A program made the position numbers and the translations under genes. The notes beneath the pieces are model-generated. The model made no database searches, was not told where the DNA came from, and worked only from the letters and a program-made list of their open reading frames with translations. A DNA stretch of 64,000 nucleotides from contig JAGOPY010000001.1 in the NCBI GenBank assembly GCA_017991835.1, positions 1-64,000 on the forward strand. The letters are read 5' to 3'. Origin of the DNA: Bacteroidales bacterium (GTDB lineage Bacteria > Bacteroidota > Bacteroidia > Bacteroidales > JAGOPY01). Of the stretch, positions 1 to 64,000 are shown one piece after another. The first letter of the stretch is position 1; every line of letters begins with the position of its first letter.

Positions 1-172
1 GAGAGCCGACTTTGAGTGCCAAATATCAACTAAGGATATAATCACGGCATCATCTTGATCGACTCCTATTCAAAAATAGAATTTTTTTTGAAATATTGTT
101 TGGAAATTAACGGTATAACTTTGTGGTTAAATAAAAGACGATTAAGACATCCTCAGAAAAAATATTCCGCTT

Positions 173-1642
173 TTAGAACACAACCTTGAACTCTACCCTC
201 CTGTTCTGGGCTCTGCCGTCTGCCGTATCGTTCGTGGCTACCGGCGACGTTTCGCCAAAGCCCTTCACTTCTACGATCCTATCTTCCGGAACGCCCTTTT
301 CGAGCAGGTATCTTTTCACCGATTCGGCGCGTTTCTGCGACAGGGTCATATTCATGTCGTCGGCGCCGACATTGTCGGTATGGCCGAAGATCGACAGCGA
401 ATATTCCGGGTTTTCTTCCATCACCCTGACGACATCGTTGAGGATACGGAACGAATTCGATTTGATGACGTCTTTCCCGGTTTCGAACTGAATACCCTGC
501 AGCGCTTTTTCGAAGATCTGGCGGGTCTCCTGTTTGATCTCGGGGCAGCCCTTGTTCTCAGCAATACCAGGTACATCGGGGCATTTGTCGAGTTTATCGA
601 TGATCCCGTCTTTATCCCTGTCGGGGCAGCCGTTGGTTTCGGCGGGGCCGGCATCGTTCGGGCACTCGTCCTTAGCATCGGTGATCCCGTCGCCATCCGC
701 ATCGGGGCAACCATTAAGAGACGCCAGTCCGGCCACTTCCGGGCAATCGTCTTTACGGTCTTCTATCCCGTCTTTATCCGTATCGGGGCAGCCGTTAAAT
801 TCGGCGAGGCCCGCTTTGGAAGGACATTCATCCTTGCTGTCGATAATACCGTCGCCATCCGTATCCGGGCAGCCGTTGAACTGGGCAAGGCCGGCAATTT
901 CCGGGCATTCGTCGACATTGTCGGCAATCCCGTCCTTATCCCTGTCGAGGATACAGCCCTTCTCATCCACCAATGAACCGAGCGGTGTGTCGGGGCATTT
1001 GTCTTTCCTGTCAGGGACGCCATCCCCGTCGGTATCGATGGCCGGGCCCAGGTTCACCGTCAGGCCCAGGTTGTGGTGCAGCAGCAGGTCATTTCCGCTT
1101 TCGGTCTGATTCTTGTCGCGGCCGTCGTTATTGGTCCACCCAAAGGATGCGATATACCTGAGGCTAAGATTCTTGTACAATCTCAGGTCGAGGCCGAGCC
1201 CTGCCGGAACGACCAGGTCGAGGCCGTTATTGGCAGTTGTAATATCCGAACTGGTTTCGGAAAGGTTTCTGAAACCAACTCCTGCAAATATATAGGGCTT
1301 AAAAACGGCCTTATCCCTTTTTACGAATTTAAACTGAATCTGGAGGTCACCATACAATTCCTGGGCTCCATATTTAGGATAGTCCTCGAAGACCATAAAT
1401 CCGGTAGCGCCGTAACTTCCGTGGCCGGCCACGTTGAACCGGGGGCTGAGGTAGCGCGACAGAGATAATGCCGCAAATCCGTAATACGCTTTGGAAATAG
1501 CAAAGAAACCATTTCCCAGGTCACCGCTATATTCGGATTTTCCGCCGTATGCACCGAGGTTCCACTTTTTATCGCTTGTTTGCGATAGTCCCGCCAGGGT
1601 GCTCAGCATGACAACCAATAATAAGTAAACTGTTTTTTTCAT
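173..1642 (-). CDS. OmpA-family outer-membrane protein with TSP3 repeats
   Basis: 489 aa from the Met that opens a clear signal peptide (MKKTVYLLLVVMLSTLAGLSQ); a start 34 codons upstream would put hydrophilic sequence before it. Residues ~25-200 look like an OmpA-type beta-barrel. Next come six thrombospondin type-3 calcium-binding repeats (DxDxDGxxDxxDxCP pattern, ~205-365). The C-terminal OmpA domain (~375-489) carries the peptidoglycan-binding signature around GHTDNVG and ends in RRVEFKVVF. By family knowledge it links the outer membrane to the cell wall. It has its own promoter ~145 bp upstream and appears monocistronic. Confidence 0.93.
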   Translation of the reverse strand: MKKTVYLLLVVMLSTLAGLSQTSDKKWNLGAYGGKSEYSGDLGNGFFAISKAYYGFAALSLSRYLSPRFNVAGHGSYGATGFMVFEDYPKYGAQELYGDLQIQFKFVKRDKAVFKPYIFAGVGFRNLSETSSDITTANNGLDLVVPAGLGLDLRLYKNLSLRYIASFGWTNNDGRDKNQTESGNDLLLHHNLGLTVNLGPAIDTDGDGVPDRKDKCPDTPLGSLVDEKGCILDRDKDGIADNVDECPEIAGLAQFNGCPDTDGDGIIDSKDECPSKAGLAEFNGCPDTDKDGIEDRKDDCPEVAGLASLNGCPDADGDGITDAKDECPNDAGPAETNGCPDRDKDGIIDKLDKCPDVPGIAENKGCPEIKQETRQIFEKALQGIQFETGKDVIKSNSFRILNDVVRVMEENPEYSLSIFGHTDNVGADDMNMTLSQKRAESVKRYLLEKGVPEDRIVEVKGFGETSPVATNDTADGRAQNRRVEFKVVF

Positions 1643-1790
1643 AGCATTAATTTTTAAGTTAGTGATGATTATATTCGTTCTGTCCAGACTGGACAGCAAC
1701 ATCCTTATTTTTGAATAATTTATCAATGAATCCGTATATCTCATATAACAGATATATCCCTACATAAAACCTGGCTATTATGACTTTCCT

Positions 1791-1821
1791 CAAAGGTAAG
1801 GATAATCAAAGCGAAATACAA
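1791..1821 (-). promoter_or_regulatory. Bacteroidota-type promoter for the OmpA gene
   Basis: Read on the minus strand: TTG (1821-1819), 20 nt, then TACCTTTG (1798-1791). This matches the Bacteroidota -33 TTG / -7 TAnnTTTG consensus and spacing. Transcription would start near 1784, leaving a leader of ~140 nt. I see nothing else in the 307-bp gap 1643-1949. Confidence 0.62.
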
Positions 1822-1949
1822 CATCTTTTTATACCCTCACTTTAAAAGACGCAAAATTAAAAGAATTTCAGGTGATGGAGACTTCAAGCACAGCTTCAAA
1901 TATCACCCTGATTAATAATCGTAAGGCAAATCTGAAAGGGAAAATAATT

Positions 1950-3380
1950 CTATCGCCCGCCCCAGCGGACACGGTGGGACCCGTATCCCGAGCCGACATT
2001 GTAGCCGTGAGCCCTGCCCCAGGAAACCCCTGCGTCTTCGAGTTCACCATTGCCGCAGTTCATATAGTCTTCTGCCAGATATTTATCGCCGAATTCGTTC
2101 AGCAGGTGGATCAGTTCCGGGATGCGCGATGCATCACCCTGGCGGATAAAGTTATGGCAGGCTGAAACAACATCGGAGGTGGAAGGCCTGGGCTCATCCA
2201 CCAGTCCGGCCGCCCCGATGACATTGCCAAGCGAACCGGTCTCATCTTTTTTAAAAGAAAATGCCTCCTGCCAGCTGATAATCCCACGGCGGATTTTTGC
2301 CCCCAGCATGATCGCCGGATCGGTCGCTTCATTCGAAAGCAAGTCAAGCGAAGCATCATCCAGCTTCGTGAAAGCCGCCCTTCTCACCTGCCAATCGGTA
2401 TGGTTCTGTGAGATGTTCATCAGCCCGGTTTGATCGTCCAGCATCTCGATAACCTTTAACTGCAGTTCCCGTTCATCGTAATCGTTTACCAGGCTGGTAA
2501 GCATTGCGGGCGACAACCGGCTGAGGGCCGTTTTTTGAGCATCCCTGTTTTCATCTTCCAAGGCAATCTTATACAGTATATCCTGGTCAGTTATTTTACT
2601 GATTACCATTAACCTGAAGAAAGTATCCTTGCTTTCATTGGCCAGCCTGCCAAGCAGTTGCTCATCCGTTAACCGGATCATGGCAGCATGCTTTGCTTCC
2701 TTATAATCCTCTTTTAAAGCAATCTCAAAAAGTGTATTCTGGTCGGTCACTTTCTCTATAGCTTTAAGCTGGAGCTTTGTGTCGCCCGAGCCAATAGCCA
2801 GTCGTCCGATCAGTGCCGGATCGGTCAGTTTATCGAATGCCGCCTGCCTGACCTCTGAGCGACCGTCATCCATGGCTGCCTTAAACAGCACCTCCTGGCT
2901 GTCTGTCTTGCCGATGGCGGGAAGCTGAATTTTCGGATCATTGGCTTCCACAGCCAGGCGGTTAACCAGTTTCATATCGCTGATCTTATTAAACGCTGCT
3001 GACTTTATCTCCCCATTTTTATGATCCAGCGCTATATCGAAAAGGATCTCCTGGTCGGTGATCATTCCGATGGCCAGTTGCTGCAGGCCTGGATCATTCA
3101 TCTCATCTGTATATTTGCCAAGAAGCTCCTGGTCAGTGATTCGGCTCAAGGCAAGCACTTTGACTTCCCGGTTCATATCTCCGAGAGCTACTTTGTACAA
3201 AATACCCTGGTCGTCAGTTTTTTTTACCGCCCTCAGCCGGGACTTGTAATTTTTGCTATCCAGGCTGGCACAGCTGCATACAGTCATCAAAAACAGGATC
3301 AGGATAATGCTGTGAAAAAATTGATCCGGGACGGTAATTCTGAGATGGCCCGGGCGGGAAGGAATCTTTAAGTATTTCAT
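1950..3380 (-). CDS. HEAT-like repeat lipoprotein
   Basis: 476 aa. An N-terminal hydrophobic segment (~20-34) is followed by a Cys pair (VCSCAS) that fits a lipoprotein signal. Residues ~50-390 are regular alpha-helical repeats of ~24-25 aa with the recurring pattern DQxxLxKIAxxDxNxEVRxAALxRLxD and LxxLAxxxxDxxxQLxAI, as in HEAT/PBS-type superhelices used for protein binding. The C-terminus is Gly/Arg/Tyr-rich. Start chosen at MKYLKI; MPNLDI six codons upstream is an alternative. No enzymatic motif is seen, so a scaffold role in the envelope is inference. Confidence 0.8.
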   Translation of the reverse strand: MKYLKIPSRPGHLRITVPDQFFHSIILILFLMTVCSCASLDSKNYKSRLRAVKKTDDQGILYKVALGDMNREVKVLALSRITDQELLGKYTDEMNDPGLQQLAIGMITDQEILFDIALDHKNGEIKSAAFNKISDMKLVNRLAVEANDPKIQLPAIGKTDSQEVLFKAAMDDGRSEVRQAAFDKLTDPALIGRLAIGSGDTKLQLKAIEKVTDQNTLFEIALKEDYKEAKHAAMIRLTDEQLLGRLANESKDTFFRLMVISKITDQDILYKIALEDENRDAQKTALSRLSPAMLTSLVNDYDERELQLKVIEMLDDQTGLMNISQNHTDWQVRRAAFTKLDDASLDLLSNEATDPAIMLGAKIRRGIISWQEAFSFKKDETGSLGNVIGAAGLVDEPRPSTSDVVSACHNFIRQGDASRIPELIHLLNEFGDKYLAEDYMNCGNGELEDAGVSWGRAHGYNVGSGYGSHRVRWGGR

Positions 3381-3445
3381 AATGTCAAGGTTTGGCAAAA
3401 TTTCTTAATTATATGATGATTTGTAAGAACGAAAATGGCAACGCT

Positions 3446-3476
3446 CAAATTTACAGGATAAATCGGAAAAAGTCAA
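3446..3476 (-). promoter_or_regulatory. Bacteroidota-type promoter for the HEAT-repeat lipoprotein
   Basis: Minus strand: TTG (3476-3474), 20 nt, TAAATTTG (3453-3446). Exact match to the TTG-N20-TAnnTTTG layout, with a ~60-nt leader before the start at 3380. Confidence 0.6.
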
Positions 3477-3649
3477 CTGAATTTTAAACCTGCCTGCTGA
3501 GCAACTTAACCAGGAAATACATTATTTTTACTAACTGGCGATACGAGTTCATTCTACACTGATACTACGAACTGTATAATTTAAAATGAATGATATAAAT
3601 CATGTTTTAAATGGAGGGAATCAATATTATTCATCTACAATCCAATGCC

Positions 3650-4327
3650 ATGAAAAAACAATTTATCCACCTGTTGCTTACTATCATCGTTGTTTTGCCG
3701 GTGATAGCAAAAGGTCAGCCATTTTCATCAACGAATCTTTCTGGAAATGAGTTAAGAGCGGGACAAAATGAAGGACCGGCTGAGTCCTCCGTCATGATGT
3801 ATGCTCTCGATCCTGAAGATCTTTCCGTACACCTGATCATTGATATCGGGGAAGATTCTTTCAAAGCGTTTTACAGTGAATACATCGGGGATGGCGGCTG
3901 GGACTATTACCTGTCAGGCAGTTTCAGCCAGGGTGTCGCAAAATGCAAAGTCCTTGCGTGCAGGAATTACGGCTATAATGGCGAGGACGGCACCGATTAC
4001 AACAATGTGGTTGATGATTGTGGCACCAAGGTGCTTTATCTGAAGAGCCAGGGATTCATCATCAATGTCGATGATCCGGATCCCCTGGCCACCAACCAGG
4101 GGTGGCAACTTGAACTGCTTGACACGCCTGCCAGTTTGCCTTGTTTCGGAGAGCTGATGCTGCGCGATACTCCATCCTTTTTCGGGAATAGTATCGCCAC
4201 GATAGATTGCGAAAATTATCCGAATGAGATAATAGAGATCGGACCCTTTGAGAATAAGGCCGGCTTGCCGGGTTTCTGGTACAGGGTCCGGGTCAACGGC
4301 CGGGAAGGCTGGATCTTCGGCGGATAA
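3650..4327 (+). CDS. Secreted protein with C-terminal SH3-like segment
   Basis: 225 aa. Signal peptide MKKQFIHLLLTIIVVLPVIAKGQ; start at this Met rather than one 13 codons upstream. The body is rich in Gly, Asp and Tyr, with several Cys in the middle that could form disulfides. The last ~60 residues (MLRDTPSFFG...GFWYRVRVNGREGWIFGG) look like a bacterial SH3 domain, typical of proteins that bind cell-wall or peptide ligands. It converges with the next gene with only three bases between stop codons and no hairpin there. Function not recognised. Confidence 0.78.
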   Translation: MKKQFIHLLLTIIVVLPVIAKGQPFSSTNLSGNELRAGQNEGPAESSVMMYALDPEDLSVHLIIDIGEDSFKAFYSEYIGDGGWDYYLSGSFSQGVAKCKVLACRNYGYNGEDGTDYNNVVDDCGTKVLYLKSQGFIINVDDPDPLATNQGWQLELLDTPASLPCFGELMLRDTPSFFGNSIATIDCENYPNEIIEIGPFENKAGLPGFWYRVRVNGREGWIFGG

Positions 4328-4330
4328 AAA

Positions 4331-5698
4331 TTAAAAACGAGCCTCATAAAATTCCAGTGCATTGAGCCAGATCAGCAGTCGACCGCTTCTCATGGCTTCC
4401 TTGTAATCCATTTCATCCGAACCGGCCCACATTCCCAGCTTGAGCTTCCATTTAGGAACCTTCAGCACCCGTGAAAAATGATCCAGCTGATGAGGGGCAT
4501 TATAATCGCTGATCCTTCGGATCTCTTGGTTAGTTTCAATGAACTTTTTAAGATCATCGTATGTGGTGGGAATGGATTTCTTTGAAAAGAGGCGGTTTAA
4601 CTCAATCTGAACAATACTATAGGGTTCCAGGAAATTCTGATAAGCCTCTTTACCAAACCGGTTAATGATAAACATTTTATTCTCTTCCCACTCATCCCGC
4701 AAGTCGTGCATGACATTGACAGGGCCCAGGGATTTGAAAGCAGCCAGCTTTTGTTTGACCTCACCGGCAGACAGGCCATACTGAATCTCATACATTTTAT
4801 ACGCCCTGTCATTTTTGAAGACAACGGTTTCTGTGCTTGCATTTCCCGCCCCCAGAGTATACAAATACCGGAAAGTGCCTCCCATTGAGAATCCTTCCAG
4901 TGTTTTTTCGAAAAGGACATTTTTGACATTGTATCTGTACCTGGTTGTCTTCATCAATAAGGTACCTCTATCGTACTCTTCCTGCAAAACCAGGTTGCCC
5001 GAATCATCATACTCCTGCTTTATTTTTTTTGATAATTCGCCTCTCTCATCATAAAGCCTTTTCTCTGTAAGATTTCCCTGATCATCATAAGTGTTCACCG
5101 TTTTGCATGCAAGCTCATCCACCGAATTAAATTCCTCGACTTCAACCAGCCTGTGGTCGTCATCGTAACGATATTTGTTCGTGAAATCGGGATATCCCAG
5201 ATGATCGGACTGGATGTATTCCTGTACTTCACCATGATCGTTATAGGTAATGACCACTTTATTGATCAGCTTCCTGTTGTCGGAATAGCGGTATTCTTCA
5301 ATGAGTCTTCCCTTTTTGTCGTATTTGTATGAAGTCAGGCACACCTTCTGATCGCTGGCTGGAAAAAATGTATAGTTTTCAAAAGAATCGGTACCTTCCC
5401 GTCCAGAGTCAAGATTCGAACAATGAGGATCGGGCTTTATGTCGTGATCCTCTATTCCATGAAAACAGACTTTTTCGGCTGGCTTTCCCGAATCATCCGG
5501 TTTACAGACTACCTGCTCAATAAGTTCTCCTGAGGTATTATAGAACGATTGCTCGGTTTTTATGCCCTTCTTATCGAAGTTATTCACGATGATTATGTCG
5601 TTGTCTTCCACTCGTCCCTTCCTGACATTCCCTGTATTATCGTCGGCCTTATAAGGGACAATTATGCTGAATCCCGGTTGAATTGATATTTTCGCCAT
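4331..5698 (-). CDS. Hypothetical protein with YD-like repeats
   Basis: 455 aa, no signal peptide from the chosen start (MAKISIQPGF). Residues ~110-290 hold repeated units such as YDDQGNLTEKRLYDERGEL and YNDHGEVQEYIQSD, resembling YD/RHS-type or MORN-like beta-hairpin repeats. The C-terminal ~170 aa are helical and carry no motif I recognise; the segment near RISDYNAPHQLDHFSRVLKVPKWKLKLGM suggests a small helical DNA- or protein-binding unit, but that is guesswork. It is probably cytoplasmic. No toxin-like C-terminus is evident. Confidence 0.72.
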   Translation of the reverse strand: MAKISIQPGFSIIVPYKADDNTGNVRKGRVEDNDIIIVNNFDKKGIKTEQSFYNTSGELIEQVVCKPDDSGKPAEKVCFHGIEDHDIKPDPHCSNLDSGREGTDSFENYTFFPASDQKVCLTSYKYDKKGRLIEEYRYSDNRKLINKVVITYNDHGEVQEYIQSDHLGYPDFTNKYRYDDDHRLVEVEEFNSVDELACKTVNTYDDQGNLTEKRLYDERGELSKKIKQEYDDSGNLVLQEEYDRGTLLMKTTRYRYNVKNVLFEKTLEGFSMGGTFRYLYTLGAGNASTETVVFKNDRAYKMYEIQYGLSAGEVKQKLAAFKSLGPVNVMHDLRDEWEENKMFIINRFGKEAYQNFLEPYSIVQIELNRLFSKKSIPTTYDDLKKFIETNQEIRRISDYNAPHQLDHFSRVLKVPKWKLKLGMWAGSDEMDYKEAMRSGRLLIWLNALEFYEARF

Positions 5699-5771
5699 CT
5701 TGGTTTCGATTAATAAATTGACCCTATGAAAGTACAAAATTGAATGATCAGGCTGCTCCGTTGCATCAAAA

Positions 5772-5927
5772 TCAGTCGCTGAGGTTGAAATAATCCCTCA
5801 GCATATCTTCCAGCATTTCAATATAGATGATCAGTTCCTCCTTCGACAGTTTATCCTCCCTGATCTTCTCCTTCAGTTCATGGATTTTTGATATTAAGTA
5901 TACTATGATCTGCTCCTTGTGGTCCAT
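5772..5927 (-). CDS. Small charged helical protein (51 aa)
   Basis: A 51-codon frame from ATG at 5927 to TGA at 5772, lying in an otherwise empty 270-bp gap. The product begins MDHKEQIIVYLISKIHELKE and is rich in Lys, Glu, Leu and Ile in heptad-like spacing, ending DMLRDYFNLSD, so it probably forms one or two amphipathic helices. A near-consensus -7 box (TATCTTTA) lies upstream on the same strand. Family unknown. Confidence 0.55.
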   Translation of the reverse strand: MDHKEQIIVYLISKIHELKEKIREDKLSKEELIIYIEMLEDMLRDYFNLSD

Positions 5928-6010
5928 TTACTGGTTGTGGTTAGATATAGTCGGCTAATTCAGACGCTTAAAAATTTGCTTTTAAAGATACATTTTTAAC
6001 CAAAACATTC

Positions 6011-6682
6011 TTAATCACTAAGTAAAAAATCCAGTCTGACCGACCACGTCCAGTCCTTTACTGTTAAGTCATTAGTCTTTAATAAAGGAGTTATGCTTCG
6101 CTGAAATTCAAACCCCAGATTGACTTTTTTCTGAATAGCGCATGATATTCCGACATTGTACCCTACATTTATTTTTTTCCAGTTCCCATTGTATTCATCA
6201 ATAGGATAACAGGAATTGATGGGGTAAACCCCTTCGGATTCTATCGATTTACTCAACAAATAATTGATATTAAAGCCGATCAGAGGAGTTAATTTCAGGG
6301 ATTTAAATTTAATGATGTGATAACCGATATTCGATTCAATAGTCAGATACCCGAATCTGTCCTGAAGTTTATGATAACTTAATGGGCCGGGAATCCCATC
6401 AATGAAATCTGCAGTTTGAGCTTCCTGGGAATACCCTTTTTGCTGGCAGAGAAGACGATTCGTCCAGTAGACCCTGTCGCTGAGCGGTTTGCCAATATTA
6501 ACACCGATTCCGAACGTATTTAAGGCGTTCCATTGAAAAGTGCCATCATCCGGAAGTTGGGGATTATAATTTGTTTGGCTTGATCTGCTGTAAATTACGG
6601 ATATGCTATAATCAAGCTTTGTTTGCGCATTTGCAAGTAGTATACTGACTACTGCTATAAAAACTATTGTGAATCGCTTCAT
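6011..6682 (-). CDS. Outer-membrane beta-barrel protein (PorT-like)
   Basis: 223 aa. Signal peptide MKRFTIVFIAVVSILLANAQ. The rest alternates polar and hydrophobic residues in strand-length stretches (LDYSISVIYSRSSQ, FGIGVNIGKPLSDRVYWTNRL, NVGYNVGISCAIQKKVNLGFEF) and ends WTWSVRLDFLLSD, typical of eight-stranded outer-membrane barrels of Bacteroidota. Ends 29 bp downstream of the PD40/T9SS gene on the same strand, so likely co-transcribed. Substrate or partner unknown. Confidence 0.8.
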   Translation of the reverse strand: MKRFTIVFIAVVSILLANAQTKLDYSISVIYSRSSQTNYNPQLPDDGTFQWNALNTFGIGVNIGKPLSDRVYWTNRLLCQQKGYSQEAQTADFIDGIPGPLSYHKLQDRFGYLTIESNIGYHIIKFKSLKLTPLIGFNINYLLSKSIESEGVYPINSCYPIDEYNGNWKKINVGYNVGISCAIQKKVNLGFEFQRSITPLLKTNDLTVKDWTWSVRLDFLLSD

Positions 6683-6711
6683 ATGCTCAAATTTAAATTC
6701 TTTGAGAATCA

Positions 6712-8151
6712 CTACATTTTATAAATCTTCCTGGAAATTAATTCATTTTCAACATACACTTTCAGGATATAAACACCGCTGGAACAATCCGTCAAATCAA
6801 TAATGGTTTCATTTTTAAACACTTGTCGGACAAAACTCCTGCCTTGAAGATCATTAAGAACGACGGTCGCAGTCTTGCCGGTAAACAGAACCAGCGAAAT
6901 TGAGATAAAGCCACGGGTTGGGTTCGGAAAGATCCGGGCTCCGGGAAAATTATCCGGATCGTATCCTGTTGGCAATTGCACACTAAGTTTAAGTGGAGTC
7001 CATGCCGATGCACCGGCGTTGTCGTTGGCTGTCAGTTTTATATTCAGAATTTGTTCCATCTCCGGCACGCCTGTAAAAACTCCCGAAACCGTGTCAAATG
7101 TCAACCACTCCGGCAGGGGATTTCCATTCGTGAGTACGGCGGTAAAGGTGAAAACACTGCTGGAATCATCATCAGAAAAAGTACTGTCGGGAATGGAGTA
7201 AATGAATTGTTCTCCGATATAAGCGGTCTGATCAGGTATCGGATATTTCATATACGGAATAAAATTGGTATACCGAAGGCTGTCGGTAAAGCCGGCCGAA
7301 ACCCAATACAGATCGTCATTTGAGCCATAGGTCATGTACAAACCATCGGGCGTAATATCTCCCGAAGTTTCATCGCCCGGAGTATTGATGACATTCCCGA
7401 GATTTTTGGGATTGGTCCAGTTGCCATCCGGCTTTCTGTAAGCAATATACAAATCGTTCTGCCCGTATCCTTCTTCCCGTATCGCTTTCATGATCATATA
7501 GCTTTCATCGGCTGATACATACGGATCACCCCAGGTTTGTGAACCGATGAAATTAACAGGCTTTGGTAAAACGATCCTGTTTTCATAAATACCATCGCAA
7601 TACTGGCTCCGGCATATTTTCCCGGCCTGGCTCGAAAAATAGACCGACGAATCCCCGACAATGCAAGGATGGTACTGGTAAGATTCAGAATTTGGAGGAT
7701 TGCCAAGACTGACCGGGTCCGACCATGAATCCCCTTCTTTCTGCGAAAAGCTTAGATCAACAATTCCTTCATGGTTAACAGCATTGGTGGCAAACAGGTA
7801 AACCCGGTTGCCATTGTAAGCAAAGAAAGGTTCGCCGGTGGCTCTGCCATTGGAGAAAGGGATGGTATCGGGCGTTGTCCAGTGGTCTTCCAGATAGCTA
7901 GCCGACAGGATATACGGATTTCCGGGTTCAGGATATTTCTCAATATGAAAAAAAACAGAGGCTCCATCCGGTGAGAAAGTGATGGTGGCTTCATTTCGAT
8001 CAGGAATCGAAACGATGCCCGGAGCAAATAATTGGGGGATGCAACCGGGAGGAGTTTGGCCGAAATAGAGACTGTCAGTAGGAATAACCTGTGAAAACGT
8101 GATACTCAGGGTTGAAAGTATGATGACGGAGGAAAGCGCTAATTTTTTCAT
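6712..8151 (-). CDS. PD40 beta-propeller protein with Ig-like domain and T9SS tail
   Basis: 479 aa from MKKLALSSVIILSTLSITFSQ, a signal peptide; a longer frame upstream runs back into the neighbouring gene and is rejected. Residues ~45-310 hold PD40/TolB-like propeller blades (EATITFSPDGASVFFH, GDPYVSADESYMIMKA, SGDITPDGLYMTYGSNDD). Residues ~315-395 are a putative Ig (He_PIG) domain with the SGVFTGVP hallmark. The last ~75 residues (ARIFPNPTRGFISISL...SGVYILKVYVENELISRKIYKM) are a type A T9SS sorting domain. It should be exported and anchored or released at the surface. Confidence 0.88.
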   Translation of the reverse strand: MKKLALSSVIILSTLSITFSQVIPTDSLYFGQTPPGCIPQLFAPGIVSIPDRNEATITFSPDGASVFFHIEKYPEPGNPYILSASYLEDHWTTPDTIPFSNGRATGEPFFAYNGNRVYLFATNAVNHEGIVDLSFSQKEGDSWSDPVSLGNPPNSESYQYHPCIVGDSSVYFSSQAGKICRSQYCDGIYENRIVLPKPVNFIGSQTWGDPYVSADESYMIMKAIREEGYGQNDLYIAYRKPDGNWTNPKNLGNVINTPGDETSGDITPDGLYMTYGSNDDLYWVSAGFTDSLRYTNFIPYMKYPIPDQTAYIGEQFIYSIPDSTFSDDDSSSVFTFTAVLTNGNPLPEWLTFDTVSGVFTGVPEMEQILNIKLTANDNAGASAWTPLKLSVQLPTGYDPDNFPGARIFPNPTRGFISISLVLFTGKTATVVLNDLQGRSFVRQVFKNETIIDLTDCSSGVYILKVYVENELISRKIYKM

Positions 8152-8191
8152 GGTATTTACAATTTGATTTTTATTACGGATATCCTGATTG

Positions 8192-8824
8192 TTAAAAATT
8201 AATTCCGAAATAGAGATTGGGTTCGAACAGAAAATAATTCTTCCATTTACTTTCCTTCTCTTCAAAACCTTGCGGCGCTTTGGTATCAACCGGCCAGTAA
8301 TTGCAATGGACCTGCGGCTCCAGGTAAAACCTGTTTTTAAAGAGCGCTATGTGATAACCCAGGTGCCAGGTCGTATAAAGCTTAAATCCTTCGTCAATCT
8401 TATTTTTCTCTTCGTCCAGGTATATTTTGTAAAGTGGCAGAACCTCAACTGCAGCGAATAATCCTTTCCACAGCATCCGCTGGTAGGTAACCCCAATGCC
8501 GCATTCGCTGAGCCTGCCCGGAAAGAACTCGCTTTCGTCACGGAATCCGGGATCCCATAACTGTATGCCCATCGGGGCAAAAAGCTTCCATGTGGCTACT
8601 TTAATGCCGATCCTATCTTTTGGCGTGAGTTGATAGCTGCCGTGAAACTCGTAATGATGCGTGTTGGTTTTTTCCTGGCCGAAATTGGCCAGGGTCAGGT
8701 AGGTTGTTCCGAAGGAAAATTTGTGGTCAGCTTCATTTTCTGTGGCTGATTTCCTTTGATTCTGACTCAGTGCAAGCGATATGCACATGATCGTCAATAG
8801 CGATGTTAAAGTGATTTTTTTCAT
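8192..8824 (-). CDS. Outer-membrane beta-barrel protein, paralogue 1
   Basis: 210 aa, signal peptide MKKITLTSLLTIMCISLALSQ. Barrel-like pattern throughout, ending LFEPNLYFGINF. It is clearly paralogous to the next gene upstream on the same strand: both share FGxxYLTLANFG-type strands, YxLTxKDxxxxEAxTWxxxxPxG, FPGRLSxxGxGxxYQRxxWKxLFAAVE, and xYWPVxTxxPxxFxxxE. Probably a metal- or small-molecule-linked outer-membrane protein of unknown role, and the product of a tandem duplication. Confidence 0.8.
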   Translation of the reverse strand: MKKITLTSLLTIMCISLALSQNQRKSATENEADHKFSFGTTYLTLANFGQEKTNTHHYEFHGSYQLTPKDRIGIKVATWKLFAPMGIQLWDPGFRDESEFFPGRLSECGIGVTYQRMLWKGLFAAVEVLPLYKIYLDEEKNKIDEGFKLYTTWHLGYHIALFKNRFYLEPQVHCNYWPVDTKAPQGFEEKESKWKNYFLFEPNLYFGINF

Positions 8825-8899
8825 TATTCAGATCTTTATGATTTTAAGAAAACTTACAATTATTAAAATGAATGGAAATAAATTAGAGCTTGAACCTCA

Positions 8900-9526
8900 T
8901 TAAAACCTGATCCCAAAATTCAGGCTGGGCTCAAAAATGTATTTAGGTGCGCCCTTTTCAACAGCTTTAAATGACTCCGGCATATTGGTGTTTACCGGCC
9001 AGTATTTGAGGGCATATGCGGGTTCAATAAAAACGCGCTTATCAAAGAACTCAAAACGATAACCCAGGATCATCTGAAGATACAACTGGAAACCCTTTTG
9101 GATCCTTTGGTCTTCAGAATCATAGAATTGCTGAATAAAAGGGGTGGCTTCTACGGTGGTAAACAGGTTTTTCCAGTGAAAGCGCTGGTAACCGAACCCT
9201 GCTCCCAAAGCCCTGACCTTTCCCGGGTACATTTCCTCAGAAGAACCATAAGTTCCCAGGGGTTCGTAGTAGGTCCAAGTAATGGCCTCAAAGATCAGGT
9301 TATCCTTTGCAGTAAGCCGGTATCCGTAATTCAACTGGAAGTAGTAGACGGGATCGCCCGGCCCGAAGTTCCCAAACATGAAAAGCGAGCTGCCCAGGGA
9401 ATGCCGCCGGATAATGTCATTGTTCTTTTCCCCGGCGGGCTCAGAATCTTCTAAAATCAGATCCTGACTAAATACCATGTGTGTAAACATGGCCATAGTT
9501 AATAATGCTAAAATGTACTTTTTCAT
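8900..9526 (-). CDS. Outer-membrane beta-barrel protein, paralogue 2
   Basis: 208 aa from MKKYILALLTMAMFTHMVFSQ (signal peptide; the longer upstream frame is rejected). Same fold and motifs as the downstream neighbour: FQLNYGYRLTAKDNLIFEAITWTYYEPLGTYG, MYPGKVRALGAGFGYQRFHWKNLFTTVEATPF, and ALKYWPVNTNMPESFKAVEKG, ending FEPSLNFGIRF. Gap to the paralogue is 75 bp. The 73-aa protein begins 20 bp further upstream, so the three may share a transcript. Confidence 0.8.
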   Translation of the reverse strand: MKKYILALLTMAMFTHMVFSQDLILEDSEPAGEKNNDIIRRHSLGSSLFMFGNFGPGDPVYYFQLNYGYRLTAKDNLIFEAITWTYYEPLGTYGSSEEMYPGKVRALGAGFGYQRFHWKNLFTTVEATPFIQQFYDSEDQRIQKGFQLYLQMILGYRFEFFDKRVFIEPAYALKYWPVNTNMPESFKAVEKGAPKYIFEPSLNFGIRF

Positions 9527-9545
9527 AATGTTATTGTTAAGGTTA

Positions 9546-9767
9546 TCATATGGATTGTTCGTTATGGTCATCAGCCGGATTGACCGAAATAAGCTTCAGG
9601 TTTAAATCCCTGACAAGGTTCAGTACCCCGTGCAAATGGGCTTCATCTTTCAGGTCGATCGAAAGAACCGTCTCAGTTCCTTCATGACGGATCTCCGTGT
9701 CTTCGAAACTCTCCTTCCATTTTTTGTCGAGATGACCCTTGATTTTTATAACCGTTTTGCCCTTCAT
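9546..9767 (-). CDS. Small conserved protein (73 aa), ACT-like fold possible
   Basis: 73 aa from MKGKTVIKIKGHLDKKWKE. The pattern of beta strand, helix, two strands and helix (VIKIKGHL, WKESFEDTEIRHE, TVLSIDLKDE, LHGVLNLVRDL, LKLISVNP) resembles small ferredoxin-like/ACT-type proteins found widely in Bacteroidota. No signal peptide. A start 19 codons upstream would overlap the terminator hairpin and is unlikely. Function unknown. Confidence 0.7.
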   Translation of the reverse strand: MKGKTVIKIKGHLDKKWKESFEDTEIRHEGTETVLSIDLKDEAHLHGVLNLVRDLNLKLISVNPADDHNEQSI

Positions 9768-9817
9768 TTTTTCAGGATTAAATACGGATACAAAAGTGTT
9801 GCGGCAGGGACAAAAAT

Positions 9818-9852
9818 AAATCACCCGCGAGGGTGAATTCAGCGGGTGATTT
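9818..9852 (-). terminator. Rho-independent terminator after the oxidoreductase gene
   Basis: Perfect 11-bp inverted repeat (AAATCACCCGC at 9818-9828 and its complement at 9842-9852) with a 13-nt loop. On the minus strand the stem is followed by TTTATTTTTG. It lies 52 bp past the oxidoreductase stop codon and separates that run from the small-protein/barrel genes. Confidence 0.8.
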
Positions 9853-9903
9853 GTTAAACGGAATGATACAAGTGCGGGTGAATCAAGCCGGGAGACTGGT
9901 TTC

Positions 9904-10875
9904 TCAATGTTGAACAGAAATGATCACATTCCCGGTTTTCTGCCCTTTCCCGACGTACCGGTAAGCATCGGCGATTTCTTCGAGGGAATATCTTCGGTCG
10001 ATTACCGGTAAAAATTTCCCTTCCCTTAAGAGTTTCTGCATAAACAGAACACTTCCGGCGCGGTCGAGGGGAAAAGGAAATACTACCTTTTTGGTATCAA
10101 ATACAGCGGTAATCATCGGCAGGAATATATTTTGCGCCATCCTGCCGGGTTCCGATGAAATATAGATTCCGCCTCGTTCCAGGATAGGTTTGCACCGGGA
10201 AAATGAGCTTTTTCCAACGGCGTCGAAGACGAATTTGAATTTCTCCTCCGGGCGGGTAAAATCCTCATTGACATAATCGATCACTTTTAACGCACCGATC
10301 GACTTTACCAGGTCTTCATCTTTTTTCCGGCAAACCGCCGTGACTTTTGCCCCGGAATTGTTCAGAAGCTGTACCGCAGAAGAGCCGATAGCCCCGGTTG
10401 CACCGTTCACAAGCACCTTCTGCCCTTCTTGAATATCCAGTTTATTAAGAAAATTAATGGCATAGTGAGCACCTTCTATGCTGGCGGCGGCCTGCTCATA
10501 AGTAATATGATCCGGAATTCGGGCCATCGCATTATTTTCTGATAATATAAGATATTGCGCGTGCGAGCTTAATCCGACATCATCAAACCCAAAAACACGA
10601 TCGCCTTCTCTGAATTTTGTAACATTTTTGCCGGCTGATATAATTTCACCTGCAAAATCAGTTCCCTGTACCGACCGCTTCGGGTGGATGACTCCGGTGA
10701 AAAGCCTGAAGATTAATGGTTTTCCACTCAGTACTGCACAATCGGTCCGGTTTACCGTGGTTGCAAATACCTTAATCAGCACTTCATGGTTTTTCGGAAC
10801 GGGCTTTTTAACAGTTTCAATCCGGAGAATATCCGGAGATCCGTATTGGTCTGATACTGCTGCTAACATGGTCAT
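9904..10875 (-). CDS. NAD(P)-dependent quinone oxidoreductase-like MDR protein
   Basis: 323 aa, zinc-free-type medium-chain dehydrogenase/reductase. N-terminal GroES-like fold (HEVLIKVFATTVNRTDCAVLSGKP, then GTDFAGEIISAGKNVTKFREGDRVFGF) and Rossmann nucleotide-binding domain with GATGAIGSSAVQLL at ~150-165. C-terminus RYVGKGQKTGNVIISV is typical. Usual length for the family. It is the last gene of the run that starts at the LytS kinase, 38 bp after the LuxR-type regulator and before a strong terminator, so it may be a target or partner of that regulation. Substrate cannot be read from sequence. Confidence 0.88.
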   Translation of the reverse strand: MTMLAAVSDQYGSPDILRIETVKKPVPKNHEVLIKVFATTVNRTDCAVLSGKPLIFRLFTGVIHPKRSVQGTDFAGEIISAGKNVTKFREGDRVFGFDDVGLSSHAQYLILSENNAMARIPDHITYEQAAASIEGAHYAINFLNKLDIQEGQKVLVNGATGAIGSSAVQLLNNSGAKVTAVCRKKDEDLVKSIGALKVIDYVNEDFTRPEEKFKFVFDAVGKSSFSRCKPILERGGIYISSEPGRMAQNIFLPMITAVFDTKKVVFPFPLDRAGSVLFMQKLLREGKFLPVIDRRYSLEEIADAYRYVGKGQKTGNVIISVQH

Positions 10876-10913
10876 TCTTACGATATTTTAATAATTCCGT
10901 TGCTGAATTTAAA

Positions 10914-13631
10914 TCAGATCAAACCCATTTCCTTTGCTTTTGCAACAGCCCGGGAGCGGCTATCCACACCAAGTTTGATGAATATATTTTTCAGATGGGT
11001 TTTTACCGTATTCAGGGAAACAAACAAACGATCCGCCATTTCCTGGTTCATTAAATCCTCTGCCATTAGCTTCATCATTTCCAGTTCACGTGCGCTCAAA
11101 GCCGATTCGGCCAGGCCCTTCTTCCGGTTATCTTTTCTTTCCAGTGCCAGTTTCAGGTTGCTGATGAACTTTTTCGGAATATGAGGTGATGCTGATGTTC
11201 CGGCATTGAATATTTTTTTGATGAGCGCATCAATAGGATCATTATTAAAGACGAAAAATGAAAGCAAGTTTTCTTCCGCGGCCAGCGCCATGGCTTCGGC
11301 CAGGACAGCCACGGCTTTTTCATACTCACCGCGCTTTTTGTACAGAATGGCATGGGCGGTTTTTAAATCGATGATTCTTTCAGCCCTGTTTCCGGCTATA
11401 GCCAGCGGGCACAAAGCCGATAAAAGTAATTCGGCTTCATCCAGTTGATTTTGCGCCAGTAACAACCGGAGATACGACGAATAGGCCGCTTCATTGGCAA
11501 ATGTTTTCTCTTGATCAAGATCCAGCCCAAAACCGGATGCAGCATCCCGGGCCTTATCCATCTGATTTTTGTCGAGGAACATAAAAATCTTCCATCCCAT
11601 GTAATAAGCATTCATAAAGGGCGGAAGCTTTTCTATGTTCATAATTTCGTCAAGCTCGGCGATTCTTCTTTCTGCTTCAACCTCTCCCCGGTCGCGAAGA
11701 ATAACCGAATAAACCATTAAAATCATCGCTTTTAATAAACTGTCTTTGCCGGATTTGCAAAGATCATAGGCGATTTTAATATTGTCGAAGGCCTTGTCAT
11801 TCTCCGCCCACATAAAGTACGAAGTGCCTAAAATGTAATACAGTGAGGCAAAAGTCCAGTCTGCTTTGGTGATTTGAGAATAGCCGCGAGCTTTCAGAAG
11901 CGTAAGCAGCTCCATGCATTTTTTATAGGCTGACCGGTAGTGGCCCAGCTGCTGCTCGTTTTCAGCCATACGGATAGCGGTGGTGGAGATCAGGTAAATG
12001 TTCCCGGATTTTTTCGCAAAGTCGAGCGCTTTCAAAAAGGCCGCATTGCTACGCTCCAGGTCACCTTTCGAATACCAGGCAATCCCTTCCGAAAACCAGG
12101 CCCAGCTAAACCATTGCGGATCATCTTCCGGAAGGTATTCCATGGCCCTCTTACTGTACGCAAAAATTTTTTCCGAATGGGTGTCATGGGATTTCAGATA
12201 AGTGTAGGCTACTGCAATCTTTCCGGATAGTTTTTTATATCCCTGAGCTTCCTTTAAAGCAATATCTCTGCTTTTCAGTTTCTCATTGACCATCCAGTCG
12301 GCGCATGCCAGATATGGTTCAGCATGGCCGATCTGGCCGGATGTGATCAATACCCATGCGTAATAAAAGCAGAAGTCAGCATTGCGTTGAATCCATTCAT
12401 CGGGTAAAATCGCACCATATCTTAAAATAGCGGCATGCTTTCCATTGCACCACATTTCCTCAACCACCTTGCTGATCAGTTGAAGGCTCTTTTCATAATT
12501 CTGGCCGGCCAGTGCATTTTCAATGGCCAAATCGGTCATTTGGTGCTGTTCAAACCATTCGCAAGCTTTGGTGCGAATATCCGCAGCATTCGTAATCATC
12601 TGCTGCTGAAATCGTTGCTTTAACAAATCGGAAAACAAATGATGATACCGGTACCAGTTTCTTTCCGAATCCAAAGGAATAACAAACATGTTATTCCTTT
12701 CCAGGTGTTCAATGATGAAACGGCTGTCGTTCCTGTTCAGAACCCAATCACATAACGAAGCGTTCATCTGATCCAGCAGCGATGTTTTCAACAAGAATTC
12801 CCTGATGTCGTCCGGTTGTGTTTTCAGTACCTCCTCCATGAGATAATCCATGATGTACTGGTTCTCGCCCTGCAAATCCCGGATGAATTCCGACACATCT
12901 CTGCGTTGCTGCACCGATAAAGCCGCTAGCTGTAACCCGGCAATCCAGCCTTCTGTTCTGGATTCCAGCAAATAAACATCTTCATTGGATAATCCCAGTT
13001 TCAGCTTTTTATTGAACAGGGCGGAAATATCGTGTGCCGTAAAACTCAGATCGGCCAAACGTAGTTCGACCATCTGATGCTGGCTTCTGATCCTTGCCAG
13101 AGGTAAAGCGGGGTCCGACCGGGTCAGGATCACAAGATGAATGTTTCCTGGAATATATTGCAGGATAAAGTTGATTAATTCAACGACTTCGCGGCTGCTG
13201 ACATGGTGGAAATCGTCGAGGACCAGTATAAAGTCATGTTTGATGCGGAGAATATCGTTGATCAGAAGGGTGGCAATGGCTTCGGGAGATGGCTTATTTG
13301 GCGACTGCAACAACCTAAGGGCGGACTGTCCGAATTCTTTCCGGACACCTTGTATTCCTGAAATAATATAGCTTAAGAACTCTTCCGGATCATTGTCGCC
13401 TTTATCGATGGAAAACCATGCGGCAGGGATCTTTTGCTGATGGATCCAGTCGCATACCAGGGTTGTTTTGCCAAAACCGGCAGGTGCGGAGATCAGGATC
13501 AGCTTACGGTTCAGCCCGCAATTAAGCTTGTCAAACAGATCTTCCCGGTGAACCGTTTGATCACCCGGAGAGGGGATATGTAGTTTTGTCAGAAGCATAG
13601 GCTCATTAATCTTTCCAGGGTGATGGCCCAT
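10914..13631 (-). CDS. MalT-like LuxR-family ATP-dependent regulator (LAL)
   Basis: 905 aa. N-terminal STAND-type NTPase: Walker A APAGFGKTT (~49-57), Walker B-like FILVLDDFHH (~134-143). Central ~450-aa TPR-like helical region, typical of MalT. C-terminal LuxR helix-turn-helix (LSARELEMMKLMAEDLMNQEMADRL...VSLNTVKTHLKNIF) at ~840-905. Such proteins are ligand- and ATP-dependent transcription activators. The start is 2 bp after the LytTR gene stop, so the two are translationally close. Inducer not identifiable. A Met 11 codons in is an alternative start. Confidence 0.92.
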   Translation of the reverse strand: MGHHPGKINEPMLLTKLHIPSPGDQTVHREDLFDKLNCGLNRKLILISAPAGFGKTTLVCDWIHQQKIPAAWFSIDKGDNDPEEFLSYIISGIQGVRKEFGQSALRLLQSPNKPSPEAIATLLINDILRIKHDFILVLDDFHHVSSREVVELINFILQYIPGNIHLVILTRSDPALPLARIRSQHQMVELRLADLSFTAHDISALFNKKLKLGLSNEDVYLLESRTEGWIAGLQLAALSVQQRRDVSEFIRDLQGENQYIMDYLMEEVLKTQPDDIREFLLKTSLLDQMNASLCDWVLNRNDSRFIIEHLERNNMFVIPLDSERNWYRYHHLFSDLLKQRFQQQMITNAADIRTKACEWFEQHQMTDLAIENALAGQNYEKSLQLISKVVEEMWCNGKHAAILRYGAILPDEWIQRNADFCFYYAWVLITSGQIGHAEPYLACADWMVNEKLKSRDIALKEAQGYKKLSGKIAVAYTYLKSHDTHSEKIFAYSKRAMEYLPEDDPQWFSWAWFSEGIAWYSKGDLERSNAAFLKALDFAKKSGNIYLISTTAIRMAENEQQLGHYRSAYKKCMELLTLLKARGYSQITKADWTFASLYYILGTSYFMWAENDKAFDNIKIAYDLCKSGKDSLLKAMILMVYSVILRDRGEVEAERRIAELDEIMNIEKLPPFMNAYYMGWKIFMFLDKNQMDKARDAASGFGLDLDQEKTFANEAAYSSYLRLLLAQNQLDEAELLLSALCPLAIAGNRAERIIDLKTAHAILYKKRGEYEKAVAVLAEAMALAAEENLLSFFVFNNDPIDALIKKIFNAGTSASPHIPKKFISNLKLALERKDNRKKGLAESALSARELEMMKLMAEDLMNQEMADRLFVSLNTVKTHLKNIFIKLGVDSRSRAVAKAKEMGLI

Positions 13632-13633
13632 CG

Positions 13634-14317
13634 TCAGTCTTTCAGGTTCAGGGCGGCTTTAAATTTCTCACGGTAGCCCGCACCGATGGGAATACGCTGG
13701 GCGCCTATTTTAATGATCGCCCGCTCGATGCTTTCAATTTTATTGATGGCTACAATAAAGGATTTGTGGACCCGAATAAAATTATCGGCCGGCAACTGGC
13801 TTTCCATCGTTTGAAAATTCTGAAGGGTCATAATCCTGTTTTTGGGCGTTACGATCCTCAGATATGCTCCCTGGCCTTCAATATACAGGATATCAGCAAA
13901 ATTAATGCGTTCCATCCGGTATTCCGTCTTCACAAACATATAATCTTTAGAAGGTTTATGAGCCGGATCAACCTTAATTTTATCGATCGCTTTCAGGAAC
14001 CGCTCAAACGAATAGGGCTTCAGTAAATAATCGGTGACCGAATAATCAAATCCGCTGACCGCATATTGGTCATACGCCGATACAATGATGATCTGAGGCG
14101 GACTCCGGAGAGACTCAAGAAATTGTAAACCCGAAAATTGTTCCATCTGAATGTCAAGAAAAACCAGGTCAACCGGGTTGCCTTTTATAAATGAAATGGC
14201 ATCCAGTGCGTTGTTGAACGATGCCAATAAATTCAACAGCGGGACCTGGCGGATAAACCCCTCCAGCTTTTCAACGGCCAGAGGGGTATCGTCGATGACA
14301 ATGCAATTAACGGCCAT
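13634..14317 (-). CDS. LytTR-family response regulator
   Basis: 227 aa. Receiver domain with acidic pair D9-D10, phospho-acceptor D55 (VFLDIQM) and K100 (LLKPYSF). LytTR DNA-binding domain at ~125-227 (YMFVKTEYRMERINFADILYIEGQ, FIRVHKSFIVAINKIESIE). Overlaps the partner kinase gene by 11 bp, the usual cognate pair arrangement. By family knowledge it binds direct repeats upstream of target genes; I could not assign sites here. Confidence 0.94.
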   Translation of the reverse strand: MAVNCIVIDDTPLAVEKLEGFIRQVPLLNLLASFNNALDAISFIKGNPVDLVFLDIQMEQFSGLQFLESLRSPPQIIIVSAYDQYAVSGFDYSVTDYLLKPYSFERFLKAIDKIKVDPAHKPSKDYMFVKTEYRMERINFADILYIEGQGAYLRIVTPKNRIMTLQNFQTMESQLPADNFIRVHKSFIVAINKIESIERAIIKIGAQRIPIGAGYREKFKAALNLKD

Positions 14318-15401
14318 TAATTTTTACGGTTAAATTCACCTTAAATGTACTGTTTTCCTGAATGAAATTTAAAAAATGCGAGTCGGGATAAAGCAGTTCG
14401 AGCCTGCGTTTTATATTTTTCAGGCCGATACCGCCCGCATGATCCCTGGATATTTTCTGTTCCTCGTTGAAAATATTGCTGCTCTCAAAAATTACGGTGT
14501 TACCTTCAATCCGGAACGAGAAACGAATGGCGTTCCGGGTGTTTTTATCGGTACAATGTTTAAAGGCATTCTCCACAAAAGGGATAAAAAGCATGGGCGC
14601 AATTTGAATGCGGTCAGTATCTCCGGAAACGTTGAAAGATACCAGTTCCCTGTTTGAGAATTGTATTTTCTGCAAATCGATATAGTCTTCAATATGCTTG
14701 ATTTCAAGAGATAACGGCACCCTGCCGGCATTCGTGTCATAAATCATATACCGCATGATGCCGGAGAGTTTGATCAATGTTTCGGATGCCTGATCGGCAT
14801 TGGTTTTTATCAGGCTGTCGATATTGTTCAGCGTATTGAAGAGAAAATGCGGACTGATCTGGTTTTTAAGCAGCGCCAGTTCACTCTTAAGGTTTTCCTG
14901 CGTTCGCCTTTCATGGGTGATCCAGACTTCCATCTTTCTGAAAAGGAGGCCAAACGTGGCAAAGGGGATGGCAAAAAGGCCGGTCATGACCAGGAAATAC
15001 GGGAACTCAAAACCAACCCGGATGGTCAGATATTTAAAGATTGTTGTAATAATAAATGGAAGGATAATAATCGTCAGTAATTTAAAGATCTGCCCTTTTA
15101 AATTGTGGGGTTTTAGCAGGAAATAGCAGGCGTAAAATATTCCCACGGGGAGGAGGATGTAAAGATAGAAGTTGAAAATGATCCCGAACAGGTTGGAACC
15201 TGAAAGAAAATAGGCGCCCATATCCGGGGGCTCGGTTAAAAAACGGAAGCTGTCTGATAATAAAGACCAGAATCTTACTTGATCTGTTCCCATCATATTG
15301 CTGAAGGTGCCAAATTCACGGGACCCAACGGAGATTACCCTAAAAATCGGGAAAATCATCCAGAACCCGGCATGCAATAAAATTTTCACTGAATTCTTCA
15401 T
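14307..15401 (-). CDS. LytS-type membrane sensor histidine kinase
   Basis: 364 aa. Four hydrophobic segments (about 7-25, 72-97, 106-125, 133-154) form the membrane sensor. Then a short coiled coil, the His_kinase motif NQISPHFLFNTLNNIDSLIK with H185, and a HATPase domain (LFIPFVENAFKHC, GGIGLKNIKRRLELLY). There is no periplasmic sensor domain of size, so the signal is probably sensed in the membrane. It starts the minus-strand run of kinase, LytTR regulator, LuxR-type regulator and oxidoreductase. Confidence 0.93.
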   Translation of the reverse strand: MKNSVKILLHAGFWMIFPIFRVISVGSREFGTFSNMMGTDQVRFWSLLSDSFRFLTEPPDMGAYFLSGSNLFGIIFNFYLYILLPVGIFYACYFLLKPHNLKGQIFKLLTIIILPFIITTIFKYLTIRVGFEFPYFLVMTGLFAIPFATFGLLFRKMEVWITHERRTQENLKSELALLKNQISPHFLFNTLNNIDSLIKTNADQASETLIKLSGIMRYMIYDTNAGRVPLSLEIKHIEDYIDLQKIQFSNRELVSFNVSGDTDRIQIAPMLFIPFVENAFKHCTDKNTRNAIRFSFRIEGNTVIFESSNIFNEEQKISRDHAGGIGLKNIKRRLELLYPDSHFLNFIQENSTFKVNLTVKINGR

Positions 15402-15532
15402 GGTTGAAAATGATTATAGTTAAACATGAAGCAAAATTCATCGGAAATATAAGGAATAAAAAATCCGTTTAACAAACGTGGCCTGTTTATTCATGAAATG
15501 ACGGGATTTATGATTAAGGGCCGGAAGCGCCA

Positions 15533-16297
15533 TTACACAGCAAAAACTTCAGATTCGCCGAAACGGGAAGCAATGGTTACGCGGGTGCCGTTGGCATGAG
15601 GTGCAAATAAATCAGTTACGATCTGCGGATGGTTGTTTTGACGGGAGAGGTGAGAAAGCACCAGCAGTTCCAGGAACGGGGCGCGATAACTGTTAAAGAG
15701 CTCCAGCGCCTGCAGGTTTGAAAGGTGCCCATTGCCCCCGCGGATTCGTCTTTTCAAAAAGTACGGATAGCGTCCTTCTTCGAGCATCGTCTCATCGTAA
15801 TTCGCTTCAAGGAAAGCTGCGTGACACCGGCTGAAGTGATGGATCAGCTGTTCGCATACCGAACCGATATCGGTAAAAATGCCCACTGTGATACCGCTTC
15901 CTGTCACGGTGAAGCTATGCGGATCGGCGGCGTCGTGATGTTTTTGAAAGGCTCTTACGGTCAGGCTGCCGAAATGCAATTCCTCATCGGCGGAAAACGG
16001 CTGCAAAAGGTGCGGTTCGATCCGGAGCAGGCTGTTCCGGTGAGTGGCAGGAGTGATACAGACCGGGATCCTGTGCTTCCGGGAAAGCACCTCCACGCCC
16101 CTGGTATGGTCGGAGTGCTCATGGGAGATCAAGATGGCCCTGACTTTTGTTAAGGACAGGCCCTGTCGTTTCAGTCGTTGTTCTGTCTCCCTGCACGAGA
16201 TGCCCGCGTCGATAAGCACGGCATCATGGTCGTTGCCAACATAGTAGCAATTTCCATTGCTTCCGGAATTGAGCGATGAGAGGTAGAGTCGGGACAT
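15533..16297 (-). CDS. MBL-fold metallo-hydrolase (YycJ/WalJ-like)
   Basis: 254 aa. Starts with SSLNSGSNGNCYYVG, followed by the metal-binding HxHxDH motif (H59, H61, D63, H64 in LISHEHSDHTRGVEV) and later ligands in FTDIGSV and NGHLSNLQ/LSHLSRQNNHP. Length and the N-terminal signature fit the YycJ/WalJ family of cytoplasmic metallo-beta-lactamase-fold proteins, reported as DNA exonuclease-like proteins. Monocistronic; 131 bp separate it from the kinase gene downstream on the same strand. Confidence 0.9.
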   Translation of the reverse strand: MSRLYLSSLNSGSNGNCYYVGNDHDAVLIDAGISCRETEQRLKRQGLSLTKVRAILISHEHSDHTRGVEVLSRKHRIPVCITPATHRNSLLRIEPHLLQPFSADEELHFGSLTVRAFQKHHDAADPHSFTVTGSGITVGIFTDIGSVCEQLIHHFSRCHAAFLEANYDETMLEEGRYPYFLKRRIRGGNGHLSNLQALELFNSYRAPFLELLVLSHLSRQNNHPQIVTDLFAPHANGTRVTIASRFGESEVFAV

Positions 16298-16494
16298 GGC
16301 TGCAAAGATCGTAAAAGTTGATGACGCGGGACAGGGTGATCAGGCGAAAGAACGATCAGGCGATCTGGTGAACGGACGATGTAAAAAGAAAACTGTTTGG
16401 TCAAACCAGACCATATAACTGATTAAGGTGAGATTTAGTACTTTTATATTTAGGTTATACGAAAAGATCTTCAAGTTATATAAAATAAAAGAAT

Positions 16495-18981
16495 ATGGAA
16501 TTTCTTAAGATCAATTTTAGGGACACATCGATTCTTTGGCTTTCAGTTGGTCTTTTCGGTCTGATAGGAACTGTTTTTTCTCAGCCGATGACAGGTACAT
16601 TGAGAATGCCTGAATTAGAAAATCCACAAAAACTGGAAATTACAAAAAGTGACCAGGCGACAGCGAAGCAAATTGTCTGGATTGTATACTCAGACCGTGA
16701 TGAGAATGTGTTATATTATGACTCTGCCTGTGATTCTGCAATACAAACCGGTATTAACTTTCTGGATAAGTTTTTTGTTGTGGATGAAACTGAAACTATG
16801 GTATCCGTTGTATCTGCTGAACCATTTTCTAAATTAAAAGGTTGGATACCAAAGAGCAAGCTTATACTCCTGGATCATGCAATACTTGACCAAGGAAATC
16901 AGGCTGCTGCTAAAGTAATGATCATTAATAAAATATCATCTGTAATCTGGGGCGAAGGCTCATCAGTTCCTTCGGATAAATTTCAGTTTTCTAAAAATCC
17001 GGATAAATTTCTGTTTGATTCAAATTCAGTAATAGCAAAGTCAATAGACTTTTATTATATTTTAAAAGAATATAACGGGAAAATGCTTTTAAGCTCCGCA
17101 TCCGAGATTTGGGACCCGGACAGGATACACTCAACTGTAATGGGATGGCTAGATAAAGATTTAACTGTTAAATGGAATTCGATGGCGGTCCTACAACCTA
17201 ATTATCAAATAACAGGTCGTTCGCCTGCACGTATCGCTGAAACTGAAGAAATTGCCAGAGGATGGATAAATGGAGAAAATGGGCCTGCCATCTGGAGGGA
17301 AGATAGTGTTTCGGACCAGCCATGGCCACCTTCACGCATGCGTTGTTTATATCTAGGACCTGGTAAAAATCCAGATGTGATTCGAGTAGGTGTTTTTCAG
17401 GATATCGACCTTATACATGGGCAGCAAATTCAAACCATGCTAAATCATTTAAGAGAATGGGAAAGGCAGGATAGAGGCAAAAACAATCTGAATCTGGTGT
17501 TTGTTATCGACGGTTCTGCTAGTATGAGGAAATATTTTCCTGTTATAGCCGATGCTATTTCCCAGAGCTATCATCAAATCAGCAGGAATCCGGATTTCTC
17601 TGATCCGGATAATCCTAAAAGAGTTGTAGTCAAATTAGGTGCGGTTGTCTACCGGGATGGGTCCGACTGTCCTTATCTGGCCGAGACCTGCCCATTGCAG
17701 GATTTCAATAACACCCGGAAATGGATTTCCGATAATTTCCAGGATATCAAAGATTGCCAAGATAAGGATATTCCCAATGCTGTTTTTTTTGGTTTGTTTA
17801 TGGCATTGGAAGATGTTCTGGCCGGCCATGAAAATGACAATAACCTGATCATCCTGATTGGTGATGCAGGTGACAGTCAGAGGCATGATAATTCATTTAT
17901 AGATATTAAGGATATCGTTAACGGGATGGCTAAATTTAATTGTCAATTCATTGCATACCAAACGCAATGGAAAGATCCGGCTATTAACCCTGAGAACTTA
18001 AGCTACACGGAGTTTAGTGGCCAGGCCATGGAAATAGCCCTTGAATCGGCACGATTAATCCATAAAGAATTACCAGCGATTCGTCCCCGGGATCTCCAAA
18101 AAGAAGTTTCTTTAATTAGGGCCGAATCGACGGACCGTTATGACCTCTATATCCTCGATCCGCCTTTTCTGGCAAACAAAGTATATGTCAACAAAGGTTG
18201 CGGGGCCGATGCGGTCAGTTTGACAGATTTTATCATGGAAACTATCTTAACTTCCAGTAAAGAAGCATCCTTGGTGAATACATTTATTCGTCAGATTTTA
18301 TACCGCGGGTGGTCATGGGAAGATGTCATATACGATATCCCAACGGAAAAATTAGCAAACATGAATGCAATAACAACTACTTTAGGCTACCTTTCCGGTG
18401 AATTGGAAAAAAAATATCCGGGAGAGGATGTAAATGCTCCCGGTGGGAGACTGGAACAATTGCTGCAGGGAAAACCACAGCAATTCTTCATCGAAGGATA
18501 TTCCCCATTGAAGGTTGATGGATCAACGTACGATCAATGGTTGTTTGAGATTCTTACTCCTGCGAATACTAAAAAAAAACTGGAAAGAGATTATGTGAAG
18601 ATCATCAACTCATATAAAAGCCAAGGATCTGCGGAACAGGCAAGGCAATTGATCTATGATGCGGTACATACACTTTCACAAACTTATTCAGGTAGTCCGG
18701 TTAGTTGTGAAGACATCCCCTTAAGCGAACTGTTTCCGACAATTATTAATTGTCCGGGTTTAAAAACCACAATCCGGTACAGGCCGTGGTTGAGCAAAAC
18801 CTTAAAGCAGATTTTAATGGAGGGGGAATGCGACCATGAGTGCCTTGAAATCCTTTACCATGAGATATTCCGGTCGTATAACAAGATCAGTAGATTATCT
18901 TACAAGGATTATGTTACTACGGTATTCGGGAAATATTCAGCTTATTTCATTCCGGTTGAATTCATGCCCTTTGTCGAGTAA
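16495..18981 (+). CDS. Secreted vWA-domain protein, possibly TssR-like
   Basis: 828 aa. N-terminal hydrophobic segment (~13-30) as signal or anchor. Residues ~55-155 resemble an SH3-like region (KLKGWIPKSKLILLDHAILDQGN). A von Willebrand A domain covers ~333-520 with an intact MIDAS motif D339-G-S-A-S and the threonine/aspartate-type ILIGDAGD segment. The C-terminal ~280 aa are helical with paired Cys (CDHEC, NCPGLK). The SH3-plus-vWA layout recalls TssR of Bacteroidota type VI secretion, but no other T6SS gene is nearby, so this is only a hint. AT-rich compared with neighbours, suggesting acquisition. Confidence 0.8.
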   Translation: MEFLKINFRDTSILWLSVGLFGLIGTVFSQPMTGTLRMPELENPQKLEITKSDQATAKQIVWIVYSDRDENVLYYDSACDSAIQTGINFLDKFFVVDETETMVSVVSAEPFSKLKGWIPKSKLILLDHAILDQGNQAAAKVMIINKISSVIWGEGSSVPSDKFQFSKNPDKFLFDSNSVIAKSIDFYYILKEYNGKMLLSSASEIWDPDRIHSTVMGWLDKDLTVKWNSMAVLQPNYQITGRSPARIAETEEIARGWINGENGPAIWREDSVSDQPWPPSRMRCLYLGPGKNPDVIRVGVFQDIDLIHGQQIQTMLNHLREWERQDRGKNNLNLVFVIDGSASMRKYFPVIADAISQSYHQISRNPDFSDPDNPKRVVVKLGAVVYRDGSDCPYLAETCPLQDFNNTRKWISDNFQDIKDCQDKDIPNAVFFGLFMALEDVLAGHENDNNLIILIGDAGDSQRHDNSFIDIKDIVNGMAKFNCQFIAYQTQWKDPAINPENLSYTEFSGQAMEIALESARLIHKELPAIRPRDLQKEVSLIRAESTDRYDLYILDPPFLANKVYVNKGCGADAVSLTDFIMETILTSSKEASLVNTFIRQILYRGWSWEDVIYDIPTEKLANMNAITTTLGYLSGELEKKYPGEDVNAPGGRLEQLLQGKPQQFFIEGYSPLKVDGSTYDQWLFEILTPANTKKKLERDYVKIINSYKSQGSAEQARQLIYDAVHTLSQTYSGSPVSCEDIPLSELFPTIINCPGLKTTIRYRPWLSKTLKQILMEGECDHECLEILYHEIFRSYNKISRLSYKDYVTTVFGKYSAYFIPVEFMPFVE

Positions 18982-19112
18982 TCCCGGATATTTATTGATT
19001 TTCATAATAATGCATACACCGGACAAATTGATCCGTTTTAATTTGACCGCCATAAATCTATGGCAATTCAGGAATTGAGGTGTTCAGTATTCAGCGGCGT
19101 GGTCTGATATAA

Positions 19113-19430
19113 TTATCAGCTCCGTCCACCCCTCCTCCTGATCCTTCTTTTAATGTTTACATCCCGAATGCCTTCAGCCCGTATGGGGATGGGGTGAATG
19201 ATGTGTTCGTTGTTGCTTACGAAGGATCTAGAATTTACAATTTACAATATAGGATTTGTGATCGGTGGGGAGGAGAAGTGTATTCTGCCAAAGGCATTGA
19301 GAATGGATGGGATGGAAAGAAGTCGGGAAAGGAATGCCCGGGCGGAGCGTATGTTTACAAGATTGTATTTTTATTGGATGGAGTTCCCGGGAACCAGGAA
19401 AGGGTGGGAACGGTGATGCTGGTGAGGTGA
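19113..19430 (+). pseudogene. Orphan CHU_C (gliding-motility C-terminal) domain fragment
   Basis: An open frame with no start codon or signal peptide, preceded in frame by a stop at 19110. It encodes VYIPNAFSPYGDGVNDVF, then RICDRWGGEVYSAKGIENGWDG and PGGAYVYKIVFLLDGVPGN and ends normally in VMLVR. This is the complete C-terminal T9SS type B sorting domain without a protein in front. The DNA is strongly similar to the 3' end of the surface-protein gene at 23.75-24.04 kb, so it is a duplicated or recombined tail. GTG at 19194 could begin a 78-aa product, which I consider non-functional. Confidence 0.75.
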
Positions 19431-19431
19431 A

Positions 19432-19556
19432 TAATTTGGAAATTTGGAAATTAGCCAATGAGTTAATTATCACATTTCCAAATTAACTAATTTTCAAATT
19501 CTTTCGTTCACCCTTCACGGCTCACGCTTCACCCAATGGACGGTGATGCTGGTATA
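19432..19556. repeat. Low-complexity phrase repeat
   Basis: AATTTGGAAATTTGGAAATT opens the element, its near-complement CACATTTCCAAATTAAC follows, then TTCACCCTTCACGGCTCACG. The same phrases recur at 29.47-29.53 kb and 32.66-32.70 kb. No gene here. Confidence 0.5.
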
Positions 19557-19594
19557 GTGATCCGTTCACTCTTCACGCCGTTATGCAAAGTGCC

Positions 19595-19939
19595 CTATTC
19601 AAAGTCTTTTGTCAGAGCTTCAATTTCGATACGAAGTCTTGGAAGGTGGTTTACCAAAATTGCCCATATGTTTTCATCAGAAATGGAATCATATCCATGA
19701 ATGATCTGGTTTCTTAGCCCGACAATGCGATAGGCTTCTTCAACAGGGAATCCGGCATCTTCTTTTAGAATTCGGTTCATTGCTTCGCCGATAATTTCCA
19801 GGTTTCTTTCAACAGCTCTTTTTAAGATCAGATTGCTTTTATACTGAGATATGGTCAGTTTTCCAGCAGGAAGAAAAGAATTAATCTCATGAATTGCGAT
19901 TTTGATGTCGAAAAGGGATTTAAGCACTTTTTCGTTCAT
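19595..19939 (-). CDS. hepT: HepT-type HEPN ribonuclease toxin
   Basis: 114 aa HEPN (DUF86) protein. It carries the RX4HXY catalytic/modification motif: R76-NQII-H81-G-Y83. Family knowledge: HepT is an RNase toxin neutralised by AMPylation of the motif tyrosine by its MntA partner. The gene starts inside the 3' end of mntA (20-bp overlap), the normal toxin-antitoxin arrangement. It sits between two related CHU_C tails, suggesting a mobile or selfish insertion. Confidence 0.92.
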   Translation of the reverse strand: MNEKVLKSLFDIKIAIHEINSFLPAGKLTISQYKSNLILKRAVERNLEIIGEAMNRILKEDAGFPVEEAYRIVGLRNQIIHGYDSISDENIWAILVNHLPRLRIEIEALTKDFE

Positions 19940-20234
19940 AGATCAAAATTTTATCCCGATCAAGAATTTTACGAAAGATTGGATTTTTAACAGCCTGATT
20001 TTCTACGATATCTACTTCCCTATTTAAAACTGATTCCAACTTTTCTTTGAAATCCATGTAATTATTGAAATATTCCAGGGGGTTTATCAAAGGGCTGAAT
20101 TGAATAAGAATATCGACATCACTTTGGTCATTGAATTTATCGGTTCTAATTGAGCCAAAAATAAATAGCTGCTCAACCTGGTGGTCTGAACAAATTCTAA
20201 TTATCTGGTCGATATGTTGGTGAATCAGATTCAT
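19920..20234 (-). CDS. mntA: MntA-type minimal nucleotidyltransferase antitoxin
   Basis: 104 aa from MNLIHQHIDQ. Contains the nucleotidyltransferase signature G27-S28-x10-D39-x-D41 (FGSIRTDKFNDQSDVDILI) and a third acidic position in NREVDIVE. By family knowledge it transfers AMP to the HepT tyrosine, disarming the toxin. Upstream partner of hepT with overlapping frames. A start 8 codons earlier is possible but would overlap the promoter boxes. Confidence 0.92.
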   Translation of the reverse strand: MNLIHQHIDQIIRICSDHQVEQLFIFGSIRTDKFNDQSDVDILIQFSPLINPLEYFNNYMDFKEKLESVLNREVDIVENQAVKNPIFRKILDRDKILIYERKSA

Positions 20235-20255
20235 CAATACAAAAGTAATATAAAG

Positions 20256-20263
20256 CAAAGATA
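20256..20263 (-). promoter_or_regulatory. Candidate -7 box for mntA-hepT
   Basis: TATCTTTG on the minus strand, 21 bp before the mntA start; a second box TACTTTTG lies at 20247-20240. No good TTG at the expected -33 distance. The rest of the gap to 20549 holds only the repeats listed separately. Confidence 0.4.
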
Positions 20264-20349
20264 ATAAAATTCAAGGCATTATGTAAAACGCTAGGCGCGA
20301 ATGTAAGCGGTTGGGTTTTATCCACTGTGTAAATCGCCAACATTCCAGA

Positions 20350-20416
20350 TAGCACGCGGATTAACGCGGACCCCGAGGTCTCGGGGCAAGTTGCGACGGA
20401 TTTTCACGGATTTTTT
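20350..20416 (+). repeat. Dispersed ~65-bp intergenic element, copy 1
   Basis: Core CCCCGAGGTCTCGGGG (7-bp inverted repeat) followed by CAAGTTGCGACGGATTTTCA and preceded by TAGCACGCGGATTAACGCGG. The same element occurs inverted at 24.1 kb and directly at 40.8 kb. Confidence 0.7.
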
Positions 20417-20485
20417 CTGACTGCCGACTGCTGACCGCTGACTGCTGACTGCCGACTGCTGACTGCTGACCGCCGACCGCCGACC
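20417..20485. repeat. 7-bp tandem repeat array
   Basis: About ten units of a degenerate heptamer YGACYGC (CTGACTG, CCGACTG, CTGACCG and similar). No spacers, so not CRISPR. Directly follows the dispersed element. Confidence 0.75.
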
Positions 20486-20549
20486 CCTTGCATTTCTCAA
20501 AGATATTTCCTACTTTTATCCCACCCATTTATCTTCATAATGATGTAAG

Positions 20550-22001
20550 ATGAAAACTCTGAAAACCTTCTGGTTTATTTTACTCCTATCAGTTTTCTTC
20601 TCAACAGGAATATACTCCCAAAACGAAGCTAATATTTGGTACTTTCCTAACTATTGCGGATTGGATTTTAATACTGGAAATCCTGTTGTGTTATATGATG
20701 GACAATCTCATACAGGTTATTCAAGTTCAACAATTTCTGATTCCTTGGGAAATTTCTTATTTTGTTGCGATTGGAATGCAGTTTATACAATTCATGGCAT
20801 AATGCAAAATAGTCTTCTAATGGAATGCCCTGGGGCAGCGGGATCAGCGATTGTCAAGTGGCCATCACAAAATGGGCTTTATTATATTTTTACTGCAATC
20901 CACCCTACAATGAACAATCCGGGTTTTACTTATTCTGTTGTCGATATGAAACTTGCCAATGGATGGGGGATCATGACGGAAAAGAATATTTATGTTGATG
21001 CTGGTTGGGATGTAAGTGACCGTATTGCAATCGCAAAAAAAGAAGACTCAGAAAGTGTCTGGGTCATTGTCAGAAAAAATGAAGAAGATTCATTCGCTGC
21101 ATTCCTTGTGGATAATACCGGATTTAACCCTGCCCCTGTCATTTCTTTTGCGCCTGATCGGGAACCTGCTCCTTATTGGTTAAGTGTTGAGGGATATATA
21201 AAAATATCATCGAATAAGAAATTCTTGGTTTCAAGTTATAGCTTTAATAATGAAATATGTGGTTTCAATGCTTCAACTGGTGAGATTAGTTACTTGTATT
21301 CACTTAACACACCAATAGAATTAGGCCTTGTTTCTATCGCAGGTGTTGAATTTTCACCCGATTCAAAATATTTATTCGTGTGTTATGACATGCCCGGTCC
21401 CATAAACGCAATTTATCAATATGATATGCAATTTGTTTCTGATTCATTAAACTTTAAAAATTCAGGGCAATTTATAGGTGAAGGAAATGTTTATAGCATG
21501 CAACTTGCCCGGGATGGAAAAATATATTTTACAGCTAATTACGATCAACCTGAGGTAAACCGATATTATCTCGGGGTAATACATAAACCCTGGATTCTTG
21601 GAGCGGGTTGCATGTTCGAAAATATGGCAATAAATATGTTTCCAAATGAGGTTATGCAAAGTTTTCCTAATGCTTTAGTAGACTACCTCCTCCGCTTCGA
21701 GTGGGAAGGTGAACGGTGCCAAGGATATCCTATCAAATTCAATCCAAATTTCATTCCAACGCCCCAAACCATCCAATGGGATTTCGATGATGGGCCAGGA
21801 AGCACTTCATGGCAGCTTTCACCAATCTACACATTCAAGAATCCCGGTATTCATGAAATTAAGGTAGATATCTGGTATCCTTCCGGTAGATTTGAGCACA
21901 CTTCACGCGAAATTGAAATCTCGCCTTCCCCTCTTCCCCACCTCGGCGCAGATACCATAATCTGCAATGGGGCTTCGATAGTACTCAATGCCAGTTGCTA
22001 G
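20550..22001 (+). CDS. T9SS type B surface protein, upstream part before in-frame amber stop
   Basis: 483 codons. Signal peptide MKTLKTFWFILLLSVFFSTGIYSQ. Residues ~25-385 are beta-rich with propeller-like strands (VSIAGVEFSPDSKYLFVCYD, AIVKWPSQNGLYYIFTA). Residues ~390-460 form a PKD domain (IQWDFDDGPGSTSWQLSPIYTF). The frame stops at TAG 21999-22001 just after LNASC and continues without interruption in the same frame to 24044, so this is the N-terminal part of one gene of 1,164 codons plus stop. AT-rich compared with the metabolic genes. Confidence 0.85.
   Translation: MKTLKTFWFILLLSVFFSTGIYSQNEANIWYFPNYCGLDFNTGNPVVLYDGQSHTGYSSSTISDSLGNFLFCCDWNAVYTIHGIMQNSLLMECPGAAGSAIVKWPSQNGLYYIFTAIHPTMNNPGFTYSVVDMKLANGWGIMTEKNIYVDAGWDVSDRIAIAKKEDSESVWVIVRKNEEDSFAAFLVDNTGFNPAPVISFAPDREPAPYWLSVEGYIKISSNKKFLVSSYSFNNEICGFNASTGEISYLYSLNTPIELGLVSIAGVEFSPDSKYLFVCYDMPGPINAIYQYDMQFVSDSLNFKNSGQFIGEGNVYSMQLARDGKIYFTANYDQPEVNRYYLGVIHKPWILGAGCMFENMAINMFPNEVMQSFPNALVDYLLRFEWEGERCQGYPIKFNPNFIPTPQTIQWDFDDGPGSTSWQLSPIYTFKNPGIHEIKVDIWYPSGRFEHTSREIEISPSPLPHLGADTIICNGASIVLNASC
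21999..22001 (+). other. In-frame TAG inside the CHU_C surface-protein gene
   Basis: The codons before and after (AAT GCC AGT TGC | TAG | GCT GAT TTC TTC ACC TGG) read smoothly as domain sequence, LNASC then ADFFTWSTGQFG. A single base change would restore a sense codon. It could be a mutation, an assembly error or read-through. Confidence 0.85.
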
Positions 22002-22106
22002 GCTGATTTCTTCACCTGGAGCACCGGCCAATTCGGCGTTTCTTCGATTACCGTTTCCGATAGCGGAACATACTGGGTCCGGGCAAGATTCAATGATTCC
22101 GGTTGT

Positions 22107-24044
22107 ATGGGATACGATACCGTCCATATCGGCTTTCATTCACCGCTATTGATTTATGAAACCAATCTGCAAATCATTCCCACTACCTGCAACGGTTCAT
22201 CCGGTTCGATAACAGGACTCTCTGCTCTTGGTACTCCGCCCTACGCCTACCAATGGCTCGACCTCTCAGGCAATCCGTTCGGTACGAATATAGATGCATC
22301 GGGCCTCCCTGCAGGGCAATATTACCTGACAATTACTGATGGCAATGGTTGTGCAACGGAATCACCTGTTTATACTATTGAGGATGCAGGTAACCTCTCG
22401 GTGACACAGGTTCAAACTACCCGGCCACATTGTTTCCGTAACGACGGGCAAATCATTATTTCGGCCTTTTCTCCAACAGGTTCGCTCCTGGAATATTCGA
22501 TTGATAACGGGAATAGTTATTCGACTGACAGTATTTTTACCGGCTTATTAGCTGGTAGTTATATAATTCATATAAAAGATATGAATGGTTGCGAAGGATT
22601 TTATTTTGATAATCCGGTAATCTTGGCTGATATTCCTGGCCCGCAGGTTCAGCCGCCGGTTATAACAGATGAGACGGATTTCCAGGGGAACGGCTCGATT
22701 GAAATAACTGCAACCGGTAGCACAGCAATTATTTATTATTCGATTGATGGCGGAGCTTCATGGCAGGAAAATAACGGAAATTTTTACAATTTACAGTCTG
22801 GGATTTACAATTTACAAATTAAGGACGAAAACGGGTGTGATACCGCGTTTACTGTTGAAGTTCAGAATGTTATTCTGACCTGGTTGCATGCAGTCACTGG
22901 CGAAGGAGGACATTGCCTGGGCAACACGGCGATTGTTCCAGTAAATGTGGATAACTTTAATTCTGTTGCTGATTTTCATCTAAAGCTGGGCTATAATGCC
23001 GATAATTTGGAATGCGAAGGATTTGCTAATGTTAATGTTCAATTGTTAGACAGCCTGACCGGGTGGGTCGATCCACTTGCGGGAGATATCCATTTAGCCT
23101 GGAATTCACCATCATCTGTTACTTTCACAGGAACGGAAAAGGTTGCCGACCTTGTTTTCACCACGAAAAATCCCGGGCAAGGAGAGTTTTCCTGGTACAC
23201 CGGTGAAACGGAAAGCTATTTCACCAATTCTTCCGGCAACCTGATCCCGGCCGAGTTCAGCACGGGGCAGGTTACGATCTACGAGCCGCCGGAAATTATC
23301 CTGGATCAAAGCAAAACAGTCTGCACCGGGCAGTTTGTCAGCCTGATGAGCATTGCCGTCGGCAACCAGCCGCCCTTCAGTTACCGTTGGATTTATCCAA
23401 CGGGTGATAGCACCAGCACCGACCCGTTCTTCTTCAGCATAACCCCTGCTGACGCCGGCTTCTACACCTTGCTCGCCACCGACCGCGTCGGCTGCACCGA
23501 CCAGAAAAGCATCGAGCTGATCGCCAGCGAAAATCCGGTTGCGGCTTTCCATGGCACCGATACGCTGGAAATGCACAACGGTGATGTATTGGACGCCGGA
23601 TCAGGGATGGCTTGGTATAAATGGAGCACAGGTGACACAACAGCGAGTATAATTATTCCGTCTGTAGGAATGTACATGGTTGAGATGGAATCGCCAGTGG
23701 GTTGTTTGGGTTCCGATTCGGTTTATGTAAAACTGGTTTCGGAAGAAATCCAGGAGTTTGAGATTTACGTACCAAACGCCTTCAGTCCCAATGGCGATGG
23801 CATTAACGACATCTTTCAAATAAAATTCCCGCATTCAACATTCAACCTTCAACATTTAACATTAAGCATTTTTGATCGGTGGGGAGGAGAGGTGTTTTCG
23901 TCCAAAGGTATAGAGAACGGATGGGATGGAAAGAAAAACGGAAAGGAATGTCCTGGAGGAGTGTATGTTTACAAGATCGTATTCTCAGTTGATGGTGTCC
24001 CTGGAAGCCAGGAAAGAGTTGGAACGGTGGCGTTGGTGAGATAA
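22107..24044 (+). CDS. T9SS type B surface protein, downstream part (SprB-like repeats, cohesin-like, CHU_C)
   Basis: 645 codons from the first Met after the amber stop; the homologous frame actually resumes at 22002. Contains SprB-like repeats (YAYQWLDLSGNPF...AGQYYLTITDGNGC, LEYSIDNGNSYSTDSIFTGLLAGSYIIHIKDMNGC), a cohesin-like domain (~255-385, GNTAIVPVNVDNFNSVADFHLKLGYNADNLE), an Ig-like domain with WSTGDTTASI, and a terminal CHU_C sorting domain (IYVPNAFSPNGDGINDIF...WDGKKNGKECPGGVYVYK). Without read-through this half has no signal peptide and could not be exported. Confidence 0.82.
   Translation: MGYDTVHIGFHSPLLIYETNLQIIPTTCNGSSGSITGLSALGTPPYAYQWLDLSGNPFGTNIDASGLPAGQYYLTITDGNGCATESPVYTIEDAGNLSVTQVQTTRPHCFRNDGQIIISAFSPTGSLLEYSIDNGNSYSTDSIFTGLLAGSYIIHIKDMNGCEGFYFDNPVILADIPGPQVQPPVITDETDFQGNGSIEITATGSTAIIYYSIDGGASWQENNGNFYNLQSGIYNLQIKDENGCDTAFTVEVQNVILTWLHAVTGEGGHCLGNTAIVPVNVDNFNSVADFHLKLGYNADNLECEGFANVNVQLLDSLTGWVDPLAGDIHLAWNSPSSVTFTGTEKVADLVFTTKNPGQGEFSWYTGETESYFTNSSGNLIPAEFSTGQVTIYEPPEIILDQSKTVCTGQFVSLMSIAVGNQPPFSYRWIYPTGDSTSTDPFFFSITPADAGFYTLLATDRVGCTDQKSIELIASENPVAAFHGTDTLEMHNGDVLDAGSGMAWYKWSTGDTTASIIIPSVGMYMVEMESPVGCLGSDSVYVKLVSEEIQEFEIYVPNAFSPNGDGINDIFQIKFPHSTFNLQHLTLSIFDRWGGEVFSSKGIENGWDGKKNGKECPGGVYVYKIVFSVDGVPGSQERVGTVALVR
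22783..22816 (+). repeat. 13-bp phrase repeat inside coding sequence
   Basis: TTTACAATTTACA occurs at 22783-22795 and 22804-22816, 21 bp (seven codons) apart, giving YNLQSGIYNLQ in the protein. The same 13-mer appears at 19234-19246 in the orphan CHU_C fragment. Confidence 0.7.
23833..23863 (+). repeat. CATTCAA phrase repeat inside the CHU_C domain
   Basis: ATTCAACATTCAACCTTCAA and a related continuation encode STFNLQHLTL in a loop between conserved CHU_C strands. Style matches intergenic phrase repeats. Confidence 0.5.
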
Positions 24045-24045
24045 T

Positions 24046-24090
24046 AGTTCAAAGTTCAAAGTTCAAAGTTCAAAAATTCAAAAATTCAAA
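24046..24090. repeat. GTTCAAA tandem phrase repeat
   Basis: Repeats of AGTTCAA / AATTCAA directly after the surface-protein stop codon, before the dispersed element. Confidence 0.6.
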
Positions 24091-24094
24091 TCCG

Positions 24095-24163
24095 AAATAA
24101 TCCGCGTAAATCCGTTGCAACTTGTCCCGAGACCTCGGGATCCGCGTCATCCGTGTGCTATAA
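24095..24163 (-). repeat. Dispersed ~65-bp intergenic element, copy 2 (inverted)
   Basis: Contains TTGCAACTTGTCCCGAGACC and CTCGGGATCCGCGTCATCCG, the inverse of the copy at 20.35 kb. Confidence 0.7.
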
Positions 24164-24214
24164 AAAGGACAGCAACAATGAATTTGCTCTGATTCTGGCC
24201 GGAATCTGGCGTAA

Positions 24215-24251
24215 ACGAAAAAACCACTTACATTTTCGTTTGTAAGTGGTT
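24215..24251 (-). terminator. Rho-independent terminator after tRNA-Lys
   Basis: Perfect 11-bp inverted repeat AACCACTTACA / TGTAAGTGGTT (24222-24232 with 24241-24251), 8-nt loop, followed on the minus strand by TTTTTTCGTTT. Lies 8 bp after the tRNA CCA end. Confidence 0.85.
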
Positions 24252-24258
24252 GATTTTC

Positions 24259-24334
24259 TGGTCTCCCCGCCAGGATTCGAACCTGGGACCCATTGATTAA
24301 GAGTCAATTGCTCTACCAGCTGAGCTACGGAGAG
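24259..24334 (-). tRNA. tRNA-Lys (anticodon CTT)
   Basis: A 76-nt cloverleaf with encoded CCA. Acceptor CTCTCCG pairs with CGGGGAG (one G-U). D arm GCTCAGCTGGTAGAGC. Anticodon stem ATTGA/TCAAT with loop CTCTTAA, giving anticodon CTT. T arm CCAGGTTCGAATCCTGG. It is the third and only complete unit of a tandem series transcribed leftwards. Confidence 0.95.
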
Positions 24335-24412
24335 TTTATTTTCCCTTCTCTCCAACCCCTGGCACCCTCCCGACTAAAAGTCGGGATGCTCTACCAACTG
24401 AGCTACGGAGAG
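24335..24412 (-). repeat. tRNA-Lys-like 78-bp tandem copy 1 (no T arm)
   Basis: On the minus strand it begins with the acceptor and D arm of the neighbouring tRNA (CTCTCCGTAGCTCAGTTGGT) but continues into a long perfect hairpin CCCGACTTTTAGTCGGG and then GGTGCCAGGGGTTGGAGAG. GGAGAG could close an acceptor helix, but there is no proper T arm and no CCA. The loop would show TTT. Best seen as a degenerate tRNA or chimera with an intergenic palindrome. Confidence 0.75.
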
Positions 24413-24490
24413 TTTATTTTCCCTTCTCTCCAACCCCTGGCACCCTCCCGACTAAAAGTCGGGATGCTCTACCAGCTGAGCTACGGAGAG
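24413..24490 (-). repeat. tRNA-Lys-like 78-bp tandem copy 2 (no T arm)
   Basis: Identical to copy 1 except in the D loop (AGCTGG here, AGTTGG there), and in that matches the true tRNA. It is the promoter-proximal unit, so any primary transcript would carry it and copy 1 before the real tRNA-Lys. Confidence 0.75.
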
Positions 24491-24501
24491 AAATGAGGGC
24501 G

Positions 24502-24509
24502 CAAAAGTA
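24502..24509 (-). promoter_or_regulatory. Candidate -7 box for the tRNA-Lys array
   Basis: TACTTTTG on the minus strand, 11 bp before the first tRNA-like unit; fits TAnnTTTG. Confidence 0.5.
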
Positions 24510-24521
24510 CATAATTTTCTT

Positions 24522-24529
24522 TACATTTG
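24522..24529 (+). promoter_or_regulatory. Candidate -7 box for meaB
   Basis: TACATTTG, fitting TAnnTTTG, 5 bp before the chosen meaB start. Implies a very short leader and divergent promoters packed in 44 bp with the tRNA array. Confidence 0.45.
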
Positions 24530-24534
24530 TCGTA

Positions 24535-25611
24535 ATGAATGAAAAAGAACTACCGGAAGATTCCGCTCTGCGGGTGAATGAAGGGATCGACCAGCCGGAA
24601 GCGATGAACCCGGAGGCGGCACGCCGATTCCGCGACGCCATCCCGAAAGAGCTTGACGCCGAAGCATATGTGAAAGGGATCCTGGAAGGCAGCCGCCCGC
24701 TCCTCAGCAAAGCCATCACGATGGTCGAAAGCGCCCTGCCACGCCACCAGGAGCTGGCCCGGGAGATCGTCAACGCCTGCGTACCGCATGCCGGGAGATC
24801 GGTCCGCGTGGGCATTACGGGGGTGCCGGGAGTGGGAAAGAGCACGTTCATCGAAACGCTCGGGAAATATCTTACGGCACAGGGCAACAGGATCGCCGTA
24901 CTGGCGATCGACCCGAGCAGCCGCCGCACCAAAGGAAGCATCCTGGGCGACAAGACCCGGATGGAAGACCTGGCCAACGACCCTAACGCCTACATCCGAC
25001 CCTCCTCCTCTGCCGGAACGCTGGGCGGCGTGGCGCGCAATACGCGCGAATCGGTCATCCTCTGCGAAGCAGCAGGATTTAATATCATCTTCGTCGAGAC
25101 GGTCGGCGTGGGGCAATCGGAAACGGCCGTCCACTCCATGGTCGATTTCTTCCTGCTGCTGATGCTGGCCGGCGCCGGCGACGAGCTCCAGGGGATCAAG
25201 CGGGGCATCATGGAGATGGCCGACGCCATCGTCATCAATAAAGCCGATGGCGATAATGTCAGGAAAGCCGAACTGGCAGCGCGGGAATATAAGAATGCCC
25301 TCCACCTCTTCCCTCCCCCGCCGTCGGGATGGAACCCGATGGTGCTGACCGCCTCGGCCGCCGAAAACAAGGGCATCGCTGAAACCTGGCAGATGGTTTT
25401 AGATTACAGCCGGTTGGCCCATGAGTCGGGCTACTTCGACGCCAACCGCCAGGAACAGGCGTTGCAGGCCTTTACAGATACCGTCGAAGAGGCGATCCGG
25501 CAGCAGTTCTATCACAGTGAAATAGTGATTTCACAGATCGACACCCTCCGCAGCGACATCCTTGCCGGAAAGATCAGTCCGTATGAGGCGGCGAGAAAGC
25601 TGACTCAATAA
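24535..25611 (+). CDS. meaB: Methylmalonyl-CoA mutase-associated GTPase MeaB
   Basis: 358 aa from MNEKELPEDS; a start 14 codons upstream would lie on top of the promoter. G3E-type P-loop GTPase: GVPGVGKST (96-104), DPSSRRTKGSILGDKTRM, ETVGVGQSE, and VINKADGDN for guanine recognition. MeaB loads and protects the adenosylcobalamin cofactor of methylmalonyl-CoA mutase or related mutases. No separate methylmalonyl-CoA mutase is in the window, but the fused mutase IcmF at 37-41 kb carries its own G domain, so MeaB probably serves a mutase elsewhere. The next gene starts 6 bp downstream. Confidence 0.95.
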   Translation: MNEKELPEDSALRVNEGIDQPEAMNPEAARRFRDAIPKELDAEAYVKGILEGSRPLLSKAITMVESALPRHQELAREIVNACVPHAGRSVRVGITGVPGVGKSTFIETLGKYLTAQGNRIAVLAIDPSSRRTKGSILGDKTRMEDLANDPNAYIRPSSSAGTLGGVARNTRESVILCEAAGFNIIFVETVGVGQSETAVHSMVDFFLLLMLAGAGDELQGIKRGIMEMADAIVINKADGDNVRKAELAAREYKNALHLFPPPPSGWNPMVLTASAAENKGIAETWQMVLDYSRLAHESGYFDANRQEQALQAFTDTVEEAIRQQFYHSEIVISQIDTLRSDILAGKISPYEAARKLTQ

Positions 25612-25617
25612 TTTTCT

Positions 25618-26970
25618 ATGTCCAGGAAAACCATCGGCAGATTCTCCTTCGGGTTCCAGATCGTCCTCTGGATCGGAGGCATTTTCCACAGGCTTTATTA
25701 CCGGAAATTTTCCGTGGTCAACAGGGATAGGATTCCGCATGATGGTCCGGTCATTTTTGCCGCCAATCACCAGAATGCGCTGATGGATGCGCTGGCTGTC
25801 ATCTTTTCCACCCGCTGCCAGGTGGTGTTCCTGGCCCGGGCCGACATCTTCCGTAAAAAATACATGGCCCGGATTCTCTACTTTCTGAAGATCTTACCTG
25901 TTTACCGCATCCGCGATGGTTTTCACGCCGTCGATCAGAACAATGAAGTATTTCCCGAGATCATCGGCGTGCTGAAGAGAAACCGGCCGGCAGCCCTGTT
26001 CCCCGAAGGGAACCACCTGGGGGAGAAACGGTTGCGCCCGTTGAAAAAAGGGGCGGCACGGCTGGCGCTGCAAGCGGAGGAGGCCAATGATTTTACGCTG
26101 GGGGTTTCCATCGTTCCGGTTGGGCTCGACTATTCCAACTACTACAATGCCGGGAGCGACCTGCTGGTGGTGTTCGGCAATCCCATCCCGGCCTCGGCCT
26201 ACCGCGAAGAATTTCTCCAGAACCCTGCCCGGGCGGTCAGTCTTATGACTACCGACCTGGCAACGGAGCTCCGGAAAGTGATGCTGGATATCCATTCGGA
26301 AGAGAACTACAGCGTTATTCATGAGGCGGTGAAAATGTACGGGCCTGTTGAACTGAAGCGCAGAAAACTCAGGAACAATCCGTATAATCTTTTCTTAGTA
26401 AAGAAGGAATTGGCTGAGAATCTTATGGTTAAAGAAAAAGGGCTGGAAACCCTCCGCGAAGAACTGGCGTCTTACCACGCAAAACTCCCGGCCCTCGGCA
26501 TCCGCGAACCACAGGTCAAAAACCCCTTCCCCAATCCAGTATCCAGTATCCTTAAATCTATTTTCATTATCCTTTTGCTCCCCATCCACCTTTATGGCAT
26601 GGTCCTGAATTACATTCCTTACAGCCTGCCCATCTTCCTGGCGCAGAATATCAAAGACCGGCATTTCCTCGGCTCGGTGAGGTTCGGCGCCGGGCTCCTG
26701 TTATTCTTTACCTGGTATCTCCTGCTTTTTATCACCTCTATATTCATTTTTCACAGTATTTTTTATGCGGCTGTTTTTATGGTTTCGGTATCTTTGACCG
26801 GCCTGTGCGCATTTTACAATTACCGCCTGATGCTGAAACTGAGGGCCGACTGGCGGTGGATCTTTCTGAAATACCGCAACAGGAGTGAATTTGAGGGATT
26901 GATAAAGCAAAGGGAAAGAATTATGAAAGAAATATTCAGACTTTTAAATAGAACCGAAAATTCTGTGTAA
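25618..26970 (+). CDS. PlsC-like 1-acylglycerol-phosphate acyltransferase family protein
   Basis: 450 aa. Acyltransferase motif N50-H51-QNALM-D57 (five residues between H and D, as in the larger GPAT-like group rather than the usual four), PEG motif in ALFPEGNHLGE (~121-131), and VPVGLDY later. Residues ~300-400 contain two or three membrane segments (SIFIILLLPIHLYGMVL, LLLFFTWYLLLFITSIFIFHSIF), so it is an inner-membrane enzyme. Reaction by family: acyl transfer to glycerol-phosphate or lysophosphatidate. It is 6 bp after meaB. Its last codons and stop lie in an intergenic phrase repeat. Confidence 0.88.
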   Translation: MSRKTIGRFSFGFQIVLWIGGIFHRLYYRKFSVVNRDRIPHDGPVIFAANHQNALMDALAVIFSTRCQVVFLARADIFRKKYMARILYFLKILPVYRIRDGFHAVDQNNEVFPEIIGVLKRNRPAALFPEGNHLGEKRLRPLKKGAARLALQAEEANDFTLGVSIVPVGLDYSNYYNAGSDLLVVFGNPIPASAYREEFLQNPARAVSLMTTDLATELRKVMLDIHSEENYSVIHEAVKMYGPVELKRRKLRNNPYNLFLVKKELAENLMVKEKGLETLREELASYHAKLPALGIREPQVKNPFPNPVSSILKSIFIILLLPIHLYGMVLNYIPYSLPIFLAQNIKDRHFLGSVRFGAGLLLFFTWYLLLFITSIFIFHSIFYAAVFMVSVSLTGLCAFYNYRLMLKLRADWRWIFLKYRNRSEFEGLIKQRERIMKEIFRLLNRTENSV

Positions 26971-27052
26971 CTCTGTGAATATCTGTGTAATCTGTGGTGA
27001 ATACTTTTTAACACACAGAGGAGCACGGAGTTACACAGAGGAGCACGGAGTT
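26962..27052. repeat. Phrase repeat with two exact 20-bp tandem units
   Basis: CTGTGTAACTCTGTGAATAT phrases precede two identical copies (27013-27032, 27033-27052) of ACACAGAGGAGCACGGAGTT. The two halves are loosely inverse to one another, so the region can fold. Confidence 0.7.
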
Positions 27053-27070
27053 GGAAATCAACAAATCCAT

Positions 27071-28411
27071 ATGAAACCTAAACAAGCTATTACCCTTTTC
27101 CTGGCCATTCTGCTGTTGTCGCCGCTTTTCATCCATTCCCAGCAGGACACGACAGAGCAGAAACAGCGCAAACGACTGAATTTCTCCGGGTTGCCGGTCG
27201 TGGCCTACGATGCCGACATGGGGCTGCAATACGGACTTGTGGCCAACATGTACGACTACGGCGACTGGAAAGCCTACCCCGAATACCGGCATATGGTTAA
27301 GGTGGAGGTATCGCGGTTCACGAAGGGAAGTGGCATTAACCAGGTCTTTTATGATTCCAAATACCTTATTCCCGGTATCCGGTTCACGGCCGACCTGAGT
27401 TATCTGACGGAGAAAGGCGTTGATTTCTATGGATTTAACGGATACCAGGCCATATACCGGCCGGAATGGGAGGATGATGAGGACACGTCGTATATCACCC
27501 GGATGTTTTACCGGCATGAACGGAAGATGTTCCGCTTCACGAGTGATTTCCAGGGACAGATAGCCGGCGAAAAGCTCCGCTGGCTGGCCGGTATCGGGAT
27601 CATGAATTTTAAAACGGGAACGGTGGATATCGACAGGTTGAACAAGGGTAAAAAAGAGAGCAAGATCCTTCCTGATACGATCACCCTTTACGATAAGTAT
27701 GTTGATTGGGGGATTATTCCCGAGGATGAGAAAAATGGCGGTAATGCCAATTTTATCAAAGCCGGGCTGATCTTCGACACGCGCGATAACGAGCCAAATC
27801 CCATGAAGGGATTATGGGATGAAGTGATGCTGGTCTATTCGCCAGGATTCTTCTTTAACGAAGGCAATTCATTCCTGAAACTGATCGCCATACACCGGCA
27901 GTATTTCACCATCGTGAAGAAGAAGGTGAATTTCGGCTACCGGCTGGGCTACCAGGGAACGATTGCCGGTCATACGCCGTTCTATTTCCAGCCCTACATG
28001 CTCAATTCTTTCTCATCCATTACCAAGACCGACGGCCTGGGCGGGGCGAAGAACCTGCGCGGAATTTTGCGCAACCGGGTGGTCGGAGATGGTATTGTTT
28101 GGGGCAATGCCGAGGTGCGATGGCGGATTACAGATTTCATCATCGCCAAGCAAAATTTCTACGTCGGGTTGAATTTTTTCGGCGACGTGGGAATGGTGGT
28201 GCAGAAGATGGATTTCAATATCCCGGAAACGGCTGAAACGGCAGAATATTTCGATCTTTCCGACAGCGCTGACAAGCTGCATCCCAGTGTCGGCGCCGGC
28301 CTGCGCATCGGCTGGAACGAGAATTTCATCATTGCCGTCGATTATGGCTTTGCGCTGGATCAAAGGGACGGGATGAGTGGGCTGTACATTGCTTTCGGGA
28401 ATTTGTTCTAG
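27071..28411 (+). CDS. BamA/TamA-family (Omp85-like) outer-membrane protein
   Basis: 446 aa from MKPKQAITLFLAILLLSPLFIHSQ (signal peptide); an upstream in-frame Met would include the phrase repeat and is rejected. The protein is a surface-antigen D15-like barrel, with GLGGAKNLRGILRNRVVGDGIVWGNAEVRWRITDF (the conserved LRG...GD...N.E.R region) and a terminal strand ending LYIAFGNLF. No POTRA domains, so it is a minimal member of unknown role, possibly in lipid or protein delivery to the outer membrane. Confidence 0.87.
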   Translation: MKPKQAITLFLAILLLSPLFIHSQQDTTEQKQRKRLNFSGLPVVAYDADMGLQYGLVANMYDYGDWKAYPEYRHMVKVEVSRFTKGSGINQVFYDSKYLIPGIRFTADLSYLTEKGVDFYGFNGYQAIYRPEWEDDEDTSYITRMFYRHERKMFRFTSDFQGQIAGEKLRWLAGIGIMNFKTGTVDIDRLNKGKKESKILPDTITLYDKYVDWGIIPEDEKNGGNANFIKAGLIFDTRDNEPNPMKGLWDEVMLVYSPGFFFNEGNSFLKLIAIHRQYFTIVKKKVNFGYRLGYQGTIAGHTPFYFQPYMLNSFSSITKTDGLGGAKNLRGILRNRVVGDGIVWGNAEVRWRITDFIIAKQNFYVGLNFFGDVGMVVQKMDFNIPETAETAEYFDLSDSADKLHPSVGAGLRIGWNENFIIAVDYGFALDQRDGMSGLYIAFGNLF

Positions 28412-28447
28412 ATGGAGTCAATCGGACTGGAGGTCGTCACATAATCT

Positions 28448-28543
28448 CTTTGCGAAACTTTGCGTGTACTCTGCGCAACTTTGCGAAATTTATAATTAGC
28501 TGTTACGCAAAGTCTCGCAAAGGTCCCGCAAAGTTTCGCAAAG
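28448..28543. repeat. 17-bp inverted repeat element between convergent genes
   Basis: Exact arms CTTTGCGAAACTTTGCG (28448-28464) and its complement (28527-28543), with related CGCAACTTTGCG / ACGCAAAGTCTCGCAAAG phrases between. Could act as a bidirectional terminator for the genes on either side. Confidence 0.7.
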
Positions 28544-28588
28544 GTATTTTTCTGACTTTTCAGACATTACTAAGATGAAGTCAAATAT

Positions 28589-28697
28589 CCTACAGTCATA
28601 AAGTCTTACAGTCTTATCGTCCTATCGTCTTACAGTCTTACAGTCTTATCGTCCTACAGTCTTAAAGTCCTACAGTCCTACAGTCCTACAGTCCTAC
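28589..28697. repeat. 10-bp tandem phrase array
   Basis: About eleven degenerate units of CCTACAGT(C/CT) such as TCCTACAGTC, TCTTACAGTC, TCTTATCGTC. The array runs into the 3' end of the sulfotransferase gene and supplies its stop codon. Confidence 0.8.
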
Positions 28698-29377
28698 GAA
28701 CTCAGAAATATAACAGTAAAAACCACCACCATCACAACCACCAGCGGCACCAGCCAGTTCAGCACCTTCAGCAGCCGGATCAGCCGCCGGAAGCTCCTGC
28801 TCTCGTTGATATGCGGGAAGGGTTTGTTGGGGACCGGCACACCGAGGAAATCGCATAAGGGTTTCCAACCCTCCTTCACTTCATAAACCAGCAAACGCTC
28901 TGCCGGAACCGTTTTCCTCACTTCATCGATCCACTCCCGGTAGATCTTAACGGTCATCCGGCGGTCGTTGAAAGCGCCCTGCAGGTTGCCGTTCCATATG
29001 ATCTCGTCGTGGATCCTCCTGACGATGCCCGGAAACCAGAACGGGAAAGCCGGCTGGATGGCCCAGATCGTTTCGTACATGCTGTCGTACCATTTCTCCG
29101 GATCGCGTACATTCAGCAGGATCTTCGCATCGGGATATTCCTGCATCAGCTCCTTGTAAAATGAGCAGGTGGGCCAGTCGACAACGGAATTATATCTTCT
29201 GAAAAATCTCTTCCAGTTGACCGTCTCCCCTTTCCAGGCTTTTATAAAGAAATGAAGATGATGAAATCGCGGCAGGGCGATCTTCATATGGTAGCAGGGG
29301 CCGTAGCCCAGCTCATCCAGCGCCGCCTTGAGCGACATGGTTCCCGATCTGCCGAAGCCTGCGCCGATGAGTTTCAT
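28694..29377 (-). CDS. Sulfotransferase-family protein with C-terminal membrane anchor
   Basis: 227 aa. N-terminal 5'-PSB/P-loop motif GAGFGRSGTMSLKAAL (6-21), then NVRDPEKWYDSMYETI (3'-PSB-like region), matching the Sulfotransfer_4-type family that uses PAPS. Residues ~203-224 (VLNWLVPLVVVMVVVFTVIF) form a membrane anchor. Acceptor unknown. The stop codon falls in a tandem phrase repeat, so the extreme C-terminus may have been reshaped by it. Confidence 0.82.
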   Translation of the reverse strand: MKLIGAGFGRSGTMSLKAALDELGYGPCYHMKIALPRFHHLHFFIKAWKGETVNWKRFFRRYNSVVDWPTCSFYKELMQEYPDAKILLNVRDPEKWYDSMYETIWAIQPAFPFWFPGIVRRIHDEIIWNGNLQGAFNDRRMTVKIYREWIDEVRKTVPAERLLVYEVKEGWKPLCDFLGVPVPNKPFPHINESRSFRRLIRLLKVLNWLVPLVVVMVVVFTVIFLSS

Positions 29378-29388
29378 GGGTTGTAAGG

Positions 29389-29528
29389 GTTCCAGTGTTC
29401 CAGTGTTCCAGTGTTCCAGTGTTCCAGAGTTCTAGTGTTCCAGGTTTCGCGTCTTTCCCGCGAAACCTGGAACCAATTCCAAATTTCTATTTTCCAATTT
29501 CACCCTTCACGCTTCACGCTTCACTTTT
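29389..29528. repeat. GTGTTCCA phrase array with 15-bp hairpin
   Basis: Five or six units of GTTCCAGT lead into a perfect hairpin, GTTCCAGGTTTCGCG (29437-29451) and its complement (29459-29473), then CAATTCCAAATTTCTATTTT and TTCACGCTTCACGCTTCAC. A near-copy lies at 32.62-32.70 kb. The rest of the 465-bp gap up to 29842 holds only the promoter listed next. Confidence 0.75.
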
Positions 29529-29697
29529 CATCTGCAAAGTAACAAAATTGATTTTCAAGCCAACATATTAATACCGGCATGGAGTTGTAAGGAAAACTTT
29601 TGAGAATTAGCCATTCATAAGACTTTCTGATACTTAAAACCAATAATGAAGAATTATATAGAACTTATCTAAATTATGAAGATTTGATTAAAAGATC

Positions 29698-29728
29698 TTG
29701 ACATCTACTGAATTTTGCGCTATATTTG
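29698..29728 (+). promoter_or_regulatory. Bacteroidota-type promoter for the 308-aa T9SS protein
   Basis: TTG (29698-29700), 20 nt, TATATTTG (29721-29728): exact consensus and spacing. Predicted start near 29735, giving a ~108-nt leader. Confidence 0.65.
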
Positions 29729-29842
29729 AAACGTTAATCCAAATTCTGAAAACCAGGTTTATTTCCCTCTCACCCTTATTAATGTAAGCTATTATTCTGA
29801 TTTGGTTTTATGGTATGAAAGCGCAATAAATACCGAAATATT

Positions 29843-30769
29843 ATGAAAAAATTGAGATTATTGATCCTCTCCTTGTTGTTAGTAAACTGTTTTAGTAATG
29901 GTCAGTCAGTTGCACCATCAGGTGGGGCCTACCAGAGAGCAAATAGCTTGAATTATGATGCCATTGTCGATACGGCAAAATTATGGAGTGTTGCCATAGA
30001 ATATATGAATATTCGATATTCATTATATTGTAAAATTGGTGACACCATCACAATAGGTGATCATGTATATCATAAAGTTTATGAAACAAACGACTCTTTA
30101 CAATCAACCTGGTATTTTTCCGGGTACATCAGAGAAAATGAAAGCGGGGAGGTTTATTTTAGAAATAATTCCGGGGTGGAAGGATTGATTTATTCATTTA
30201 ATTTAAGTGCAAATGATTCTGTTATAGTTTATAATGCATTGGTATGCCCCGAATTTGATACATTAATCGTCTCAGCCACAGATTCTGTGTGGCTGGGAGA
30301 CAGATATCGAAAAAGGATATTTATCTATAATTCAGTTCTTGATGAAATCTGGACCGAGGGAATTGGAAGTACATTCGGATTATTATACAGTAATGTTTGT
30401 TATGTTGGTTGTGTTTATAATTTAATATGTTATTATGAATCTGATACTCTTATTTATCAGAATCCCGATTATGAAAGTTGCTATTATCATTTGCCGGATG
30501 GCATTAACAATTATGAACCTTCTGAATCATATCGAATAAATTATAACGCAACTGACCGGACGATAGCTATTAATTGTTCGGATGCAGAAACAACCGGACT
30601 GACCTACCATTTGAGCATTTTCAACCTGATGGGAAATGAAATATATCATGGTAAGTTGATGAACAATAATCAAATAATATCAGCAAGTCATTTTGCAACA
30701 GGCATTTATCTTGTCAGTATTATATCTTCCGGCCATCTTATCTATCGAAGTAAAATTTTAATCTATTAA
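29843..30769 (+). CDS. T9SS type A sorted secreted protein
   Basis: 308 aa. Signal peptide MKKLRLLILSLLLVNCFSNGQ. Body of ~200 aa, Tyr- and Ser-rich, all-beta in character, with a Cys-rich stretch (YSNVCYVGCVYNLICYYESD). The last ~80 aa form a T9SS type A tail (LTYHLSIFNLMGNEIYHGKL...SHFATGIYLVSIISSGHLIYRSKILIY). AT-rich. No catalytic motif recognised. Confidence 0.82.
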   Translation: MKKLRLLILSLLLVNCFSNGQSVAPSGGAYQRANSLNYDAIVDTAKLWSVAIEYMNIRYSLYCKIGDTITIGDHVYHKVYETNDSLQSTWYFSGYIRENESGEVYFRNNSGVEGLIYSFNLSANDSVIVYNALVCPEFDTLIVSATDSVWLGDRYRKRIFIYNSVLDEIWTEGIGSTFGLLYSNVCYVGCVYNLICYYESDTLIYQNPDYESCYYHLPDGINNYEPSESYRINYNATDRTIAINCSDAETTGLTYHLSIFNLMGNEIYHGKLMNNNQIISASHFATGIYLVSIISSGHLIYRSKILIY

Positions 30770-30854
30770 CAAAAAAAATGATACCGAGTCTGAACCGGTT
30801 TGCGGATTTAATACAGTTGTTCCTCTCGGCATAGAGGCTTTATCAAAAGTAATA

Positions 30855-30960
30855 AACCACAAAGGAACACCAAGGATTTCACGAAGGAACACAAAGTTTA
30901 TTATTTGATAATCTGATACTTAGTGCGCCTTTGTGATTTACTTTGTGCGCCTTTGTGGTT
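30855..30960. repeat. 11-bp inverted repeat phrase element
   Basis: AACCACAAAGG (30855-30865) with its exact complement at 30950-30960, and inner phrases AGGAACACCAAGG and TTTGTGCGCC. Fills the gap between two T9SS genes. Confidence 0.7.
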
Positions 30961-31017
30961 AAATAATAGACTTTTGAGACAACCTCATATAATAGCGGCA
31001 GGTCAACAAATATCTGA

Positions 31018-32559
31018 ATGATGATCAGAAATTTACTATTACTTTTTTTACTAATTTTTTCCGGTGTTCTTTCAAAGGGCCAGTTTACCTATTTCAATAA
31101 CCATTACAACAATGATAACTGGAGCGCGGGCATCTCAATTGTTGAAACGGAAAGTGGTTATGTGGCCTTCGGTGTGAGCGGGGTGGAATCAGGCCAATAT
31201 ATCTTCAAAAGAATACTCCTGACCGGCATCGATCACCAGGGTAACCAACTCTGGTGGAAAACATATGGCGAGGATTTTCATAATTATTATGCAGGCCTAA
31301 ACAGGGGAGGAATTAAAACATCTGACGGTGGATTTGCTGTCAGTGGCGCTATTGAAGATGAAATCAGAGTCGTAGGATTATTGATGAAATTTGATGAAAA
31401 TGGCGATTCCTTGTGGTCAAGAATATATGGCGACACCATTTCACCCGGTTATTCTTTCCATGGATTCTATGCATGCCAACAGTTGCCTGATCAAGGATAT
31501 CTGATGGTTGGTGCTGTTTATGTTTCCGGTGATGATAGCGATATTCTTTTGATCCGAACTGATAGCCTTGGCAATCAGATATGGATAAAAACATATGGCG
31601 AGTTACACTTCATGGAATTAGCATATTCCCTATCTCTATTACCTGACGGCGAATTTTTAATCGGTTATATGAGCCAGAATATCAATGTTTTTTATACCAT
31701 GCATCCGGGAATGCTGAAAATTGACAACCAGGGAAATGAAATCTGGAGTAAAATATACAGTGGCCCGTATGATGATTCCGGGTGCGCTGTCACAATTTCC
31801 CAGGATGGAAATTATCTTTTAGGAAGCAGCTATGGATATATTTCCACACACCCGGTGATTACAACATGTAAAGTATGGATCATTAAAACCGATACTTCCG
31901 GAAATATTATCTGGGACAAAATCTATGGTGATAAAACATATGAAGGGCTTGCTATGACAATAAATGAAATGAATGACGGGAGCATCATTGTATCAGGTTC
32001 AGGAGGATTTGAATTCACTCCTGGGATAGAGGGATGGATATTAAAAACCGAATCAGATGGGGATAGCCTGTGGATGAGACGATACAGTCATTTCCAAACA
32101 TATGACAATGAACAAAATGATCTTGCCTTCACTACAGATAATGGGCTCGTGCTTACGGGTATGACAATGGGCTATCCGGATTGGATAGAATCAGTTTGGG
32201 TACAAAAACTCGATAGCATCGGCTGTGATTCTGTAGGGTGCGATACAACGGTAGGTATTTTTGAAGGGCATGGAGGCCTGGGGGCATGGGGGCAAGGAGG
32301 CGTTGAGCTTTATCCAAACCCGGCATCAGATCTGATTCACATCACCTTCAGGCAAAATAACCTGAACCGGTTTCCCGCACGAGACAGAGAATTGGAAATC
32401 TTTAATGTTTACGGAGAAAAGGTGGTTGGAATGAAGTTGTCCATCTTTCAGGAATCGATAACCCAAAACATTTCCGGCCTTGCACAAGGCTTGTATCTGG
32501 TGGTGATCAGGGAAAGACAAAAAGTCGTTTGTACAGGTAAGTTTCTGATTGCCAGATAA
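31018..32559 (+). CDS. T9SS type A protein with tryptophan-docking beta-propeller repeats
   Basis: 513 aa. Signal peptide (MMIRNLLLLFLLIFSGVLSKGQ). Residues ~25-405 contain at least six blades with the recurring end (D/N)xxW(S/W)(K/R)(I/T)YG(D/E) and ...DGGFAVSG / DQGYLMVGA / DNGLVLTG, giving a propeller. A linker at ~416-427 (GHGGLGAWGQGG) is encoded by a purine-rich phrase repeat, then ELYPNPASDLIHITF...AQGLYLVVIRERQKVVCTGKFLIAR is the T9SS sorting domain. Probably a surface protein. Ligand unknown. Confidence 0.87.
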   Translation: MMIRNLLLLFLLIFSGVLSKGQFTYFNNHYNNDNWSAGISIVETESGYVAFGVSGVESGQYIFKRILLTGIDHQGNQLWWKTYGEDFHNYYAGLNRGGIKTSDGGFAVSGAIEDEIRVVGLLMKFDENGDSLWSRIYGDTISPGYSFHGFYACQQLPDQGYLMVGAVYVSGDDSDILLIRTDSLGNQIWIKTYGELHFMELAYSLSLLPDGEFLIGYMSQNINVFYTMHPGMLKIDNQGNEIWSKIYSGPYDDSGCAVTISQDGNYLLGSSYGYISTHPVITTCKVWIIKTDTSGNIIWDKIYGDKTYEGLAMTINEMNDGSIIVSGSGGFEFTPGIEGWILKTESDGDSLWMRRYSHFQTYDNEQNDLAFTTDNGLVLTGMTMGYPDWIESVWVQKLDSIGCDSVGCDTTVGIFEGHGGLGAWGQGGVELYPNPASDLIHITFRQNNLNRFPARDRELEIFNVYGEKVVGMKLSIFQESITQNISGLAQGLYLVVIRERQKVVCTGKFLIAR

Positions 32560-32571
32560 GAGCGGGCAGTT

Positions 32572-32700
32572 TCAGGGTTTCAGGTTTCAGGTTTCAGGTT
32601 CCAGGTTTCAGGTTCCAGGTTTCAGGTTCCAGGTTTCGCGTCTTTCCCGCGAAAGCGGGAACCAATTCCAAATTTCTATTTTCCAATTTCACGCTTCACC
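32572..32700. repeat. CAGGTTT heptamer array plus hairpin, second copy of the 29.4-kb element
   Basis: Eight or nine 7-bp units (CAGGTTT/CAGGTTC) pass into GGTTCCAGGTTTCGCGTCTT and TCCCGCGAAAGCGGGAACC, then CAATTCCAAATTTCTATTTT and repeated TTCACGCTTCACCC phrases. About 70 bp match the element at 29437-29510. Confidence 0.75.
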
Positions 32701-32702
32701 CT

Positions 32703-33755
32703 TCACCGTTCACTCTTCACGCTTCTATAGTACCCAATCGTCCTCTCCAGCGCCTCCCCGTGGCTGTATTTCGGCTTGAATCCCCAGTCTTTACATGCTT
32801 TATCCGAAGTAAACGTATAATCGGTACAGGTATAGACCACGGCAAAGCGGCTGAATTTAGGGTGATATTTTTTAAACGGACGAACCATGAAAGCGAAGAA
32901 TTCCGACATACTGCCCATGGCATACGCTACCGGCCGCGGGATCCAGAAGTTCTTCGGCCGTATTTTATAACCTGCGCCGATGACTACCTGGTCGAAGAAC
33001 CGGAAGAAGTTGGAACCGGGCGCATCGGTCATAAAATAGACCTCGCCGGTAATGTGGTCCGAGCCGTTCATGAGCGCCGCCGCTGCCTGAAGATGGGCAT
33101 GTGCAATGTTGCCGACATAGATATGCTGGCATTTGGCCTTCCCATTGCCCAGCCTGACGTAAAAGCCCCCTTTCGCCATGTTGATCAGCGAACCGATATG
33201 GTAAGGGTCGGCTTCGCCATAAATATCGGACGGGCGAAGAACGACCGCCTTCAAGCCTTCCCCGCAGGCCTCCTTTATTGCAGCCTCCGCCAGGTATTTG
33301 CTGCGGCAGTAAGAGGTCTTGTGCTGCTGGGGGTAAGGATGGCTTTCGTCGATATCCACCAGTGGCTTACCGCTGTATACCGCATCCAGCGAGCTGGTAA
33401 AGATGAGATGCCCGATCCCCCCGGATTTACAGGCAGAGATAACGTTCTTTGTCCCGCCGGTATTGATATCAATGACCTCTTCATCCGATAGGATCCCCCA
33501 GTCGATCACCGCCGCGGAATGGATCACCAGGCCGATATCCTTGCAGGCGGCCTGAAGCGATTCCAGGTCGCGGACATCCCCCCGGAAATACTCAACTTGA
33601 ACCGGCAAATGAATATCTGCCGGTGGTTTTAAATCAAATATCCTGATTTTGCCTGCTCTGACAGGCGAGTCCTTCTCCAGCAGCTCCCTGACGATCGCCT
33701 GTCCTAAAAACCCGGAGCCTCCGGTTACCAGCACGTTCAGATTATTTCTGTCCAT
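32703..33755 (-). CDS. NAD-dependent epimerase/3-beta-HSD-like extended SDR
   Basis: 350 aa. Rossmann motif TGGSGFLG (11-18), catalytic Y149-CRS-K153, and middle motif HSAAVIDWG (79-87), which fits the 3-beta-hydroxysteroid dehydrogenase/isomerase-like branch. VLRPSDIYGEADP marks the substrate domain. Substrate could be a sterol-like, isoprenoid or polyketide-type alcohol; sequence alone does not decide. Divergent from the EthD/acetoacetyl-CoA synthetase pair. Confidence 0.88.
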   Translation of the reverse strand: MDRNNLNVLVTGGSGFLGQAIVRELLEKDSPVRAGKIRIFDLKPPADIHLPVQVEYFRGDVRDLESLQAACKDIGLVIHSAAVIDWGILSDEEVIDINTGGTKNVISACKSGGIGHLIFTSSLDAVYSGKPLVDIDESHPYPQQHKTSYCRSKYLAEAAIKEACGEGLKAVVLRPSDIYGEADPYHIGSLINMAKGGFYVRLGNGKAKCQHIYVGNIAHAHLQAAAALMNGSDHITGEVYFMTDAPGSNFFRFFDQVVIGAGYKIRPKNFWIPRPVAYAMGSMSEFFAFMVRPFKKYHPKFSRFAVVYTCTDYTFTSDKACKDWGFKPKYSHGEALERTIGYYRSVKSER

Positions 33756-33779
33756 TTATGTTGTCTTTTAGAAATAATA

Positions 33780-33872
33780 AATTAATCCGTGCAAATTCGT
33801 TGTATTCGCGTTTATTCGCGTTCCATTATAGAACACGAATGACGCAAATTAAGACGAATTACCGCGGATCTG
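33780..33872. repeat. Phrase element with imperfect hairpin
   Basis: ATTCGCGTTC (33814-33823) and GAACACGAAT (33831-33840) pair with one mismatch. Flanked by AATCCGTGCAAATTCGT and ATTACCGCGGATC phrases related to the dispersed element. Confidence 0.55.
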
Positions 33873-33980
33873 ATCTTTAGTCAAGGCTACCTTAATAAGA
33901 TTAATCAATGTCATAAAGTCTGTGAGAACAAAAAACTATCTTTACTATCTGTTTATTCTGCCTGCAAAGAAACAAAGATT

Positions 33981-34676
33981 ATGAGAAAAGAGATCTACCT
34001 GGTCCGGGGAAAAGAGGGAGAAGATTACCGGGCCTTTACCGACAGGATCATGCAGACCGGAAGGGATGCCGTGAAAGCCATCCGGCCGCTGGCGCTGAAA
34101 ATAACGGTGACGGAAGCAGCGCCGCCCCGATTCTCAGTGATCCCTTTCCGGAAAGATAAAATTGCCGTGATTTCGGTTTACAGGGACAATAACATGACCG
34201 AAGATTTTTTTCATGATGTGGAAGGGATCAGCGGCGCTTTTAAAGTGGATGAGGCTATACCGGTTTCTTACCGGAAAGAATGGCCCGATGGCGACCCGAC
34301 GCCGGGTGTATGCCTGCTGACGTTGTTCAGGCGTAAACCGGGCATCAATTATAATCTGTTCATCCACCGGTGGCATAACGGGCACACTCCCCTATCGCTG
34401 AAAATACACCCGCTGTGGAATTATAACCGCAATGTGGTGCTGCAGAAGATGTGCGACAGCGACATATGGTACGACGGTATTGTCGAGGAGCAGACCCGGA
34501 CCAGAGAAACGCTGACCAATCCGTTCAAATTCTTCGGCAGTTTTCCGATCATAATCGGGAATATGATCGCCGTTTACCGGGATGTCAGCTCCTTCATTCA
34601 TTACAAAAGTATTGAAACGTATCTTACCATCGAATACCATATCCTCAGCAACGAGACTCCATCTCAAAATCCATAA
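33981..34676 (+). CDS. EthD-domain (dimeric alpha/beta barrel) protein
   Basis: 231 aa, no signal peptide. The second half (~108-215; PGVCLLTLFRRKPGINYNLFIHRWHNGHTPL) has the EthD/REDY-like signature: F-R-K(R)-P-G, then F-x-x-x-W...H-x-P. The first half looks like a weaker repeat of the same ferredoxin-like fold. It ends 12 bp before acetoacetyl-CoA synthetase and is probably co-transcribed with it. Family members include small oxidoreductase or degradation helpers; the reaction is not known. Confidence 0.75.
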   Translation: MRKEIYLVRGKEGEDYRAFTDRIMQTGRDAVKAIRPLALKITVTEAAPPRFSVIPFRKDKIAVISVYRDNNMTEDFFHDVEGISGAFKVDEAIPVSYRKEWPDGDPTPGVCLLTLFRRKPGINYNLFIHRWHNGHTPLSLKIHPLWNYNRNVVLQKMCDSDIWYDGIVEEQTRTRETLTNPFKFFGSFPIIIGNMIAVYRDVSSFIHYKSIETYLTIEYHILSNETPSQNP

Positions 34677-34688
34677 CCAAACCGCCCT

Positions 34689-36713
34689 ATGGAATACAAA
34701 AAACTATGGACCCCCGACCCGGAAAAGGTGAAGAACTCACAGATGTACCGTTACATGCAGTTTGTGAACGAATACACGGGGAGTAAATATAAAACATACG
34801 ACGAACTCTGGCAGTGGAGTGTCGGTCACCCGGCGGCCTTCTGGGGGACGTTCTGGCACTACAGCGGCCTGAAGTATTCTCAAGATTTCAATGAAGTGGT
34901 CGACGATCCGAAAAAGATGCCCGGCGCGAAATGGTTCACCGGTGCCCGGCTGAATTTTGCTGAGAACCTGCTTCAGCGCCGCGACGATCACCCGGCCATC
35001 ATCTTTCGCGGAGAAGACGGCACATCCCGCACGCTGACCTTCCGGCAGCTTTACGAAGAATCGCACCGGGTGGCGGAAGGATTGAAACGGCTCGGCGTAC
35101 AGAAAGGCGACCGGGTAGCCGCCTTCATGCCCAATATCCCCGAAACGGTCATCGCTATGCTGGCCGCCGCTTCGATCGGGGCGATCTGGTCGTCTACCTC
35201 CCCCGATTTCGGCATCAAAGGCGTTCTCGACCGCTTCAGCCAGATCGAGCCGAAAGTGATCTTCTCCGTCGACGGTTATTACTACAACGGCAAGCATTTC
35301 GACTCGCAGGAGAAGCTGCGTGGCATCCTGGGCGAGCTGCCCACGATCGAAACGGTGGTGATGGTCAACTTCACCGGAAAACCTGACCTGGCAGGCATCC
35401 CCCATGGCATGGCCTGGGAGTCGCTGGCCCTTCCGGTCGACGGCGAAATGCACTTCGAACAACTCCCTTTCGATCATCCGTTGTACATCATGTACTCATC
35501 CGGCACCACCGGGCTGCCGAAGAGCATCGTCCACTCGGCCGGCGGCACACTGATCCAGCACCTGAAGGAACTGAAGCTGCACTGCGACGTCCGCCCTGAC
35601 GACGTCGTCTTCTATTTCACCACCTGCGGATGGATGATGTGGAACTGGTTCGTCAGCAGCCTGGCTGTAGGTGCCACCATCGTCTGTTTCGACGGTAACC
35701 CGTTCTACCCTGCGCCCGATACGCTGATCCGCCTGTCGGCCGAATTGAAATTCACCCTGTTCGGAACGTCGGCAAAATATATCGCGTCGTTGCAACAGGC
35801 GGGGGTGCGACCGGCAATGGAAACCGTTGTAGGGACGTTGCATGCAACGTCCCAACTACCAAAAAATGCAACGTCCCTACAACGGTTTCCATTAGGGTTT
35901 CCATCATTGCGGGCCATCACGTCGACAGGTTCCCCGTTGGCCGACGAATCGTTCGATTTCGTTTACAACGAATGGCAACGGGATGTGCAATTGTCATCGA
36001 TCTCGGGCGGGACCGACATTATTTCGTGTTTTATGCTGGGCAACCCGATGCTGCCGGTGTACCGGGGCGAGATCCAGTGCCGGGGGCTCGGGATGGACGT
36101 CGACTGCTTCGACGACAACGGCAACCCGGTGCGCGACAGGCAGGGCGAGCTGGTGTGCAAGACCGCTTTCCCGTCGATGCCGGTCTATTTCTGGAACGAC
36201 CCGGACGGAAAAAAGTACTTCAATGCCTATTTCGATCACTACCCGGGCATCTGGTACCACGGCGATTACATGATCCTGAGCCGGCATGGCGGGATCACGA
36301 TGCTGGGGCGCTCCGATGCCACCCTGAACCCCGGGGGGGTGCGGATCGGCACCTCAGAGATCTACCGGGTGGTTGAGAACATGGAGGAGATCGACGATTC
36401 GGTGGTGGTAGGGCAGCAACACGAAGGCGACGAGCGGGTAATCCTGTTCGTTAAGATGAAGCCGGGATTTAACCTGGATGAAGATCTTGCAAAAAAGATC
36501 AAAAGCAACATCCGGTCGGCCTGCAGCCCGCGCCATGTACCGGCGGTGATACTGACCGCTCCTGATATTCCGTACACCATCAACGGCAAGAAAGTGGAAG
36601 TAGCTGTCAAAAAATTGATCCACGGGCAGGAGGTGAAAAACAGCGATGCGCTTCGCAATGCGGAATGCCTGGAATTTTTCAGGACTATCGACCAACAACT
36701 TATGACTCCTTAA
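34689..36713 (+). CDS. Acetoacetyl-CoA synthetase (acetoacetate-CoA ligase)
   Basis: 674 aa, ANL adenylate-forming enzyme. N-terminal LWTPDPEKVKNSQMYRYMQF and the acyl-CoA synthetase N domain are typical. The P-loop is YSSGTTGLPKSIVHS (~267-281), the mid motif GGTDIISCF, then HGDYMILSRHGGITMLGRSDATLNPGGVRIGT and the C-terminal acetylation-type lysine in NGKKVEVAVKK. Family length is about 650 aa. The extra ~24 aa (residues ~376-405) come from a palindromic repeat inserted in frame. The enzyme activates acetoacetate for leucine/ketone-body or polymer metabolism. Its 3' end overlaps a converging gene by 14 bp. Confidence 0.93.
   Translation: MEYKKLWTPDPEKVKNSQMYRYMQFVNEYTGSKYKTYDELWQWSVGHPAAFWGTFWHYSGLKYSQDFNEVVDDPKKMPGAKWFTGARLNFAENLLQRRDDHPAIIFRGEDGTSRTLTFRQLYEESHRVAEGLKRLGVQKGDRVAAFMPNIPETVIAMLAAASIGAIWSSTSPDFGIKGVLDRFSQIEPKVIFSVDGYYYNGKHFDSQEKLRGILGELPTIETVVMVNFTGKPDLAGIPHGMAWESLALPVDGEMHFEQLPFDHPLYIMYSSGTTGLPKSIVHSAGGTLIQHLKELKLHCDVRPDDVVFYFTTCGWMMWNWFVSSLAVGATIVCFDGNPFYPAPDTLIRLSAELKFTLFGTSAKYIASLQQAGVRPAMETVVGTLHATSQLPKNATSLQRFPLGFPSLRAITSTGSPLADESFDFVYNEWQRDVQLSSISGGTDIISCFMLGNPMLPVYRGEIQCRGLGMDVDCFDDNGNPVRDRQGELVCKTAFPSMPVYFWNDPDGKKYFNAYFDHYPGIWYHGDYMILSRHGGITMLGRSDATLNPGGVRIGTSEIYRVVENMEEIDDSVVVGQQHEGDERVILFVKMKPGFNLDEDLAKKIKSNIRSACSPRHVPAVILTAPDIPYTINGKKVEVAVKKLIHGQEVKNSDALRNAECLEFFRTIDQQLMTP
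35816..35893 (+). repeat. Palindromic repeat inserted in frame in acetoacetyl-CoA synthetase
   Basis: Perfect 28-bp inverted repeat: left arm 35816-35843 and right arm 35866-35893 around a 22-nt spacer. Inside it, 35832-35853 is a perfect 22-bp palindrome with half-site GGGACGTTGCA. It adds ~26 codons in frame (METVVGTLHATSQLPKNATS...) between GVRP and SLRAI. Confidence 0.9.
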
Positions 36714-37380
36714 ACCGCGGTTCTCCTTCGAAGACAATAGGGATTTTGTTCACCTCCTCGCGGAAGGCCAGCCAGTCGAGGACCTTTGTGGTCAGTTCAT
36801 CGTTCAGTTTATCCATGTCGTAATAAAAGATCTCATGGAATTTTTCCTTTTCCGAATGAGGTTTCTGGCTGTGGTGCGGATTTTCATGTTCCGGCACGAT
36901 CTTGCCGTCGCGGTGCTTCTTTTCCAGCATCTCTTCGTAAATCTCCACCTCAACCTTATCCATGAGCTTGGCGATGTTAAAATAGATCACCCTGACATGT
37001 TTGTAATGAACTGTCTTAAATGGATTCAGAATGCTTTTGAATTCGGTTTTCTCTATTCTGCGGCTGCTGGAGAAAATGGTCAGGTGATTATCGAGTTTGG
37101 AATCCTTCTGCTGCGCATTGATCTTGCCGAATTCCTCCCGGTATTCTATAGGCAGGTTGTTCACCCGGTTGATCAGGGTCACCATCTTGCTCATAAAACC
37201 ATCGTAAACCGCCTTATTCTTCGCATAATTCTGCCCGATCCGGAATTTCTTATCCTGCACCCTCGCGCTGGATGAACCCGAACCCTTTTTCCGGCTCTCG
37301 TGCCGTTCTATTTCATCTAACCAATAAACCATTTCCTTCGGAATGTTACATATTTCTTCTATATTGTCCTCCCACATCAA
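36700..37380 (-). CDS. Hypothetical cytoplasmic protein after icmF
   Basis: 226 aa, charged, mostly helical. No domain recognised. Contains [46 protein letters not shown] and a His-rich segment ([21 protein letters not shown]). It begins within the last 35 bp of icmF, which suggests translational coupling to the mutase; a Met 16 codons in (37332) would avoid the overlap. Tail-to-tail overlap with acetoacetyl-CoA synthetase by 14 bp. A role linked to the mutase is inference from position only. Confidence 0.72.
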
Positions 37381-40300
37381 AGAGCGCTCTGGTGATCTGC
37401 CCGATGGAGCAGTATTTCGCCACCTCCATCAAACCTTCAAAGATATTCTCATTTTTCCTCGCGCGGTCTTTTAGCCCTTCCAGCAATTTATCCGACTTTT
37501 CCGCGAAAGTTATATGCAATTGGTCCAACATGCTGATCTGGTACTCTTTTTCCTCCGGTGTGGCCCGGATCACCTCGCCCGGCGTGATGGTCGGAGAGCC
37601 TTCGGAGGAGAGGAACGTGTTCACCCCGATGATCGGGTACCCGCCGGTATGTTTGAGCGTCTCGTAATAGAGTGACTCCTCCTGGATCTTGCCGCGCTGG
37701 TACATGGTCTCCATGGCTCCCAGCACCCCTCCGCGCTCCGTCAGCCGGTCGAACTCCATCATCACGGCCTCTTCCACCAGGTCGGTCAGCTCTTCGATGA
37801 TAAACGATCCCTGGAGCGGGTTCTGGTTCTTAGCCAGCCCCAGCTCCCGGTTGATAATGAGCTGAATAGCCACTGCCCTGCGGACCGATTCTTCGGTGGG
37901 CGTGGTGATTGCCTCGTCGTAGGCATTGGTATGGAGCGAGTTGCAGTTGTCATAGACTGCATACAAGGCCTGCAGCGTGGTGCGGATATCGTTGAACCCG
38001 ATCTCCTGGGCGTGCAGCGAGCGGCCGGAGGTCTGGATGTGATACTTCAGCTTCTGGGAGCGGTCGTCGCCGCCGTATTTGTACTTCATCGCCTTGGCCC
38101 AGATCAGCCTGGCAACCCGTCCCATCACCGAATATTCGGGATCGATGCCGTTGGAGAAGAAGAACGACAGGTTCGGCGCAAATTGGTCGATCTCCATACC
38201 CCTCGACAGGTAATATTCGACGTAAGTGAACCCGTTGGAGAGGGTGAGCGCCAGTTGCGTGATGGGGTTGGCGCCCGCTTCGGCGATGTGGTAACCGGAT
38301 ATGGAGACCGAGTAGAAATTCCTGACATTGTTCCGGTTGAAATATTCCTGCACGTCGCCCATCATTTTCAGGGCAAAGTCGGTGGAGAAGATGCAGGTGT
38401 TCTGTGCCTGGTCTTCTTTCAGGATATCGGCCTGGATGGTGCCGCGGACCCGGCAAATCGTATCGGCCTTGATCTTTTCATACACCTCCCGGGGAAGTAC
38501 CTGGTCGCCTGTAACGCCCAGCAGCATGAGGCCCAGCCCGTCGTTACCTTCCGGCAGCGGGCCCTGGTAGCGCGGACGCCGGGTGCCTTTCTTTTCATAG
38601 ATCCCGCTGATCTTCTTTTCCACCTCCTCTTCCAGCCCGTTGGCCCGGATATAGATCTCGCACTCCTGGTCGATGGCTGTGTTCATGAAATAGCCCACCA
38701 TGGTTGGTGCGGGGCCGTTGATAGTCATCGATACGGAGGTTTTCGGGTCGGTAAGATGGAATCCCGAATAGAGCTTTTTCGCATCGTCGAGGCAGCAGAT
38801 CGAAACGCCCGAGTTGCCGATCTTGCCATAGATATCGGGACGGATATCGGGATCGTTGCCATAGAGCGTAACCGAGTCGAAAGCAGTGGAAAGACGTTTG
38901 GCGGGCATCCCTTTCGAGAGATAATGGAAGCGTTTGTTAGTGCGCTCCGGGCCCCCTTCTCCGGCAAACATCCGGGTCGGGTCCTCCCCTTCCCTTTTAA
39001 ACGGGAAAACGCCGGCAGCGTAGGGAAATTCGCCCGGGACGTTCTCTTTCAGGTTCCACCTGACGATATCGCCCCACCCTTTGTATTTCGGGAGGGCAAT
39101 CTTCGGGACCAGGGTATGGGCGAGCGATTCCTCATGCGTTTTAACCTTTATCTGCTGGTCGCGCACCTGGAAAATATATTCCGGCTGCTTATACGACTCG
39201 ACTTTCCGGGGCCAGTTCTCGAGGATGGTCCGGGCATTGCCGTCGAGTTCCGATTCCGCTTTTTTGTATTCCACTTCAAGCAGGGCGGCCACATCGCTGT
39301 GCCCGTCCCCTTTTTTTCTGATTATCCCGAGTGTTTCATGGATGGATTGCAGTCTCTGGGCTATAACTGCCTGCTTCTCAGCCGTTTTATTGTAATTCCT
39401 TACCGTTTCCGCAATTTCCGAGAGGTAGCGGGTGCGGTTGGGTGGAATGATGTGGATTTTATCCGCCATTTCGGCTGTGGCATGGATCTTTGAATTAAAA
39501 CCCGCGTTGGTTTTTTTATTCAGGATGTCGATGAGCGCCTTGTAGAAATGGTTGACTCCCGGGTCGTTGTATTGTGAGGCGATGGTGCCGAAAACGGGCA
39601 TCGTATCCGGGTCTTCATGCCAGAGGTGGTGGTTCCTGGCGAATTGTTTTCTTACATCACGGAGCGCGTCGAGGGCTCCCCGTTTGTCGAATTTATTGAT
39701 GGCGATGATATCGGCAAAATCGAGCATGTCGATCTTTTCGAGCTGGGTGGCGGCGCCGTATTCCGGGGTCATCACGTACATCGACACATCGCTGTGGTCG
39801 ACGATCTCGGTATCCGACTGGCCGATCCCGGAGGTTTCAAGGATGATCAGGTCGAAGCCGGCTGCCTGCAGGATGATCTCCGCATCTTTCACATAGCGCG
39901 AAACGGCGAGGTTCGACTGGCGGGTGGCGAGCGAACGCATATAGACCTGCGGGTTGTTGATGGCATTCATCCGAATCCGGTCGCCGAGCAGAGCGCCGCC
40001 GGTTTTCCGCTTGGACGGGTCGACCGAAATAATGCCGATGGTCTTTTCCGGAAAGTCCTCATGGAAGCGGCGCACGATCTCGTCGACCAGGGATGATTTC
40101 CCCGAGCCGCCCGTTCCGGTAATGCCCAGCACCGGCGACTTCCGCGAGTGTTCCTTCAGGTTGTCGATCAGATCCCTGGCTTTTTCCGGGAAATTCTCCG
40201 CAGCCGAAATCAGCCTGGAGATGGCATAGATATCTTTTTTTTGAAGTTTATTTATGTCGATGTCTTCAATTTTATCACCCGTAGGGTAATCCGATCGCTG

Positions 40301-40723
40301 CATCAGGTCGTTGATCATTCCCTGGAGGCCGAGGTCGCGCCCGTCGTCGGGTGAATAGATGCGGGTAATCCCGTACCGGTGGAGTTCTTCCATCTCTTCC
40401 GGAAGTATAACGCCGCCGCCGCCGCCGAAAATTTTAATATGGCCGCAACCCTTTTCGCGGAGCATGTCGAGCATGTATTTGAAGAATTCCATATGCCCGC
40501 CCTGGTAGGAGGTGATGGCAATGGCCTGGGCATCTTCCTGGATGGCGCAATCGACGATCTCTTTAACGGAGCGGTCGTGGCCCAGGTGGATCACTTCAGC
40601 GCCGGTGGCCTGGATGATCCTCCGCATGATGTTGATGGCGGCATCGTGCCCGTCGAACAGCGATGCGGCGGTCACAATGCGGATATGGTTCTTGGGGGAA
40701 TAAGGATTTTGTTCCGGGTGCAT
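37346..40723 (-). CDS. icmF: Fused isobutyryl-CoA mutase IcmF
   Basis: 1,125 aa from [17 protein letters not shown]; an upstream in-frame Met adds only a non-conserved tail. Domain order is that of IcmF: cobalamin-binding domain (~13-145, D24-G-H26 lower ligand), MeaI-like G domain with P-loop GTGGSGKSS (203-211), [27 protein letters not shown] and NKFDKRG, then the TIM-barrel acyl-CoA mutase domain ([48 protein letters not shown]). It interconverts isobutyryl-CoA and n-butyryl-CoA with adenosylcobalamin, linking valine-derived and straight-chain acids. No B12 riboswitch seen upstream. Confidence 0.96.
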
Positions 40724-40805
40724 GACAGATACGATATGAATAGCAAAAATATTAAAATTCGCGATCATCCGTATAAATCCGTGTCATCCGTGTGCTATCT
40801 TTTGA

Positions 40806-40870
40806 TGGCACGCGGATTAACACAGACCCCGGGGTCTCGGGGCAAGTTGCAGCGAATTTACACGGATAAT
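40806..40870 (+). repeat. Dispersed ~65-bp intergenic element, copy 3
   Basis: TGGCACGCGGATTAACACAG, ACCCCGGGGTCTCGGGGCAA and GTTGCAGCGAATTTACACGG; preceded by its loose inverse ATCCGTGTCATCCGTGTGCT. Sits between the divergent icmF and oxidoreductase genes. Confidence 0.7.
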
Positions 40871-40925
40871 ATTATTGCAAATCATTTTATATCTTTACGA
40901 CAAGAACCAAGAACGCAGAACACCT

Positions 40926-43058
40926 ATGCTCAAACAAATCCTTTTCGCCCTGTCACTGCTGATCACCCTCGGCATCTTCGCCTACACCACCTGGCAGTAT
41001 TACCTCCGCTTCAGGCTCACGAAACCGTTTCCGGTGAAGAACTGGGGAAAGCGGTTCAATGTGATGATGACGGTTGCTTTCGGGCAATCGCGGATCCTGC
41101 GGAAGCCCGTGGTGGGCTTCATGCACGCCCTGGTATGGTGGGGTTTCCTGGTCATCCTGGTGGGGAGCATCGAGATGGTGATCGACGGGCTGTTCGGGAC
41201 CGAGCGGGCGCTGGCGTTACTCGGGCCTGTGTATGATGTGATCACCGCCTCGGGCGATATTTTTGCCCTCGTCATCCTACTGGCGATCCTCGCCTTCATG
41301 ATCCGCCGGTTGTTCATGAACATCAAACGGTTCACAGGCATCGAAATGAAGCACAAGTCGCACCAGGACGCCAACGTGGCCCTAACGCTGATCCTTTTGC
41401 TGATGGTGTCGCTGCTGGGGATGAACACGTTCTACCTGGGGATGCAGGGTGAGATGGTGGTAAGGATGCATGGGGATACAGGGATAAAAGGCAGTGAGGG
41501 ATTATTCCCGGTGAGTGAGTTACTGGCAGGTTTCGTTTCAGCTATGCCCTGGAAGACCATGCACACCTGGCATGAAATCTTCTGGTGGGCGCACATCCTG
41601 CTGATCTTCCTGTTTGCCAACATCCTCCCCTATTCCAAGCATTTCCACGTCTTCATGTCGGTGCCGAACGTATTCCTGAGCCGCCTGGAGCCACTGGGCT
41701 ACCTGCCGAACATGCCCGAGATCACAAAAGAGGTAAAGCTGATGATGGATCCGAACCAGGCCTTTGCAGCGCCTGCGGCGGGAGAAGCGGCGCCGGTTTC
41801 GCGTTTCGGGGTACTGGATGTTGAAGACATCACCTGGAAGAACTACCTCGATTCGCTGGCCTGCACCGAATGCGGGCGGTGCACCGAGGTCTGTCCTGCC
41901 AACATCACCGGGAAAAAACTATCGCCCCGCAAGATCATCATGAATGTCAGGGAGCGGATGAAAGAGAAGGCACCGGGGCTTGTTAAAGATAAAGCATTCA
42001 CCGACGGGAGATCGCTGATCCGGGATTATGTGACCGAAGAGGAGCTGTGGGCCTGCACCACCTGCAACGCTTGTGCGCGCGAGTGCCCGGTCAATATCAA
42101 CCACCCGTCGCTGATCGTCGATATGCGGCGGTACCTGGTGATGGAAGAGGCCAAAGGGCCGGGGGAGCTGAATGCCATCTTCACCAATATCGAAAACAAC
42201 GGCGCACCGTGGCAGTTTTCACCGCAAGACAGGATGCTGTGGGCGGAAGAGATATATATCATTATGGAAAAATCCCTGGTTTCCGTTCCCATCATGTCAG
42301 AAGTCTTCGCCCGTGGCGAGCGCCCCGAGTACCTCTTCTGGGTTGGTTCCGCCGGTGCTTTTGATGATCGTTACAAAAAAGTTACCCGTGAATTTGTAAA
42401 GATCCTCACCCATTTCAAGATTAGCTACGCGGTGCTGGGGACGGAGGAGGCCGATTCGGGCGATGTGGCCCGGAGGGCAGGAAATGAGATGTTGTTCCAG
42501 ATGCAGGCGCTGATGAACATCGAGTTGTTCAAGATGTATGAGGTGAAAAAGATCATTACCTGCTGCCCGCACGATTACAACACTTTTAAGAACGAATACC
42601 CCGACCTTGGCGGAGAATTTGAGGTCATTCACCATTCGCAGTTCCTGGCAGGCATTGCCCCCTCCCTGACTCCCTCCCCCAATTGGGGGAGGGATGGGGT
42701 GGGGGCTGTAACCTTTCATGATCCCTGCTACCTGGGCCGTGCCAATGGCGAATACGATGCGCCGCGCCAGGTGCTCTCTGCCCTGGGCGTTCCGCTGATT
42801 GAGATGAAGCGGTCGAAGAGCTTTGCCCTGTGCTGCGGAGCCGGCGGCGGGCAGATGTTCAAAGAGGCGGAAAAAGGGAACAAAGAGGTATTTATCGAAA
42901 GGATCGAGGAGGTGATAGACAGCGGGGCAAATATTGTGGCCACCGCCTGCCCTTTCTGCATGGTGATGATGACCGACGGGATAAAGTACAAGAATAAGGA
43001 AGAGGAGATGAAGAACTACGACATTGCCGAGCTGGTGAGTATGGCGCTGGGGTTGTAA
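40926..43058 (+). CDS. Membrane HdrD/NarI-like iron-sulfur oxidoreductase (EMO-like)
   Basis: 710 aa from MLKQILFALSLLITLGIFAY. N-terminal NarI-like cytochrome b domain with about five membrane segments. Two 4Fe-4S clusters follow: C313-TECGRCTEVCP and C377-TTCNACARECP. Two CCG domains follow, at C546-C547 and C636-C637 (CCGAGGGQMF), with HDPCYLGR between, as in HdrD. Homologous membrane proteins have been proposed as ETF:menaquinone oxidoreductases (EMO) taking electrons from acyl-CoA oxidation. That fits the IcmF and acetoacetyl-CoA synthetase neighbourhood but is inference. A palindrome-derived SLTPSPNWGRDGVG replaces the usual loop before the second CCG region. Confidence 0.85.
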   Translation: MLKQILFALSLLITLGIFAYTTWQYYLRFRLTKPFPVKNWGKRFNVMMTVAFGQSRILRKPVVGFMHALVWWGFLVILVGSIEMVIDGLFGTERALALLGPVYDVITASGDIFALVILLAILAFMIRRLFMNIKRFTGIEMKHKSHQDANVALTLILLLMVSLLGMNTFYLGMQGEMVVRMHGDTGIKGSEGLFPVSELLAGFVSAMPWKTMHTWHEIFWWAHILLIFLFANILPYSKHFHVFMSVPNVFLSRLEPLGYLPNMPEITKEVKLMMDPNQAFAAPAAGEAAPVSRFGVLDVEDITWKNYLDSLACTECGRCTEVCPANITGKKLSPRKIIMNVRERMKEKAPGLVKDKAFTDGRSLIRDYVTEEELWACTTCNACARECPVNINHPSLIVDMRRYLVMEEAKGPGELNAIFTNIENNGAPWQFSPQDRMLWAEEIYIIMEKSLVSVPIMSEVFARGERPEYLFWVGSAGAFDDRYKKVTREFVKILTHFKISYAVLGTEEADSGDVARRAGNEMLFQMQALMNIELFKMYEVKKIITCCPHDYNTFKNEYPDLGGEFEVIHHSQFLAGIAPSLTPSPNWGRDGVGAVTFHDPCYLGRANGEYDAPRQVLSALGVPLIEMKRSKSFALCCGAGGGQMFKEAEKGNKEVFIERIEEVIDSGANIVATACPFCMVMMTDGIKYKNKEEEMKNYDIAELVSMALGL
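42671..42694 (+). repeat. 24-bp perfect palindrome within the EMO-like gene
   Basis: Half-site TCCCTCCCCCAA, exactly palindromic over 24 bp, followed by GGGGTGGGGGCTG. Translated as PSPNWGRDGVG at residues ~582-592, in frame. Confidence 0.88.
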
Positions 43059-43072
43059 ACGGAACGGCATTC

Positions 43073-44737
43073 ATGGATCCGGCTGAAAATAATACTCCCA
43101 AATTTACTTTGGAGGATGGATTCTTCAAATCGCTGATAGAAACCCTTCCTGTAGAGATCGCGATTTACAACCTAGAAGGGAGGTTTGTCTACATCAATGA
43201 AAACACTTCACTCTTTTTTAAACGGGATAAACAGGAGATCATCGGAAAGACATTTCAGGAGCTGTTTTCAAAGGAAACCGCCAAAAGTCAGTATGAAACC
43301 CTGAAAAAAGTATTATCAACCGGCCAATCCACGACCGTCGACAGGAAGTTCAAACTGAACGGACAACAACATTTTTTCAAAATTCAGCATCAACCGATTT
43401 TCGATGAAGACGGAAAAGTTAAATCGGTCATGGTCATTGGCCAGAACCTGACCACACAAACCCGTGAAGAGCAGCTTTTCGGCATTCAGCACAAAATAGA
43501 CGCCTTGAGCAATCAGACCATAAGTCTGGAGAACACGTTAAAAAAAGCATTCGAATTCTTACTGGAGATTGATTGGATTGATGCGGGAGGAGTCTACCTG
43601 TTTGACGAAAAGAAACAGAAACTAAAACTCATATATTCCATAGGATTATCTGAAAATTACATTCGTAAAATAAAGGTTTTTTCGGTAAAAGAGGCTCCGG
43701 CGATGGCTGTATTGAGAGGTAAGAGCCGGTACATCAAAAAGATTGAATTCCTGGAGCCCATCAAAATTGTGATGGAAAAGGAAGACCTGACTTTTGCCGC
43801 TACTATTCCCTTGATTTATAAAAGACATGTCATCGGGAGCATCAACCTGGGGTCGAAATCGGTGGTGGACATTAGCTGGCAGGACCGGAAAATCATCGAG
43901 TCGATTGCGGCCCGGCTGGCCAACCTGATCATGCTGATCAAAACGAGGGAACAACTGATCTCCGCAAACATTGAGTTGCACAGGAGTTTACGAAACCTTG
44001 AGTCGCAAAACCAGCTGCTGATCCAGAAATCGAGGCTGGAATCGCTCGGGGAACTGGCAGCCGGCCTGGCCCACGAGATCAATCAGCCCTTATCGGTCAT
44101 TTCACTGGTGGCAGAGAACCTGAACTACAAGCTGAACCCGGGATCGAAAGAAGATGTGTACCTGACCGGCAAATTCAATACCATATTTCAGAATATCAAT
44201 AAAATCAGGCAGCTCATCGATCATTTCCGGATCTTCTCCCGCGACCAGGGGGTGATCATGTTTGAAAAAGTGGATGTAAATGAAGTGATCCATGGGGCGT
44301 TATCCATGATCGGAGTGCAGCTTAACGACCATCAGATCAAAGTGGTCACCGATCTTTCGGAGAATCTCGGGTACACCCTGGGCAATCCTTCACGGCTGGA
44401 GCAGGTGATGCTGAATCTTTTGTCGAACGCCCGGGATGCCATCAATGAAAAAGCAGAAAAATCACTGGGCGTGCCCATTAAGAGAGAAATCCAGATTCAG
44501 TCGTTCAGGGAGGAAAGTACTATTTGTATTCGTGTACATGACACCGGTTCAGGGATCCCGGAAGAAAACATGGGAAAAATATTCGATCCGTTCTTTAGCA
44601 CCAAAGAAGAAGGAAAGGGATCGGGGCTTGGGCTGGCCATTGTTTACGGTATTATAACTGAAATGAAAGGTATTATCAAAGTCAGGTCAGAAAAAAACAG
44701 TTTTACAGAAATAATATTGAATTTTCCCGGATATTAA
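43073..44737 (+). CDS. PAS-GAF sensor histidine kinase
   Basis: 554 aa, no membrane segments. PAS domain ~18-130 ([25 protein letters not shown]), GAF domain ~150-300 ([30 protein letters not shown]), HisKA with H334 in [19 protein letters not shown], and HATPase motifs (N box [37 protein letters not shown]). It is cytoplasmic, so it probably senses an internal redox, ligand or energy signal. It is followed 89 bp later by an NtrC-type activator, its likely partner. It starts 14 bp after the EMO-like gene. Confidence 0.94.
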
Positions 44738-44770
44738 TTTTTTTATTCTGTGTTTCATTTTTATTATTTA

Positions 44771-44778
44771 TAACTTTG
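44771..44778 (+). promoter_or_regulatory. Candidate -7 box for the NtrC-type regulator
   Basis: TAACTTTG, fitting TAnnTTTG, 48 bp before the start codon at 44827. The -33 side is T-rich without a clear TTG. Confidence 0.4.
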
Positions 44779-44826
44779 AAAAAAATGCGAAGGCGGGCCA
44801 GGTCTTTGCATAATTTAACCAAAATC

Positions 44827-46215
44827 ATGAACCCCCAAACAGCGAGCATCCTGATTCTGGATGACGAATCTTCTATTAATGAAGAGATCGGTGAATATCT
44901 GGAATCGAAAGATTTGAAGGTCTTTTCGGCCACTTCACCTTCAGAGGCATTCCGGACTTTAAAAGCAACCCCGATCGATCTGGCAATTATCGATATCAGG
45001 CTTCCCGAGATGAACGGCCTGGAAGTACTGAAGATCATGCAGAATTCTTACCCAAACATTCTGACGATCATCATCACCGGGCACGGGGATATGGATTCGG
45101 CCATCCAGGCCCTGAGGCTCGGAGCGGTGGATTTTATTCCCAAGCCTTTCAAACTGACTGATCTTTACGCCAGTATTGAAAAGAACCTGAAACAGAAACA
45201 GGTAAAAGGCAAACTAAAAGGAAATCTCTTTAATTATCACCTGGAAAGGTTCTTCGATGACAAATCCCCGATCTCCCTGGTAGTTACCGGCGAGAAGATG
45301 CAGGAGGTATTAAAGAAAATGAACCTGGTGGCCCGTTCGAAAGACACGACTGTTTTGATAACAGGCGAGAGCGGAACGGGGAAAGAGCTGGTTGCCAGGG
45401 GTATACATTATTTAAGCATTCGGAAAGACAAGCCATTTCTTGCGGTAAATTGTTCGACGATTCCGGATGAACTGTTCGAGAGTGAGTTTTTCGGATTTAA
45501 GAAAGGATCATTTACCGGATCTGTAGATGATAAGCCGGGCTGGTTTGAAGCGGCCGACGGGGGCACATTGTTCCTGGATGAGATCGGCGACATGAAACCG
45601 AACTTACAGGCCAAGTTGCTGCGGGTGATGGAAGACCGCAGGATCAGCCGGCTGGGGACAACCGTAATGAAAGAGATCGATGTCAGGGTGATCGCTGCAA
45701 CGAACCATGATCTGAAGAAACTCATCGAACAGGGAAAGTTCAGGGCAGACCTGTTTCACCGTATCAATACCTTTACCATTGATCTGCCTCCGCTGAGAGA
45801 GAGACCGGAAAACGTTCCCCAGCTTCTGGATCACTACGTGGATTACTATTGTCATAAGATGGATCGTTCGAAACCTTCTATTGATGAAGTACTTTTAAAG
45901 ACATTATTATCCTATGATTACCCCGGTAATGTCAGGGAGCTGATGCATATGGTTGAGCGGGCGCTGATCCTGTGTGAAGGGGATGTGCTGACATTTGACC
46001 ATTTCGATCATCTAAAGCTAAAACTCCCATTCGGAAAAGAGGACAAGAACACCTTCCCGGTGCCTGTTTCACTGAATGCTCTGGAGAAAACCTCCATTGA
46101 GATGGTGCTTTTGCAATGTCGCCATAATAAATCAAAAGCTGCCCGCCATCTCAATATTTCCCGGCAGGCGCTCGACCGGAAAATCTCAAAACTGGGAATA
46201 AAATTACCCGCCTGA
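44827..46215 (+). CDS. NtrC-family sigma54-dependent response regulator
   Basis: 462 aa from [15 protein letters not shown]; a longer frame upstream starts inside the promoter region. Receiver with D12-D13, phospho-acceptor D56 and K106. AAA+ domain: Walker A GESGTGKE (180-187), Walker [12 protein letters not shown], and the sigma54-contact loop at 227-232 reads GSFTGS where most family members have GAFTGA. C-terminal Fis-type helix-turn-helix ([21 protein letters not shown]). Partner of the PAS-GAF kinase. A sigma54 promoter lies just downstream. Confidence 0.95.
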
Positions 46216-46252
46216 TCCTTATCCCCGGATAATTCATCCAAGCTGGGTTATA

Positions 46253-46281
46253 TTGCCCGGAAGCGGGCAACAAAATGCCCG
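46253..46281 (+). promoter_or_regulatory. Putative activator-binding site (upstream palindrome)
   Basis: Perfect inverted repeat TTGCCCG-GAAG-CGGGCAA (46253-46270), followed by another half-site TGCCCG (46276-46281). It sits ~85-100 bp upstream of the -24/-12 promoter, the usual distance for NtrC-type enhancers. No T tract follows, so a terminator role is less likely. Confidence 0.6.
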
Positions 46282-46355
46282 ACCGGTTCCCGCTTAGTGC
46301 TGAGCATGGCCCGGCACTACCCTTATTGCACTCGTTTATAGCGTCTTATGATCAT

Positions 46356-46371
46356 TGGCACCTGATTTGCA
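46356..46371 (+). promoter_or_regulatory. Sigma54 (-24/-12) promoter
   Basis: TGGCACC-TGAT-TTGCA: GG at 46357-46358 and GC at 46369-46370, exactly 10 bp apart, matching TGGCACG-N4-TTGCA with one difference outside the invariant bases. Predicted start near 46382, 37 bp before the pseudo-receiver gene. Confidence 0.85.
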
Positions 46372-46418
46372 AATGCAGGCGCCAGCTTTAGCTTTTGCCA
46401 AATCCATATACCCAAAAC

Positions 46419-46754
46419 ATGAAAAGCCCCATCCTTTTCATTGGTTATGAGCCTGCCCTTCACGAAGAGATCATGGATTACATGAAGGACCGTGACGGGG
46501 AGGCTTATTTTTCGAGTTCCGCGATAGAAACCATCCGGATGATGGATGTCATTGATTTCAGTAAGGTTGTGCTGTATATGCACCGCCTGGAAGATGCCGC
46601 CATACTCCGGTACATCAATAATCATTACAGGAATACGGAGGTACTGATCATGCCCGATCTGCAGCTTCAGGACGCCATCCCGGCTTTGGCGGACGGACAT
46701 TTCAGGCTTCTTCACGAGCCTTTCCGACTGGAGGAACTCAATACCCTGATTTAA
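46419..46754 (+). CDS. Degenerate receiver-domain protein (pseudo-receiver)
   Basis: 111 aa from MKSPILFIGYEP; a TTG start eight codons earlier is less likely. The whole length matches a response-regulator receiver in strand/helix order, but the active site is gone. The acidic pair reads GYEP, the phospho-acceptor position lies in VVLYMHRLED with no Asp at the strand end, and the usual KP lysine is replaced by His (LLHEPF). It is the first gene after the sigma54 promoter and is 43 bp ahead of the giant surface-protein gene. Probably a phosphorylation-independent adaptor or feedback element; inference only. Confidence 0.8.
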   Translation: MKSPILFIGYEPALHEEIMDYMKDRDGEAYFSSSAIETIRMMDVIDFSKVVLYMHRLEDAAILRYINNHYRNTEVLIMPDLQLQDAIPALADGHFRLLHEPFRLEELNTLI

Positions 46755-46797
46755 CCAATGAAACCATCTCAATCTTAAATAATTAAAAAACCGAATT

Positions 46798-49700
46798 ATG
46801 AAAAAAGCGCTACTATTGGCAGGGTTTGTCATAATGTTGGCAGGCAATGCCGCTTTATCAGGCCAGCCGCTGAGCCCGGGGCTGAAAGTCCTCCCCCACG
46901 ATCAGCACCTAACCGCTGTTAACGGATCACACGAAGATCCCCTTTACCTGAACTACGGTTCTCCGGCCTTTAACCATCCTTCGTACTACTATGCGGCGGT
47001 GGCCTCGCCCGCAACGGGCATCTTTTACAGGCAAGCCGGACTGAGTCCCGATGGAACAAAAATCATAGCTCAGAAATCATTCACAGAAGGTTCGTTTAAC
47101 CGAACAGAAATTGTCCTGATGGATGCCGACGGGACTGACGAAATCATCATTTCCGCCGGCAATTCAGGAGAAGGTGATATTTACGGGTATATGAACCCAT
47201 TCTGGAGCGATGACGGCAATTACATCGGCTTCTGCGAAGTGCACAATACCAATGCTAATAAGGTAATGCGCTATCAATTATCTGCTTCCACGACGGAATA
47301 CATTTACGAGCCTGTAGATAATGATGTTTCGAATCCCGATTTTCTCGGAACTTCCATTACTTCCATTGTTTTCTGGGCTTATGGCCCTGCGGGAGGCGCA
47401 GACTTTTTCACTTGGGACGGTACCACGCTGACCAACATCACCAACACCGCCAATTATAAAGAGTACGAGCCGGTTTCAAATCCTGATGGCACGAAGATCC
47501 TTTTCTGGTCGGGGGAAACCACCGCAGAACCGGTGAACACCACCCATACGCTTACCTATTCGGGCGGAGTTTGGACCAAAGATGTCGGTTTTACCCCAAT
47601 TCCCGATACCTACTGGTCGTACTGGACCGATAACAGTTGCACGGAGATCGGTACAACGGTCATGTCAACAAAGGATATTGCCATTTATGACGATGAGGGC
47701 ACCTTCATGTATGATCTTACCGGCCCGGGGTACAGCGGGGGAAGCAACCAGTGGAACTTTTTCGGCTCGGGAATAAAGGGATTGAACGGCGAGATGCTGT
47801 TCACATCGAATGCTGGCAGAGCGGAAGCCGGAAGGGATATTGTCATGGCCAACCCGAGAGCAAAACTTTTTGTGGACGATAACGGTTCAGACGCATACCC
47901 CGGAACGGTCAATGCGCCGTTTGCCACGATTGGCAAAGGGATAAGCGAAGCCTTATCCGGAACGACACTGACCATTGAATCAGGGACTTATAATGAGACC
48001 ATCAATGGCGATAATAAGAATAACCTCAGCATTATCGGCAATGCCACAAACGAACCTGTCATCAATGGCAGTACCCATTTCTCACCCTGCAATGATCTTA
48101 CCCTTAAGAACCTGATCCTCAAGAATACAGTATCAACACCAATAGCTTACATCGGCGGTATAAACCTGACCATGGACAATGTAACTGTTGATGGTGAGGA
48201 TATAACCGGACACCACGGTATTTCAGGCGGTCATATAAACGGTGATGTGACTGTCACCAACTGCAGCTTCCTGAATATAAAAAACTGGGTGGCTTTTGAT
48301 ACAAGAAGCGGAAGCGGTGGCCCAACTACAGGCGCATTGCTCGAGGATGTAATATTTACAGGCAATCTTATTGATGATTGCCAGGGTCATATAAATTTCC
48401 GTGGTACCATCGGATTTGAAACAGATAACGTTACCATTACCGGGAACACTGTCCAGAACACCGGGTCGTCAACCAACAGCTTCGGGGCAGCTATAAAAGT
48501 CCTTTATGCCACTAATTGCATATTTTCCGGAAATACGATAAAAGATGTCGGAACCAGCGGCTATAACCCGGCGGGTGAGGCTCCGTACGGTGCGGGTTTC
48601 ATGCCGCGCAATGTGGCCAGCCTGACTGTAACCGGCAACACCTTTGAAAATAACAATCAGGCAATCGCCATTGAACCCAGGAACAGTGTCCAGGGAGGTT
48701 ATCCGGATGGTGTATTGCCCGCTGGAACCATAGCAAATAACATTTTTAATAATAATACTTACGGAATTTACATTCCGGCCACCCTCTATCCGAACAGCAA
48801 TCCTGCAGGTCTATCACTCGAAAACCACAACAAATTCAACAATTCCGGCGAGGCATTGCATTTTGGTTACGGTGCAGGAATGATCAACGCAGAGGAAAAC
48901 TATTGGGGTACCGAAGTCCCTGACGAGGTTGAACTGGAAATTTCCGGCAATGCGGATTACGATCCCTGGTGCAATGCCGACCTGAGCGTTTGCGGATTTA
49001 CGGAAACTTCCAATATCTACAACGAAAACCAGGAGACCTACTTCCTGACTGTCCAGGATGCCATCAATGCCGCTTCGATCGGCGATGTGATTGAAATTAC
49101 GGGCACCCACAATGTGAAAAACCTGGTGGTGAACAAAGGGTTGAAGATCGCGGCCGCGGCAGGCGGAGCTCACTTCAGCGGGCTTGACGCATCCCGCAGC
49201 GGAACAGGGGTTGTGGTTACCGACGATGCCCGGATCACCGGCATCACCTTCTCCGATTACGATATTGCCGTCGACATCCAGTCGGGCGCTGCATCGATCG
49301 CCAATTGCACATTCTACAACAATGTGATTGCCGTGAAGAACCTGGCCGCCAACCCGGTTGCCGACGCCGATTCCTGCTTCTGGGGAGATCCCACGGGGCC
49401 CTCCGACAACAGCCCCGCCGGCCTTTACAACCCGCTGGGGGCGGGTGATGAGGTGACCGATTATATCGACTACCAGCCCTGGTACAACGATATCGGCCAG
49501 ACCCTGCTCGCGGTGGATATCAAAATCACCAATCCATCCTGCAATACCCTGAATGTCTATCTGAAAAGCAACCAGGCCTTTGCAGGCAACCTGACCAATA
49601 TCCAGTTTGCCGTCAAATGGGATGCTTCGGTATATAATGGCATCGTCACCCCAACTTTTAAATATGGCAGCGCCGGCGAAGGGTATATCGACCTGGTCAA

Positions 49701-51555
49701 ATATGAAAACAACGGCGGATCGAAGTACGCTGTATTCGTCTATTACGGAGGCATTGCCTCCAACTGGGCGGAAGGCGGCGAGGTGCTGATCCTGACCCTG
49801 GAACTCGATGAATCGGGTGCGATGTACAATACCACCGGCTTTGAGATTGCACAGGACGCATTCGTTTCGGGCGCCAATGAAAATTATTATATCCAGCTCG
49901 ACGGCGATGACCGTACCGGTTATATTTATGGCTTCGCGGAAGATGTGTACACCGCCACGTGTGATATGCCTCTCGATGCCAAAGTATTCCTGCAGGGTCC
50001 GTACGACATCTATACCGACCTGATGAAAACCGACCTGGCCGGGGTGATCCCCACCGGCGACTATCCGGCAGGAAGACAGCCTTTTACCGGTAATCCCTGG
50101 CTTTACAATGGCACAGAAAACCTGGGATCGGTGCCGGCCGGCATGGTCGACTGGGTGCTGGTGGAACTTCGTACGGGAACGGGAGCCGGAACGATGGCCT
50201 ACCGCCAGGCAGGCCTGTTGTTCAGCGACGGCACGATCCGGAGCGCAGCCGACCCTGCCAAAGACATCTTCTTTGCTTCCGATCCTACCGGTTTAATGCC
50301 GAATTCCGATTTCTACATTGTGGTTTATCACCGCAACCACATGCCCGTCATGAGCGGTGCACCGGTCAATATTCCTAACAGCGCCATGCTGAACCTGACC
50401 GATCTCACCCAGACTTACGGTTATATTCCGGCGAGCGCTGTCGAACAGCCGCTCATCACCCTCGAGACGGGGGTTTACGGTATGATCGCGGGCGACCACT
50501 ACGGGGCCATACCGGCAGGCGAAGGGTGGAGCTACTTCGATTACCCCGACGGCTGGCTTTACTACAGCGGCAACCCGAACGACCGCGACCCGATCCTGGC
50601 CAGGATTGTGAGCGTGAGCGGCCTGCCCTATATCAATGGGGTGATCAACAATGTTTACTACAAAGAAGACCTGACGATGAACAGGCAGGTCAAATACTCA
50701 GGATCGGGCAACGATCCGAGGCTGATCATTCAGAACCTGATCGAGCTGAAGGGATCCAATGTGTTAACGAACTTCTATGAATCAAAAGTCCCTGGGTGGG
50801 CTATCCCGCACGTTAAAAAAGAGGGCCTACTATCCATGACTGGCCCCCTGGATATTGGCCTGTACGAAGCCCCCCGGGAGCTTTTGATCAACATAACCGC
50901 CAACGAAACATTCACAGGCGCCATGGTGTCGAACATTCAGTTCACCCTTTGCTGGGATGAAAACAACCCGGAAGCTGGCCGGTTAATAGCCGGTTACCAG
51001 AGCGACTTCCTGCTCGAACCCCAGGGCGAACCTGTAAAGTTCGCAGGAAAGATTTACCAGGTATTTGCCACAGTCGAACCGGTAGCATTGCCCGATCCGC
51101 TGAACAGCGGCGAGCAGGTGACCGTAATGCGGTTTGCCAAAAGTGATGCGGCGCCCGTGGCAGCCAATGGAGTGGCCATAGCCGACAATGCCTGGACGCT
51201 GGCCAACAACGGCGGATATTATATCGCTGTCTGGGGTGCCGGCCAGACCGGCCGTATCGTGACCGGAGCACTGGGGGCAGACCAGCCCGGCGATCCCGGT
51301 CCGGTGGTCCGTATATATCCCAATCCGACGGCGACCGGCTGGATCTACCTAACGACAAATCCGGCGGTTTCCGAAAACCTGGCAGTCAGGCTGACCGATC
51401 TGACCGGCAGGCAGCTCCGCCAATGCCAGTGGAGTGTAAAACCAGGGATGGCCAATGCCATTACTTTCGACCTGGAAGGCCTGAGCCATGGAGCTTATCT
51501 GCTGAATATCAGCGGCGAATCCTTCAGTTTCTCCGAAAGGATCATTATCCGGTAG
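46798..51555 (+). CDS. Giant T9SS surface protein A (propeller, beta-helix, NIQF modules)
   Basis: 1,585 aa. Signal peptide MKKALLLAGFVIMLAGNAALSG. PD40-like propeller (~60-350). Right-handed beta-helix (~356-720, LFVDDNGSDAYPGTVNAPFATIGKGISEAL then many N/T/G-rich coils). Second short helix (~735-900). NIQF module 1 (~905-1047), GPY/VDWVLVELR module (~1058-1215), dockerin-like pair (~1228-1320, first loop degenerate), NIQF module 2 (~1350-1488), and T9SS type A tail (VRIYPNPTATGWIYL...GAYLLNISGESFSFSERIIIR). First large gene after the sigma54 promoter. Probably adhesive or scaffold-like; no catalytic residues identified. Confidence 0.88.
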   Translation: MKKALLLAGFVIMLAGNAALSGQPLSPGLKVLPHDQHLTAVNGSHEDPLYLNYGSPAFNHPSYYYAAVASPATGIFYRQAGLSPDGTKIIAQKSFTEGSFNRTEIVLMDADGTDEIIISAGNSGEGDIYGYMNPFWSDDGNYIGFCEVHNTNANKVMRYQLSASTTEYIYEPVDNDVSNPDFLGTSITSIVFWAYGPAGGADFFTWDGTTLTNITNTANYKEYEPVSNPDGTKILFWSGETTAEPVNTTHTLTYSGGVWTKDVGFTPIPDTYWSYWTDNSCTEIGTTVMSTKDIAIYDDEGTFMYDLTGPGYSGGSNQWNFFGSGIKGLNGEMLFTSNAGRAEAGRDIVMANPRAKLFVDDNGSDAYPGTVNAPFATIGKGISEALSGTTLTIESGTYNETINGDNKNNLSIIGNATNEPVINGSTHFSPCNDLTLKNLILKNTVSTPIAYIGGINLTMDNVTVDGEDITGHHGISGGHINGDVTVTNCSFLNIKNWVAFDTRSGSGGPTTGALLEDVIFTGNLIDDCQGHINFRGTIGFETDNVTITGNTVQNTGSSTNSFGAAIKVLYATNCIFSGNTIKDVGTSGYNPAGEAPYGAGFMPRNVASLTVTGNTFENNNQAIAIEPRNSVQGGYPDGVLPAGTIANNIFNNNTYGIYIPATLYPNSNPAGLSLENHNKFNNSGEALHFGYGAGMINAEENYWGTEVPDEVELEISGNADYDPWCNADLSVCGFTETSNIYNENQETYFLTVQDAINAASIGDVIEITGTHNVKNLVVNKGLKIAAAAGGAHFSGLDASRSGTGVVVTDDARITGITFSDYDIAVDIQSGAASIANCTFYNNVIAVKNLAANPVADADSCFWGDPTGPSDNSPAGLYNPLGAGDEVTDYIDYQPWYNDIGQTLLAVDIKITNPSCNTLNVYLKSNQAFAGNLTNIQFAVKWDASVYNGIVTPTFKYGSAGEGYIDLVKYENNGGSKYAVFVYYGGIASNWAEGGEVLILTLELDESGAMYNTTGFEIAQDAFVSGANENYYIQLDGDDRTGYIYGFAEDVYTATCDMPLDAKVFLQGPYDIYTDLMKTDLAGVIPTGDYPAGRQPFTGNPWLYNGTENLGSVPAGMVDWVLVELRTGTGAGTMAYRQAGLLFSDGTIRSAADPAKDIFFASDPTGLMPNSDFYIVVYHRNHMPVMSGAPVNIPNSAMLNLTDLTQTYGYIPASAVEQPLITLETGVYGMIAGDHYGAIPAGEGWSYFDYPDGWLYYSGNPNDRDPILARIVSVSGLPYINGVINNVYYKEDLTMNRQVKYSGSGNDPRLIIQNLIELKGSNVLTNFYESKVPGWAIPHVKKEGLLSMTGPLDIGLYEAPRELLINITANETFTGAMVSNIQFTLCWDENNPEAGRLIAGYQSDFLLEPQGEPVKFAGKIYQVFATVEPVALPDPLNSGEQVTVMRFAKSDAAPVAANGVAIADNAWTLANNGGYYIAVWGAGQTGRIVTGALGADQPGDPGPVVRIYPNPTATGWIYLTTNPAVSENLAVRLTDLTGRQLRQCQWSVKPGMANAITFDLEGLSHGAYLLNISGESFSFSERIIIR

Positions 51556-51589
51556 CCCCCCGGACCGGATAACAGGCCTGCCTCTCTTA

Positions 51590-51620
51590 GCCCGCTGCAG
51601 GCGATTATTCTGCAGCGGGC
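51590..51620 (+). terminator. Hairpin between surface-protein genes A and B
   Basis: Perfect 11-bp stem GCCCGCTGCAG (51590-51600) with its complement (51610-51620), 9-nt loop. No T tract follows, so it may stabilise or attenuate the transcript rather than end it. Confidence 0.5.
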
Positions 51621-51700
51621 GAGGGAGGGGTATCTGAATCTGTGCACTGACACAAACCAATTAAATAACAACATTTTCAAATCTCAAAAAACAAAAAATT

Positions 51701-54700
51701 ATGAAAAGAAGATTACTGGTAATGCTAATTTTCGGTTTAGCATTGAGTAGTGTCTGGTCGCAAACGACCCGATACGTAAACCCCGACGGCAACTGCGGAG
51801 GCAGCACTCCCTGTTACACGACCATCCAGGCTGCCATTAATGCATCTGTTGATGGAGACATCATAATGATTTCTGCGGGAACCTTCACAGAAACGCTGAA
51901 TGTAGGTAAATCGCTGACTTTCATCGGATCCGGGCCGGTATCCAATCCGACCACGATCATTACATCGACAGCCAATCCCATGATCCAGTTATCAGTCACC
52001 AATAAAAATTTCACCTTTCAGAACCTGATCATTGAAGGGAATGTGACAAATAACGGTATCAGGGCCGGTGGCTCCATCAACATTAATTCACTGACATTAA
52101 AAGATTTCATCGGAAGAAATTGCCAGGTGGCACTTTACCTGGCAGAATACTGGCCCGGTGATGATCCTCTGACCACCACAGTCAGCAGTTTAAGCTTTGA
52201 TAATGTCACTATGACAAACAATAAATTCATCGGCGTCTATATCGGGAAAACAGTACTGTCAGGGACAGTGACCAATTCGACGTTTACCGGTAATGGATAT
52301 TCGGATGAATTACCAGCTAGCTGGCAAAAAACCGGCCTGCAATTTGTAAACTTTGATGAAGCATCGGTACCTCATGTAGTGGTCACAAATTCCACTTTTT
52401 CCAATAACGGAACAGGCGCTTCCAATATCGAAAGGACGGGGCTCATCATCTATACAGCCTACAATGCGCTCAGTGCCAATGAGATCATGACTGTATCCGG
52501 CTGCACCTTTACCAATCATCCTCAATATGCAGTGAGGATAAAGAATGGGTATAATGTAGGAAATACAGCAACCGTAAATGGAACTTTCACGAATAACTAC
52601 CTGGATATCTGGTTTAATAATATAATCGGGACCACCACATCCACTACTCTTGTTAGAAATACATTTTTGGGGACCAGGACTGTTGGTCCGGGTCCTACTT
52701 ATGATTACAACACGATCCAGGCCGCCATCAATGCCGCCGCAGCCGGAGATATCGTCAGGGTTTCTGACGGCACCTACAATGAAAACGTGACCGTTAACAA
52801 GAATATCAGCCTGTTATCGGTCAACGGTGCGGCTGTAACCACTATCGACGGGTTGAATTCCGGCGGTGAACTGGGAACGGTTTACCTGACGGCAGGAAGG
52901 GATGGCGTGACCATTGGGGATACCGGCCAGGGCTTTACCATCAAAGGAATTGACGGTACACCCGGACTTGAAAAAGCGGCAATTTATCTCCAGGGTGCCC
53001 AAACCAATATCACCATTGAAGGAAACATCATTGAAGCGAGAGGTGACGCCGGCTTACAAGGTGAGTACAATGCTGCCAACGACAACATCATCATCCATAA
53101 TAACCAGTTCACCGGACAGACCTTTACAGGAGCTAATCCCGCGGGGGTTGGGTTTGCTGCTCAATTTGACCTGCCGAATGTTCCCAGGCAACTGGTTGTA
53201 TTTGGCGGCGGATCAGGCACCACAAACACCCAGAACATCAATTTCACCAATAACACTGTATCAGGGATTGCCGGAGGGATGAGCATTACGGATAATAGCG
53301 GCAATCCTATCCCACCCACACCCCAGGGCAACACGATGGTCACACTTGACCTGGTGGGCACCAATTCCATCATGTGGAATACATTCAGCGGGACCACCAC
53401 CCGGTATGCCGAAGCTTTACGCGTAAGAGGAGCCGGCACCTACACTATCACCGGGAATAATTTCAATGGCAGCTATCCTGCGAATATAACCGCAGGCACG
53501 ACAGTAGCCGCAACTGGTATTGCCCGCATAGCGGATGCCTGGATGAACAATACGTTTCTGAAAGGTGTGGTACTTCAGGATAACGCATCGAATGTCAAGA
53601 TCAACAATATTCCAACCTCAATCCAGTCTTGCATTGATCAGGCAGGTTCGACCGATATCGTCAGAATAAAACCGGGGACGTATATCGAGCAGGTATACAT
53701 AAACAAGAACGACATCAATATCTTCGGAAGCGGCAAGGAAATTACGTTTATCAAGTCTCCCGCCACGCTAACACTCTCCACGCCAGGAGGTAAAAAGCCG
53801 GTCGTCTATTTCGATGCTTGTACAGGGACAACGCTGGGCCTTGTTACCGTCGACGGGGATGGCAAGGGCAATGCAAATAACTCCTTTGTCGGTGTCGGTT
53901 TTTGGAACTCAGGCGGTGGATTGAGCAGCGTGGATGTCATTGGCGTCAGGGATACGCCATTTTCGGGAGCCCAGCATGGTGTTGGAGTTTATGCCTACAA
54001 CAATACCGGCGGACCGTATTCAATGTATTTAGAAAATGTTTCGGTTTCCGATTTCCAGAAGAACGCATTTGCCCTGAGCGGCAATGGTTTGAGTGTTACG
54101 CTGAATGGTATAACGGTTACCGGCGCCGGCTCCACCTCGGTCACGGCTCAAAACGGCATCCAGATCGGATATGGAGCAACCGGATCTGTGACCAACAGCA
54201 GCGTGACAGGCATCCACTATATCGACAATATTCCGCCTGTCGACTGGACGGCAACGGCCATCCTCCTTTACGATGCAGGAAATATTGACATTTCCTCAAC
54301 AACTGTTTCCAATTCTCAGACCAATATTTACTTTATTGATGGTTCCGGAAGCTTAAACAACTGCACTGTCAATAATCCTGTGGCTGATATTTGGGCAAAT
54401 GGCGTGGATATTTATGCTTCCAGTGCCAAAGGCCGTTCAGATACGGGATTAAGAAATGCCATTCAGCCGTTCATAGAAGATTACAAGGGTACAGGCGCGA
54501 GGACGGCAGCTACCTTAACCATCAACAACAGCACCATTACCGGAATAGATTATGCCGGCAATTACGGGGTAGGCACGTATGCTGAAGGCACAATAAATAT
54601 GACGGTGACGAACAGCGCCGTGACCGGATGGGATTATGCCATCTCTTCTTATGAAGCCGGAGGTATTGTCAATGCCATTGTCAATGATAATGATCTTTCG

Positions 54701-57358
54701 GATAATACTGTCGGTTATTATTATAACGGAACGACTTTGCAGGATGCCGAAGACAACTGGTGGGGCCATTCTTCGGGCCCGCTGGATGCTTCCGATGATG
54801 CCGGCGGACTTTACAATCCGCTGGGTGAAGGAGGTGAAGTGTCGGATTATGTCGATTATGATCCCTGGTATGCCGATGCAGCCCAGACTTACCAGGCTAC
54901 AACAGAACAGACAAACATCCTGAACGAAGACCAGGGCGTTTATTACTACACTATCCAGGATGCCATTAACGGAGCCGATATCGGCGATGTGCTCGAAATA
55001 ACCGGCACCCACAACGTGAAGAACATCGTGGTCAACAAAGGGCTGAAGATCGCGGCAGCTGCCGGCGGAGCCAAATTCAACGGGCTCGACGGCACGCGCA
55101 GCGGAACCGGATTCACCATCAACACCACCGAACCGGTCGTATTTGAAGGGGCCACCTTCGAAAATTATGACCTGGCCATCGACTTTGTTGCCTTCGGCTC
55201 AGCCAGGATCGATGATTGCAAATTCCTTAACTGTGTAGTGGCTGTCAATAACCAGACTACCACCACCATCGATGCGGACACCAACTACTGGGGGCATGCG
55301 ACAGGGCCGCTGGATGCCAGCCCGGCCGGATTGTACAACCCCTATGGCCAGGGTAGCACGGTGACCGATTATGTCGATTACCAGCCCTGGTACAACAGCG
55401 AAGATATTGACGTATTGCCCGTCGATATTGCGGTTTATAATCCTTCATGCGGTCATATTGAGATCAGGGTAACTCCGAACAGCAATATGAACGGTCAGCT
55501 CACCACGGCTTTGTTCGCCGTGAAATGGCTGAATGCAAGCTACCCCGAACCGGCAATTCTGACCAACGTCACTTCGGCTTACAATATGGACTTCCAGTAT
55601 TATGAAACCGTCGGAGCGGCCAGGTATGCCGTGTTCGGACTGGAGACCAATGCCCTGGTCAACTGGACAGCAGGTACCGAGTATGTTTTCGTGGAATTTG
55701 ATGTCCAGCAGAACCAGCCCGAAGGCACCGTCAGCGATTTTGAGATCGCCAACGATGCCTGGGCCGCAGCCAACAATGCGCTCTATTACATGGAGTTCTG
55801 GGGTTCGGACTACACCGGTTACATCAACGGCTTTGCCGATGATGTCTACCTGGCCGACTGCGATCTGCAACTTCATCTCAAAGCATTCCTCCAGGGACCT
55901 TACAACACGACGACCAACGAAATGAAAACGGATCTGAACGCTTTCATTCCGCTGAACCAGCCCTTTAACGTCGCCCCGTGGAATTATAACGGAGGCGAAA
56001 GCATCACCGCTGTTCCCGCCAATATGGTCGACTGGGTCCTGGTTGAGCTCAGGACGGTGGCCGACGGCGCCCCGGCAGCCAGAAAAGCGGCATTGCTGTT
56101 CAAGGACGGTACGGTGAAAAGCCATGTGGACTCGTTCTTCGATGTCTATTTCACTGGTGATTTCATGCCCAATGCCGACTACTTTGTCGTTCTGACCGCG
56201 CGTAACCATATGCCCGTCATGTCGGCGGCTGTGGTAAACATTCCCAATGCCGGCGACCGTTACGATTTCTCGAACATGACCGGTTATCCTTCCTACGGAG
56301 GGCCAACCGCACAGGTCCTGCTCGAGCCGGGTGTCAACGGTATGATCTCGGGCGATGTCAATAAAGACGGTAAACTGATCTACAGCGGTACCAACAACGA
56401 CCGCGACCCGATCCTGGCCAAAATCGTCACCGTGACCAGTGATCCTTACATCAACGGCGTGATCCAGGGCTATTACCAGGAAGACCTGACCATGAACTCG
56501 TGGGTGAAATACAGCGGCTCGGCCAACGACCAGCGGCTTATCATCCTGAACATCATCGAGCTGACCGGCATGTACAACCTCAATGAACAATACAACACGG
56601 TGGTTCCGGGTGCTGTTCTGAAATCCGGTTACAGTAATCCGGGCACAGGCCCTGTCGATATCAAGCTTGTTGAGTACGAAAACAGCCTGGATGTCGAGAT
56701 GACGACCAAAGCCGACTTTACCGACAGCTATGTCACCAATATCCAGTTCACCCTTTCATGGGACGGTAACAACCCTATGATGGACGCGATTGTGGATGAT
56801 TATGTGACCGATTACAAACTGGAACCGCAGGGAACCGTCACGGAAAATAACGGCCGTCACTACCTGACATTCGTTATGGCCGAAGCGGTCCTGTTGCCCG
56901 TCGAATTCAGGCAGGGCGACAAGCTCACGGTGCTCAGCTTCGACAAGTCCAGCTTTGCCGGACAGGTCACCAAATCGACCCTTGCCAACGACAATTACAC
57001 CTTGCAGACCAATGGCGATTACTACATCTCGATTATCGGCACAGACCGGACGGGTGTAGTGACAGCAGGCGTTACCGGAATCCCGGATCTATCCGCGGGC
57101 AACAGTATGCTCCAGGTGTACCCGAATCCGGCGAGCCAGGGATTTGTCAATATCGCCTTCATGCCCGAAACGGATGAGACTGTGACCATCACCCTGACCG
57201 ATGTCAGCTCGCGGACTGTCGGTGTGCAGAATATGCAGGTGAGCAAAGGGATTCCGGTTGTTAAAAAGGTCGATATCAGCGGTCTATCCGGAGGGATTTA
57301 CTTCATTAACGTGAAAGGAAATCAAATCTTCCAAACCGGTAAAATTGAAATCCGGTAA
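51701..57358 (+). CDS. Giant T9SS surface protein B (multiple beta-helices, NIQF modules)
   Basis: 1,885 aa. Signal peptide MKRRLLVMLIFGLALSSVWSQ. Four right-handed beta-helix domains each open with a TIQ/SIQ-type start: YTTIQAAINASVDGDIIMISAGT (~37), YNTIQAAINAAAAGDIVRVSDGT (~338), SIQSCIDQAGSTDIVRIKPGT (~640) and YTIQDAINGADIGDVLEITGT (~1083). NIQF module 1 ~1239-1377, GPY/VDWVLVELR module ~1385-1535, dockerin-like pair ~1546-1625 (GDVNKDGKL, then EDLTMNSWVKYSG), NIQF module 2 ~1651-1790, and T9SS type A tail from LQVYPNPASQGFVNIAF. The C-terminal half is a paralogue of protein A. Confidence 0.88.
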   Translation: MKRRLLVMLIFGLALSSVWSQTTRYVNPDGNCGGSTPCYTTIQAAINASVDGDIIMISAGTFTETLNVGKSLTFIGSGPVSNPTTIITSTANPMIQLSVTNKNFTFQNLIIEGNVTNNGIRAGGSININSLTLKDFIGRNCQVALYLAEYWPGDDPLTTTVSSLSFDNVTMTNNKFIGVYIGKTVLSGTVTNSTFTGNGYSDELPASWQKTGLQFVNFDEASVPHVVVTNSTFSNNGTGASNIERTGLIIYTAYNALSANEIMTVSGCTFTNHPQYAVRIKNGYNVGNTATVNGTFTNNYLDIWFNNIIGTTTSTTLVRNTFLGTRTVGPGPTYDYNTIQAAINAAAAGDIVRVSDGTYNENVTVNKNISLLSVNGAAVTTIDGLNSGGELGTVYLTAGRDGVTIGDTGQGFTIKGIDGTPGLEKAAIYLQGAQTNITIEGNIIEARGDAGLQGEYNAANDNIIIHNNQFTGQTFTGANPAGVGFAAQFDLPNVPRQLVVFGGGSGTTNTQNINFTNNTVSGIAGGMSITDNSGNPIPPTPQGNTMVTLDLVGTNSIMWNTFSGTTTRYAEALRVRGAGTYTITGNNFNGSYPANITAGTTVAATGIARIADAWMNNTFLKGVVLQDNASNVKINNIPTSIQSCIDQAGSTDIVRIKPGTYIEQVYINKNDINIFGSGKEITFIKSPATLTLSTPGGKKPVVYFDACTGTTLGLVTVDGDGKGNANNSFVGVGFWNSGGGLSSVDVIGVRDTPFSGAQHGVGVYAYNNTGGPYSMYLENVSVSDFQKNAFALSGNGLSVTLNGITVTGAGSTSVTAQNGIQIGYGATGSVTNSSVTGIHYIDNIPPVDWTATAILLYDAGNIDISSTTVSNSQTNIYFIDGSGSLNNCTVNNPVADIWANGVDIYASSAKGRSDTGLRNAIQPFIEDYKGTGARTAATLTINNSTITGIDYAGNYGVGTYAEGTINMTVTNSAVTGWDYAISSYEAGGIVNAIVNDNDLSDNTVGYYYNGTTLQDAEDNWWGHSSGPLDASDDAGGLYNPLGEGGEVSDYVDYDPWYADAAQTYQATTEQTNILNEDQGVYYYTIQDAINGADIGDVLEITGTHNVKNIVVNKGLKIAAAAGGAKFNGLDGTRSGTGFTINTTEPVVFEGATFENYDLAIDFVAFGSARIDDCKFLNCVVAVNNQTTTTIDADTNYWGHATGPLDASPAGLYNPYGQGSTVTDYVDYQPWYNSEDIDVLPVDIAVYNPSCGHIEIRVTPNSNMNGQLTTALFAVKWLNASYPEPAILTNVTSAYNMDFQYYETVGAARYAVFGLETNALVNWTAGTEYVFVEFDVQQNQPEGTVSDFEIANDAWAAANNALYYMEFWGSDYTGYINGFADDVYLADCDLQLHLKAFLQGPYNTTTNEMKTDLNAFIPLNQPFNVAPWNYNGGESITAVPANMVDWVLVELRTVADGAPAARKAALLFKDGTVKSHVDSFFDVYFTGDFMPNADYFVVLTARNHMPVMSAAVVNIPNAGDRYDFSNMTGYPSYGGPTAQVLLEPGVNGMISGDVNKDGKLIYSGTNNDRDPILAKIVTVTSDPYINGVIQGYYQEDLTMNSWVKYSGSANDQRLIILNIIELTGMYNLNEQYNTVVPGAVLKSGYSNPGTGPVDIKLVEYENSLDVEMTTKADFTDSYVTNIQFTLSWDGNNPMMDAIVDDYVTDYKLEPQGTVTENNGRHYLTFVMAEAVLLPVEFRQGDKLTVLSFDKSSFAGQVTKSTLANDNYTLQTNGDYYISIIGTDRTGVVTAGVTGIPDLSAGNSMLQVYPNPASQGFVNIAFMPETDETVTITLTDVSSRTVGVQNMQVSKGIPVVKKVDISGLSGGIYFINVKGNQIFQTGKIEIR

Positions 57359-57382
57359 TATCAAAACGGTTAATACCTGTTC

Positions 57383-57434
57383 AGCGTGATACGAAGGAGA
57401 AGTGATCTTCGGGTCACTTCTCCGGAAACACGCT
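57383..57434. terminator. Two-stem hairpin between surface-protein genes B and C
   Basis: Outer stem AGCGTG/CACGCT (57383-57388 with 57429-57434) and inner perfect stem GGAGAAGTGA/TCACTTCTCC (57396-57405 with 57414-57423). No T tract. Likely partial terminator or mRNA stabiliser. Confidence 0.5.
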
Positions 57435-57484
57435 CATGCAAAACATGCTGATTCAATTCTTATCTAAACTAAAGGAAAAGTAAA

Positions 57485-60364
57485 ATGAAGATGAAGAGGG
57501 CCAGGACAATTTTCATACTGATAACATCGATTAGTTGCTTTTTCCACAACCCGGGCCGGCCAGCCGAAGTTATACCCGTAACCGACCATCCGTCGCGGCT
57601 GGCGCCGGGCCCGGTCATGCTGTGCAATCCGCAAAGCGTCAACTTGTTTGTGGATGACGACTTTACGCCGGCAACGCCGGGATATGGAACCACTCATTTT
57701 TCAGCTATAAATGATGCCCTGCTGGTTGCCGGTGAAAATGACCTGATCAACCTGTACGATGGGACCTACGCGGAGGTCATCACAATCTCTGCTGCCGTCA
57801 CGCTGGCCGCCATCCCCGGCGAAAATCCGGTTCTGGACGGTACCGGGATGCCGGGGACAACGGCTGTGACCGTAGGCGTTCCCGGTGTATCGATAGATGG
57901 TTTGACCATCCGGAATTATGATTACGGCATTGTTCTGACCGGAACAGGAACTGCGGAGATCGTGAACTGCAGGATCTGCGATAACCTGGTCTTCGGCATA
58001 CAGAACCAGAACGCGAACGTTGATTGCGTAGCCGGAAATTGCTGGTGGGGCGAGCCTTCCGGGCCGTCAGACTACTCAGACGACCGGGAAACCGGGGGGC
58101 TCTATAATCCCGGCGGCCTCGGCAACCCGGTGTCGGATCATGTGCTGTATTATCCCTGGTCGGTGAATGAAGAGTTCACCCAGCTACCCGTTGAGTTTGG
58201 CATTTACAATACGGCCTGCGGAGCGCTGGAGGTGCGCCTCAAACCCCTTTCCGGCATCAACAGTACCCTCACCATGCTGACTTTTTCCGTCAGGTGGGCC
58301 GGTGATCCGGTAACCCTTGAAAATATCAGCTCTCCCGGGTTTAATCTCGAACTGGTCAACCTGGCCATGGGCGCAGGCGGGTTCAATTACGCTGTGTTTG
58401 GTTCCGATGGGTTCGTACCGGTTGAATTTATCCCCGGTGAAGCGATCCCGGTTCTCACCTTTACACTTGATGGCAGCGGCATCGGATTCAGTGATTTCGA
58501 AATTGCCACAGATTCCTGGACTGTCGCCAACAACGCCAATCCCTACCTGGAACTCATGGGAACCGACTATTCCGGAGCCGTTTACCATAACGCCCCTGAT
58601 GTTTACATGGATGATTGCGAAAATGCCGAATTCCAGGCAAGCGTGTTGCTCGACGGGCCTTACGACAGCCTGACGAACCTGATGCGCACGGAACTCCAAC
58701 CCCTCATTCCCCTGAATCAGCCGTATAACTTTCTTCCATGGATGTACACGGGGAGCGAGTCGCTGACAGCCATCCCGGCCGGTATGGTAGATTGGGTTTT
58801 GGTTGAGCTGAGATCGACACCTGCAGGACCGCCTGCCGACAGAAGCGCCGGCATTTTGATGAACGACGGAAAGATACTGGATGCCGGCCTTGACGGATCC
58901 ATCCGGTTTGACGGGATAGTGCCCTCATCGCCTTATTATGTAGTGATCCATCACCGCAACCATCTCCCGGTGATGAGCCGGGATCCTGTTATAATACCCA
59001 ATCCCCTGCTTTTCGATTTTTCCGATACGCTCAATTTTCCTCCTTACGGCACCGGGAAAAAAGCCCTGGTAAGTCTGGAAAACGGCGTCAGCGGGATGAT
59101 ACCGGGCGATATCAATAACGATGGCAGGCTGAAATACAGCGGGCCCGCCAATGACCGCGGGCTGATCATGAATCTGATCTATTACGTGACCGGTGAGCCG
59201 GTTATTACCCAAACCATTGAAGGCTATTACAAAGAAGACCTGACCATGAACCGGATCGTGAAATACAGCGGTCCGAACAACGACGCGCGGGAGATCATCC
59301 TGAGCCTGGTGGAACTGACCGGCTCAACGGCGCTGAACTCCGTATTTCAATGTGTGGTTCCGGGCAGCACGATGGCTGCTTCGGGCCGGCAGCCGGTTCC
59401 GCCGGCCAGCGGCATGTCGTCGCAATACGCCGATATCGGCATCTTTGAACATACCGGCCCGGATGAGCTGGTTATCCGGATCCGCCCGGATCATGATATT
59501 CCCGGATACGGGCTGACCAACATCCAGTTTACCCTGCGCTGGCCCGAAACCAGCAGCGTTTACCAATTATGGCCCGCTGCCAGCCCGGTCAATTCGGCCT
59601 TCAATATCCAGCCCCAGGGCCCTGTGACACTCGACAACGGCTATTATCACCAGATATTTGCCGCAGCGAATAACACCATCCTGAACTGGACCCAGGACAC
59701 CGAATACCCGGTCCTGGTTCTGAAATATTTATACTCGACAGAAGACTGCACCGGCTTTGAGATTACCGAAGATGCCTGGACCGTCGCCAATAACGGGACC
59801 TATTATTTTGAAGTGATCGGGCAAAACCGGACGGGAATCCTGTATCAACCGGAGGTTCAGATCCTCTCAGAAGGCGGATCGGTCAACGGCTCCGGGGAGA
59901 TCTGCCTGGGCTCCTCCACCGGTATCATGATCCTGGCAAGCTTCAGCGGCGATGTGGCAAGATGGCAGAGAAGCACCGACGGCGGCGGAACCTGGAGCGA
60001 CATCCCCGGCACATCCGGCATAACATCTTATAGCGAAACACCGCCGGAAGAAGGCTCTTACATGTACCGGGCCGAAGTCGTCAAATTCGGCTGTTCGGCT
60101 GACTTTTCAGCGCCTGCTACCATTGACGTCATGGGAGATGCCATCTGGACAGGCAATACCGACAGCAACTGGAACGATCCCTCCAACTGGAACGTTTGCG
60201 GCGTACCGACCATCTCCAAGGATGTCATCATCCCCGATGTATCGCCAAAACCATTCCCGGTGGTAAACGTAACTGCTTACTGCAAATCGATCCGAATCCA
60301 ATCCGGTGCAACGGTGACGGTCAGCCTGACCGGTTCGGTCATCATCGGAAACAATACGCCTTAA
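57485..60364 (+). CDS. Secreted protein C (beta-helix, NIQF modules, no T9SS tail)
   Basis: 959 aa. Signal segment MKMKRARTIFILITSISCFF, after which mature sequence begins. Short beta-helix (~55-215), NIQF module 1 (~233-368), GPY/VDWVLVELR module (~378-530), dockerin-like pair (~537-614: GDINNDGRLKYSG, EDLTMNRIVKYSG), and NIQF module 2 (~649-788). An Ig-like segment follows, and a final WTGNTDSNWNDPSNWNVCGVP domain of the type common in Bacteroidota secreted proteins. It lacks the T9SS tail of A, B and E, so it may be exported by Sec only or held by partners. Confidence 0.82.
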   Translation: MKMKRARTIFILITSISCFFHNPGRPAEVIPVTDHPSRLAPGPVMLCNPQSVNLFVDDDFTPATPGYGTTHFSAINDALLVAGENDLINLYDGTYAEVITISAAVTLAAIPGENPVLDGTGMPGTTAVTVGVPGVSIDGLTIRNYDYGIVLTGTGTAEIVNCRICDNLVFGIQNQNANVDCVAGNCWWGEPSGPSDYSDDRETGGLYNPGGLGNPVSDHVLYYPWSVNEEFTQLPVEFGIYNTACGALEVRLKPLSGINSTLTMLTFSVRWAGDPVTLENISSPGFNLELVNLAMGAGGFNYAVFGSDGFVPVEFIPGEAIPVLTFTLDGSGIGFSDFEIATDSWTVANNANPYLELMGTDYSGAVYHNAPDVYMDDCENAEFQASVLLDGPYDSLTNLMRTELQPLIPLNQPYNFLPWMYTGSESLTAIPAGMVDWVLVELRSTPAGPPADRSAGILMNDGKILDAGLDGSIRFDGIVPSSPYYVVIHHRNHLPVMSRDPVIIPNPLLFDFSDTLNFPPYGTGKKALVSLENGVSGMIPGDINNDGRLKYSGPANDRGLIMNLIYYVTGEPVITQTIEGYYKEDLTMNRIVKYSGPNNDAREIILSLVELTGSTALNSVFQCVVPGSTMAASGRQPVPPASGMSSQYADIGIFEHTGPDELVIRIRPDHDIPGYGLTNIQFTLRWPETSSVYQLWPAASPVNSAFNIQPQGPVTLDNGYYHQIFAAANNTILNWTQDTEYPVLVLKYLYSTEDCTGFEITEDAWTVANNGTYYFEVIGQNRTGILYQPEVQILSEGGSVNGSGEICLGSSTGIMILASFSGDVARWQRSTDGGGTWSDIPGTSGITSYSETPPEEGSYMYRAEVVKFGCSADFSAPATIDVMGDAIWTGNTDSNWNDPSNWNVCGVPTISKDVIIPDVSPKPFPVVNVTAYCKSIRIQSGATVTVSLTGSVIIGNNTP

Positions 60365-60387
60365 TCATTACATAAATTATTATTAAG

Positions 60388-61401
60388 ATGAAATCTAAAG
60401 GGCCAGTTTATTTATTCATCTTTCTGCTGCTGATCTCCCATAAAAGCCTTACCGGGCAGGATAAGATCGATATCGGAATTTTTGAATCGCCCGTGCAGGA
60501 CACGCTGGTGCTGAAATGCCGGCCGAACTACACTATCCCGGTGGGATATTACATCACCAACATCGTGTTTACCATAAAATGGCCGGAAACGAGCCCCGTT
60601 ACCCAGCTCCAGAATATTGTTTCCACCGTTAACTCTTACTACCAGATCACGCCTCAGCAATTTTCCGTCAATGGAGGATACCGGTACCAGGTTTACTCGA
60701 TGGTCGGGGCGAAAAATGTTACCTGGAGCGCCAACCAGGAATACCCGGTACTTGAGATCCGGGTGAATTATCCGGGAGGGTGCACCAACCTTGAGATTGC
60801 CAATGATTCCTATACCAATTTCGTTTTGAACGGAGCTTATTATATTTCGATAACCGGTTCGAATAAAACGGGAATCCGGTATCAGCCATCGGTCAGCCTG
60901 ATCTCGCAAGGAGGCGTGGTAACGCCGGATGAATCCCTATGCCTCGGCAGCAGTACTTCCGTGATGATCTTATCGGGCTATTCGGGAAATATCCTGATGT
61001 GGCAGAAGAAACACGATTCCTTTGGCTGGATCAATATTTCAGGAACGGCGGGGATGTGGGAATATTTCACCACGCCCGATTCATCGGGCACATACCGCTA
61101 CAGGGCCGTGGTAAAAAGGGGGAGCTGCGATACGGCCTATTCGACGGCCAATGTAGTTGGCGTGGCGGTAAACTCCGTCTGGACGGGCAGCGCCGACACA
61201 TTGTGGCATAATCCCTCGAACTGGAATGCCTGCGGAGTGCCCGCAGCCAGCCGGGATGTCGAAATTCCGGCCGTGGCCGGTGGATTATATCCGGCCATTA
61301 CGGCGCCCGGCGTTTGCAAATCCTTGCTGATCCGATCGGGAGCCACATTGAAATTAAAAGGTTCAGGGAGCCTGGACATCGACGGTACACTGGTAAAATA
61401 A
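60388..61401 (+). CDS. Secreted protein D (single NIQF module, no T9SS tail)
   Basis: 337 aa. Signal peptide MKSKGPVYLFIFLLLISHKSLTGQ; the mature protein begins immediately with one NIQF module (~27-167; DIGIFESP, ITNIVFTIKWPE, TGIRYQPS). An Ig-like segment (~170-260, CLGSSTSVMILSGYSGNILMWQKK) and a terminal WTGSADTLWHNPSNWNACGVP domain follow. This is a compact version of the C-terminal third of protein C. 23 bp after C. No T9SS tail. Confidence 0.8.
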   Translation: MKSKGPVYLFIFLLLISHKSLTGQDKIDIGIFESPVQDTLVLKCRPNYTIPVGYYITNIVFTIKWPETSPVTQLQNIVSTVNSYYQITPQQFSVNGGYRYQVYSMVGAKNVTWSANQEYPVLEIRVNYPGGCTNLEIANDSYTNFVLNGAYYISITGSNKTGIRYQPSVSLISQGGVVTPDESLCLGSSTSVMILSGYSGNILMWQKKHDSFGWINISGTAGMWEYFTTPDSSGTYRYRAVVKRGSCDTAYSTANVVGVAVNSVWTGSADTLWHNPSNWNACGVPAASRDVEIPAVAGGLYPAITAPGVCKSLLIRSGATLKLKGSGSLDIDGTLVK

Positions 61402-61440
61402 TTCGCATAGCAATCTTTTCCGGCCAAACAGACACTTAAT

Positions 61441-63789
61441 ATGAATTCCTGTAAAGTTATATCGTTCCTGGCAGTCACCTGCCTGATCACACTGCCGTCG
61501 TTTTCGCAGCAGGAAGAGATCGATGCGGGCATTTTTTCCGGCATGACCGCCGATACCCTTATTTTAAAGGCTAAACCCTCATTCACCCTTTCCGGTCAAT
61601 CCCTGACCAATGCACAGATAACGGTCAAATGGAGCCAGAACAGCCCGGTGACCTCCCTGCAATGGAATTACAGTCCGATCGGATTGTTCCCGCAGGGCCA
61701 GACGGAAATTTCGGAAGGATACCGGTACCAGGTTTACGGTTCTTTCGGCGGTTCGGGGATCAACTGGGTGGCCGGACAGGAATATGTTATCCTGAAACTG
61801 GTCACCAATTCACCATCGGGCTCCTGTACCGAGTTCCTGATTGCGCAGGATGACTGGACACAAAACAACAATGGCGATTATTACATGGAAGTTCTGGGAG
61901 AGGATAAGACGGGCCTTCTCTATGAGCCTTCGGTCAATTTTGGATCGGTCGGCGGAAATATTGTGAGCGATTCGGCGATCTATCTCGGCAACAGCACGGG
62001 GATCATGGAGCTGACCGGTTACAGCGGGGATATCGTCTACTGGGAAAGAAGCATTAACGACGGCGCCTGGGATATCCTTCCCGGCACTGCGGGACAGGCT
62101 CAGTTCGAAGATGTACCCACGATCGAAGGAACCTGGTCGTACCGGGTAAAGGTGGAGAAGCCGGGCTGCCAGCCGGTTTACTCAGCACCGGGCGATATCA
62201 CCGTGGAATTGCTCGCTATTTGGACCGGTGCTGTCAACAACTCCTGGGATGACCCGGGGAACTGGAACATCGCGGGAGTGCCGGATGAAAACCTCGATGG
62301 CCTGGTCCCGCAGACAGAGACCGGGATGTATCCTGTGATCAATGGTTATGAAAATGGCAAAAACCTGCTGATCGGTCCCGGCGCATCCCTGATCCTCTCA
62401 AAAGAAGGGGCTTTGACCTTGTCGGGATATCTTAAAAATGACGGCCTGTTCTCAATAGAGTCCGACACCGGGGCAAGCGCTTCATTACTGGATAACGGCA
62501 TCTCCGGTACAGGGGTGTTTGTCAGTTCCGTAATTTATACCCCTGGTTTACATCATCAAATTTCATCCCCGGTAATCCATTCTGCAAAAAATGCATTCGG
62601 GAATACGGACCTGTTTGAATGGAACGAGCCGCAGAATGAATATATCCCGGTGCCGGATGATGACGATACACTTGAAGTATTAAAAGGATACCTCGCCATA
62701 AATAATGATCAGGTAATGAATCCGGCGGTTTTTGAAGGGACCGGCCTGTTTTCCGGCATTTACTCTGCAGATTTCACCAATAACGGCGCCGGAAACGGAC
62801 ACGCCGGCGGTTTTAACCTCGCCGGAAATCCGTATCCTTCGGCCATGAACTGGAATGATGCGGAGAATGTGACTCTGTCGCAGGTTGATCCGGTCCTGTA
62901 CGTTTTGAATGGCGAGGCCGGCAATTTCGGTACGTTTATTCGCGGCGACCATGCCAGTTCCACATTGGGTATCGACAGCATTATCGGCACCCACCAGGGT
63001 TTTTTTGTGCATGTAAATCATGCTTCCGATTCCGGATCTCTGACGGTGAACAATGGGGCAAGATTTCACAACCCTCAGCCTTTGCGGGCGGCAACGGCAG
63101 CACGCTCTGATGATCCTGTCCTGAAATTAAAAGTATCCGGGCCTGAAGGTTCATTCAGAGATGAAATCATTGTAAGATTTCACTCGGAAGCATCGGAATA
63201 CTTTGACATTCAATATGATGCCTATGATCTGGAAGGGTTCCAAAATGCCCCGCAGGTATTCACCCGGTGTGCCGATACCCTGAGACTGGCTGTCAATACT
63301 TATCCTTCGCTGGATGCCAACCGGTCTGTTGTAATGGGTTTTCAATCCGGTGAAGCCGGAGAGTTTACCCTCGCGGTACAGGAACTGCTTAATTTTGGCA
63401 CGGATACGCTGGTATTTGTGGAAGATCTGATCCTTGACACGACATCCCGGGTTACCGAATCATTCCAATATGTTTTTGAGGGAACACCGTCCGACCCGGT
63501 CGACCGGTTCAGGCTTCACTTTATTGTGGATCCTGTTTTTGAAGATGAAGGAATTGTTCTTCCTGAGATTTCCATAACATTAGCAGGGCAGATAATCCGG
63601 GTTAATTTCGGCGGAGAGTCGCAGTTTGGTTATTTTGAATTGTTTGACCTGACCGGAAAACGGTTGATGAGCCAGAGGGTAACAGGGCCGGTTGCTATGA
63701 TCCATTTCCCGCTGGAAAGTGGCATGTATATAATCTGCATTAAATCTCAAAAAGCTGTTCTTGTAAAAAAGATCATAGCTTGCTTTTGA
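61441..63789 (+). CDS. Secreted protein E (NIQF module plus T9SS-type C-terminus)
   Basis: 782 aa. Signal peptide MNSCKVISFLAVTCLITLPSFSQ. NIQF module (~26-163: EIDAGIFSG, LTNAQITVKWS, DKTGLLYEPS), Ig-like segment (~165-255), WTGAVNNSWDDPGNWNIAGVP domain (~260-345), then the typical Bacteroidota region with FNLAGNPYPSAMNWNDAENV (~455-475). The terminal ~80 aa (QIIRVNFGGESQFGYFELFDLTGKRLMSQRV...LESGMYIICIKSQKAVLVKKIIACF) resemble a T9SS type A tail. 39 bp after D. Confidence 0.83.
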   Translation: MNSCKVISFLAVTCLITLPSFSQQEEIDAGIFSGMTADTLILKAKPSFTLSGQSLTNAQITVKWSQNSPVTSLQWNYSPIGLFPQGQTEISEGYRYQVYGSFGGSGINWVAGQEYVILKLVTNSPSGSCTEFLIAQDDWTQNNNGDYYMEVLGEDKTGLLYEPSVNFGSVGGNIVSDSAIYLGNSTGIMELTGYSGDIVYWERSINDGAWDILPGTAGQAQFEDVPTIEGTWSYRVKVEKPGCQPVYSAPGDITVELLAIWTGAVNNSWDDPGNWNIAGVPDENLDGLVPQTETGMYPVINGYENGKNLLIGPGASLILSKEGALTLSGYLKNDGLFSIESDTGASASLLDNGISGTGVFVSSVIYTPGLHHQISSPVIHSAKNAFGNTDLFEWNEPQNEYIPVPDDDDTLEVLKGYLAINNDQVMNPAVFEGTGLFSGIYSADFTNNGAGNGHAGGFNLAGNPYPSAMNWNDAENVTLSQVDPVLYVLNGEAGNFGTFIRGDHASSTLGIDSIIGTHQGFFVHVNHASDSGSLTVNNGARFHNPQPLRAATAARSDDPVLKLKVSGPEGSFRDEIIVRFHSEASEYFDIQYDAYDLEGFQNAPQVFTRCADTLRLAVNTYPSLDANRSVVMGFQSGEAGEFTLAVQELLNFGTDTLVFVEDLILDTTSRVTESFQYVFEGTPSDPVDRFRLHFIVDPVFEDEGIVLPEISITLAGQIIRVNFGGESQFGYFELFDLTGKRLMSQRVTGPVAMIHFPLESGMYIICIKSQKAVLVKKIIACF

Positions 63790-63852
63790 AATCCTGACCG
63801 GTACGGATGATTTCAATCTGGGTAAAATGTATTTATCTTTACAGAAAAAAAC

Positions 63853-64000
63853 ATGCTTACCCTCATATTCAGGTTTCGTTTCCTGATCCTTCTGCCGTTC
63901 CTTGGCGGGATGGTGGTTGTGAACGGGCAGAACGCACCCGTCACAACAGCCGCCACGATTGGCGGGGCGAATCCCGGGAATATCAGCGTTCCGGTTACCG
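63853..64000 (+). CDS. Partial secreted protein F (cohesin-like start), runs off the window
   Basis: First 49 codons only. Signal peptide MLTLIFRFRFLILLPFLGGM then NGQNAPVTTAATIGGANPGN and ISVPVT, which is how cohesin-like beta-sandwich domains begin in Bacteroidota secreted proteins. A near-consensus -7 box (TATCTTTA, 63834-63841) lies just upstream, so it may have its own promoter. Confidence 0.7.
   Translation, partial: MLTLIFRFRFLILLPFLGGMVVVNGQNAPVTTAATIGGANPGNISVPVT

What the first reader, a model, noticed from the sequence alone, without database searches (positions are those of the whole stretch)
46798..61930. Eight copies of an uncharacterised ~140-aa module across five adjacent proteins
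Each copy starts with D-I-x-(I/V/L)-(Y/F/T)-like strands, has (L/V/I)TNIQF(T/A)xxW about 30-40 residues in, and ends (E)IAxDxWTxxNNGxYYxExxGxDRTGxxY. Positions: A 905-1047 and 1350-1488, B 1239-1377 and 1651-1790, C 233-368 and 649-788, D 27-167, E 26-163. The pattern suggests a cohesin-like beta-sandwich, but I cannot prove that. In D and E the module forms the mature N-terminus.
Basis: seen in the sequence. Interest (0 to 1): 0.74.

Follow-up and report, generated by a model that had tools for sequence, protein, structure and literature searches.

The report
Divergent cohesin–dockerin surface assembly cluster
The eight repeated modules have the predicted shape of cohesins (the sockets of bacterial cellulosomes), three of the same proteins carry the matching plug (a dockerin variant), and the same plug-and-socket gene pair recurs across the Bacteroidota phylum, apparently as a way to hold large secreted proteins on the cell surface.

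Summary
Confirmed: eight copies of a ~140-aa module (M) lie where stated; in leave-one-out tests each is found by the other seven at E ≤ 6e-23. No Pfam, NCBIfam or PDB sequence family matches them. An AlphaFold2 model (pLDDT 94.5) gives a beta-sandwich whose 50 best PDB matches are all cohesins (best E 1.7e-4, TM about 0.5). Sequence profiles do not link M to PF00963, so M is a cohesin by predicted fold only.

X (~160 aa) is an unnamed domain; D is a double dockerin repeat with exactly four extra residues per loop (profile match to ordinary dockerins E 3e-11). Elsewhere X–dockerin ends proteins that lack a type IX sorting tail (78 of 82). The next gene usually encodes a protein starting with M or another cohesin-like domain and ending in a sorting tail. 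Dockerin type matches partner type: insertion dockerins are followed by M genes in 10/17 cases, ordinary ones in 0/45 (p = 2e-7).

Best reading: M are receptors for D, forming a type IX-exported cohesin–dockerin assembly; in A–C receptor and ligand are fused. Binding is inferred, not shown. I rate it a new variant of a known kind.

The parts
49510..49938 (+). protein A, module M copy 1 (aa 905-1047)
   Evidence: leave-one-out E 1e-25
49951..50469 (+). protein A, X domain
   Evidence: profile of A/B/C and relatives
50470..50796 (+). protein A, D: double dockerin-like repeat (first loop carries a further ~14-aa insertion)
50845..51264 (+). protein A, module M copy 2
   Evidence: leave-one-out E 5e-25
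51313..51552 (+). protein A, T9SS type A sorting domain
   Evidence: PF18962 E 2.1e-8, TIGR04183 E 1.5e-8
55418..55831 (+). protein B, module M copy 1
   Evidence: leave-one-out E 7.7e-30
55850..56329 (+). protein B, X domain
56330..56611 (+). protein B, D: dockerin variant, two loops with +4 residues
   Evidence: loop length by comparison
56651..57067 (+). protein B, module M copy 2
   Evidence: leave-one-out E 2e-29
57116..57346 (+). protein B, T9SS type A sorting domain
   Evidence: PF18962 E 3.5e-9
58187..58588 (+). protein C, module M copy 1
   Evidence: leave-one-out E 6.2e-23
58607..59083 (+). protein C, X domain (all-beta, pLDDT about 70-93 over most of it)
59084..59365 (+). protein C, D: dockerin variant; two predicted helices, low confidence
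59426..59848 (+). protein C, module M copy 2 (the copy modelled)
   Evidence: AF2 pLDDT 94.5; Foldseek cohesins
60463..60885 (+). protein D, module M at the mature N-terminus
   Evidence: leave-one-out E 5.5e-34
61516..61926 (+). protein E, module M at the mature N-terminus
   Evidence: leave-one-out E 2.4e-31
63604..63777 (+). protein E, T9SS type A sorting domain
   Evidence: TIGR04183 E 2.3e-6

Best explanation
M is a divergent cohesin and D a divergent dockerin that carries four extra residues in each calcium-loop repeat and follows a companion domain X. M domains are receptors for D. In most Bacteroidota examined the two partners are separate neighbouring genes: a (often very large) secreted protein ending in X-dockerin without a type IX sorting tail, then a smaller protein with an N-terminal cohesin-like domain and a type IX sorting tail that anchors it at the cell surface. 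In this window the pair has been multiplied and fused: A, B and C are beta-helix proteins that carry both receptor (M1, M2) and ligand (X-D); D and E are receptors whose M is at the free N-terminus. Together they could chain into a surface-bound array. Shown: repeats, predicted fold, dockerin relationship, gene pairing, type matching. Inferred: that M binds D, that the binding needs calcium, and that the product is a surface assembly.
For: AF2 model of M with pLDDT 94.5; top 50 PDB matches all cohesins, again mainly cohesins with a second model. D versus ordinary X-linked dockerin tails: hhalign probability 97.2, E 3.2e-11, eight column-shuffled controls at probability 0.4 or less. The pooled X-dockerin tail profile hits solved dockerins, including the CipA X-dockerin 2b59_B at E 6.5e-6. 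11 of 41 tails match PF00404, best 3.9e-10. 78 of 82 X-D proteins show no sorting tail by my CTD profile, and PF18962 is not among the families listed for 41 tails. Next genes carry PF18962 in 36/64 cases versus 11/64 control genes from the same regions. Type matching: insertion dockerins followed by an M gene 10/17, ordinary 0/45, Fisher p 1.8e-7; own genome (C21 versus C6/C20) and G073 (L103/L104 versus L109) each hold both types, correctly matched. Slot equivalence: PF00963-type cohesins sit directly before X in own-genome L060_6509 and in L069_5611, where M sits in A-C and L069_805. Fusion: X-D and M-CTD are separate genes at C21, L036 and L037 but one chain in A and B. Scaffoldin-like M-M-M-X-D in L069 and L070. 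SprA, the T9SS translocon, is present in this genome.
Against: M shows no sequence-level relation to PF00963. TM-scores are only about 0.4-0.55 with rmsd mostly 5-7 A, so M could be a cohesin-shaped domain with another ligand. The D region of the model is low confidence (pLDDT 27-45) and the joint model says nothing about docking (pTM 0.38). Several insertion dockerins are followed by genes without a recognised M (L108, L117, L123, L129), and L071 has its M gene upstream. Many next-gene N-terminal domains were called cohesin-like by inspection; only 3 of 54 hit PF00963 (best E 0.0045) and 4 hit my cohesin profile at E < 0.01. Proteins C and D have no recognised sorting tail. Related lineages inflate the Fisher test.
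Confidence: 0.64

Rival explanations
1. M is only a cohesin-shaped beta-sandwich spacer or adhesin domain (or a carbohydrate-binding jelly-roll); its nearness to dockerins reflects domain shuffling among secreted proteins, not binding.
For: No sequence link to PF00963; moderate TM-scores; M often sits among beta-helix and Ig-like modules.
Against: Top 50 structural hits are exclusively cohesins. M genes follow insertion-type dockerin genes but not ordinary ones (10/17 versus 0/45). True cohesins occupy the same slot. M stands at the free N-terminus of the neighbouring CTD protein.
Confidence: 0.22
2. M2 and D in A-C pair within the same chain, as an internal clamp between the beta-helix and the CTD, so there is no intermolecular array.
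For: D and M2 are separated by only about 12-20 residues in A-C, L068 and L070; own-genome proteins show the same Doc-Coh-CTD order.
Against: The joint AF2 model gave no confident docking (pTM 0.38), which is silence rather than evidence. M at the free N-terminus of D and E, and separate gene pairs elsewhere, argue for pairing between chains as well.
Confidence: 0.2
3. X-D is not a ligand but an unrecognised secretion or sorting tail that replaces the T9SS CTD, and the following gene is its dedicated processing or accessory factor.
For: X-D stands at the very C-terminus, where a CTD would be, in most proteins.
Against: In A, B, L030 and L070 X-D is internal and a real CTD follows. The tails have the two loop-helix repeats of dockerins. 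The partner's N-terminal M is a predicted cohesin fold.
Confidence: 0.08

Closest known systems
Cohesin domain (PF00963; cellulosomal types I-III and the Clostridium perfringens cohesins 2jh2, 2vo8)
   Same: Predicted fold; tandem copies; placed before an X-dockerin pair; on surface-anchored proteins.
   Different: No detectable sequence similarity by Pfam or profile comparison; own conserved motifs (TNIQFTxxW, FEIAxDxWTxxNNGxYYxExxGxDxTG).
X-dockerin pair of cellulosomal scaffoldins (CipA 2b59/3kcp)
   Same: A beta domain directly N-terminal to a two-repeat dockerin at the protein's C-terminus; the pooled tail profile hits 2b59_B at E 6.5e-6.
   Different: X here is ~160 aa with its own motifs (LQGPY, VDWVLVELR, HRNHLPVM) and no Pfam match; homology to the cellulosomal X module was not shown. 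In this cluster each dockerin loop has four extra residues.
Cellulosome-like complex of Candidatus Stygibacter, phylum Cloacimonadota (PMC8542988)
   Same: Dockerin-bearing secreted proteins plus a cohesin scaffoldin with a type IX C-terminal domain for surface attachment; likewise inferred from sequence.
   Different: Another phylum; recognised Pfam cohesins and dockerins on enzymes; no paired-gene organisation, X domain, insertion dockerin or M family described in the passages read.
T9SS type A sorting proteins (PF18962 / TIGR04183)
   Same: A, B and E end in this tail.
   Different: C, D and nearly all stand-alone X-dockerin proteins lack it.

Membership tests
Cohesin (PF00963) | matches the family sequence model | tested here: not met
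   No PF00963 hit for any of the eight copies at E up to 10; hhalign versus own-genome cohesins E 0.064, a shuffled control 0.046
Cohesin (PF00963) | jelly-roll beta-sandwich of cohesin topology | tested here: met
   AF2 pLDDT 94.5; top 50 PDB matches all cohesins, best E 1.7e-4, TM about 0.5; prediction only, one copy modelled by itself
Cohesin (PF00963) | encoded with dockerin partners | tested here: met
   X-D in A-C and upstream of M genes in L029, L036-L038, L069, L070, L072, L103, L104, L116
Cohesin (PF00963) | binds dockerin | not testable with these tools
   needs protein
Dockerin (PF00404) | two loop-helix (F-hand) repeats | tested here: met
   hhalign versus ordinary X-linked dockerin tails E 3.2e-11; two repeats; two predicted helices at low confidence
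Dockerin (PF00404) | canonical 12-residue calcium loop | tested here: not met
   conserved Asp at loop offset 15 instead of 11, i.e. +4 residues (same spacing in the window's D)
Dockerin (PF00404) | passes the Pfam cut-off | tested here: not met
   no PF00404 hit in A-C at E up to 1 nor in the window by genome search; 11 of 41 pooled X-linked tails do match at E up to 1
Dockerin (PF00404) | calcium-dependent folding | not testable with these tools
   needs protein
Type IX secretion substrate | signal peptide plus C-terminal sorting domain | tested here: inconclusive
   A, B and E met; C and D have no recognised CTD; SprA present in the genome
Cellulosome | scaffoldin with several cohesins | tested here: met
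   M-M-M-X-D in L069 and L070; Coh x4-X-Doc in own genome
Cellulosome | dockerin-bearing glycoside hydrolases and carbohydrate-binding modules | not tested
   the window proteins have only beta-helix (NosD/pectinesterase-like) and propeller-like regions; the genome was not surveyed for such enzymes

The most novel reading that the evidence does not exclude
Dockerin-bearing proteins without a sorting tail cross the outer membrane, or are held there, only by docking to the neighbouring cohesin-CTD protein: a piggyback route through type IX secretion that would extend the T9SS secretome to proteins no CTD search can find, with several mutually exclusive cohesin-dockerin codes per cell.
Probability: 0.2. 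Interest if true: 0.82.

Novelty: new variant of a known kind. Interest (0 to 1): 0.64.

Why it matters
Bacteroidetes genomes are commonly reported to lack cohesins and dockerins (for example PMC5831590). This work indicates that 42 of 296 sampled Bacteroidota genomes carry X–dockerin proteins, usually next to a partner that combines a cohesin-like domain with a type IX sorting tail. If right, it explains how large secreted proteins without a sorting tail stay on the surface, gives a function to two unnamed domain families (M, X), and adds an apparently orthogonal cohesin–dockerin pair that could be useful for protein assembly.

Tried and rejected
Pfam and NCBIfam scans of the five proteins and a PDB-sequence search with M: no relative. 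hhalign of M against PF00963-type cohesins: not significant, so no sequence homology is claimed. The D-variant profile alone found nothing in PDB; it needed the ordinary X-linked dockerins. The profile of next-gene N-terminal domains found nothing in PDB. The M versus next-gene-domain profile match (E 3.9e-6) was set aside because that set already contains M members. In one search two entries counted as insertion type (L061, L157) look misparsed, which works against the association.
Full report
OBSERVATION. An HMM of any seven finds the eighth at E 1.7e-38 to 6.2e-23; the best of 2000 shuffled modules reaches 0.006. In the 3.48-Mb genome there is one more, divergent, copy, on contig C21.

WHAT M IS. 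Nothing in Pfam, NCBIfam or PDB sequences matches M. A 28-sequence alignment of window copies and relatives gave an AF2 model of C copy 2 with pLDDT 94.5 and pTM 0.88, an almost all-beta domain. Foldseek against the PDB lists cohesins in all of the top 50 places: C. perfringens 2jh2 and 2vo8, C. thermocellum 1ohz and 2b59, Acetivibrio, Ruminococcus. TM-scores are only about 0.4-0.55. A separately aligned model of X–D–M2 again gives mainly cohesins. By sequence, M is not detectably related to the PF00963-type cohesins of the same genome (E 0.064; a shuffled control gives 0.046). So the cohesin claim rests on predicted fold and context.

Between the two M copies of A, B and C lie X (~160 aa: LQGPY, VDWVLVELR, HRNHLPVM) and D (~95 aa: two repeats DxNxDGxLxYSGxxNDRxxIL). 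Relatives in other families of the order show the same cassette (L032, which is the same contig as L068; L030; L070). In others, X is followed by an ordinary dockerin (own genome C6: SADIDNDGEVFAGDVGIFLN…SDLDLDGEVFAGDVYYLLLN). D and these ordinary tails are clearly related (hhalign probability 97.2, E 3.2e-11; controls at or below 0.4). The pooled profile finds PDB dockerins and 11 of 41 tails match PF00404. D differs by exactly four residues in the loop: the conserved Asp stands at offset 15 instead of 11. Protein A's first loop has a further insertion.

GENE PAIRS. X–D occurs in 42 of 296 sampled Bacteroidota genomes, M in 4 of 296 and in 8 of 60 mostly same-order relatives. In the loci examined, 78 of 82 X–D proteins lack a type IX tail by my CTD profile and mostly end at the dockerin; the exceptions are fused forms like A and B. 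The gene that follows, usually within 200 nt or overlapping, generally has a signal peptide, an N-terminal ~150-aa beta-rich domain and a C-terminal sorting domain. PF18962 is found in 36 of 64 next genes against 11 of 64 control genes, CHU_C in 15 against 5, FlgD_ig in 12 against 6 (one gene can match several). In own-genome C20 the partner instead ends in a transmembrane segment. Some of these N-terminal domains match M (nine at E < 0.01), some my cohesin profile (four at E < 0.01), and three of 54 weakly PF00963. Most of the rest were judged cohesin-like by eye.

TYPE MATCHING. Among stand-alone X–D genes with an identified next gene, insertion-type dockerins are followed by an M gene in 10 of 17 cases and ordinary dockerins in 0 of 45 (p 1.8e-7). 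Two of the seven exceptions look misparsed and one has its M gene upstream. Relatedness inflates the p-value, but two single genomes, G000 and G073, contain both kinds and match them correctly. This is the pattern expected if each dockerin type fits its own cohesin type. One ordinary-dockerin gene (L069_5611) is followed by an M–X–Doc gene; it was left out of the count because that next gene itself carries X–D.

MECHANISM. Shown: the repeats, the fold prediction, the dockerin relationship, the gene pairing, the type matching, and fusion of parts that elsewhere are two genes (C21, L036, L037 against A, B). Inferred: M binds D; the partner with the sorting tail (type IX machinery is present: SprA) anchors the tail-less X–D protein; A–E build a chained surface array, analogous to a scaffoldin (M-M-M-X-D in L069 and L070 is the layout of Coh-Coh-Coh-X-Doc). 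How tail-less dockerin proteins cross the outer membrane is open; riding on the cohesin–CTD partner is the most novel possibility.

KNOWN OR NEW. The closest published idea found is the cohesin scaffoldin with a type IX C-terminal domain plus dockerin enzymes in Cloacimonadota (PMC8542988). Open-access literature on Bacteroidetes states that such parts are absent (PMC5831590) or, for two cellulolytic soil species, not found (PMC6247017). Further searches found no description of the paired organisation; subscription journals were not searchable, and Peer et al. 2009 on non-cellulosomal cohesins and dockerins could not be read. I file it as a new variant of the cohesin–dockerin kind, not as a member of PF00963.

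Noticed in passing
window about 60137-60361 (end of C) and about 61174-61398 (end of D); also own genome C1:75074-76264 (L058_13075): Three proteins without a CTD end at the same point of a WTGxxxxxWNDPxNWNxCGVP...CKSLxIxSGATLxV module with two cysteines; in E the same module is internal, lacks the cysteines and runs on to a CTD. Possibly an unrecognised C-terminal anchor.
   Followed up: partly
own genome C1 from about 63853 (directly after E; L058_1827_3836): The next gene starts with a PF00963-like cohesin (E 1.5e-4, below cut-off) and ends in a tail resembling a type IX sorting domain, so the cluster mixes M-type and ordinary cohesins.
   Followed up: partly
L061_1530_2375 (own genome C20): The cohesin-like partner of an X-dockerin protein ends in IPLSDWSLYLAIGLMVILSLFIYRRRISG, a PEP-CTERM/IPTL-like membrane anchor instead of a type IX tail.
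   Followed up: no
M copy 1 of A, B, C; tandem M of L069 and L070: A cysteine near the start of the module and one just after its end, suggesting a disulphide closing the domain; absent from the M2 copies of A and B.
   Followed up: no
L058_5961, L058_8528, L060_10617 (own genome): Other secreted proteins of this genome have the order dockerin-cohesin-CTD (by inspection), parallel to D-M2-CTD in A and B.
   Followed up: partly
window 37346-40768, minus strand: A 1140-aa ORF that looks like a fused B12-binding / MeaB-like GTPase / acyl-CoA mutase (IcmF-like), by inspection only.
   Followed up: no
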